Shown here in pieces: positions 1-37,100 of a DNA stretch of 37,100 nucleotides (positions are counted from its first letter, which is position 1; the number at the start of each line of letters is the position of its first letter). A program made the translations under genes and the position numbers. The notes beneath the pieces were generated by a model. That model was not told the origin of the DNA and did no database searches. It worked only from the letters and a program-made list of their open reading frames with translations. The stretch comes from an uncultured Saprospiraceae bacterium (GTDB taxonomy: Bacteria; Bacteroidota; Bacteroidia; Chitinophagales; Saprospiraceae), in NCBI GenBank assembly GCA_938041445.1, contig CALISO010000080.1:1-37100 (forward strand). The letters run 5' to 3'.

Positions 1-851
1 CTTACTTCAACCTCAAACGATATAAACGGCGCAACATTTCTAACTCCATCATTTGCTCCAAGCGTAAACAAATAGTCTCCTGGCACCAAAGTCTGTGGCA
101 CGGTGTAATCGAAGTCAAAATCATATGTTGTAGCAATGTCCGAATCGAATGGAAATACCGCATCAGAAACAAATGTATTGCCTGAAGAAAGGTCAGTATA
201 AGATAAGAAAAGTATCCCATTACCTCCGTCGCTGAGAGATCTATCGTCAGTGACTCGGCCTTGAAACTTTACTGTGCTACCTCGATTTGCTGAAAAGCTA
301 TTTTCTATGGGTAATTGGACATCTATCGTAGGCCTAACAGCGTCCATTGGATTTTCTATTGTAAGAGCAAAGATGTTAGCTGATGGAGTATCATTACCAG
401 ATTCATCCACTACTTGTAATTGAAAGTGATAGTTACCTGCCGTAACGTTATCAGGGACATTAAGTGTTTGTCTTATTGCAGCTGAAGATCCACTAATATC
501 TTGCACATCCAATATTGTCCAATCTAAAGTCTGATTAGGCACATTAGGGACTGCTACAGATGGAGCAGATGCTTCACCGTGACCATGACAGTCAAAATTA
601 TTGTGAATGTCAACCTTATACTGAGATAGTGCCTCATTATCCTTGAACACAACGTCAAAAACTAATTCATCACCACCCGACAGAAAAAATACTGATGGCT
701 CTGGAGTTCCGCATATATCTGCCTCAATAGGGATAGGAATGTACTCAACCACTTCTATAGTGGGTGCAAGCAAATCCAAGTCTGGATCTTCACAACTAAA
801 GATGCAAATAGATAGCAGGCCCAAGATTAATCTGTGATACTTTATACTCAT
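1..851 (-). CDS. DUF4625-like lipoprotein, 3' part cut off
   Basis: The frame stays open from an ATG at 851 to the window edge (283 codons seen). The N-terminus is a lipoprotein signal ending in the lipobox IFSC, with Cys20 as the lipidated residue, so the protein should sit on a membrane facing the periplasm or outside. Two similar Ig-like segments follow, at about residues 50-150 and 180-280. The first carries the motif IHNNFDCHGHG, whose closely spaced histidines and cysteine could bind a metal. This layout fits DUF4625 lipoproteins of Bacteroidota, by recall of the family. It is transcribed away from the Fur/Zur-type gene across a 99-bp spacer with two operator-like dyads, so I infer a role in zinc (or another metal) handling. 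The family has no firm function. The C-terminus is not visible. Confidence 0.72.
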   Translation of the reverse strand, partial: MSIKYHRLILGLLSICIFSCEDPDLDLLAPTIEVVEYIPIPIEADICGTPEPSVFFLSGGDELVFDVVFKDNEALSQYKVDIHNNFDCHGHGEASAPSVAVPNVPNQTLDWTILDVQDISGSSAAIRQTLNVPDNVTAGNYHFQLQVVDESGNDTPSANIFALTIENPMDAVRPTIDVQLPIENSFSANRGSTVKFQGRVTDDRSLSDGGNGILFLSYTDLSSGNTFVSDAVFPFDSDIATTYDFDFDYTVPQTLVPGDYLFTLGANDGVRNVAPFISFEVEV

Positions 852-883
852 TTCTCTTTCGATTTATATTGAAGCGTTTCTTT

Positions 884-900
884 TTGCAACATTATTGCAA
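884..900. promoter_or_regulatory. Operator-like dyad, probable Zur/Fur site 1
   Basis: TTGCAACATTATTGCAA is a 17-bp dyad in which 7 of 8 base pairs are symmetric. It sits over the predicted transcription start of the DUF4625 gene, between that gene and the divergent Fur-type repressor. Read on the other strand it matches the site at 4284-4300 at 15 of 17 positions. Fur-family proteins bind AT-rich dyads of this size. Assignment to this repressor is inferred from position and recurrence. Confidence 0.6.
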
Positions 901-905
901 ATATA
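898..905 (-). promoter_or_regulatory. -7 promoter element of the DUF4625 gene
   Basis: TATATTTG on the minus strand matches the Bacteroidota -7 consensus TAnnTTTG. It would start transcription near 893 and give a leader of about 42 nt. No clear -33 TTG lies at the right distance. The dyad 884-900 overlaps the predicted start site. Confidence 0.5.
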
Positions 906-915
906 GGTCGAAATA

Positions 916-946
916 TTGTTATTGCATCTCAGTTGCATTACTTTTG
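916..946 (+). promoter_or_regulatory. Promoter of the Fur/Zur-type gene
   Basis: TTG (916-918), a 20-bp spacer and TACTTTTG (939-946) match the Bacteroidota -33/-7 pattern. The predicted start of transcription falls at about 950-952, on the ATG at 951, so the message would be leaderless. Confidence 0.6.
922..938. promoter_or_regulatory. Operator-like dyad, probable Zur/Fur site 2
   Basis: TTGCATCTCAGTTGCAT has the same TTGCAn-N5-TTGCAn geometry as sites 1 and 3, with 6 of 8 symmetric pairs. It fills the spacer between the -33 and -7 elements of the repressor's own promoter, which would allow autoregulation. It lies 38 bp centre to centre from site 1. Confidence 0.5.
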
Positions 947-950
947 CTAC

Positions 951-1331
951 ATGGGAATCAAGAGGAAAACAAAATATGTCGAAATGGTGCTTTCTGCATT
1001 CGAAAACTCGCGAAGAGCCCTTTCCGTGGTAGACTTAGTCAAGAGATTTGAAACTGAAATGAATAAGACTACAGTCTATCGGGTACTAGAACGACTTCAA
1101 GATGATGGTGAGTTGCATTCTTTCACTGGTAAGGATCGTCTCAAATGGTTTGCCAAGTACCATAAGCCTGATTCCAATAACACAACGATGACTCATCCAC
1201 ATTTTCAATGTCAAGATTGTGGCAAATCGAAGTGTATCCCTGTAGATATTGCAATTCCGTCTTTACCAAATCACCGCATAGATAGTTCTCACCTATTGTT
1301 CATCGGACAATGCGATGATTGCTTAGCCTGA
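951..1331 (+). CDS. Fur-family metalloregulator, probably Zur
   Basis: A 126-residue protein of the Fur family's usual size. The N-terminal half holds a winged helix with the recognition-helix signature KTTVYRVLERL. The C-terminal half has two CxxC pairs (CQDC and CDDC) that form the structural zinc site in this family, plus histidines for a sensing site. I chose the ATG at 951 over the TTG at 933, because 933 lies inside the promoter. The TonB receptor gene starts 26 bp after its stop and is probably cotranscribed. A His/Asp-rich lipoprotein and a DUF4625 lipoprotein with matching operator-like sites surround it. That favours zinc (Zur) over iron (Fur) or peroxide (PerR), but the metal is an inference. 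Confidence 0.85.
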   Translation: MGIKRKTKYVEMVLSAFENSRRALSVVDLVKRFETEMNKTTVYRVLERLQDDGELHSFTGKDRLKWFAKYHKPDSNNTTMTHPHFQCQDCGKSKCIPVDIAIPSLPNHRIDSSHLLFIGQCDDCLA

Positions 1332-1357
1332 CATCTACATCTAACAATCGATACTGA

Positions 1358-3727
1358 ATGAAATACTACTTCAACATCCTGCTCCTACTGCTCACAACAC
1401 AACTTGTGGGACAGATAGATGGTGTTGTGGAAGGGGATCATAGACATCCTTTGATAGGTGCAACTCTTTTGTTGCTTCCTGATAGTGTAGTCACAACTTC
1501 AGATCTGAATGGTCGATTTAGTTTTGATGATTTGACTCCCAAATCCTATGAAATAGAAACAAGCTATCTCGGTTACCAGGTGCAAAAGACAATAGTAGAT
1601 TTGACTAAAGTCAAAAGCTTATCAATTGCAATAGAAATGGAACTTGATAATACTGTTCTAGATGCGATTGAAATTTCTGAGGAGCATGCTAAGCAAGAAG
1701 AAACATTGCAGACTGAACATGTTCACGAAGATTTCTTCCAAAAGTATCTGGAAGGTACACTTGCGCAAACACTAGAAAAACTGCCAGGTATCAGTGCAAT
1801 CAATGTCGGCGTGGGGATAGCCAAACCAGTGATCAGAGGCCTTTCGGCAAATCGGATAATCGTGAATCATAATGGGATCAAGCAAGAGAGCCAACAATGG
1901 GGCAGTGATCATGGCCTAGAGATAGATCAGTTTGACGTAGAAAGAGTTGAAGTGATCAAAGGACCAGGCTCTCTTCAATACGGATCAGACGGCCTAGGTG
2001 GAGTCATCAATATCATGCCTGACAAACTCCTTCCAAAAAATAGCTTCGCAGGGAGTATTCAAGGAATATACAAGTCAAATAATGAACACTGGGGTAGCTC
2101 AGCAAAGATGGGAATCAACATCGATAATTGGTTCTTGACTGGACGTTATTCACGACAAGACTTTGCTGACTATCAGGTACCAGCGACAACATTCAATTAC
2201 AATGGATTTGAATTACCAATTGTCAACAATCGTCTTAAGAATACAGCTGCTAACGAATCCAATGTTAGCATCTCTACTGGTGTGAGTAGAGATTGGGGAA
2301 TTACCCGATTGCACTATAGTCACTATTCCCTAGAAGCAGGCTTATTTAGTGGAGCAGTGGGGATTCCTCGATCATTTGCCTTGACAGATGATGGTAACTA
2401 TCGTGACTTAGATGTACCGCGTCAGAATGTAGACCACTACAGAATGACATTAAATCAATCTTTCTTCTTTGGAAGTAATCATCTAGTATTTGACATAGGG
2501 TGGCAGAAAAATCTGAGACAGGAATTATCCGAACCAGAATTCCATAGTATCCCTCTTACACAGCTTGAAGATCCTAATGATAAGTTGGCCATTCAATTGG
2601 AATTAGAGACATTTTCGTTTGCTTCTCACTATGAGCATCACGGAGAAGATTGGAAGCAGATAATAGGTATGAGTAGTCAATGGCAGCAAAATCAACGAAG
2701 TGGCTTCGAATATCTACTTCCCGATTTTAAGACATTCAGAGGTGGAATTTACTCTATTGCCGAACGAGAAATCACACATGATTGGCTAGTACTTGGAGGT
2801 GTGAGAGCTGATATTGGTCAAAATGAGACAGAATTCTTTCGCCAGTACGTTTGGGACAGTAACGAAACTATCATAGACTCACTAGTGTCTCCGTCAACTG
2901 ATGATCTATTCTTTAATTGGTCAGCTTCTATAGGGACAAATCTGACTTTGATGGAAGGTAAATGGACCTTAAAGGCAAATCTTGGACGTAGTTTCAGAGT
3001 ACCCTACCCTTCAGAGACTGTTTCTAATGGTATTCATCATGGGACATTTCGACATGAAGTCGGTACACCTAACTTAAAGTCAGAGCATGGCTATCAGCTT
3101 GATCTTGGAGGCTACTGGAATTATGAAACATTTAGTGGAAGCATAGCTGTCTACTTCAATTACTTTAGCAACTATATCTACTTGGGCCCAACATTCCCGG
3201 CACAATTTTCTCGATTACCTGAGGCAGGTCAAATCTTCCAATATCGACAAGACAATGCAATCTACACTGGATTTGAATTACAATGGGATTGGGATTTATC
3301 AAGACGATTTGAGTTGGCGCAAGCCGTAGACTTTGTACAGAGTTACAACCCCGAGACGAGGTTAGCGCTACCGTTCACACCACAACCATCTATAAAGACA
3401 GATTTTAAGTGTGATTTATTTGAGCAATCATGGATGGAAGACACGTACTTTGAACTGTCACACCAATACTATTTTGCCGCTAAAGGCAGACTTAGAATTG
3501 ATCGATCAGAACTCGCCACGCCAGCATATCAATTGTGGGGAATAGGTGCTGGATCAACATTAATTCTTGGAGGACAACATATAGATTTGAATGTACAAGT
3601 GCTCAATTTATTAGACAAAAGTTACTTAGCACACTTAAGTAGATATCGGATTATCAATGTGCCAGAGCAAGGAAGGAATATCGTTGTAAGGTTAAAGATT
3701 CCCTTTGAGGGTAAAATAAAAAAGTAG
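1358..3727 (+). CDS. TonB-dependent outer-membrane receptor, probable metal uptake
   Basis: A 789-residue TonB-dependent receptor that would import a substrate across the outer membrane using TonB/ExbBD energy. In order it has a signal peptide (about 1-18), a carboxypeptidase-regulatory-like domain (about 19-105), a plug domain (about 120-225, with TLEKLPGI, VIRGLSANRI and VEVIKGPGSLQYGSDGLGG) and a 22-strand-type barrel to the C-terminus. The plug contains QQWGSDHGLEID. From memory this resembles plug loops in a subgroup that includes ZnuD-like receptors. There is no STN domain, so it should not signal through FecR. It follows the Fur/Zur-type gene by 26 bp, probably in one transcript. Metal uptake is inferred from this context; the exact substrate is unproven. 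Confidence 0.85.
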   Translation: MKYYFNILLLLLTTQLVGQIDGVVEGDHRHPLIGATLLLLPDSVVTTSDLNGRFSFDDLTPKSYEIETSYLGYQVQKTIVDLTKVKSLSIAIEMELDNTVLDAIEISEEHAKQEETLQTEHVHEDFFQKYLEGTLAQTLEKLPGISAINVGVGIAKPVIRGLSANRIIVNHNGIKQESQQWGSDHGLEIDQFDVERVEVIKGPGSLQYGSDGLGGVINIMPDKLLPKNSFAGSIQGIYKSNNEHWGSSAKMGINIDNWFLTGRYSRQDFADYQVPATTFNYNGFELPIVNNRLKNTAANESNVSISTGVSRDWGITRLHYSHYSLEAGLFSGAVGIPRSFALTDDGNYRDLDVPRQNVDHYRMTLNQSFFFGSNHLVFDIGWQKNLRQELSEPEFHSIPLTQLEDPNDKLAIQLELETFSFASHYEHHGEDWKQIIGMSSQWQQNQRSGFEYLLPDFKTFRGGIYSIAEREITHDWLVLGGVRADIGQNETEFFRQYVWDSNETIIDSLVSPSTDDLFFNWSASIGTNLTLMEGKWTLKANLGRSFRVPYPSETVSNGIHHGTFRHEVGTPNLKSEHGYQLDLGGYWNYETFSGSIAVYFNYFSNYIYLGPTFPAQFSRLPEAGQIFQYRQDNAIYTGFELQWDWDLSRRFELAQAVDFVQSYNPETRLALPFTPQPSIKTDFKCDLFEQSWMEDTYFELSHQYYFAAKGRLRIDRSELATPAYQLWGIGAGSTLILGGQHIDLNVQVLNLLDKSYLAHLSRYRIINVPEQGRNIVVRLKIPFEGKIKK

Positions 3728-3754
3728 GCTGCCGCATTATGCGAATCAGCCTAC
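3719..3754 (-). terminator. Rho-independent terminator of the His/Asp-rich lipoprotein gene
   Basis: GTAGGCTG (3724-3731) pairs with CAGCCTAC (3747-3754), with a small inner stem in the loop. On the minus strand the stem is followed by six T. It overlaps the last codons and stop of the TonB receptor gene, so the two converging genes share this sequence. Confidence 0.7.
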
Positions 3755-3784
3755 CTACTAAATATTCGTTCTATTTAAAAACTA

Positions 3785-4207
3785 CTACAAACAAAATTCA
3801 GTTGTGGCAGTAGAGGTCTCTTCACAATCGTGATCAACACATGCAAGTACTTTTAGTACGAAACATGTACCAGTTGGGAAACTACATAAGTCTACATCCT
3901 GCTCAAATAAAATCTCAGCATCATGCTCGTGCATATCAATGTCTAAAATCTCTACCTCTGTATCACGTTCGTACATTACGATTTCTACTTCGTGATTCTC
4001 AACCGAAGCAATAACATCAACATGTATGTGTACATCAGCACAGTCAGCAATCGTTCCTCCATCAGTAGGAGATTGAATGGTAACTGTGACCATATTATCA
4101 TCGTGATCATCGTCGTGATCATCCGCATCATCATCACATGCTACAGCACACATAGCCAGTGCAACGAATATAAATAGATAGTAAAACTTGAAGTTTTGTA
4201 AAGCCAT
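3785..4207 (-). CDS. Small His/Asp-rich lipoprotein, putative metal binder
   Basis: A 140-residue lipoprotein. A signal peptide ends at a cysteine near residue 24 (AVAC), followed directly by an acidic/histidine tract (DDDADDHDDDHDDN). The rest has an Ig-like look, with more His/Asp/Glu clusters (HIHVDV, DMHEHDAEI) and CVDHDC near the end. Such clusters commonly bind zinc, copper or calcium. It converges on the TonB receptor gene. Its promoter overlaps an operator-like dyad nearly identical to the one next to the Fur/Zur-type gene, so it probably belongs to the same regulon. I do not recognise a named family. A surface or periplasmic metal store or chaperone feeding the receptor is my inference. 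Confidence 0.75.
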   Translation of the reverse strand: MALQNFKFYYLFIFVALAMCAVACDDDADDHDDDHDDNMVTVTIQSPTDGGTIADCADVHIHVDVIASVENHEVEIVMYERDTEVEILDIDMHEHDAEILFEQDVDLCSFPTGTCFVLKVLACVDHDCEETSTATTEFCL

Positions 4208-4258
4208 ATTCTAATTATTTTAAATTATTTTAAATCAAACTTGTGTCTTAATACGATG

Positions 4259-4289
4259 CAAAAGTAATGTAAAATAACTTAATTGCAAC
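4259..4289 (-). promoter_or_regulatory. Promoter of the His/Asp-rich lipoprotein gene
   Basis: On the minus strand TTG (4289-4287), a 20-bp spacer and TACTTTTG (4266-4259) repeat exactly the architecture of the repressor's own promoter. The leader would be about 48 nt. The -33 TTG lies inside the dyad at 4284-4300. Confidence 0.6.
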
Positions 4290-4300
4290 AATGTTGCATA
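4284..4300. promoter_or_regulatory. Operator-like dyad, probable Zur/Fur site 3
   Basis: TTGCAACAATGTTGCAT has 7 of 8 symmetric pairs. It overlaps the -33 element of the His/Asp-rich lipoprotein promoter, a classic repressing position. It is the third example of the TTGCAn-N5-TTGCAn geometry in this island. Confidence 0.6.
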
Positions 4301-4355
4301 AAAGAACTTAGTTTCTGTCGTACTTACATCAACTATTGAATTAATTACGCATTAA

Positions 4356-6443
<2,088 letters not shown>

Positions 6444-6544
6444 TTATCCTTCTCAATTGCAGAGCATAAAGTTTCTAGAGGATTTGCTACATTTGGAAAA
6501 GTCATTGCCGACTATGACACCACAAAATCTGTAATAAATTGTCT

Positions 6545-7369
6545 ATGGATTCTCTACTAAGCGTATTCGAAAATATGTCCAGTCTTAATAAAGTGATTTG
6601 GATTTTTGCCTGTCTATCTATAAGTTGGTTATTGGAATTTGGAATTCCACTAAGAAAGGAATCATACAACAAACTTGGTCACATAGGACGTAACCTCATC
6701 TTTCTCTCTACATCGATGTTAGTTAATATTCTATTTGGGTTGGCTACAGTGGGGGTCTTCTTTTGGCTTGATGCCAATCAATTTGGATTGCTCAATTGGA
6801 TAGCGTTGCCTATTCTGTTAGAGATATTGATTGCAGTGATGGCTCTTGACTTTTTTGCACAATATATCTCACACACCCTACTCCATAAAGTATCATGGAT
6901 GTGGAAGTTCCACCTAGTGCATCATAGTGATACAATAGTAGATGCGACAACTGGAACTAGACATCATCCGGGAGATTATCTGATTAGAGAGCTCTTTGCA
7001 TTAGTAGCGATAGTCGTATTCGGCATACCGATTGGAATCTATGTGCTTTATCGGTTCTTGACCATTGCATTCACCTACATAACTCATGCGAATATCAACT
7101 TACCAGTAGCGGTTGACAAAGCCATCAGTTATGTATTCATCTCCCCTAATATGCATAAGTTTCATCATCATTATGAGAGACCTTGGACTGACACAAATTT
7201 TGGCAATATCTTTTCGATATGGGATCGTCTATTTGGCACATTCGTCTATGCAGATGTGAGTCAGATCAAGTATGGAGTCGATGTCCTCGATGACGCGACA
7301 AGTGATAAAGTGGGATACCAATTTGGTTTACCTTTCAACTCGAATGTAAAAACGGATAAAAGTAAGTAA
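6545..7369 (+). CDS. Sterol desaturase / fatty acid hydroxylase family membrane protein
   Basis: A 274-residue integral membrane protein with four or more hydrophobic segments. It has the histidine boxes of the di-iron fatty acid hydroxylase superfamily: HTLLH, HLVHH, a following RHHP, and MHKFHHHY near the C-terminus. Members hydroxylate or desaturate lipids, sterols or carotenoids using O2. I start at the ATG at 6545 rather than the TTG six bases earlier. It lies 101 bp after fadH in the same direction and converges on an SCP2 lipid-binding gene, so a lipid substrate is likely. The exact substrate cannot be told from sequence. Confidence 0.85.
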   Translation: MDSLLSVFENMSSLNKVIWIFACLSISWLLEFGIPLRKESYNKLGHIGRNLIFLSTSMLVNILFGLATVGVFFWLDANQFGLLNWIALPILLEILIAVMALDFFAQYISHTLLHKVSWMWKFHLVHHSDTIVDATTGTRHHPGDYLIRELFALVAIVVFGIPIGIYVLYRFLTIAFTYITHANINLPVAVDKAISYVFISPNMHKFHHHYERPWTDTNFGNIFSIWDRLFGTFVYADVSQIKYGVDVLDDATSDKVGYQFGLPFNSNVKTDKSK

Positions 7370-7391
7370 TCACATCTGTATAGATTTTGTA

Positions 7392-7685
7392 TTATTTCAA
7401 CAGTGATTGAAGCTTCATTGCGAGCCCCATATCTCCTTTGATTTTGATCTTTCCACCCATTACTGCCATCATCGGATTGAGTTCTCCTTTCGTAAGCTTT
7501 GTGAGTGTTTCAATAGTAGTCGTTATTGTAGCATCTGCGTCTTTATCGTCTTGACTGACAACATTCTCCTCTCCAGTACCATCAATGTATACGGGGTTGT
7601 CATCCAAGACAAACTTTATCGTACCACCAATTGGCTCTGCATTAGCTCCTTGCTCTTTGAATTTTTCGACTATTGCATCCATCAT
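7392..7685 (-). CDS. SCP2 sterol-binding domain protein
   Basis: A 97-residue protein consisting of a single SCP2-like domain. Typical features are the central strand region GTIKFVLDDNPVYIDG, the DADATITTTIETLTKLTKGELNP segment, and the C-terminal MGGKIKIKGDMGLAMKLQSLL helix. SCP2 domains bind acyl-CoAs, sterols or other lipids in a hydrophobic tunnel and usually act in the cytoplasm. It has no signal peptide. A second ATG lies one codon further in. It converges on the hydroxylase gene with 22 bp between stops. A role in lipid handling beside FadH and the hydroxylase is inference. Confidence 0.85.
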   Translation of the reverse strand: MMDAIVEKFKEQGANAEPIGGTIKFVLDDNPVYIDGTGEENVVSQDDKDADATITTTIETLTKLTKGELNPMMAVMGGKIKIKGDMGLAMKLQSLLK

Positions 7686-7828
7686 AAGTAATCCTTTTTA
7701 ATTTATTCTATTTGATATTATACTACACATAAACTCTGAACAGATTAATAAGTTCCACTTATTATAAGTCACAGTTACAAATGTGAGACTAACTGCTCAA
7801 TTTAATCGATGATTTAATCATCTGTTGC

Positions 7829-10237
7829 TTATACCCACTTTGGAATCCAAGCAATCAAGACTTCATCAACTTTAATATTTGCCTTAGTCGGTTTGATAAG
7901 TTTTTCTTCTATTCCTTCTTCAATTACTTGCCACTCAGTTCTGAGTTTATTAATTTTTTCATTGAGTTCTTGCTCTAGATCAGCATATTGCATATTCAGC
8001 ACTTCGATATCTTCTTGAGATTCTGCAAGTTTTTCTCTTGCTTTTCGTGCCATCCGTCTTTTGGTCGCTGCAGTGGATAATGACCTTGATCGACCTCCAA
8101 GAATCGAAACAAGTAGTCCACCTACATTCATCAATTCATCTGTTCGACGACCTCTTAAGTCTGCTCTAGCCTCATCATAGTCTCTCTCCTCTTTACGAAT
8201 CTTCTCATTGATCTTGTCAAACTTAGCTTCATATTTATCCTTGAGATCATCAATCTTCTGATCTCTAATTTCCTTAATCCGATGGTTGACTTCAGCCTTG
8301 AAAGAAGAATCATCTTGACCTGTCTGTTGAGTCAGTTTCAATTTAGGATGATTGAGAACACTGTGTCGCTTCTCCGTGTAAAGGTAGTTCGCAAATTCAC
8401 CCTCAACTTGCTTTAGCATCTTCGAAGAATTCATTGTTTCTGGGATATCTGCATACCTAGTCTCTACAGCCTGAATGTCGACTGGCTCAGCACGCAACTT
8501 AGTCTCCCAATCTGCAAGTTGCTTTGCCACTTCCCAATTAATCCTTCCAAAATCATCCGGAGCTGGACACAACATATTGTAATTTTTTATAATATCTATG
8601 CCTTTACTATTATCATTGAATCGCACCTTACCTATGGCAAATACAACTGGTCGATAATGTAATGTTCCTGAACCGTCTCTAGGTATTAAGAATCGTTGAT
8701 TGATACCAGGAGCCATTGATGGTGGCCCAGCAGATATATCTGATTGTGACTTCAATGTTGAAGTTGTTGAATCAGCATTTGTAATCTCAAAAGGGATATC
8801 TTCTGTTTTTTGCAAATCAGACTTTTTGGTTGCCATTAACCCTTTGATCTGCGGTTTAGTCAATGGCCCTCTGAGATATGACATCACCCATCGTGTATTG
8901 AAAATTACTGGCTCGCCAGCATGAACATTATGCAATAAAAACACTCTACTATCTAGCTGGGATATGATCTTATCAAAATCCATCTCACTATTACCACCAG
9001 CTTCAGCGATCGCACCTTCGAGTCCATCTTTCACTCTCTCTTTATCTCGTTCTGTTTGCAACTTTCCTATGAACCACGTACCCGCGTTACTCAAACCTTT
9101 ATAATCAATGTCTACGGGATTCTGGGTCACTAGAACTGCTCCGACACCATAAGCTCTTGCTTGCTTCAAGATTGTGAGCAGTGGCTTTTTGGAAGGAGGA
9201 TTAGCCGTAGGAGGAAAGTATCCGAATATCTCATCAAAGTACAAGAGACTTCTCAATGATGTTGTACCTGACTGACTTCGCATCCATGTGATCAATGAGT
9301 TGAGTAATAATGTCACGAAGAACATACGTTCTGATTCACTCAAGTGGGCAATATAGATGATGCTGTGTCTAGGCTTCCCTTCTGAGGTAAAATATAGTTT
9401 CTGTATATCTAGCGGTTCACCTTCTAACCAATATCTAAACTGTGGAGATGCAACCAAGGTATTGAATTCCATCGCCAATTCAAATCGTTCCTTAGAGGGG
9501 TAAAAAGTTTCAATATCGAAGACCCCTAGTTTTGTAACAGGAGGTTTCTGAATCGCCATAATCACTTTAGCGATATCTAGATCTTCTCCATTTCTCCAAT
9601 AATGTTCAAAAATATTGGCAAGAAGTATTCCTTCCCTACTTTTTACTGGATCCTCCTTACTACCAATCATCCCCAGCAATGCGGCGCTAATTCCTTGTAT
9701 CTTCTCAAACATCATCTCAGGATCATCATCAAAGTCCACCTTAGGTGCTGCGAATGAACCTAGAATATTGATTGGCATTCCTGCATTTGACCCAGGTGTA
9801 AAAATTGTATAATCTACTGATTGTCCTAAATCTCTTATTCTATCCTTTCCTTGTCCCCAAGTATTAAGACCTTCCTCCCAAGTTCTAGCAATCTTAGTAG
9901 CGTATTCATCTACCGTCAGTCCCTTTCTAGAGGCATCTCCATCATTAATCCATTGTTTGAAATCCTCAGGGGCAAGATTCTCAAATTGCAACATTAGATT
10001 CGTCATATCACCCTTAGGGTCTATGATTATTGCTGGCACTTGATCAATAGCAGCCTCTTCTAATAATCCGATACACAGACCTGTCTTACCACTACCTGTC
10101 ATACCTACACATACTGCATGAGTTGTCAAGTCTCGTGCATCATAGTTAATAACCTCATCAGATAGCTTCCCTGAGTCAAGATTGTACTCCGCTCCTAAGT
10201 AAAATGATCCAAGTTTTTCAGGTGGAAGACTTATCAT
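7829..10237 (-). CDS. HerA-like DUF87-type ATPase with coiled-coil tail
   Basis: About 802 residues from the ATG at 10237. A longer frame begins at 10297, but its extra 20 residues look unrelated and hydrophobic. Near the N-terminus VGMTGSGKTGLC is a Walker A motif and AIIIDPKGDMTNL follows it. LLYFDEIFGYFPP is the Walker B region, and QARAYGVGAVLVTQNP is the sensor segment typical of HerA/FtsK-class ATPases. The last 200 residues are a long charged coiled coil interrupted by a Gly-rich patch (GGLLVSILGGRSRS), ending in a small beta-type segment. HerA-class enzymes pump or translocate DNA, but no nurA, mre11 or defence partner is adjacent. The role is unknown, and it is probably a stand-alone gene. 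Confidence 0.8.
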   Translation of the reverse strand: MISLPPEKLGSFYLGAEYNLDSGKLSDEVINYDARDLTTHAVCVGMTGSGKTGLCIGLLEEAAIDQVPAIIIDPKGDMTNLMLQFENLAPEDFKQWINDGDASRKGLTVDEYATKIARTWEEGLNTWGQGKDRIRDLGQSVDYTIFTPGSNAGMPINILGSFAAPKVDFDDDPEMMFEKIQGISAALLGMIGSKEDPVKSREGILLANIFEHYWRNGEDLDIAKVIMAIQKPPVTKLGVFDIETFYPSKERFELAMEFNTLVASPQFRYWLEGEPLDIQKLYFTSEGKPRHSIIYIAHLSESERMFFVTLLLNSLITWMRSQSGTTSLRSLLYFDEIFGYFPPTANPPSKKPLLTILKQARAYGVGAVLVTQNPVDIDYKGLSNAGTWFIGKLQTERDKERVKDGLEGAIAEAGGNSEMDFDKIISQLDSRVFLLHNVHAGEPVIFNTRWVMSYLRGPLTKPQIKGLMATKKSDLQKTEDIPFEITNADSTTSTLKSQSDISAGPPSMAPGINQRFLIPRDGSGTLHYRPVVFAIGKVRFNDNSKGIDIIKNYNMLCPAPDDFGRINWEVAKQLADWETKLRAEPVDIQAVETRYADIPETMNSSKMLKQVEGEFANYLYTEKRHSVLNHPKLKLTQQTGQDDSSFKAEVNHRIKEIRDQKIDDLKDKYEAKFDKINEKIRKEERDYDEARADLRGRRTDELMNVGGLLVSILGGRSRSLSTAATKRRMARKAREKLAESQEDIEVLNMQYADLEQELNEKINKLRTEWQVIEEGIEEKLIKPTKANIKVDEVLIAWIPKWV

Positions 10238-10467
10238 AATATGAGATTTATTTGTTATATGTAAAGTCAAAAATAAGTGATTTGATATCGAAAACAAAAC
10301 TTATTCTTACTCGACAAAGTAAGATATATACTAATGAGAACCATAAACATACATATGTTAAAATCTTTAATCGCAGAAGAACAAACTTATCATATTAGAT
10401 AAAATTATTATATATTACAGGTTGTTATTAAAGCATCTATTGTTGAATGCCAAAACTTCTAAGAAAT

Positions 10468-10899
10468 ATGAAGACTTATCAAGCTAAATCAAACAGTAAT
10501 ATCATAAAGCTCCTTATCACAGCTATTATACTATTGGCCGGCATAATGCTTATTAATGATAGTGCAATCACGAGTAGATGGTGGGTACTGCTTGGGTTAA
10601 TCCTGCTACCAATGATTCTGGTATATCATGCGATGAGAAATACCTATTATCAAATATTCGAAGAATACATTACTTATCAATCTGGTCTTATGAAAGGCAA
10701 AATTTATATCCCAAGAATCACGATGATTGAAAAAGGTAAATATCTCAATGGGATAGCTGCAAAAGCTGCTCTCACTAAGCAAGGTGGAATGATCCTACAT
10801 TACAATAAGTATAGCAAGTTATACATTGCACCAGAGAACGTAGAAGAACTTGTTGAAGATATCCTAGCTATCAAACCTGATATCTTAGTGACAGGATAG
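10468..10899 (+). CDS. Small membrane protein with bacterial PH-like domain
   Basis: A 143-residue protein from the ATG at 10468; an ATG at 10447 would add seven residues. Two membrane helices (about residues 12-31 and 38-55) are followed by a soluble domain. Its pattern, TYYQIFEEYITYQSGLMKG then KIYIPRITMIEKGKYL, matches the small bacterial PH (bPH_4, DUF1200-like) family. Function in this family is not established; members are thought to face the cytoplasm. It is monocistronic, converging on the FG-GAP protein gene. Family recognition is moderate. Confidence 0.65.
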   Translation: MKTYQAKSNSNIIKLLITAIILLAGIMLINDSAITSRWWVLLGLILLPMILVYHAMRNTYYQIFEEYITYQSGLMKGKIYIPRITMIEKGKYLNGIAAKAALTKQGGMILHYNKYSKLYIAPENVEELVEDILAIKPDILVTG

Positions 10900-10912
10900 A
10901 ACAGAATCTAAA

Positions 10913-10948
10913 ATGCCTACATCAGCTCGTTAATTCTGATATAGGCAT
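10913..10948. terminator. Hairpin between convergent genes, probable bidirectional terminator
   Basis: ATGCCTACATCAG pairs with CTGATATAGGCAT with one mismatch and a 10-nt loop. It lies between the stops of the PH-domain gene and the FG-GAP gene. A TTTT follows on the minus strand; the plus side has only a broken T-run. Confidence 0.55.
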
Positions 10949-10995
10949 CTTATCTAATCTTAGTAAAGTGTATCGTTACAGCTTTATCTTTAAAA

Positions 10996-13821
10996 TTAAT
11001 TCTTTGTAAACGTTGAGATGTATTGAGTACTCTCATCAATTAGCTTGATGACGTATTGTCCACTTGGCCAGTTCCCAATATTAATATTTTGATTTAGATT
11101 CAGATCTCTAGCACTGAATACTTGCTTACCCATTGAGTTATAAATTGCTAGCCTATTGCTCGTTGACAATTGATTCTCACTTAAGTTAAATCTAATAGAA
11201 GCTGTAGCTGGATTTGGCATCACATTTAAGCTAGACTTATCTACCTTCAAATTATCCGTACTAGATATGACTACAGATAAGTTATATTCCAGAATATCGC
11301 TCATACAGCCTTGATGAGGCTCCTCTACTACCCAATTGTAAAAATAGAAGTATACGGATGGGAATGTACTATTAGTTACCGTCAACCAAGAATCATAATT
11401 TAGTGGATATCCAGGATTGAATGAAATACTGAACCTCGGATCAACAGTTCCAAATGAAGTCATATTTACATCTTCATCAGTAGTCATCCGATAGAACTGA
11501 CCATCTTCCATAAACCAATTCACCTCGATGGTTTGAAGCCCTACTTCTTGTATATCAACCATTGTACGACCAGCTTCCTCACCTTGACTATTTAATAAAA
11601 CTAGCTCTCTTACACCCGTTTCTAAGACATCAACATCAACAGTCTTGAGTATTAGATCTCTCTGAGGATTGATAAATGTCAATCCATTGATGCCTGTGGT
11701 ATTCTCTATTAGATTCGTTTCTTCGATGTCAAGTCCAACAGTAAATGAAGGTACCTGTAGGTCAGGAATAATATTGAAATAAAATGTTGTATCTACTGGT
11801 TCGTTAATTGTTACTGGTAGTTGAGCACCTTCTCCTAATCGATCCAATCCCGCTTCATCACTATACCATACAGTACCTTCATTTTCAGATTGTAGAAATA
11901 TTTCACCAGCAGCTTGCGAATCAGATATAGGAACTAAACCGCTAAAATTCAAGAATGTTACGTCATATTCTTCAGAAGAAAAAGACCCACATTCAGTCAT
12001 TAATGATGCTTGTAAAGTCGTAGACTCTTGAACAATTAATGCCTGTGACAAAACACCATCTTGCCATTCTATCTCATCGTAATTCAAGACTTGTACAGTA
12101 AAGAAGTCGCCATCACACAAGATGATATCATCTTGAATATTCAGTATCGGTGCATCTCTGTCAGGCACACTATGTAGTGCTAGCGTATTCGTTGGGAGAT
12201 TACAATCATTAGTCAATGTGCCCTGGTAGACTCCACTTTCATTCACATTAATACTTTGTCCAGTCGCGCCAGTATCCCAGTCAATTGATGCTGTACTCAA
12301 TATCTCAATAGACTCTACGCCTTCTTCGCAGATAATTGGGACACCTGCAGTTGATAGTACTGGTAGTACATTGAGACATTCTCCTTCAACAGCTAATAAA
12401 TGTGTATCCGCAGCAATATCAGTATAAGTATCAACCTGACCTGATGGCCATTCTATTGTCATCGATTGTACACTAGTCAATTGACCAAGACCAAAATGTT
12501 GATTACCAGTGTTCTGAATACTATATGATGTACCAGCTGAACTCAATCGTACCTGTGTCCCCTCTGTTGTGACAATTGAAACCTTAGTTCCTATGGCTTG
12601 TCTGTTGGACTCTACACCTTGAAGTGAAACAGTAAGGTAATGGTTATCATTTCCTTGATTGACATGGACAATATCAGGATTGCCACTCACTCCTGCGAGT
12701 GCATTAGCACCAGTATACAAATCCATAAAGCCATCTTCATTAACATCACCATATGCTGCTGAGGCAAAATAGTCGAAAGTAGTACTATTAACAAGTGGAA
12801 GGAAGTTTCCATCAGTATTGTAATAAATAATAGGAGTATTACCTGCGACTATTAAGTCTACCCAACCGTTATTATCAAGGTCAGTAGCGAGAGCTTGATA
12901 ACCAAGACCATTATTTGGGACAAGGTCTCTAAACTCTGTATCCTCAGTGAACACACCATTACCATCATTGTAGAATAATTGATTGCCAAAATCATGGTTG
13001 ACTAGGAATAAGTCCAGATCACCATCACGATCAACATCGGCAAAGTCTGATGCCCATGATTGCTCACCTATCGCAATATTTCTTATCGCCGCTTCTTCAG
13101 TGAATGTTCCATCTCCATTATTGACAAACAAGGCATTGATTCTTCTAGGATCTGAAGATGATTGTACACCTAGTCGACACTTGACAATGTAGAGATCTAG
13201 ATCACCATCACCATCGATATCAGTCCAGTTACTACCATAGTTTCCAGAATCATCACTAGCTGGAGTAGTCCGCATATCTATCATATCGCTTTCATCAACA
13301 AGGACACCTGTGCCATCATTGATAAAAATGGAAGATAACCCATCATCATTGCAGATAAATAAGTCAACAAATCCATCATTATTAATGTCTGCAATACTGA
13401 ATGCTTGTGCAAAAATATTGGCGTTGAGTTGTTGTGACAATACGTAAGTCCCATTAATCATTTTATAGATTGCAACGCCATCATAAAATCCTGAGAAAAA
13501 TAACTCAGCAGTGCCATCATTATCTAAATCTGCAGCTCCATTGGCCCACGGGTCATTAATCGCTTGATCAAAAGCCGCATTGAGAAAAAGACTGTCGTTC
13601 GCTTGACTGTGAGTATATTGGAAGACGTCTCCGTCTGCAACAAGCAAAATGTCATCGCGGAAATCTCCATTCATATCGGTGAATACCTTTGGAATAAAAG
13701 ACACTTCATCAGTATTATTGAGATGGTATCCGCTACCTTCAAAAGTAACTTGTGCAGCTGATTCGACTGCTCCGCATGCAAGTAGAAGTGCTACACCAAC
13801 TAACTGTAAAACCTGTTTCAT
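10996..13821 (-). CDS. Secreted FG-GAP/VCBS repeat protein with UnbV domain and type A sorting domain
   Basis: A 941-residue exported protein. A signal peptide covers about the first 23 residues. At least seven FG-GAP/VCBS calcium-loop motifs follow (such as DMNGDFRDD, DINNDGFVD, DIDGDGDLD, DVDRDGDLD, DVNEDGFMD), which would build a beta-propeller. An ASPIC/UnbV domain comes next (AIGTKVSIVTTEGTQVR...FGLGQLTSVQSMTIEWPSG). The last 80 residues, with NVMPNPATASIRFNLSE and GQYVIKLID, are a type A sorting domain for the type IX system, so the protein should be released or anchored at the cell surface. Its start lies 5 bp after the stop of an upstream gene on the same strand, so the two are probably cotranscribed. 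Ligand or function is unknown; adhesion or carbohydrate binding is only a guess. Confidence 0.9.
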   Translation of the reverse strand: MKQVLQLVGVALLLACGAVESAAQVTFEGSGYHLNNTDEVSFIPKVFTDMNGDFRDDILLVADGDVFQYTHSQANDSLFLNAAFDQAINDPWANGAADLDNDGTAELFFSGFYDGVAIYKMINGTYVLSQQLNANIFAQAFSIADINNDGFVDLFICNDDGLSSIFINDGTGVLVDESDMIDMRTTPASDDSGNYGSNWTDIDGDGDLDLYIVKCRLGVQSSSDPRRINALFVNNGDGTFTEEAAIRNIAIGEQSWASDFADVDRDGDLDLFLVNHDFGNQLFYNDGNGVFTEDTEFRDLVPNNGLGYQALATDLDNNGWVDLIVAGNTPIIYYNTDGNFLPLVNSTTFDYFASAAYGDVNEDGFMDLYTGANALAGVSGNPDIVHVNQGNDNHYLTVSLQGVESNRQAIGTKVSIVTTEGTQVRLSSAGTSYSIQNTGNQHFGLGQLTSVQSMTIEWPSGQVDTYTDIAADTHLLAVEGECLNVLPVLSTAGVPIICEEGVESIEILSTASIDWDTGATGQSINVNESGVYQGTLTNDCNLPTNTLALHSVPDRDAPILNIQDDIILCDGDFFTVQVLNYDEIEWQDGVLSQALIVQESTTLQASLMTECGSFSSEEYDVTFLNFSGLVPISDSQAAGEIFLQSENEGTVWYSDEAGLDRLGEGAQLPVTINEPVDTTFYFNIIPDLQVPSFTVGLDIEETNLIENTTGINGLTFINPQRDLILKTVDVDVLETGVRELVLLNSQGEEAGRTMVDIQEVGLQTIEVNWFMEDGQFYRMTTDEDVNMTSFGTVDPRFSISFNPGYPLNYDSWLTVTNSTFPSVYFYFYNWVVEEPHQGCMSDILEYNLSVVISSTDNLKVDKSSLNVMPNPATASIRFNLSENQLSTSNRLAIYNSMGKQVFSARDLNLNQNINIGNWPSGQYVIKLIDESTQYISTFTKN

Positions 13822-13825
13822 AAAA

Positions 13826-14383
13826 TTAATTTTTCTGCTTTTCCTCTTTATTAAATTTCGACTTTATATTGTCAAAGAAATTGTTGAGCTTTTTGTTTTT
13901 GCGCTTGACGATAATATACCGAACACTGAGAGCAGTTGATGGAATTACGCGTCTACCGGACACTTCACCCAATGCTAAGGACGGTTGTATGTCAAATCCG
14001 ATATGCAAATTGGTAAACACTACCTCTGCTCCTATCATCATTGGTATCGTAAATGCTCTTTCTATCACTTTTCTATCATCATCTAAACTGGTAACATGAC
14101 CAAGTCCGATCCCAGTGTAGATATTCAATCGTCGAGTAATCATATTAGAGTGACGTTTGACGATAAGATCAATATTCCGGTTATCATCTAGAACAGCATC
14201 TCTATAGAGACCTTCCAAAGTTACCCGCTTGGCTACTCGCTGAACTACACTAATGCCAATATCAGTGCCCGCTCTTAATCCTAGTGTCGTATCATAGGCT
14301 TGAGACCAGGCAACGTTATTACTACTGCATACAAAAATCAGGCAAAGGGTTAATACGATATGTTGCAAAATAAGAAACTTCAC
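13826..14383 (-). CDS. Small exported protein, putative outer-membrane beta-barrel
   Basis: A 185-residue protein starting at a GTG (14383); an in-frame stop lies just upstream and no ATG precedes the signal peptide. A signal peptide covers about residues 1-27. After it, alternating hydrophobic/polar strands (DTTLGLRAGTDIGIS, RLNIYTGIGLGHVTS, LHIGFDIQPSLALGE, STALSVRYIIVKRK) look like an eight-strand outer-membrane barrel. The C-terminus is unusually basic (KRKNKKLNNFFDNIKSKFNKEEKQKN), which is odd for a barrel end. It precedes the FG-GAP gene by 5 bp. The start codon is 9 bp from the divergent methyltransferase start. No named family recognised. Confidence 0.6.
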   Translation of the reverse strand: MKFLILQHIVLTLCLIFVCSSNNVAWSQAYDTTLGLRAGTDIGISVVQRVAKRVTLEGLYRDAVLDDNRNIDLIVKRHSNMITRRLNIYTGIGLGHVTSLDDDRKVIERAFTIPMMIGAEVVFTNLHIGFDIQPSLALGEVSGRRVIPSTALSVRYIIVKRKNKKLNNFFDNIKSKFNKEEKQKN

Positions 14384-14392
14384 TTAAAGATT

Positions 14393-15259
14393 ATGAAACG
14401 GTTTATTACATTTGGTAATGCCAAAACAACAAGATCAACTTTGAGTATTCTTTTCAGGTATCTAAGGTACTACATAAATGCGAAAACTGCCTACCAAATC
14501 CATTCGCCATTTCTATATCAGTTTATAAACGAATGTATTATAGATAACAATTTCTACTATATATTCAACCATATTGATGAAATGCATCAAGCTCTACTCC
14601 AAGATCAGTCCGAAATCCAGTTGATCGACTATGGAGCAGGGTCTCGTAAAACGGACAATACCACTATAGCTTCCATTGCAAAGAACGCGACTTCACCATC
14701 CTGGAAGGGTATTCAACTTTATCATATTGCCCGTTTTATACAACCAAAGGTAACCCTTGAACTTGGTTCAAATCTAGGTATAGGCACAGCCTATCTTGCC
14801 GCACCAGTCAATACTAATACCGTATTCACCATTGAAGGAGATCCAAGTTTACACAAGTATGCTAACCAACACTGGCAAAAACTGGAAATCGAAAATATCC
14901 GATCATTCTGCGGAGAATTCTCTGCAACTTTACCCCTTCTATTAAGTGAGATGGATGATCCAATTGATCTTGTATATCTTGATGGTAACCACAGAAAGGA
15001 TGCAACAATTGCCTATGTAGAGCAAATACTACCCTATCTATCATCAAAGGGAGCAATCATTGTTGATGATATTCAATGGTCTAGCGGTATGATTGCAGCT
15101 TGGGAGGAATTGATCACGATTTCAAAATTTTGCTACAGCATCAATCTTGGACAATATGGTGTGTTGTTCTGGGACGAAACTCAGTCATATCCAAATCAAC
15201 ATGTGACTTACATTAGTTACAAATACAAACCTTGGAAAATTGGATTATTTGCGCATTAG
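14393..15259 (+). CDS. SAM-dependent methyltransferase
   Basis: A 288-residue class I methyltransferase from the ATG at 14393; an earlier ATG at 14360 would overlap the divergent gene. Motif I is TLELGSNLGIGTAYLA (SAM-binding glycine loop), the acidic residue follows in TVFTIEGDP, and IDLVYLDGNHRKDATIAYV plus IIVDDIQWSSGM give later motifs. It belongs to the Methyltransferase_24 (O-methyltransferase-like) type. An upstream helical region with YQIHSPFLYQFI is typical of the Bacteroidota branch, by recall. The substrate is unknown. The last 4 bp overlap the end of the converging S24 regulator gene. Confidence 0.8.
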   Translation: MKRFITFGNAKTTRSTLSILFRYLRYYINAKTAYQIHSPFLYQFINECIIDNNFYYIFNHIDEMHQALLQDQSEIQLIDYGAGSRKTDNTTIASIAKNATSPSWKGIQLYHIARFIQPKVTLELGSNLGIGTAYLAAPVNTNTVFTIEGDPSLHKYANQHWQKLEIENIRSFCGEFSATLPLLLSEMDDPIDLVYLDGNHRKDATIAYVEQILPYLSSKGAIIVDDIQWSSGMIAAWEELITISKFCYSINLGQYGVLFWDETQSYPNQHVTYISYKYKPWKIGLFAH

Positions 15260-16083
15260 TTGCGTGACCTTGAAGACTTACAGAGACGTTCTATCGTCAT
15301 ATTTAATGTCTGGATAGTTTCAGTCTGAGAAGCAAGCATTGTTTTTAACCCTTCTACCTGATCGTAGACACCAGTTTTGATGCTCTTAGGTGAGGCATTG
15401 AACATAGAGATTGTCAATTCCACCTGCCATATCTCCTTTATCTCACTGATAGCAAGGCTGAATGGCTTGTAGTATGTGTTATCTGATAACAACTCTAAGG
15501 TGTGATTGAGTTTGATATCATTGCAAACCCTCTTAGCGTATATACTATCCTCTGTTACAATGATATAGACAAGTCCATCTTTAATTTTTGCTTGCCAAGA
15601 ATCTTGGTCAACTAATGAACAGACAACCTTATCACCAGAAAAAAGTGAAGGCTCCATGCTGTCTCCAGCAATATCAAAGCAGCAATGCTCTCCCATCTTG
15701 TGCTCATATCCTGGCAAAGAAAATGTTGGCAGATCTTTCTCCATAACAGCATTATGAATCTGACCGCCATATCCAGCTTGTGCTGCAATAGGTACATATG
15801 TAATAGAAGAAGACAATTCACTATCTAGGTCTATCACTTCTTGATTAGGATTGATGAATGGCTCTCCTATACCCGTATAGAGATATTGAACATTGATATG
15901 ATACCTCTCTGCTGATTGAGCTATCAAATCTACCGATACATTACGTTTTTTCTTGAGAATCTCATTGAGAGATTGAGGACTAACATCAACGGATTGTGCA
16001 AAACTTCTGTATGAAGAAATCACAGATTGATCCTTCAGTTGATTAACACAATCTACGAACCTTGAGGTGACAATATGACACAT
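15256..16083 (-). CDS. LexA-like HTH regulator with S24 peptidase domain
   Basis: A 275-residue protein. The first 70 residues form an XRE/Cro-type helix-turn-helix (YRSFAQSVDVSPQSLNEILKK). The S24 domain follows at about residues 95-215. A probable self-cleavage Ala-Gly pair sits at 103-104 in AAQAGYGG, the nucleophile is Ser142 in GDSMEPSL, and the general base is Lys184 in IYAKRV. So the protein may cleave itself on DNA damage, as LexA, UmuD and phage repressors do. A C-terminal 50-residue helical tail is extra. No SOS or phage gene lies nearby, so it is more likely a chromosomal regulator than a prophage repressor. A canonical promoter and AT-rich dyads precede it. Confidence 0.83.
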   Translation of the reverse strand: MCHIVTSRFVDCVNQLKDQSVISSYRSFAQSVDVSPQSLNEILKKKRNVSVDLIAQSAERYHINVQYLYTGIGEPFINPNQEVIDLDSELSSSITYVPIAAQAGYGGQIHNAVMEKDLPTFSLPGYEHKMGEHCCFDIAGDSMEPSLFSGDKVVCSLVDQDSWQAKIKDGLVYIIVTEDSIYAKRVCNDIKLNHTLELLSDNTYYKPFSLAISEIKEIWQVELTISMFNASPKSIKTGVYDQVEGLKTMLASQTETIQTLNMTIERLCKSSRSRN

Positions 16084-16115
16084 AAGTTAGTTGTTAGGTT
16101 TTAGCGTTGATGACA

Positions 16116-16144
16116 CAAATATATATAAAATATCTACATATCAA
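16116..16144 (-). promoter_or_regulatory. Promoter of the S24 regulator gene
   Basis: TTG (16144-16142), an 18-bp spacer and TATATTTG (16123-16116) on the minus strand. The predicted leader is about 28 nt. ATGACACAAATAT at the -7 side and ATATTTGTCAT at the -33 side form an imperfect dyad across the promoter, a possible self-operator. Confidence 0.5.
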
Positions 16145-16200
16145 AATATTTGTCATGTGTATTTCTTTGATTATATATTTTATATCAATTTGAAATAATC

Positions 16201-16236
16201 ATTAAACATATTAAATAATTATGTAATATGTTTAAT
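16201..16236. repeat. Perfect 13-bp inverted repeat, possible operator
   Basis: ATTAAACATATTA (16201-16213) and TAATATGTTTAAT (16224-16236) are exact reverse complements with a 10-nt spacer. It lies downstream of gldC and 57 bp upstream of the -33 of the S24 gene. No T-run follows on either strand, so an operator is more likely than a terminator. Confidence 0.6.
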
Positions 16237-16268
16237 ACCAATACGCATCCTTGTTAAGATTAGTTTCC

Positions 16269-16604
16269 TTACTGTTCAGAATTATCAATAAGAATTTTGG
16301 TTTGAATGCCAAAATGCTGGATAAAACTCTGCATCTCACTAGCTAGTTGAGTGTTCTTAGTAGCCTTGAAATACGTGTCAGCCATAGACCTAAGAGATTG
16401 AAAGATGAACCTATCCATCTCTTGCAGTTGAAAATCTGAGGTCCAAAGATCAATTTTAACTGTTTCTAATGTTTCCTTGTCAAACAATGACAGTAGCATT
16501 GCCTTACCATCTATTGGCTGAGGTATATCATCACCTGAGCAGGTAACGGATTCAATTTGGTTATCATCAGTTAGATTTACCTCTATATTTATTTTCTTTT
16601 TCAT
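16269..16604 (-). CDS. gldC: Gliding motility protein GldC
   Basis: A 111-residue cytoplasmic protein from the ATG at 16604; an ATG four codons earlier is possible. The core KAMLLSLFDKETLETVKIDLWT followed by MDRFIFQSLRSMADTYFKATKN matches GldC of Flavobacterium-type gliding bacteria, from memory. Length is close to the family's usual 110. GldC is a small accessory protein of gliding/type IX secretion whose exact role is unclear. The neighbouring divergent gene encodes a type IX cargo protein with a type B sorting domain, which fits. Confidence 0.85.
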   Translation of the reverse strand: MKKKINIEVNLTDDNQIESVTCSGDDIPQPIDGKAMLLSLFDKETLETVKIDLWTSDFQLQEMDRFIFQSLRSMADTYFKATKNTQLASEMQSFIQHFGIQTKILIDNSEQ

Positions 16605-16742
16605 TGTAGCCGACATTTACATACAAATGTACAATGAATGATTCTCAATAGACGCAACATTAGGTGCCATACAATCATATAATAAGTGGCAAGACTTTGT
16701 CAATCTGCTAGAAACCTTATCTTTATCCAATTAGATACACCT

Positions 16743-18683
16743 ATGAGAAAACTCGCAATTGCTTTGGTATTAATCGTATCGGTTGTTTATCAAGGTATGT
16801 CAGCCCATATTATTGGTGGAGATATGCACTATACCTGCGTGGGTGTAGGATCGTATGACATTACTATTAACATCTATAGAGATTGCAATGGTAGCGGAGC
16901 CGATTTTGATTCTTCACCTGGAGCATTCACCGTCGGAAGATTAACTATTTATCAAGGAGACCAGTTTTTTGATAGTGTCAACATGCCACAACCAAGTGTT
17001 ACACAGATTGATCTCACAACAGGAAATCCTTGCTTAGGTGTTCCACCTGACTTATGTGCTGAGCAAGGTGTCTATGAGTTCAATGTCAATCTTCCAGTTT
17101 CTTCAGAGTCTTACTATATCGTCTATCAACGATGCTGTAGAAATCCTACGATCAATAATATTGTCGATCCAGGCGATGTAGGAGCCACTTATTCTGTGGA
17201 AATGACCCCACTTGCACAAGCTACGTGTAATAGCTCACCTAGATTCAATACACTTCCGCCATCCGTGATTTGTGTAGATGAACTACTAGAGTATGACCAT
17301 TCTGCAACAGATATTGACGGTGACTTCATTGCATACTCTTTCTGTGAGCCAGTAAATGGTGGGACAAGTAATAACCCTGCTCCTACTCCGGACCTACCGC
17401 CACCTTGGAATCCAATTCAATTTCAGACTCCATACTCGTTTGACAACCCGATGCTAGGTAATCCGCAGGTGACAATAGATAATACAGGTTTGCTATCTGG
17501 AGTACCTGAAATAAATGGTCAATTCGTAGTGTCAATTTGTGCTGAAGAATTTAGAAATGGACAATTGCTGAGTACTACTCGTAGAGAATACCAATTCAAT
17601 GTTACTACTTGCATTCCTTTCCTAAATGCTCAAATACAAAGCACAGAAATCATTGACGATGTCTTTATTATTTCTGATTGTGGAGATCTGGAGATAGAAT
17701 TCAATGATTTAAGTTTTCCACCAGATAATGTGGACTCTTATTATTGGGAGTTACCTGTCAGCCTCACCGATACATTGAGGTGGGAAGACTCTAATAGCAT
17801 TATCACCTTACCTGAGCCTGGTGTGTTCAATGGTCTATTCGTTGTCAATCCTTTTACGCAATGCAGTGATACAGCAGAATTTAGAGTAATTATAACACCT
17901 CCATCATCACCATTCTATGATCAAAGTTTTGAAAGATGTGATTTAGGAGATATTGCATTTGAAAATTCATTTGTAAATCCAAGTGTGTCAACTGTAGAGT
18001 GGGCATTTGGAGATGGTCAGACATCCACTATAGAAGACCCCTTTCACACCTACGATTTGCCCGGAGCATATGAGGTGTCATTAACTTATACTGATAGTCT
18101 TGGGTGTGATGAAGTATACTTAGACACGATTAGATACTATCCTATACCCGAAGAATGGGACATTGAGCTAGATTCAATGACTGATGCAACTTGTCCACCA
18201 GTTGATTTATTTTTCAGTGTCAAATCTGATTTTCTTACTGACGAGTATGATGTAACATGGAGGACTGGAGATGGAGGCACAGGGAATGGCTACAACTATA
18301 CTCATACCTATGAGGTTGCCGGTATTTATGATGTGGGTGTAGATATTGAATCTCCTACCGGCTGTATGGATAGTAGGAATTATCCAGCCTTTGTGGATTT
18401 GCCCTTTGGATTCTTTGTGCCAAACATATTTAGCCCAGATGCATTTGATGAAGCTAATCAATCATTCTGTATAGATCTATTCTGTGAATTGAGAGAATAT
18501 GAAATCAGAGTCTACGATAATAATGGAAATATCACATTCCAGTCCACTGATGTAAATGCATGTTGGGATGGATTCTTTGATGGTGTGAGAGCTGAAGTTG
18601 GAGTTTATGTCTATAGAATAGACTTCTTAGATAAATTTGGAGTGGCTCGGAGCCAATTCGGAGATGTCACTCTTATCTATTAA
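16743..18683 (+). CDS. Secreted PKD protein with type B (gliding-associated) sorting domain
   Basis: A 646-residue exported protein from the ATG at 16743; a longer frame from 16686 has no sensible signal. A signal peptide (MRKLAIALVLIVSVVYQGMSA) is followed by AHIIGGDMHYTCVG. That is a start often seen in large Bacteroidota surface proteins. Paired cysteines suggest disulfides. Two PKD-like repeats (VEWAFGDGQTSTIEDPFHTY and VTWRTGDGGTGNGYNYTHTY) come at about residues 430-560. The C-terminus (FVPNIFSPD, IRVYDNNG, CWDGFFDGVRAEVGVYVYRI) is the gliding motility-associated sorting domain that directs type IX export. Function is unknown; adhesion is plausible. yceI follows after 23 bp. Confidence 0.88.
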   Translation: MRKLAIALVLIVSVVYQGMSAHIIGGDMHYTCVGVGSYDITINIYRDCNGSGADFDSSPGAFTVGRLTIYQGDQFFDSVNMPQPSVTQIDLTTGNPCLGVPPDLCAEQGVYEFNVNLPVSSESYYIVYQRCCRNPTINNIVDPGDVGATYSVEMTPLAQATCNSSPRFNTLPPSVICVDELLEYDHSATDIDGDFIAYSFCEPVNGGTSNNPAPTPDLPPPWNPIQFQTPYSFDNPMLGNPQVTIDNTGLLSGVPEINGQFVVSICAEEFRNGQLLSTTRREYQFNVTTCIPFLNAQIQSTEIIDDVFIISDCGDLEIEFNDLSFPPDNVDSYYWELPVSLTDTLRWEDSNSIITLPEPGVFNGLFVVNPFTQCSDTAEFRVIITPPSSPFYDQSFERCDLGDIAFENSFVNPSVSTVEWAFGDGQTSTIEDPFHTYDLPGAYEVSLTYTDSLGCDEVYLDTIRYYPIPEEWDIELDSMTDATCPPVDLFFSVKSDFLTDEYDVTWRTGDGGTGNGYNYTHTYEVAGIYDVGVDIESPTGCMDSRNYPAFVDLPFGFFVPNIFSPDAFDEANQSFCIDLFCELREYEIRVYDNNGNITFQSTDVNACWDGFFDGVRAEVGVYVYRIDFLDKFGVARSQFGDVTLIY

Positions 18684-18706
18684 TCGCTTTATAACTGATC
18701 CAGATT

Positions 18707-19237
18707 ATGTTTACCCAGAAAACTATATTCACCGCAGTGTCCCTTTTGTTTGGAGTACTTGGTTATGCTCAGTCTATCGATAGTTCAAAATCTGTAGCAA
18801 CCTTTGAAATATCAAATATGAGGTTTAATAATGTCGAAGGAACTGTGACTGGTATGACTGGCAACATCTCCTTTGAAGCAGATAATCTTGAAATCTGCAG
18901 CTTTGATGTTTGTATCGATGCGACAACAATCAATACGGGCAACGAAAAGCGGGACGAACATCTTCAGAAGGCAGAATACTTCAATACTGAGCAGTACGAC
19001 AACATATGTTTCAAGTCGCGAGAGATTAGAAATGCAGAACAAGGAGGATTTGCAGTGATCGGTAGCTTGACGATAAGAGATGTGGCTAAGGATGTGATGA
19101 TTCCGTTTACTTTCGATGGTGGTACATTCAGCGGAAGTCTCGTATTGAATAGATATGATTACAATATTGGCTCAGAGGTAGGTTCGTTTATGATAGGAGA
19201 ACAAGTGGATATTAAGATTACTTGCTCTGTATTGTAA
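18707..19237 (+). CDS. YceI-like periplasmic lipocalin-type protein
   Basis: A 176-residue exported protein with a signal peptide (about 1-21). The body has the YceI pattern: FEISNMRFNNVEGTVTGMTGNISF, the conserved KRDEHLQKAEYFNTEQYDNICF segment, then GSLTIRDVAKDVMIPF. YceI proteins are lipocalin-like barrels that bind isoprenoid or other amphiphilic lipids in the periplasm. It is 23 bp behind the PKD/type B gene and may be cotranscribed with it. The specific ligand is unknown. Confidence 0.88.
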   Translation: MFTQKTIFTAVSLLFGVLGYAQSIDSSKSVATFEISNMRFNNVEGTVTGMTGNISFEADNLEICSFDVCIDATTINTGNEKRDEHLQKAEYFNTEQYDNICFKSREIRNAEQGGFAVIGSLTIRDVAKDVMIPFTFDGGTFSGSLVLNRYDYNIGSEVGSFMIGEQVDIKITCSVL

Positions 19238-19281
19238 AAAAGGATAATAACTATTTACTCTGAAGGTAAATCACACTCCAC

Positions 19282-19758
19282 TCAGTCTTCTTTTCTAGAT
19301 TCAGGTCTATGCTTAAATTGTAATCCCATTAAAAAATTACGCATAAACTGATCCTTGCATTCTCGATACTGCTTTTGACCAGGCTTACGGAAGATAGCAC
19401 TTAACTCGTGCTTACTTATATTCATATCTGCCTCGTCATAGATAGCTATGATATCGTCATCCCTTAAAGATAGAGCAATCTTTAATTTCCAAAATATTAA
19501 ATTGTTATTGAGCTTAGACTCAGCTATTGGAGTCTTGCCATCTTTCTTACCTCTATTCTGTATGATCAGACCATTGAGAAATGCAGCGAGTTTCTTATCA
19601 TTAACGGGAGCATAATCTTCGTCATCATCCTTCTTGAGCCAATTGCTAAGAGTCGGCCTATCGACTTCAAGATCACCCAAGGCGAATAGTTTCATCATCT
19701 GATCATCATTAAAATCAAATGTAAATCTCAATCTCTTCAGTATACTGTTATTCTCCAT
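19282..19758 (-). CDS. yehS: DUF1456 family protein (YehS-like)
   Basis: A 158-residue protein with two repeats of the DUF1456 module. The first is ILKRLRFTFDFNDDQMMKLFAL...RPTLSNWLKKDDDEDY and the second is NNNLIFWKLKIALSLRDDDIIAIYDEADMNISKHELSAIFRK. E. coli YehS has the same two-module build and length. The helical modules look like DNA- or RNA-binding folds, but function is not established. It is last in a minus-strand run behind hemF (37 bp gap). Confidence 0.88.
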   Translation of the reverse strand: MENNSILKRLRFTFDFNDDQMMKLFALGDLEVDRPTLSNWLKKDDDEDYAPVNDKKLAAFLNGLIIQNRGKKDGKTPIAESKLNNNLIFWKLKIALSLRDDDIIAIYDEADMNISKHELSAIFRKPGQKQYRECKDQFMRNFLMGLQFKHRPESRKED

Positions 19759-19795
19759 AGTGTCTCTAATAGATTGTTGTGTGATGCCAGATAGA

Positions 19796-20692
19796 CTATG
19801 CTATCCAGTTAACCCCTTTCTTGAGGAATTGTAAGGTCTCCAACGCTTTAGGATTATCAGTCGGATTATGATTATAATGCCAATGTGCTATCGGAGGCAG
19901 GCTCATCAAGATCGATTCTGTACGTCCATTTGTATCTAGACCAAATTTCGTTCCTCTATCCCATACAAGATTAAACTCTACATATCTTCCTCTCCTTACG
20001 GACTGCCAAGCCTTATCCTTCACCTCAATGGGTATATCCATATTCGCTTCAACCAGCCTACTGTATATGGGAACAAAAGCTGAACCAACATCCTTCACGA
20101 AAGCATGGCGAGAATCAAAGTCATCAATGTCACCTGATAACCGATCAAAGAAAATCCCACCTATACCTCTTGTTTCATTTCTATGTTTGATAAAGAAGTA
20201 ATTATCTGCCCATTCCTTGAATTTAGGATAATATGTCTCGTCGTGTTTATCACAAACGTTTTTGAGGTGAAGATGAAAATCCTTTGCTTGAGTCTTAATG
20301 ATATAATGCGGAGTAACATCTATACCTCCACCAAACCACCAATCTCCTCTATCCGTCTCAAAGTATCTGACATTCATATGGATGATCGGCACCCAAGGAT
20401 TGTTGGGATGCAGGACAATGGATACACCAGTTGCATGAAAGTGCGTAGGCTCTATACCTAACCCCTTCGCTATGACTTCAGGCATATCACCATCTATGGC
20501 GGAGAACATGACACCTCCTTTCTCGATATGCTTGCCTTGGATCACTCTGGATCTCCCACCGCCCCCTTCAGGGCGCTGCCATTTGTCTTCGCTAAATGTT
20601 GCCGTACCGTCCAAGCCTTCCAGTCTTGAACAGATTCTGTCTTGAAGGCCTTTGTACCAATCGATGATATGAGACAGCTTTGGATCAGCCAT
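19796..20692 (-). CDS. hemF: Oxygen-dependent coproporphyrinogen III oxidase
   Basis: A 298-residue cytoplasmic enzyme that oxidatively decarboxylates coproporphyrinogen III to protoporphyrinogen IX with O2 in heme synthesis. Diagnostic stretches are WQRPEGGGGRSRVIQG, the active-site region HATGVSIVLHPNNPWVP then HMNVRYFE, WWFGGGIDVTPHY, and RGGRY-like RRGRYVEFNLVWDRGTKFGL. Length matches the family (about 300). Its first 8 bp overlap the end of the ArsC/Spx-like gene, so translation is probably coupled. Presence of HemF points to aerobic or microaerobic life. Confidence 0.95.
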   Translation of the reverse strand: MADPKLSHIIDWYKGLQDRICSRLEGLDGTATFSEDKWQRPEGGGGRSRVIQGKHIEKGGVMFSAIDGDMPEVIAKGLGIEPTHFHATGVSIVLHPNNPWVPIIHMNVRYFETDRGDWWFGGGIDVTPHYIIKTQAKDFHLHLKNVCDKHDETYYPKFKEWADNYFFIKHRNETRGIGGIFFDRLSGDIDDFDSRHAFVKDVGSAFVPIYSRLVEANMDIPIEVKDKAWQSVRRGRYVEFNLVWDRGTKFGLDTNGRTESILMSLPPIAHWHYNHNPTDNPKALETLQFLKKGVNWIA

Positions 20693-21038
20693 TGAGATCC
20701 TCTATCAGTTGATTGACGACCTTCTTGCTATTACCGATGTAGACTTTGTCATCTACAAAGAATACTGGTCGCTTTAGAAATGTATATTCTGATAAGATCA
20801 GCTTGCGATAACCTTTGTCTGTGAGTTCTTTCTCATGCCAGCCCTCTCCTCTAAACTTTCTGGCTCTCTTGCTGAACACTTGCTCATATCCTCCAGCAAA
20901 ATCAGCTGCCAGATCAAGTGCTTTTTCGTCTATGTTATTGATCTTGATATCGATCTTTTCAAACGTATCGATGCTCTCGATCTGCCCCATGATCCTGCTG
21001 CAAGTATCACAAGTCGATAGATAGTACACCTTTCTCAT
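20685..21038 (-). CDS. ArsC/Spx-like thioredoxin-fold protein
   Basis: A 117-residue thioredoxin-fold protein of the ArsC/Spx/YffB superfamily. The N-terminus has STCDTCSRIM with a CxxC pair, followed by IDKI/INNIDEKALDL and LILSEYTFLKRPVFFVDDKVYIG, which carries the cis-proline strand. True arsenate reductases of this family have one active cysteine and an arginine triad that I cannot confirm, and no ars gene is nearby. A Spx-like redox or regulatory role is equally possible. It starts 3 bp after the aldolase stop and overlaps hemF by 8 bp, so these genes form an operon. Confidence 0.8.
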   Translation of the reverse strand: MRKVYYLSTCDTCSRIMGQIESIDTFEKIDIKINNIDEKALDLAADFAGGYEQVFSKRARKFRGEGWHEKELTDKGYRKLILSEYTFLKRPVFFVDDKVYIGNSKKVVNQLIEDLNG

Positions 21039-21041
21039 TAA

Positions 21042-21698
21042 TTAGCTATTAGCTTTCTTATGATCAGCTAAGAACTTAGCAAGTCCTATGTCAGTTAGTG
21101 GATGCTTTAGTAAGCCCATGATCGCACTAAGCGGGCAAGTCACGATATCTGCACCAGCCTTAGCTGACTGTACGATATGTCTTGAGTTTCTGATCGAAGC
21201 TGCAAGTATCTCAGTGTCATAACCTTGGATCGCATATACTTCTGCTATCTCAGCGATCAGTGATATCCCATCCCAGTTAGTATCATCGACTCTTCCGATA
21301 AATGGGGAGAGATATGTAGCGCCTGCCTTAGCTGCTAAGATCGCTTGACCTGCTGAGAAAACAAGCGTACAATTGGTCCTGATACCGTTGTCAGTAAACC
21401 ATCTGATTGCTTTTACACCATCCTTGATCATCGGTACTTTGACCACAATATTAGGAGCGATCTGTGCTAAAGCTTTCCCTTCCTTTATGATGCCTTCAAA
21501 GTCTGTTGATATCACCTCCGCACTTACGTCACCATCTACTATATCGCAGATCTTCGCGTAATGAGCTTTTACGTTTTCATCTCCAGTGATGCCTTCCTTC
21601 GCCATAAGAGAAGGGTTAGTAGTTACACCATCAAGGATACCAAAGTCTTTAGCCTCCTTTATGCTGTCTATGGAAGCAGTGTCGATAAAAAATTTCAT
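21042..21698 (-). CDS. Transaldolase / fructose-6-phosphate aldolase family
   Basis: A 218-residue TIM-barrel aldolase of the small transaldolase (TalC/FSA) subfamily. [16 protein letters not shown] and [14 protein letters not shown] are signature segments. The Schiff-base lysine is expected in [44 protein letters not shown] and [19 protein letters not shown] complete the barrel. Members either transfer dihydroxyacetone between sugar phosphates or cleave fructose-6-phosphate; sequence alone does not settle which. It is the first protein gene after the SRP RNA (about 25 bp downstream of its terminator). Confidence 0.9.
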
Positions 21699-21722
21699 AC
21701 AAATGGATTGTGTTAGAAATGA

Positions 21723-21820
21723 AAAAAGTGAGGAATCATACCAAACCGCTACAACCTCCTACCCTTGCTGCGTTTCCACCCTGGGGGATTTAAAGGGAGC
21801 TGGCCGTACGACCCTCACCG
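21723..21820 (-). ncRNA. ffs: Small signal recognition particle RNA
   Basis: The minus strand carries the SRP apical hairpin: CTCCCTTTAAAT, then CCCCCAGGGTGGAAACGCAG, then CAAGGGTAGGAG. Here GGAA is the tetraloop and GCAGCAAGGGTA is the conserved Ffh-binding asymmetric-loop strand. GUGAGG at the 5' end pairs with CCUCAC at the 3' end, and GUCGUAC pairs with GUAUGAU, closing the long helix. A run of six T follows CCTCAC and ends the RNA. It scaffolds Ffh for targeting membrane and secreted proteins. A TACCTTTG -7 element lies just upstream. Ends are accurate to a few bases. Confidence 0.88.
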
Positions 21821-21824
21821 GCGG

Positions 21825-21832
21825 CAAAGGTA
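21825..21832 (-). promoter_or_regulatory. -7 element of the SRP RNA promoter
   Basis: TACCTTTG on the minus strand matches TAnnTTTG and lies about 5 bp before the predicted RNA 5' end. Downstream genes may receive read-through past the RNA's terminator. Confidence 0.55.
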
Positions 21833-21919
21833 TATTTTTCATTATTAAAACGGTAGAGATTTTTTGAAGCAAATCAAAAATCTTCTTGAGGGAACAGTTA
21901 GCAACAAGGATCTGGGGCA

Positions 21920-22618
21920 CTACTTTTTAAACTGTGAGACGTAATCTTTAATAAAGCCTTTAAACTCGTCCCAGATCTGGTCTTTATAAGGCAAAGTATA
22001 CACAGTCATTTCTTCCTTCCTCACTGGATGAACGAAAGTCATTGATGTACAATGAAGATAGATGATTCGATCATCAATCCCCTTCTTTCCTCCATACTTG
22101 AGGTCTCCAATGATGGGGCTGCCAGCTGAGGACATCTGTACTCTGATCTGATGGCTTCGGCCAGTCTTAGGATGCACTTCATATAAGAACTTAGCATTGG
22201 CAGCGGCTGCAAGTAAGAATGAAAGCTCTGCTTTCTTTGCATTGGCTTGACCTTTCTTGGCGAGCTTGGATCTGTTCTTTGTCGTGTCTTTTATGATGTA
22301 CTGGATTATCGTTCCTTCTTGTTCTCTCGCTCTATCATAACTAATCAAATGATAAGTCTTCTTGACTTCGTCCTTGCGAAAGAGCTCGTTCATCCTTGTC
22401 AGTGCCTTAGATGTTCTGGCAAGGATCACACAACCGCTAACAGGTCTGTCTAATCGGTGTACTGGATGAAGAAAAACAGCCCCAGGTTTATTATAGCGCT
22501 TCTTGATGTAGTCCTTATAAGTATCTAAGATGGTCTTGTCTTTCGTCTGATCTCCTTGTACTAGATCGCCGTTGCGTTTGTTGACGATAAGTAGATGATT
22601 GTCTTCATATAGAACCAT
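21920..22618 (-). CDS. RluA-family 23S rRNA/tRNA pseudouridine synthase
   Basis: About 232 residues from the ATG at 22618; ATG at 22645 or a start at 22672 would add residues unlike the family. VLYEDNHLLIVNKRNG opens the catalytic domain. FLHPVHRLDRPVSGCVILARTSKAL holds the catalytic aspartate in HRLDRPVSG. VHPKTGRSHQIRVQMSSAGSPIIGDLKYGG is the second signature. No S4 domain precedes it, so it is closest to the short RluA/TruC-like group. It isomerises uridine to pseudouridine in structured RNA; the site cannot be predicted. Confidence 0.92.
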   Translation of the reverse strand: MVLYEDNHLLIVNKRNGDLVQGDQTKDKTILDTYKDYIKKRYNKPGAVFLHPVHRLDRPVSGCVILARTSKALTRMNELFRKDEVKKTYHLISYDRAREQEGTIIQYIIKDTTKNRSKLAKKGQANAKKAELSFLLAAAANAKFLYEVHPKTGRSHQIRVQMSSAGSPIIGDLKYGGKKGIDDRIIYLHCTSMTFVHPVRKEEMTVYTLPYKDQIWDEFKGFIKDYVSQFKK

Positions 22619-22722
22619 GGTGCAATAATAAACATGATATGACATCCGCGTTGGGTTTTCTCGGGACAACACTTCTTCCTTAGAAAGAACTCATATGGTA
22701 AAATTTATTCATCTATAGTTAT

Positions 22723-22782
22723 ATGATACTTGGCATGTTTTTTGAATATAAAGAAGTAGAGTTTTGGTTATTAAATGAGTAG
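22723..22782 (+). other. Possible 19-codon micro-ORF or small-RNA region
   Basis: ATG at 22723 reads MILGMFFEYKEVEFWLLNE and stops at 22782, touching the strong plus-strand terminator. The spacer from 22673 to 22944 has no other feature. Either this is a tiny peptide, or the region is transcribed as a small RNA that uses the terminator. I cannot see a good TAnnTTTG promoter before it, so this is tentative. Confidence 0.25.
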
Positions 22783-22814
22783 TGCCCGGATATGGAGATA
22801 TTCGGGCATTTTTT
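22783..22814 (+). terminator. Strong orphan rho-independent terminator
   Basis: TGCCCGGATAT pairs with ATATTCGGGCA (11 bp, one G-T) around a GGAG loop, followed by six T on the plus strand only. No recognisable plus-strand gene lies upstream for several kb, apart from a 19-codon frame at 22723-22782 that ends directly at the stem. Confidence 0.75.
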
Positions 22815-22944
22815 ATGTGCCTACCCCAATGTTTACTCGCCCATTTATACCATAAATGATCATAAAAACAAAATAATATGCGCTACATTAAATTAATGAA
22901 CATATAATTCATAACTTTCATGTGAACTCATAAAATCCGCCTAT

Positions 22945-23190
22945 ATGAATATTACCTACACGGAACTCCGTAAAATCAAGCACAACCTACCCACTGGAAG
23001 CATCTCCAAAATTGCTTCTGAACTTCAAGTGAACGAACAAACAGTAAGAAATTACTTTGGGGCACAAAAATACGGCGAGGGGGAAGTAGTCCCTTTACAT
23101 CGAGAACCAGGTCCATCTGGGGGTATCGTACAATTGGATGATGACAGAATATTAAAACTGGCCATGAAGATATTAAATCAGCAAAACTGA
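22945..23190 (+). CDS. Small helix-turn-helix DNA-binding protein
   Basis: An 81-residue protein. Residues 8-38 (KIKHNLPTGSISKIASELQVNEQTVRNYFG) form a clear helix-turn-helix, with ISKIASELQV as the first helix pair and NEQTVRNYF as the recognition helix. The second half has LHREPGPSGGIVQLDDDRILKLAMKIL, a short beta-plus-helix tail likely used for dimer contacts. I recall similar short proteins in Bacteroidota but no assigned function. It stands alone with a weak terminator behind it. Confidence 0.75.
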   Translation: MNITYTELRKIKHNLPTGSISKIASELQVNEQTVRNYFGAQKYGEGEVVPLHREPGPSGGIVQLDDDRILKLAMKILNQQN

Positions 23191-23277
23191 TAAAACACTG
23201 ACTTCTGGCCTCCTATTGGCTTGCTTTCTGTCCATTTTAACTATTGTTATAACACCTGTGTTAAAGCTTACTCAGTG

Positions 23278-23302
23278 ACTGGTTTTGCCAGTTATATGTT
23301 TT
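23278..23302 (+). terminator. Weak terminator after the small HTH gene
   Basis: ACTGG-TTTTG-CCAGT followed by TATATGTTTTTTG on the plus strand. The stem is only 5 bp, so confidence is modest. A palindrome TAACACCTGTGTTA lies just upstream at 23250-23263. Confidence 0.4.
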
Positions 23303-23321
23303 TTGCTTGGGCTAAGTAAAG

Positions 23322-24377
23322 CTAATTCCTAATAGTCATAGTTCCACCAACAGCGACTTCAAAGAAACAATTTTGCTGAATCTCTAATGGTACTCCAATT
23401 GACCGTATGACCAAAATAGAATCATCTGCTACATTAAAGCTTGATACTGGCAAGCCAATAAGTCCCGAATCAGTTGCATCTTGAATCCATACTGTACCTA
23501 AATTCAAAAACGTCGAGTGTTCCAGTACCTCTATAGCTGTTCCTTTCACACCAGATATAAAAATAGAGGAATTGTTTATAATGCTTCCTGGATAAATAAC
23601 GGAACTACCAGATCCTAATGACACAGTAATACGTTCATTGGATATTGCAATACCAGAATCAGGGTTTCCTATATTTTTGAATATTAAACTCCCATCATTA
23701 GTAAATCCACGATTGTTCCTGATACCAACTTTAGCTATATTTTCTAAAGTCATACTGCCATTGTTTTGAATATTTGAATCTTTATCAGCATAAATCCCAT
23801 CTGTACAATCCTTAATAGTCATAGTACCTTCATTTATATATTGGGCAGAACATCTAAGAGCAAGTAGTGAGTTTCTTACAAACAAAGCACCATCGTTGGT
23901 CATAGAACCAAGTTCCATTAAATGAAGTCCATTTCCAGCTGCATCAATTGTACAATCGCCTTCGTTTTCAAAATTACCAAGTATAGAAATCCCATTAGGG
24001 GCGTTAAAGATATTGGCGGTTCCTTTATTTAAAAAAGTACCATTATGTTCAATTCTTATCGCATCGCCAGGAGCATCTGTAACTTCAAGTATAGTTGAAA
24101 GCGATGTGGTCAATTTGCAATACTCATCTATCGTAATATGCCTAACTGCAGCATTATTAGAAATCTCAACCATGGTCATTGCCGTCATGGACCCTCCTGA
24201 AATAAAAACGCTATCTGTCAAAGTAGGCACTACATTGCCTATCCAATTTGCCGAAGAATGCCAATCTGAAGTGCCAAGAAAACCACTCCAAGTAATTGTT
24301 GTAGCGTGAGCTGATATCGTATGCAACACTAATAGAGCATAGCAAAATAGAATTCTATAAGAATAGTGCGAGTTCAT
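23322..24377 (-). CDS. Exported beta-repeat protein, paralogue A
   Basis: A 351-residue exported protein with a signal peptide (about 1-25). It opens with ITWSGFLGTSDWHSSANWIGNVVPTLTDSVFISGG, a W-G-W-W-G-P-D pattern seen at the start of some secreted solenoid proteins. Then come about ten irregular repeats of the form FxNxGxhxIxN (FLNKGTANIFN, FENEGDCTI, MTNDGALFVRN, YINEGTMTI, IQNNGSMTL, FTNDGSLIF). These should form a right-handed beta-helix. It ends at GGTMTIRN with no type IX sorting domain, although most such Bacteroidota proteins continue. The adjacent gene is a diverged duplicate. Function unknown. Confidence 0.7.
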   Translation of the reverse strand: MNSHYSYRILFCYALLVLHTISAHATTITWSGFLGTSDWHSSANWIGNVVPTLTDSVFISGGSMTAMTMVEISNNAAVRHITIDEYCKLTTSLSTILEVTDAPGDAIRIEHNGTFLNKGTANIFNAPNGISILGNFENEGDCTIDAAGNGLHLMELGSMTNDGALFVRNSLLALRCSAQYINEGTMTIKDCTDGIYADKDSNIQNNGSMTLENIAKVGIRNNRGFTNDGSLIFKNIGNPDSGIAISNERITVSLGSGSSVIYPGSIINNSSIFISGVKGTAIEVLEHSTFLNLGTVWIQDATDSGLIGLPVSSFNVADDSILVIRSIGVPLEIQQNCFFEVAVGGTMTIRN

Positions 24378-24453
24378 ACATTACAATTAATAAATAACAA
24401 AAATATATAGACAGCTTAAGCTTAGTAGCAATAAAAACTTAGCCTATAGTCAC

Positions 24454-25512
24454 TCATTGATCTTTAACAGTTAACACTGCTCCGTTGGCTATATCAAATA
24501 TAGCTTCATCATGAACTATTAATGATGACATAACAGCTGCAGGTACAACTAATGAGCCGGTAGATGATACCTCAAAGGTTGAGAAAGGGTTCAAATCAAG
24601 TCCATATTCAGGTTTATCTTGTATGATAATTATACCGTTATTCATAAAGGCAGCAGGTCCAGCATTCCTTATTGCGGTCTTTTCCAAGTTGGACATTACG
24701 ATATTTGAATTATTAACAAAGGAGGCATTAAATCCGAATGTTAAATTTGATATGGCCGCTCCTAAATTACTTTTCCCAGCATTATTCAATAACATAGGGC
24801 CGTTATTGATAAAGGAGCCAATATTGAATATTCCAAAGTTTTCTATTTCAGAAAAATCGATTCTGCTTTTGTTTTCAAATAAGGTATTACCTATCGAGCT
24901 AATTCCTGATTTACAAACTTCAATATTTATCATACCTTGGTTTTCAAAACTAGCATCATCCTCCAAAGAAATCGCAATGTTCAGGTCCTCTAAAAGGAGG
25001 GTGCCAAAATTTTTCACAATGGATGAATCTGACATAAATATCCCTTCATAATCAACAACAGAGTTAACCAATCCGCTTATCCTACTATCACCATGATTTT
25101 CAAAACTCCCTTTAACGACGATCCCGTTAAGCGCATTAACAACAAGAAGGTCCCCAAAATTTATAAGTGAAGCTTCTTTATCAATCATAATCGCTTCACC
25201 TAGCACCGGACCGACTCTTAGAGAGCCTGTGAATAAAGTAGATAGTATACAGTAGTCCTCGATTTTTATATGGCGAGCCTCAGCTGCTGAAGAGATGATA
25301 ACATTAACAAGAGCTGTTTCGCTCCCGCCTCTGATGATTACACTGTCTATTATACTGGGTACAACTCCGCCAATCCAGCTATCACCATCGTGCCAATTAG
25401 TAACATCATCTGTTCCTTTCCAAATGATTGTAGAAGCTTCAAGGTAGATAGAACTGAAAAAAACAAACGTAAGGAAAAGTATGAGTCGAGGTCTGAAAAA
25501 GGAGCGTGTCAT
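24454..25512 (-). CDS. Exported beta-repeat protein, paralogue B
   Basis: A 352-residue paralogue of the next gene downstream, lying 76 bp before it. It has a signal peptide (about 1-26) and the same opening pattern (IIWKGTDDVTNWHDGDSWIGGVVPSIIDSVIIRGG). The same solenoid repeats follow (LINFGDLLVVN, FENHGDSRI, FENQGMINI, FINNGPMLL, FMNNGIIII). It also ends right after a final repeat (GAVLTVKDQ) without a sorting domain. Near-equal length and order mean tandem gene duplication followed by clear divergence. Function unknown; it could be a surface or periplasmic structural protein. Confidence 0.7.
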   Translation of the reverse strand: MTRSFFRPRLILFLTFVFFSSIYLEASTIIWKGTDDVTNWHDGDSWIGGVVPSIIDSVIIRGGSETALVNVIISSAAEARHIKIEDYCILSTLFTGSLRVGPVLGEAIMIDKEASLINFGDLLVVNALNGIVVKGSFENHGDSRISGLVNSVVDYEGIFMSDSSIVKNFGTLLLEDLNIAISLEDDASFENQGMINIEVCKSGISSIGNTLFENKSRIDFSEIENFGIFNIGSFINNGPMLLNNAGKSNLGAAISNLTFGFNASFVNNSNIVMSNLEKTAIRNAGPAAFMNNGIIIIQDKPEYGLDLNPFSTFEVSSTGSLVVPAAVMSSLIVHDEAIFDIANGAVLTVKDQ

Positions 25513-25555
25513 AAATGCTTATTTGATTATCAAAAATAGAGCATCTATTAGCGAA

Positions 25556-25581
25556 AAAAATCACTGCTTACCGTGATTTTT
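25556..25581. terminator. Symmetric hairpin with A/T arms, possible bidirectional terminator
   Basis: AAAAATCAC pairs with GTGATTTTT around an 8-nt loop, so a T-run follows the stem on both strands. It sits between paralogue B's start and the Crp/Fnr gene's terminator. Confidence 0.45.
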
Positions 25582-25603
25582 AAACCACTTTAATTGTTAT
25601 AAT

Positions 25604-25642
25604 AAAAAGAAGCCCTTAAAGTCTTACGACTCAAGGGCTTCT
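25604..25642 (-). terminator. Rho-independent terminator of the Crp/Fnr gene
   Basis: On the minus strand AGAAGCCCTT and AAGGGCTTCT form a 10-bp stem with an inner GAGTC/GACTT pairing, followed by TTTTTATT. It begins about 30 bp after the regulator's stop. Confidence 0.8.
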
Positions 25643-25674
25643 TCGATTTATAGTGCTTTCAAAAACTATCTCAT

Positions 25675-26382
25675 TTAGAATCCTAATACCGAGGCATCTC
25701 GGATCAGTATTCTTCTTCTGTTCATACTAATAATGTTAGATCTTTTTAAATCATTGAGAATTGTTGTAACCGTCTGTCTTGACGTTCCTGTAAAGTCAGC
25801 TATATCTTGTTGTGTATAGTTGTGCTTTAGCAAGAGTTCGTTCAGCCCTACTTTATTACCATATATCTCAGCGTTCTCTTTCAAGAAGTTAAGGATACGT
25901 GTTCTTGCGTCCTCTACGATTACTGATTCTAATCTATGTTGGTTGCTTCTCAATCTGACACCTATCAGGTCAAACATAGCAAGACAAACTTGGGGGTTCT
26001 GAGTCATTACTTTCCGTAACGCCTCCGTCTCTATCATAATAACAGTTGTCCTACGGTCTAAAGATTGAGCCATCGCTGATCTAGTCTTTTCTCCAGATAA
26101 GCTACCCTCTCCGAAGATCATACCTGCGTGGCATATCGTCCTGATCACTTCTTTACCCATGTTCTGATGAGCACTGATCTTAATCATGCCATTGCAGACA
26201 TAGAATATAGCGTTACTGCTTTCTCCTTTGTGATATACGATTTCAAATCGACGCATATCTAAATAATCAGAATGCTTACACAAATAACTTAACTCTTCTT
26301 CTTTGGCATCTCGGAGAAACGGGATGGATCTTATAAACTGACGTAACAGTACGTTAGCTTCGGCTGGTTTTAGGGTTGTCAT
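25675..26382 (-). CDS. Crp/Fnr family transcription regulator
   Basis: A 235-residue protein from the ATG at 26382; a TTG three codons earlier is possible. Residues about 10-140 form a cyclic-nucleotide-binding fold (HKGESSNAIFYVCNGMIKI, IFGEGSLSGEKTRSAMAQSL). The C-terminus is a winged helix with YTQQDIADFTGTSRQTVTTILNDLKRSNII. It lacks the N-terminal cysteine cluster of oxygen-sensing FNR, and the cAMP-contact residues are not obviously complete, so its ligand is unknown. A TGACACT-N16-AGTGTCA dyad (26414-26443) lies upstream and may be an autoregulatory site. Confidence 0.85.
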   Translation of the reverse strand: MTTLKPAEANVLLRQFIRSIPFLRDAKEEELSYLCKHSDYLDMRRFEIVYHKGESSNAIFYVCNGMIKISAHQNMGKEVIRTICHAGMIFGEGSLSGEKTRSAMAQSLDRRTTVIMIETEALRKVMTQNPQVCLAMFDLIGVRLRSNQHRLESVIVEDARTRILNFLKENAEIYGNKVGLNELLLKHNYTQQDIADFTGTSRQTVTTILNDLKRSNIISMNRRRILIRDASVLGF

Positions 26383-26413
26383 AATTATCAATTGTACTAA
26401 TATGACAGGTGTG

Positions 26414-26443
26414 TGACACTCATACCCCTATGATGAAGTGTCA
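26414..26443. promoter_or_regulatory. Dyad upstream of the Crp/Fnr gene
   Basis: TGACACT (26414-26420) and AGTGTCA (26437-26443) are exact reverse complements with a 16-bp spacer, 32 bp upstream of the ATG. The spacer is longer than the 6-bp gap of a standard Crp site, so binding by this regulator is only a possibility. Confidence 0.35.
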
Positions 26444-26608
26444 GAGATTTATCAGCAATATCATATATAACTGATAATCAATAACTTATAAATAATATAA
26501 AAAGATGAAATGTTAAAATATCCTGACAGGATCACTTCGACATGGTCAGATCATGATGATGAATAGGATGATTTGGTAAAAAGAGAAAGTAATGCTAAAT
26601 CGGAAAAA

Positions 26609-27580
26609 TTAGCCTTGAAACCTAGGTGTATCTATACGACGACTTGCTCCTCCGAATACACCTGATGCTTTACTAATATTGGAAATATCACGAGCTGCTG
26701 TTGGTAAGTTAGATCCTTGATTACTCAAGCGACCATCTACCCACTTGTGATATTCGTAAAGCTCTGGGGACCAAGTGTGCAATTCTAAATGAAGACGATT
26801 AAGTGCATCTACGCCTTCCGAGGCAGAAGCTCCTGGTCCATCTTTTAGTGGTTCTAAATCATTAGTTTTTAACCTCAGTCTAATCTGTGAGCTGGATAAC
26901 CTTGACTCCTCGATGACAATACCTGGGAGGTGTCTGAACTTCTCTACTGCGTTTTGATTATTGAGTACTTCGTCCACCATCAGTTGACTGATATCTGGGC
27001 CGTCGACAACGTCTACTTGGCCAGAAGGGCCTATACTAATCGTACTGATCAATCTGTTGGACACCAAGTGATAGTAAGAAGGAAGCTCTATCGGATCGTC
27101 AAGTGTTAGGACAATCTCCATATAGTGCTCACTATAGGTATTGTCCAAAGGCACTTTCTCTGTGCTTAGTATCTGAGTAGAAAAACCAACTGACCTGGGT
27201 ATACGTGTTTTGGCTACGATTGTATCCATGTTCTCATCTGGAACAATGATAGAGACTTCGTACTCTTTACCTTCTGAGACTCTAAAGTCTTCGTTGATGA
27301 GGTGGTACTTTTCACTTGTGTTGTTAAAAGCCATCTCTATCTCACCATTAGGTACGTCATAACCTCTAAACATCGCCTTAGCATCTCTGCGATCGATATT
27401 CTTAAGTTCTGCACCAATCGGTACACTCTCTAATAATTGGATACTTACTACGTCTTGTGGTTTGAGCTCGCTGAGTAGATTGTACTCATAAGCTCTTTCG
27501 GGTGGGACATTAAACTCAAAGTCGTCCCTGCAACTAGACAAGGCGATCAATAGAAGAGTAAAAAGCAGCGGTGTTCTCAA
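26609..27580 (-). CDS. DUF4249 lipoprotein
   Basis: A 323-residue lipoprotein with lipobox LSSC (Cys17) and CRDDFEFNVPPE following. The body has the DUF4249 order: a strand-rich domain with GYDVPNGEIEMAFNNTSEKYHLINEDFRVSEGKEYEVSIIVPD, then an Ig-like segment, ending in VFGGASRRIDTPRF. The only usable start is TTG at 27580, since an in-frame stop lies just upstream. DUF4249 proteins commonly follow TonB receptors in Bacteroidota and probably act as their surface partner. Here it is 149 bp behind such a receptor. Function of the family is not proven. Confidence 0.85.
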   Translation of the reverse strand: MRTPLLFTLLLIALSSCRDDFEFNVPPERAYEYNLLSELKPQDVVSIQLLESVPIGAELKNIDRRDAKAMFRGYDVPNGEIEMAFNNTSEKYHLINEDFRVSEGKEYEVSIIVPDENMDTIVAKTRIPRSVGFSTQILSTEKVPLDNTYSEHYMEIVLTLDDPIELPSYYHLVSNRLISTISIGPSGQVDVVDGPDISQLMVDEVLNNQNAVEKFRHLPGIVIEESRLSSSQIRLRLKTNDLEPLKDGPGASASEGVDALNRLHLELHTWSPELYEYHKWVDGRLSNQGSNLPTAARDISNISKASGVFGGASRRIDTPRFQG

Positions 27581-27729
27581 GATAGTTAGTTACGCTGTTT
27601 TGACGCAGATTAAATGTAGATGTCACTATAGTATCTACTATTTAAAGTCAAATATAGTCTAAGCTGCAGAGAATTCAAATAATCAGCATTTGACGAAAGT
27701 CTAAATGGCTCTATAATGGATGATAGACG

Positions 27730-30408
27730 TCAAAAAGAAACGCCCAAACTCACATATGGTATAAAAGGAAGGATACTAATCTGCTCATTGTTGTAGTTAC
27801 CTCCAGACTCGTCAAAAACCACATCTATATAGTATGGGTTCTTACGAGCATAGGCATTGTACACGCCAAATGAGATCTTCTGGCTGCCCCAATCATACTT
27901 GTTGTATAGGTTAAACCCAAGGTCTAACTTATGATACGGGGGCAACTCAACGTTGTTGATGGCAGGAACAATTGGCACCCAGATGAACTGACCATCTATG
28001 ATAATCGGATCTGTAGATGCCGGTACAGTAGCAGGCAGTGAAGACCCATATGTCCAACCTATGCTCAACTCCATATTGTCATTGATCCTTGTAAGGGTCA
28101 TGATATTGAGCAAGTGCTTTCGATCATTAGAAGACCTAAACGGTAGTCCATTGTTGATCGCGTCAAATGATCTGTTAGATTCGGATAGTGTATAAGAGAT
28201 CCATCCTTTGACACGTCCTACCCTCTTCTCAATCTCTAGCTCAAGACCTCTAGCAGTACCATCCCCAATGGGTACATCTACTTGCCAATCGGTGTTGCCG
28301 CTTATATCAAGGGATGCCCCTTGCGCAAATCCTGTAACATTGGAAAGCCTCTTGTCGAAAGCGGCAACTCTAAGCACGATGTCTTTATATACCTCCCCTT
28401 CAGCTGAAATAGAAAACTGTCTGGAGCGTTCAGGTGGGATAATGTCTGTGCTCGGTAACCAAACATCGCTCGGCAAGCCCAAGCCGGCAGAAGAAAGAAG
28501 GTGAAAGTATTGGTCCATAACACTGTAGCCAAACTTTACTCTGTACTTGTCATTGAACTTCCACTGAGCTGAAAGTCGTGGCTGTAAGCTGCGATATGTA
28601 TTGTTAGCCACATTGATCGATGAGAAGTGTGCACCAACATTTGCAGAAAACTGCCGCCCTACTCGCACTTCATTTTCTATGTAAAGTCGTAGCTCATTGC
28701 CCTCAAAATCATCAAATGCTCCTCGTGACTTGATGTCTTCAATCGTTATTAGGTCTTGACTATTGAGGTTATTATCGATCGTTGAAGACAAATCACTTCC
28801 AGGTATCAACTCATGTGTCGTCCAGTTAAATCCTCCCTTTATATAAAGATTAGGATTTACGTACCAATCTAAATCATAGGCTAAAATCGCATCGTTTATA
28901 TCGGATGAAAACAATCGCGAAGTATAGCCCTTTGCTATCTCGATGTCGTTACGACGAGTAATCGTACGGGTAAAATCAAAATTATCAAACTGAAATCCAG
29001 TCACACTAAAGCTCGCATGCCCGAAGAGCTTCTTAGAGAAGTTAGTCGTCCATCTAAGCGTACCTATATTGTTACCCCAACTGATATCTGTCTCATCTAA
29101 CTCCTCGATGATACCTTGATCAGTGTCCAGTGTCCCTGTTACTGTGTTAGCGTATTTGTCTTTCCCAGTATAGAGGCTCAAGAAGACTTGATTTTTGGAT
29201 CCTATCTCAAAGTTTACCTTGGCATTAATGTCATAGAAAAAGAAGTTGATCTGTCCATCTTCATTATTGCGCTCAAACTGATACCTACTAAGCGGCTTCA
29301 ACCAAGGATCTACTATCGTTCTTCGGGCTGAGAACAAGAATGAACCTTTACCTTCGACTATAGGGCCTTCAATAGTACCCTTAATCATCAGTGGGCTGAT
29401 CGAAGCATCACCATGTATCTCATTCTTGTTTCCGTCTTTGGTTCTAACATCAAGCACCGAGCTGAGCCTACCTCCATATCGGGCTGGGAAGCCACCCTTG
29501 ATCAGCTTCGCACTCTTTATCGCTGAACTGTTGAATATGCTGAACAGTCCCAAGGCATGTCCTGTATTATATATAGGGACACCGTCCAATAGGATCAAGT
29601 TTTGATCTGCACTTCCTCCTCTGACTTGCAGCCCACCAAATCCATCTACTTGAGAAGAAACGCCTGATCTCATCTGGGCCATCCTAATGATGTCTGGCTC
29701 TCCAGCAAGAGATGCCATGCCATTGAGTTGTTCTATAGGCATCTGTGTAAAGTCCTCAGTATACTTAGATACCTTGGGCACTTCGCCTAGAATCACTACC
29801 TCATTAAGATAGGTGCTGGATTGTAGGTCGACATCCATGACAGTGTCTCTCGAAAGATTGACACGGATCGTTTTGGATTCATATCCAACATAAGAATACC
29901 TAAGATCGTAGCTTCCGACTGGTATTGCTAGACTGTAGAAACCATATTCGTTGGTGGCATTGCCATATACGCCCGCGATGTCAGAGACATTGGCATATAC
30001 TAATCGCTCTTGAGACTCTGTGTCCTCCAAGAAGCCACTAACATTGATATACTTTACGACAGCAAGTGGAGGTACCTCGCGCTTTATTACGATTTGGTTT
30101 CCAACTATCTTATACTCGAGGTCTGTGTTGACAAAGACATTATCTAAGGCAAGCCCGAGCATCAATCTATTAGCGACAAGGGATACTCGGTTTTCTTCTG
30201 GGATGATCCTTGAGTCAAATGAGATACCGACTCCGCTCTGAGCGCTTAATAAGATCAAAGCGCTATCTATCGGGATGTCTACAAACTCGACAGTGACACG
30301 CGATTCATCTGGGAGGCTTTGTGCCAATAAGCTATCTGATGCCAGGACTAGTCCTAAACAAAACAGAGTAGACAAGAAAAGAGGTAGCTTTTGTAGATTT
30401 AATATCAA
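27730..30408 (-). CDS. STN-containing TonB-dependent receptor (FecA-like transducer)
   Basis: An 892-residue outer-membrane receptor. In order: signal peptide (about 1-29), STN secretin/TonB short N-terminal domain (about 30-112, with VEFVDIPIDSALILLSAQSGVGISFD), carboxypeptidase-regulatory-like domain (about 120-205), plug (about 215-330, with GLQVRGGSADQNLILLDGVPIYN and GGFPARYGGRLSSVLDV) and barrel to the C-terminus. The STN domain normally contacts a FecR anti-sigma factor, and a FecR/ECF sigma pair lies directly upstream, so it should both import a ligand and signal its presence. The only in-frame start is TTG at 30408. Its ligand is unknown; the DUF4249 partner argues against a SusC/SusD glycan system. 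Confidence 0.9.
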   Translation of the reverse strand: MILNLQKLPLFLSTLFCLGLVLASDSLLAQSLPDESRVTVEFVDIPIDSALILLSAQSGVGISFDSRIIPEENRVSLVANRLMLGLALDNVFVNTDLEYKIVGNQIVIKREVPPLAVVKYINVSGFLEDTESQERLVYANVSDIAGVYGNATNEYGFYSLAIPVGSYDLRYSYVGYESKTIRVNLSRDTVMDVDLQSSTYLNEVVILGEVPKVSKYTEDFTQMPIEQLNGMASLAGEPDIIRMAQMRSGVSSQVDGFGGLQVRGGSADQNLILLDGVPIYNTGHALGLFSIFNSSAIKSAKLIKGGFPARYGGRLSSVLDVRTKDGNKNEIHGDASISPLMIKGTIEGPIVEGKGSFLFSARRTIVDPWLKPLSRYQFERNNEDGQINFFFYDINAKVNFEIGSKNQVFLSLYTGKDKYANTVTGTLDTDQGIIEELDETDISWGNNIGTLRWTTNFSKKLFGHASFSVTGFQFDNFDFTRTITRRNDIEIAKGYTSRLFSSDINDAILAYDLDWYVNPNLYIKGGFNWTTHELIPGSDLSSTIDNNLNSQDLITIEDIKSRGAFDDFEGNELRLYIENEVRVGRQFSANVGAHFSSINVANNTYRSLQPRLSAQWKFNDKYRVKFGYSVMDQYFHLLSSAGLGLPSDVWLPSTDIIPPERSRQFSISAEGEVYKDIVLRVAAFDKRLSNVTGFAQGASLDISGNTDWQVDVPIGDGTARGLELEIEKRVGRVKGWISYTLSESNRSFDAINNGLPFRSSNDRKHLLNIMTLTRINDNMELSIGWTYGSSLPATVPASTDPIIIDGQFIWVPIVPAINNVELPPYHKLDLGFNLYNKYDWGSQKISFGVYNAYARKNPYYIDVVFDESGGNYNNEQISILPFIPYVSLGVSF

Positions 30409-30527
30409 TTCACCCGATCATTAACTCAACCAAAGATAGCACAAATGATACCACAATGATTTGGTCAACAAATGACTGCATAAGCCTCTTCTACTAAGAC
30501 CGAGTCAGACCGAAAGAATGAAAATTC

Positions 30528-31553
30528 TTATTCTACTTCTCTACAATGACCTTCTACTAAGATGGTACTCCTATCAGACTTGGTCAAAGTAATGTTCGGA
30601 TATACTGAAGCTACAGCGTTGAGCATCTCATCAAGTGAAGTGCCGCTGTGCATATATCTATTAAATGGACATGTCAAACTCAAATCTTCATCCGAAACAA
30701 ACTCAACTCCGTAATGTAGACCCAGCTTATCAAATACATCTTCAATTGGCTCATCTTTAAACACGATCTCGAGCTTACCAGCCATCAGTCCATCTATGTT
30801 GATAGAATAGTTCTTTAGTGAAACCTCAAGCTCCGGGTTCAACTCCCCTTCTTCGCCAGCAATAAGAGTGATGTCATATCCTTCATGCTTACTGCTATAA
30901 AGTCTTACACTACCGTCTCTTACACTGATCTTCCCGTTATCTCCTTCATGCGTACTTCTCGCTTTAAAGGAAGTACCGAGTACTTGAGCGTAAATATCAT
31001 TGCCTAAGTCTATGATAAAAGGACGCTGAGGATCATGACTTACGTCAAAGAATGCCTCTCCTTCTAATGCCACCTTACGTGATGACTCTGATTCTTCTAT
31101 GATCGTAAGCGTTGCGCCTTGATCCAACCAAACCTTAGAGCCGTCGTCAAGGTTAGCATATTCTATCTTGTCTTGAGCAGTGATCTGTGGTTTGTCACCT
31201 ATGGCAAACTTAAATATCCCCCAAGTCAACAATAACAAGGCGGCAGCTGCGCCTGCGATATACTTCCAGTTGAATGACGAAGTATGCGTCACTACTTGAG
31301 CTACAGGCTCAGGTGCTGGCATAGCAACAGCTTTGGGCGCTCTTATCTTTTCATAAAAAGCATCCTTAGCGGCGTCTTTCTTCCAATCTTTAGTAGGGAA
31401 ATAGTTATTACTTATATTCCATAAGTAAGCGATCTCGTCCGAGAGCGACTTGTATTCTGGTATTAAGCTTAATCTGGCAAGCTCAGAGTTCTCCGTAGAG
31501 GACAACTGACCTGTCAAACGCTTATGCGTTAGTATGTAAATGCGTGAGTCCAT
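30528..31553 (-). CDS. FecR-family anti-sigma factor
   Basis: A 341-residue inner-membrane anti-sigma factor from the ATG at 31553. The N-terminal cytoplasmic part (MDSRIYILTHKRLTGQLSSTENSELARL) would bind the sigma factor. One membrane helix follows (about residues 99-118, YIAGAAAALLLLTWGIFKF). The periplasmic FecR domain has DGSKVWLDQGATLTI, FDVSHDPQRPFIIDLG and AQVLGTSFKARS. The C-terminal DUF4974 domain (IEDVFDKLGLHYGVEFVSDEDL) is expected to contact the receptor's STN domain. It sits 88 bp behind the sigma gene and 119 bp ahead of the receptor. Confidence 0.92.
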   Translation of the reverse strand: MDSRIYILTHKRLTGQLSSTENSELARLSLIPEYKSLSDEIAYLWNISNNYFPTKDWKKDAAKDAFYEKIRAPKAVAMPAPEPVAQVVTHTSSFNWKYIAGAAAALLLLTWGIFKFAIGDKPQITAQDKIEYANLDDGSKVWLDQGATLTIIEESESSRKVALEGEAFFDVSHDPQRPFIIDLGNDIYAQVLGTSFKARSTHEGDNGKISVRDGSVRLYSSKHEGYDITLIAGEEGELNPELEVSLKNYSINIDGLMAGKLEIVFKDEPIEDVFDKLGLHYGVEFVSDEDLSLTCPFNRYMHSGTSLDEMLNAVASVYPNITLTKSDRSTILVEGHCREVE

Positions 31554-31641
31554 CGTTTTAAAAATATAAGGGTTACAATAAGAGGACAACTAAAATGGTC
31601 ACCACCCCTACTCCAATCACATTAAATTTTATACTTATATG

Positions 31642-32193
31642 TTAGACCATAAACAACTGCACCTCTGATCGCAAGATCTTTAGTGCCTTTGATATCTGGT
31701 TTTCTACTGTTTTAATACTTATGTCCAGCGCTGTTGCTATCTCTTGGTATGACATACTCTCAAATCTGCTCATCCCAAAAATCAATTTACATTTCGGCGG
31801 CAGACCTTCTATCACCTGATATATCCTCGTCTCCAACTCATCCTTCTCCATGTAGGCCTGCCCTGAGGGAACCTGAGAGACTATATCGACGGCGGCGTCT
31901 TCATCGTCATTGGGGATGATCCGCTTCCGTTTTATATAGTTTAAGCCCCTGTTGACAGCGGCCCGTCTTAGATATGGACGAAGCGCTATAGAGACATTTA
32001 TGCTCTCACGTTTCTTCCATAGATCTAAGAATATGTCTTGTACAACGTCTCTGGCTGCTTCATAATCATGAATCACCCGGTAGACTACTGCACAGAGATA
32101 ATCGAAGAATCTATCGAAAAGCAACTCTATCGCTCGCTCATCATTGCTATTGAGCAGTTCAAGTATTTCTTCGTCGTTAAATTTTTCCTTCAT
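31642..32193 (-). CDS. ECF RNA polymerase sigma factor
   Basis: A 183-residue sigma-70 family ECF factor from the ATG at 32193; longer frames add residues unlike the family. Region 2 is FDRFFDYLCAVVYRVIHDYEAARDVVQDIFLDLWKKR, and region 4 ends with FESMSYQEIATALDISIKTVENQISKALKILR. Both -10 and -35 binding modules are present. It heads a minus-strand cluster with FecR, STN receptor and DUF4249, the standard Bacteroidota transmembrane signalling set. It is expected to activate the receptor operon when the ligand binds. Confidence 0.93.
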   Translation of the reverse strand: MKEKFNDEEILELLNSNDERAIELLFDRFFDYLCAVVYRVIHDYEAARDVVQDIFLDLWKKRESINVSIALRPYLRRAAVNRGLNYIKRKRIIPNDDEDAAVDIVSQVPSGQAYMEKDELETRIYQVIEGLPPKCKLIFGMSRFESMSYQEIATALDISIKTVENQISKALKILRSEVQLFMV

Positions 32194-32357
32194 CAGCCGC
32201 CAAGGTACATATATTACACAATATAGTAATATGTCGGCCATCTAGCATTACACTATAGTGTTAAAATTGATCACAGTAAGCTCGCTATACCTGATAACCT
32301 ATAAGAAAATGGGCTTAACGAGCTTAAACACATCGGCACATCCTGTGTTCTTACATT

Positions 32358-32792
32358 ATGATCGTATCTGAAAGCATCATCATCAAAGCCCAATCACGGA
32401 TGGTCTGGGACTACCTAATGGATATCGAAAACCGCAGAGACTATATCCCCGCTCTTGAAGAAGTCATCATGCTCACTCCTCTGCCAGTTACATTAGGATC
32501 TAAGTATATCGAGGTAGCGGAGATCGGTGGCCGACGACTCAAAACCACTTATGAGATCAAGGAGTTCGAGCTTTATGAATATGCCATGGCACAAACCATC
32601 GATAGCATCTTCCCCATCAAAGCAGAGACTCTTCTCACTGACGTAAATGAAGGGCAAACAGAACTGAGGATTGATCTTGATTTTAAGCTTAAGGGGATCT
32701 TCAAGATGGCTTCAGGTATAGTTGGAGGGATAGTAAGGACTCAAGCCAGAGGAATACTCAAAAAGGTAAAAGCGAATATTGAGAAAGGATAA
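32358..32792 (+). CDS. SRPBCC (polyketide cyclase/START-like) protein
   Basis: A 144-residue single-domain protein with the SRPBCC helix-grip pattern: IVSESIIIKAQSRMVWDYLMDIENRRDYIPALEEV at the start and a C-terminal long helix (KMASGIVGGIVRTQARGILKKVKANI). The fold makes a hydrophobic cavity for lipids or other small ligands. No signal peptide is seen. It diverges from the ECF sigma gene and has no functional neighbour that reveals the ligand. Confidence 0.8.
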   Translation: MIVSESIIIKAQSRMVWDYLMDIENRRDYIPALEEVIMLTPLPVTLGSKYIEVAEIGGRRLKTTYEIKEFELYEYAMAQTIDSIFPIKAETLLTDVNEGQTELRIDLDFKLKGIFKMASGIVGGIVRTQARGILKKVKANIEKG

Positions 32793-32937
32793 ACCTCATC
32801 AAGTGAAGGTTTAAAAATATTGGTTGTGCTTGGGTTCTGATTGCTCTTCAAGTTAATTCTTAGCGTCAAAACAAGGTTGTTGCCAATAGATTGTGGACCT
32901 TAAGGATTGATATTCTCACCTACATAAAAACTTACTT

Positions 32938-34014
32938 ATGAGGACTCTAGTAATTATCTCCATTTTTCTTCTAACTCTTTTGTCCTGCGATCGTCAAGTG
33001 AATAATCACTCACCTGCGGATAAGGCTCTAATGGCTGAGATCTACTATAATATTGATACTTCAAAAATTGAAAACTTTAATATCAACTGCAGTATTCGGG
33101 CTATTTTTCCATTGAGTGCTGACGAATGTTGGTTTGCAGGATCTCGAGGTCAATTTGGTTTTACAAGGGATAGAGGTCAAACATGGCATATAGACAGCAT
33201 CCAACACGCCGATCAACCTCAATTAGAATTTCGTTCTATTGCGATTACTGAAGAAGCGGTGCTTTTATTGTCCGTTGGTTCACCAAGTCTTCTATATCGA
33301 ACGATTGACGAGGGAACGTCCTGGGAAGTTGTATACCGCGAAAACGATTCATTAGCATTTTACGACTCAATGGGTTTTTGGAATGATCAAGAAGGAATAG
33401 CCATAGGAGACCCCACAGAATCTTGTATGTCCATCATCCTTACAAGTGATGGGGGAAAAAACTGGACGAAAGTCCCTTGTGATCGCCTGCCAAAGACATT
33501 GAAGGGTGAAGCAGCTTTTGCAGCCAGCAACAGCAATTTGAGTCTGTACGGTGATAATGTCTGGGTAGTCAGTGGAGGTGCAAAGGCTCGAGTCTTTCAT
33601 AGTCCAGATAAAGGTCAAAGTTGGAAAGTCTATCAGACACCAATTATTGAAGGAGGCACGATGACTGGCATCTTTTCATGTGATTTCTATAATGAAAGCA
33701 CTGGCGTAATCATAGGAGGTAACTGGGAAGATATGAACGTAAGTTCTGAGAATAAGGCCATCACACATGACGGTGGCAAGAACTGGCAATTATTAGCAAA
33801 TGGTGAATCGCCAGGATATAGATCATGCGTCCAGTATTTAAGCGATACCTCACCTAATTCTATGATTGCCGTAGGTATTCCCGGTATATCTATCACCAAC
33901 GACGGTGGCATGACCTGGGAAGATGTATCGAGCCAATCATTTTATACAGTTAGAAGAGCAGAACATATGCTATGGTTCGGTGGAAGGAATAAGATGGCTA
34001 GAGTAGAAATGTAA
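32938..34014 (+). CDS. BNR/Asp-box beta-propeller lipoprotein (Ycf48-like)
   Basis: A 358-residue lipoprotein with lipobox LLSC (Cys17) and a propeller of sialidase-type Asp-box repeats: FTRDRGQTWHID, RTIDEGTSWEVV, LTSDGGKNWTKV, HSPDKGQSWKVY, THDGGKNWQLL and TNDGGMTWEDV. Such proteins are often annotated as oxidoreductase or glycosyl hydrolase from these repeats, but the Asp boxes are structural. Ycf48/HCF136, which help assemble photosystem II, have the same architecture, so an assembly or binding role is possible. No catalytic sialidase residues are visible. It is followed by the tRNA-His repeat region. Confidence 0.82.
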   Translation: MRTLVIISIFLLTLLSCDRQVNNHSPADKALMAEIYYNIDTSKIENFNINCSIRAIFPLSADECWFAGSRGQFGFTRDRGQTWHIDSIQHADQPQLEFRSIAITEEAVLLLSVGSPSLLYRTIDEGTSWEVVYRENDSLAFYDSMGFWNDQEGIAIGDPTESCMSIILTSDGGKNWTKVPCDRLPKTLKGEAAFAASNSNLSLYGDNVWVVSGGAKARVFHSPDKGQSWKVYQTPIIEGGTMTGIFSCDFYNESTGVIIGGNWEDMNVSSENKAITHDGGKNWQLLANGESPGYRSCVQYLSDTSPNSMIAVGIPGISITNDGGMTWEDVSSQSFYTVRRAEHMLWFGGRNKMARVEM

Positions 34015-34138
34015 AGGAAGAATACGCATCCGAGTTTATTCACCAGGTGCTACCATCTAAGGGATTCTCCCTTGATTGCATAAGACTCGGTCATAGACTG
34101 TAGCAACATCTTCGGGAGGCCTTGATGAGTGTACCAAA

Positions 34139-34197
34139 CTTCGTGTGGAAGATGGGTTGACTTTCAGTTAATCATATGAGGGAGAGCCTAGAAGCTT
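34139..34197. repeat. tRNA-His 3'-end relic R1 with element-like flank
   Basis: The first 20 bases differ at one position from the tRNA-His 3' end plus flank (35886-35905). The next 40 or so, through GACTTTCAGTTAA and on to AGCCTAGAAGC, also resemble R4 at 35718-35772, so R1 and R4 share more than the tRNA core. Confidence 0.65.
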
Positions 34198-34272
34198 TGA
34201 AAACTCACTATCGTTTGTTTTTAAATTAATCTTATCCTATAACAATCCATGTTTGCGTCGGATAAGGGCATC

Positions 34273-34302
34273 AAAAAAAGCCTTGTCCATTGACAAGGCT
34301 TT
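34273..34302 (-). terminator. Terminator attached to relic R2
   Basis: AAAGCCTTGTC pairs with GACAAGGCTTT around a 4-nt loop; on the minus strand the stem runs into seven T. It directly follows the tRNA-His relic R2 in the minus-strand reading direction, as the real tRNA's terminator follows the tRNA. Confidence 0.75.
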
Positions 34303-34307
34303 CAAAG

Positions 34308-34327
34308 CTTCGGGTGGAAGATGGGTT
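34308..34327. repeat. tRNA-His 3'-end relic R2
   Basis: On the minus strand AACCCATCTTCCACCCGAAG is identical over 20 bases to the end of the tRNA-His gene plus its 3' flank. The sequence beyond the T-arm is unrelated to tRNA. Confidence 0.75.
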
Positions 34328-34378
34328 TTGCTGCGCAGAACCCTGAAGTGGGGTCGCGAAATAAGAACAGACCTTCAC

Positions 34379-34455
34379 AAGCAAAGCTTGATGCCATCCT
34401 GATCAAACAAAAAACCCTGCCAATTGGCAGGGTCTGTTCTTATTTCGGGTGGAAG
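34379..34455. repeat. Left copy of 77-bp direct repeat
   Basis: Matches 35822-35898 at 76 of 77 bases, in the same orientation and exactly 1443 bp apart. It contains the tRNA-His terminator and the last 9 bases of the tRNA acceptor (relic R3), then diverges where the right copy continues into the tRNA. Confidence 0.9.
34408..34433 (-). terminator. Duplicate of the tRNA-His terminator
   Basis: ACCCTGCCAATTGGCAGGGT is a perfect 20-bp palindrome followed by a T-run on the minus strand. It is the same sequence as the tRNA-His terminator at 35851-35876. Confidence 0.8.
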
Positions 34456-34596
34456 GCAGGACAGTCTACGAACCCGACAAAAGAGTGATCTAACTACTAT
34501 CGCAACTCTGCTATTTCAGATAGCGAACGTCGCATGAAAGACTTACGCTTTCTCCAACTTAATGATATCTGAACCAATATGATTACTAGTAGATTT

Positions 34597-35457
34597 CTAA
34601 TATTCATATCCATTCCACATCCATGGGTTAGATTCAGACCCAGGATACGCAACATAGTGTAAACGACAATTGAATAGTTTCTTCATTCCTTCTAAGTCCA
34701 TGAAACCCACAAGATTAGTTCCTTTGTTTTCAGTAGTAGCCCCAAATTTGGAGAGATATAGATTATCGCCTACATAAATTGCCCAATGCCTTACAGTTCC
34801 TTTAGGGTTTTCATCGCAAGGAAAATTTAATTCACCAGTTGTAAGTACTACAACTTCACCGACGGCTGGCTCTTTATTTTTTTGAAGATCAAAATCGTCG
34901 CAAGACCAAGCCGACTCAACATTTACCAGTTGTCTGGTAAAAGATTGGCAGTCATATCGATGAAATTTTACTTTGTTATGCTCTATATCTTGCTTAAAAA
35001 AATTCAATAGCCTTAGATTGTAGTTAAAGGGTAAGTCTATGATGACCTCTTTTTCTTTGACTTTTGAAGTAACACGAACTTTACTGAAAATATTTGGACT
35101 CTCTAAATTGAACACTGGCATAATCTCCTTTCTAATAACCCATCCTGGTATATTCTCCTTTCCAATAACCCAACTATTATATAGCACCTTTAATCTTATC
35201 TGAAACTCCTTGAGTGTAAAAAACAGAAACCCATCAGGACTTTCTTTAAAAGGCACAAAAACTATAGCACGAGGGCCATAGGCTTTATTTCCATTTACAG
35301 TTTCTTCTTCTATCAGTATGTCTGGCGACACTTGAATAACAATTGTTTCAGGATCCGAAAAAGAAGTTGAGATCCCGACTTTTTGACAAAGCACAATATT
35401 CTGTGCTAAAATTAGAGTTACTATAATTTTTAAGCAATTCACCTCTCTATAGTTCAT
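34597..35457 (-). CDS. Secreted protein with possible NlpC/P60- or CHAP-like motifs
   Basis: A 286-residue protein with a signal peptide (about 1-25). The first two-thirds is beta-rich and unrecognised. The last third has YDCQSFTRQLVN, then EVVVL and RHWAIYVGDNLYLSKFGAT. That is a Cys-before-His order with strand context like papain-fold NlpC/P60, CHAP or LRAT-type hydrolases, so Cys and His may be catalytic. A 10-residue tandem duplication is visible (WVIGKENIPG then WVIRKEIMP), matching a 30-bp DNA repeat. The gene lies alone between the two copies of the 77-bp direct repeat beside tRNA-His and is more AT-rich than its neighbours, suggesting transfer. Function is unproven. Confidence 0.6.
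   Translation of the reverse strand: MNYREVNCLKIIVTLILAQNIVLCQKVGISTSFSDPETIVIQVSPDILIEEETVNGNKAYGPRAIVFVPFKESPDGFLFFTLKEFQIRLKVLYNSWVIGKENIPGWVIRKEIMPVFNLESPNIFSKVRVTSKVKEKEVIIDLPFNYNLRLLNFFKQDIEHNKVKFHRYDCQSFTRQLVNVESAWSCDDFDLQKNKEPAVGEVVVLTTGELNFPCDENPKGTVRHWAIYVGDNLYLSKFGATTENKGTNLVGFMDLEGMKKLFNCRLHYVAYPGSESNPWMWNGYEY
35120..35172. repeat. 30-bp tandem duplication inside the secreted gene
   Basis: Bases 35120-35142 and 35150-35172 match at 21 of 23 positions with a 30-bp period, keeping the frame and adding 10 residues. It looks like a recent slippage duplication. Confidence 0.7.
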
Positions 35458-35662
35458 AAAAATGCTTTTATGCCTAAAATTACATATTAATGTCTCATAA
35501 TATAATTATGTATGATATATATGTTCCCAATAATATGACCGAGGATAAATCGATTTATTACTAAAATTAAAGATTTTTTGCCATCAAAAAATTTGATATA
35601 TAGAAGCTGATAAATAATATAAGACCTCGCATGAAAGAGATTCGAGGTGCGACAAGCTATAA

Positions 35663-35697
35663 ATGTAAGTAATTGACAGAATATCAATTACTTACAT
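35663..35697. repeat. Perfect 14-bp inverted repeat
   Basis: ATGTAAGTAATTGA and TCAATTACTTACAT are exact reverse complements separated by 7 bases, and lie 20 bp from relic R4. No T-run follows, so a protein-binding or recombination site is more likely than a terminator. Confidence 0.65.
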
Positions 35698-35717
35698 ATT
35701 ATAAATTTATTTAATAT

Positions 35718-35772
35718 GGGTGGAAGATGGGTTTACTTTCAGTGAACCCTTTGAGGGTGGGCCTCGAAGCTC
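35718..35772. repeat. tRNA-His 3'-end relic R4 with element-like flank
   Basis: GGGTGGAAGATGGGTTT equals the acceptor/T-arm end of the tRNA-His gene read on the plus strand. The following 38 bases (ACTTTCAGTGAACCC and on) resemble R1. On the minus strand the T-arm looks widened by an insertion between GGGTT and AACCC. Confidence 0.7.
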
Positions 35773-35821
35773 AAACAGCCCCTCACTTCGTTCGTCTTTT
35801 TATTTGTCCTTCCTGTCATCC

Positions 35822-35898
35822 AAGCAAAGCTTGATGCCATCCTGATCAAACAAAAAACCCTGCCAATTGGCAGGGTCTGTTCTTACTTCGGGTGGAAG
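35822..35898. repeat. Right copy of 77-bp direct repeat, running into tRNA-His
   Basis: Right partner of 34379-34455. It covers the tRNA-His terminator and the last bases of the tRNA acceptor stem. Confidence 0.9.
35851..35876 (-). terminator. tRNA-His terminator
   Basis: A 20-bp palindrome (ACCCTGCCAATTGGCAGGGT) followed by six T on the minus strand, 14 bp after the tRNA 3' end. Confidence 0.8.
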
Positions 35899-35965
35899 AT
35901 GGGTTTCGAACCCACGGCCTCCGGAACCACAATCCGGCGCTCTAACCAGCTGAGCTACAACCACC
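35891..35965 (-). tRNA. tRNA-His (GTG anticodon)
   Basis: The minus strand folds as a tRNA: D-arm GCTC-AGCTGGTTA-GAGC, anticodon arm CCGGA-TTGTGGT-TCCGG with anticodon GTG, and T-arm GTGGG-TTCGAAC-CCAT. The extra 5' G opposite C73 is the tRNA-His hallmark. CCA is not encoded. The acceptor stem has two adjacent U-U mismatches (5' strand GTGGTTG against CTTCCAC); a normal gene would end CAACCAC or similar. Multiple copies of this 3' end lie downstream. It may still be functional, or its 3' end was replaced during an insertion event. Confidence 0.9.
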
Positions 35966-35976
35966 ATAAGGAGGTG

Positions 35977-36007
35977 CAAAGAAAGCGAACTATTTAATCA
36001 ATCACAA
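35977..36007 (-). promoter_or_regulatory. Probable tRNA-His promoter
   Basis: On the minus strand TTG (36007-36005), a 20-bp spacer and TTTCTTTG (35984-35977), one base off TAnnTTTG. Transcription would start about 8 bp before the tRNA. Confidence 0.4.
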
Positions 36008-36083
36008 TAGAAAGATGAGAAAAACGAAATCATTGACTCATGCTTGGTCACTGTAGCATATCTTCATTGAGTTTCGCTATTAA

Positions 36084-36761
36084 CTACCCTTGATTCAGCA
36101 GTCCAAATAGATCAACCACATCACCTCTAAGCTTCAATGATTTAGGAGCTTTGCACTCTTTGTTTAGGAGCTTTAAGGCCTTCTTTGGCTTTGACGATAA
36201 CTTCAGCAGTTTGTTATCACAAAATGCATAATACCCAGATGTCCTCTTGTAGGATGCTTCCTTACTTCCAATATTTAATAGTGGATCAAAGTCTGATGCT
36301 TTGTACTTTATACCATGATGCTCATAAAGCGTATACTTTCCTTGGACTAGCGACTCTAAGATCAGCACCTCGTCATCTTGATAGCCACTATAGCAGATGA
36401 AGGATCGATCGTCCATATTGAATCCAACGATAAAGTCGCTCTTTATCGTAAAGACCTTCTGGTTCATATTGATGTAGAAGAACTCATCAAATAGGTCGTA
36501 ATTAAACTCGACGCTTAGCGTATCTAATCTAGTGATCACTTGACCTTCGCACCACTCTTCACAAAAGAGCCGATCCTTGGATTCTGGTTCTTCAACCCGC
36601 AAGTCATACTCAAGCCTTGTGATCTGCATAAACTCTGTAGACATGAAAGGATTGACATCTTGAGCGAAGCTTCCTATAGTTGAAAGCAATAGCATGAATA
36701 GAAGACTGCATATTCTAATTATGGTTTGAGACCACAGCTTATTTCTTCTTCTATTTTTCAA
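36084..36761 (-). CDS. Exported protein of unknown function
   Basis: A 225-residue protein starting at TTG (36761); an in-frame stop lies upstream and no ATG precedes the signal peptide. The signal covers about residues 1-33 (IIRICSLLFMLLLSTIGSFA). The mature part is rich in beta strands and acidic/aromatic residues with a CEEWC pair, and ends in a basic helix (KLSSKPKKALKLLNKECKAPKSLKLRGD) and a final VVDLFGLLNQ. I recognise no family. It starts 14 bp after the MazG-like gene's stop and is probably in its operon. Confidence 0.65.
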   Translation of the reverse strand: MKNRRRNKLWSQTIIRICSLLFMLLLSTIGSFAQDVNPFMSTEFMQITRLEYDLRVEEPESKDRLFCEEWCEGQVITRLDTLSVEFNYDLFDEFFYINMNQKVFTIKSDFIVGFNMDDRSFICYSGYQDDEVLILESLVQGKYTLYEHHGIKYKASDFDPLLNIGSKEASYKRTSGYYAFCDNKLLKLSSKPKKALKLLNKECKAPKSLKLRGDVVDLFGLLNQG

Positions 36762-36775
36762 TTTTGCAGTATATA

Positions 36776-37100
36776 TTATTCAGCCTTCCCTTCTCTAAAA
36801 GTTGTCCTTTGCGGATCATATCCTTCTGGGAATCTTGCTTTCAATTTTTCAATATTAGCTTCCATGATCTCTCCTAATGACATCCCCAGATGATCTGCCA
36901 GTGCGGATAAATACCACAACACATCTCCCAATTCTTTTTTCAACTTCTCATGATCCAAACCTTGTTGGTGATAGATGCCTTTCTTAACCAAATCTGCCAC
37001 TTCGCCTGCCTCTCCGGTAAGGCCGAGTGCAAACCAAGATATCATCACTTCTTTATCTTTGATTTGAAAATCAGGATGTTGTAACAAGGTTGTCCTGGCT
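36776..37100 (-). CDS. MazG-like nucleotide pyrophosphohydrolase, N-terminus cut off
   Basis: At least 108 codons are seen and the frame continues past the window edge (ARTTLLQHPD before the TTG at 37087), so the real start is outside. The MazG fold signature is ALGLTGEAGEVADLVKKG, with EAGE as the first metal-binding acidic motif, then KKELGDVLWYLSALADHLG with the second (ELGDVLWY). Such small enzymes hydrolyse NTPs or dNTPs to the monophosphate and pyrophosphate, often as house-cleaning. It precedes an exported protein gene by 14 bp. Confidence 0.87.
   Translation of the reverse strand, partial: ARTTLLQHPDFQIKDKEVMISWFALGLTGEAGEVADLVKKGIYHQQGLDHEKLKKELGDVLWYLSALADHLGMSLGEIMEANIEKLKARFPEGYDPQRTTFREGKAE

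Follow-up and report, generated by a model that had tools for sequence, protein, structure and literature searches.

Contig C80, one of the 146 contigs in the genome of an uncultured Saprospiraceae bacterium, carries a tRNA-His(GTG) gene that is followed by several broken pieces of itself. We wondered what process could have set such a row of fragments behind a single intact tRNA gene, and whether the surrounding DNA and the genomes of relatives would point to its source. We therefore analyzed the contig as one stretch of 37,100 nt, referred to here as the window, together with the rest of the 3.35-Mb genome and genomes of the same genus and order.

Anatomy of the tRNA-His array

A tRNA search of the window found a single tRNA, and all four copies (R1 to R4) proved to be pieces of the 3′ end of this tRNA-His gene, lying on its 3′ side. 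Read in the direction of the tRNA, the order is tRNA-His, unit A, R4, unit D, R3, unit B, R2, unit C, and R1 (Table 1). In an Rfam scan of the array region, the tRNA alone scored above the cut-off.

Table 1. Positions of the tRNA gene, its partial copies, the units between them, and their repeats and hairpins in the window
Feature	Position	Strand	Details
Intact tRNA-His(GTG)	35890..35964	-	ARAGORN; Rfam RF00005, 59.9 bits
78-nt repeat (tRNA end plus T0)	35821..35898	-	99% identical to 34378-34455
T0, terminator of tRNA-His	35849..35884	-	stem 35855-35878
Unit A	35718..35889	-	172 bp; no ORF of at least 90 aa
R4	35718..35749	-	GGGTTC, insert ACTGAAAGT (35735-35743), AAACCCATCTTCCACCC; broken T arm plus acceptor; core 35718-35733, exact over 16 nt
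Perfect 14-bp hairpin after R4	35663..35697	.	14 bp, perfect
Unit D	34447..35717	-	1271 bp
286-aa ORF, orphan, in unit D	34597..35457	-	faint NlpC/P60 similarity, short of the Pfam cut-off (E 0.061)
R3	34447..34455	-	short acceptor-end copy; GGGTTCG plus 14 unrelated nt before it
T0 copy after R3	34412..34435	-	terminator scan
Unit B	34312..34446	-	135 bp; no ORF of at least 90 aa; left end in common with unit A
Unit B inverted repeat, left arm	34431..34446	.	16 bp, perfect; 0 of 2000 shuffles
Unit B inverted repeat, right arm	34358..34373	.	16 bp, perfect
R2	34312..34343	-	GGGTTC, insert TGCGCAGCA (34329-34337), AAACCCATCTTCCACCC; core 34312-34327, exact over 16 nt
Unit C	34143..34311	-	169 bp; no ORF of at least 90 aa; terminator-like hairpin 34277-34302 at start
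Unit C inverted repeat, left arm	34300..34311	.	12 bp, perfect; 0 of 2000 shuffles
Unit C inverted repeat, right arm	34191..34202	.	12 bp, perfect
R1 plus flank in common with R4	34143..34196	-	52 nt, 85%
R1 core	34143-34158	-	16-nt tRNA-His 3′-end copy, 1 mismatch

The identity of the copies to the tRNA extends over 16 to 17 nt and terminates exactly at the tRNA 3′ end. The 16-mer GGGTGGAAGATGGGTT gave four matches in the window at up to three mismatches, the tRNA included, where 0.19 were expected, and at least four matches arose in 0 of 100 shuffles. The 14-mer core GTGGAAGATGGGTT has four exact sites in the genome, namely, the tRNA, R1, R2, and R4; with one mismatch it has three further sites elsewhere, and the reversed control pattern gave four matches at up to one mismatch. 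A preliminary description of this DNA had reported the same four copies, R3 as a short one, and had begun R1 a few bases early. It had also allowed that the core might be a common dispersed repeat, but in this genome the core is not dispersed, all four exact sites lying at this locus.

In the intact gene, the T arm reads GGGTTC-G-AAACCCATCTTCCACCC; in R2 and R4, 9 nt stand in place of the single G. The two inserts, TGCGCAGCA and ACTGAAAGT, respectively, differ in their letters but give the same hairpin shape, GGGTTC-(mini-palindrome)-AAACCC. R3 retains GGGTTCG and TTCCACCC, with 14 unrelated bases between them. The original T-loop sequence of the tRNA is not retained in R1, R2, or R4. Taken alone, the R2 and R4 palindromes are unremarkable, equal folding being reached in 43 and 36 of 1000 shuffles, and R1 has no fold. 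The homology of R2 and R4 to the 5′ side of the tRNA is limited to GGGTTC, and pairing with AACCC already demands most of that motif. An automatic scan for flanks and palindromes found neither a second flank nor a palindrome at the tRNA-His array.

The tRNA and R3 are each followed by a strong hairpin with a T run. The suggestion that some copies have terminators of their own thus held for R3 and also for R2, which is followed by a strong hairpin that the terminator scan did not list; R4 has a weaker hairpin with an unclear T run, and no convincing terminator hairpin lies behind R1. At seven other tRNA loci, 8 of 10 displaced copies have their own terminator.

Units A and B have their left ends in common, 78 nt at 99% identity including the tRNA end and 65 of 65 positions identical inside the units, as well as their last 17 nt. 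Units A and C are alike at their right ends alone, where R1 and R4 match over 52 nt at 85%, about 38 nt of it beyond the core, in agreement with the extra flank noted for these two copies in the preliminary description. The same description had taken the similar spacings as a sign that one unit had been copied, perhaps in tandem. The spacings are indeed similar (169 and 172). Tandem duplication of one unit would, however, lead one to expect units that match from end to end, and no pair of them does.

In units B and C, the start sequence recurs as an exact inverted copy 46 and 48 bp, respectively, before the right end. Unit A has no comparable inverted repeat (the longest is 5), and nothing corresponding to these repeats is present in unit D or in ten tested units of other tRNA loci. 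We had considered terminal inverted repeats as a feature of all units and dropped the idea, as they are present in B and C only.

Unit D starts with a shared AT-rich 22- to 23-mer. A search of 60 genomes found no relative of its 286-aa ORF outside this genome, and a search of genome_contigs gave none either; the fold predicted for the ORF product (mean pLDDT, 29) was of no use. We found no GIY-YIG gene or recognizable remnant of one in the array when four GIY-YIG proteins were compared with positions 33901-36000 (tblastn; best E, 0.85). The genome has four genes for tyrosine recombinases (PF00589), none of them on C80.

Distribution of the array among relatives

The first 20 kb of the window match three sister species in long stretches at 68 to 72%, and C80 therefore belongs to the genus. 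The array is missing from all three. Over the final 7.1 kb, DNA matches to these species were found only at tRNAs and at one AT-rich 43-nt stretch. An assembly join near the right end of C80 is conceivable, and in a draft genome, repeats of this kind may be places where contigs end. A second tRNA-His gene, on contig C140, is 84% identical over 82 nt and is conserved in the genus beside the same neighbors.

The preliminary description had raised the possibility that the copies are fixed and unchanged across distant relatives, and the array was not found in any relative searched. Across 396 genomes of the order, we found no second tRNA-His array with the same exact core, a search that arrays of another core would escape. 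The sequence GGGTGGAAGATGGG occurs in 19 of these genomes, largely as chance matches outside tRNAs, and the core is clustered only in this genome and in one other, G363. The G363 cluster (spacings of 1204 and 170) was rejected as a second array and put down to coincidence: it belongs to an unrelated palindromic repeat family around a 133-aa ORF, which we take to resemble a REP-associated transposase, and no tRNA lies within the 18 kb examined. Apart from the gene in the window, 1 of 30 tRNA-His genes had a 3′-end copy downstream (24 nt, in G012), although at some of these 30 loci the sequence beyond the gene is shorter than 1.5 kb. A pattern scan for expanded T loops picked up two stretches in viral contigs and four in genome_contigs, one of the latter an ordinary tRNA-His, and none was an array.

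Partial tRNA copies and GIY-YIG genes at other tRNA loci

The same genome has 33 tRNA genes, and 5 of the 30 loci scanned have partial copies. These are 3′-end copies downstream of tRNA-His, tRNA-Leu, and tRNA-Cys and 5′-end copies upstream of tRNA-Asp and tRNA-Val. In G001, a genome of the same genus, we scanned 25 of the 26 tRNA loci fetched, and the copies at 2 of them (tRNA-Arg and tRNA-Met) were convincing; a match at tRNA-Gly was left out as a broken copy, being 19 nt long and generic. Among control segments, 4 of 193 had a partial copy.

At the tRNA-Leu locus, an 82-aa GIY-YIG gene (Pfam E, 2.2e-17) lies between the tRNA and the broken copy, which has its own terminator and carries CCCGATAATATCGGG in place of the anticodon stem-loop. 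The tRNA-Arg locus of G001 is ordered tRNA, GIY-YIG gene, broken copy, 1.2-kb cargo unit, and second broken copy with terminator; the cargo unit contains a 219-aa ORF, a DUF2188 gene on the opposite strand, and a remnant of the 3′ end of the GIY-YIG gene. Noncoding mini-units also occur elsewhere, at tRNA-Pro in G045 (122 bp) and at tRNA-Cys in G000 (about 209 bp). Two of five neighboring units at tRNA-Cys are 97% identical. When the units at tRNA-Asp and tRNA-Val were aligned, 98 of 193 columns were identical; with the tRNA piece set aside, an equally good alignment arose in 1 of 1000 shuffles.

We scanned 110 loci, a set weighted toward GIY-YIG loci and lacking tRNA-Cys, for palindromes in tRNA loops. 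Eighteen tRNA loci in this set had partial copies. At nine of them, an insert in the tRNA loop (for example, TCCCGACTGAGTCGGGA or CCTGCCTGCGCAGGCAGG) forms an unbroken stem of 7 to 12 pairs, with G-T pairs allowed, flanks counted, and no shuffle control in that scan. The other nine, the tRNA-His array and 8 of the 17 remaining loci, gave no loop insert with a stem by the automatic scan. For eight loop segments of other loci, equal folding was reached in 0 to 15 of 1000 shuffles.

Matches to the GIY-YIG domain (PF01541) are present in 60 of 60 relatives, long UvrC-like proteins included. We examined 34 GIY-YIG loci, comprising 7 of the 15 from a genus search and 27 new ones from the much longer list of a wider search; the loci were taken for their high scores and are not a random sample. 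The eight genus-search loci left out had long proteins or partial domains and no tRNA. A complete tRNA was found at 15 of the 34 loci, against about 3% expected, a figure estimated from 33 tRNAs in 3.35 Mb. At 14 of these 15, there was a partial copy of the locus's own tRNA, six by a strict 3′-end test and eight by local alignment; the remaining locus, L168, has a 15-nt match only and was counted as lacking a copy. The nuclease gene usually lies between the tRNA and the partial copy, and the loci show two mirror layouts, the copy lying downstream of that gene in one and upstream of it in the other. At L174, the copy is upstream of the tRNA and the GIY-YIG gene is downstream of it.

At the other 19 loci, a complete tRNA is absent. 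We compared 17 of them with 94 tRNA sequences, L158 and L170 being long frames that count among the 34 and fall outside this test. Twelve of the 17 had no tRNA piece, and a piece was found at L142, L153, L156, L163, and L164, in two cases of 14 to 15 nt only. Of 29 control loci, 15 were of no use because the exact core had served to select them; the other 14 gave one 14-nt match.

Origin of the array

The presence in relatives of a GIY-YIG gene beside an intact and a broken tRNA introduces a second process, besides that of an integrase, by which such copies might arise. The simplest reading of these loci is a homing-like invasion in which the displaced part of the tRNA is broken, often by a palindrome. 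We consider the chances about even that nuclease-type elements invaded tRNA-His repeatedly and left the array as their footprints. In each invasion, the tRNA gene would be opened in a loop and a cassette inserted. The left end of the cassette would bring a fresh tRNA 3′ end and terminator, keeping the tRNA whole, and the old 3′ end with its terminator would be displaced downstream as a broken copy. By analogy with the relatives, a small, free-standing nuclease of the GIY-YIG type with tRNA genes as its targets would most likely make the opening cut, and the palindrome in the loop of the displaced copies would make them uncuttable and so immune.

The junctions would fit insertion in the order C, B, D, and A, each at the tRNA. 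Among the long copies, decay has gone furthest in R1, the outermost one, which agrees with this order. Three units would be noncoding minis and one would carry a cargo ORF; the nuclease gene would have been lost from the array, or the nuclease would have acted from elsewhere. Because the layout is shared but the array has no nuclease gene and its palindromes are weak, we suggest that it probably works like the GIY-YIG/tRNA cassettes but stop short of counting it among them.

Integrative elements that use att sites of tyrosine integrases at tRNA 3′ ends restore the tRNA upon insertion and displace its old 3′ end and terminator. The main rival, and a serious one, is that the array is a stack of attR scars, left by tyrosine recombinase elements that integrated in succession at the 3′ end of tRNA-His, restored the gene each time, and then decayed. 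The att sites at tRNA-His would consist of AACCCATCTTCCACCC, and the hairpins would be core-type arms bound by the recombinase. Like such elements, the array shows a direct repeat that reproduces the 3′ end of the tRNA, matching over 16 to 17 nt up to its exact end, and the terminators of most copies, the nested order, the related right ends at R1 and R4, and the four tyrosine recombinase genes of the genome are all consistent with this origin. Unlike them, it lies on a contig without an integrase, has no kilobase-sized element in three of its four units, and has an altered T loop, the tRNA sequence being lost there in R1, R2, and R4. In addition, decay would hardly leave three units of 135 to 172 bp that retain both ends and nothing else. 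The att-type scars proposed in the preliminary description are partly supported: the copies derive from tRNA-His, and their stacking on its 3′ side is what repeated insertion would produce. We regard an integrase as their less likely source.

Replication errors might also have built the array, by local duplication or template switching at the hairpin-rich tRNA and terminator and with no mobile element involved. The 78-nt duplication at 99%, the inverted copies of unit starts inside units B and C, and the near-identical neighboring units at tRNA-Cys argue for such events. However, the units have left or right ends in common and never whole bodies, and unit D consists of 1.27 kb of unrelated DNA, which makes this origin improbable in our judgment. 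That the copies were retained for a function, for instance as small RNAs mimicking the tRNA-His end or as extra terminators, would suit the same hairpin shape formed by different sequences in R2 and R4 but is very hard to credit, given that R1 is degenerate and that the array was not found in the relatives searched.

Returning to invasion by nuclease cassettes, we compared the array with known systems. Tycheposons are tRNA-linked cargo elements, and the known ones use tyrosine recombinases; the array likewise has cargo linked to a tRNA. Rickettsia palindromic elements are short palindromes inside genes, RNA genes included, whereas the palindromes described here distinguish tRNA copies that have been displaced from the intact gene next to them, often together with a nuclease gene.

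The nearest published mechanism is that of SegB, a free-standing homing endonuclease of T-even phages that is reported to lie often near tRNAs (PMC13096335). SegB, a GIY-YIG enzyme, is reported there to amplify a tRNA region of phage T6 as tandem repeats (PMC13096335). Like the relatives' loci, this system places a GIY-YIG gene beside tRNA genes, and its repeats of the tRNA region are driven by the nuclease (PMC13096335). Those repeats lie in a phage genome and consist of tRNA-Tyr and segB (PMC13096335), whereas ours are chromosomal, are partial copies, and in relatives are often broken by a palindrome. A repeat unit of the SegB type, a whole tRNA with a GIY-YIG gene, is absent here, the window having one tRNA and the array no GIY-YIG match.

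Among the papers listed for us from the open-access literature, a part of the longer result lists, none was on bacterial chromosomes in which GIY-YIG genes accompany broken copies of tRNAs. We tentatively propose that Bacteroidota chromosomes host undescribed selfish cassettes that invade tRNA genes, in which a small GIY-YIG nuclease would open a loop, the tRNA would be restored, and a palindrome would protect the displaced copy. Such cassettes might form arrays, carry cargo (the 286-aa ORF here and the DUF2188 gene in G001), and give rise to nonautonomous minis such as units A to C. If this wider pattern holds, nuclease cassettes would join integrase islands as invaders of the tRNA genes of a large bacterial phylum, with the broken copies as footprints of that conflict. 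Many small GIY-YIG genes beside tRNAs would then be explained, and perhaps some assembly breaks there. A contig end lies within about 200 bp of the gene at 7 of the 19 GIY-YIG loci that lack a complete tRNA; one of these seven, L142, has a tRNA-Arg cut by the contig end together with a partial copy and is outside the 15 loci with a complete tRNA.

The extra tRNA-His gene and a possible breakpoint

The tRNA-His gene of the window is an extra, divergent gene compared with the second tRNA-His gene of the source genome, on contig C140 (L061), which is the copy conserved in the genus. On contig C43 of G003, a sister species, a tRNA-His gene adjoins the orthologue of a window ORF, and the beginning of the window matches a different G003 contig, C6. 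Taken together, these two placements suggest that a rearrangement breakpoint may coincide with a tRNA.

Positions of the features
Feature	Sequence	Positions	Counterpart
Start of window	window	1-4200	G003 C6
ORF	window	4428-6443	orthologue beside tRNA-His, G003 C43
Region concerned	window	4428-15259	
AT-rich 22-23-mer	window	35696-35718	exact matches, C94 and C24
Palindromic repeats	L092	8400-10050	

The AT-rich 22-23-mer

The AT-rich 22-23-mer lies at the start of unit D. On C94 its copy precedes a tyrosine recombinase gene. Relatives carry similar stretches.

Repeats at other loci

In the source genome, units of ~209 bp, in which no large ORF was noted, stand in tandem downstream of tRNA-Cys on C37 (L127). 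Each contains a tRNA-Cys 3'-end piece, and the array extends toward the start of the contig. The cargo unit of the tRNA-Arg array in G001, of the same genus (L140), contains a DUF2188 gene and a 219-aa ORF with no Pfam match. In G363, another genome of the order, palindromic repeats spaced ~154-171 bp apart, which we take to be probably a REP-like family, surround a 133-aa ORF (L092). Upstream of tRNA-Asp (L112) and of tRNA-Val (L115), a unit of ~180 bp separates the intact tRNA from a 5' tRNA piece. These units show modest likeness to each other (98 of 193 aligned columns identical), and their alignment without the tRNA piece was equalled by 1 of 1000 shuffles.
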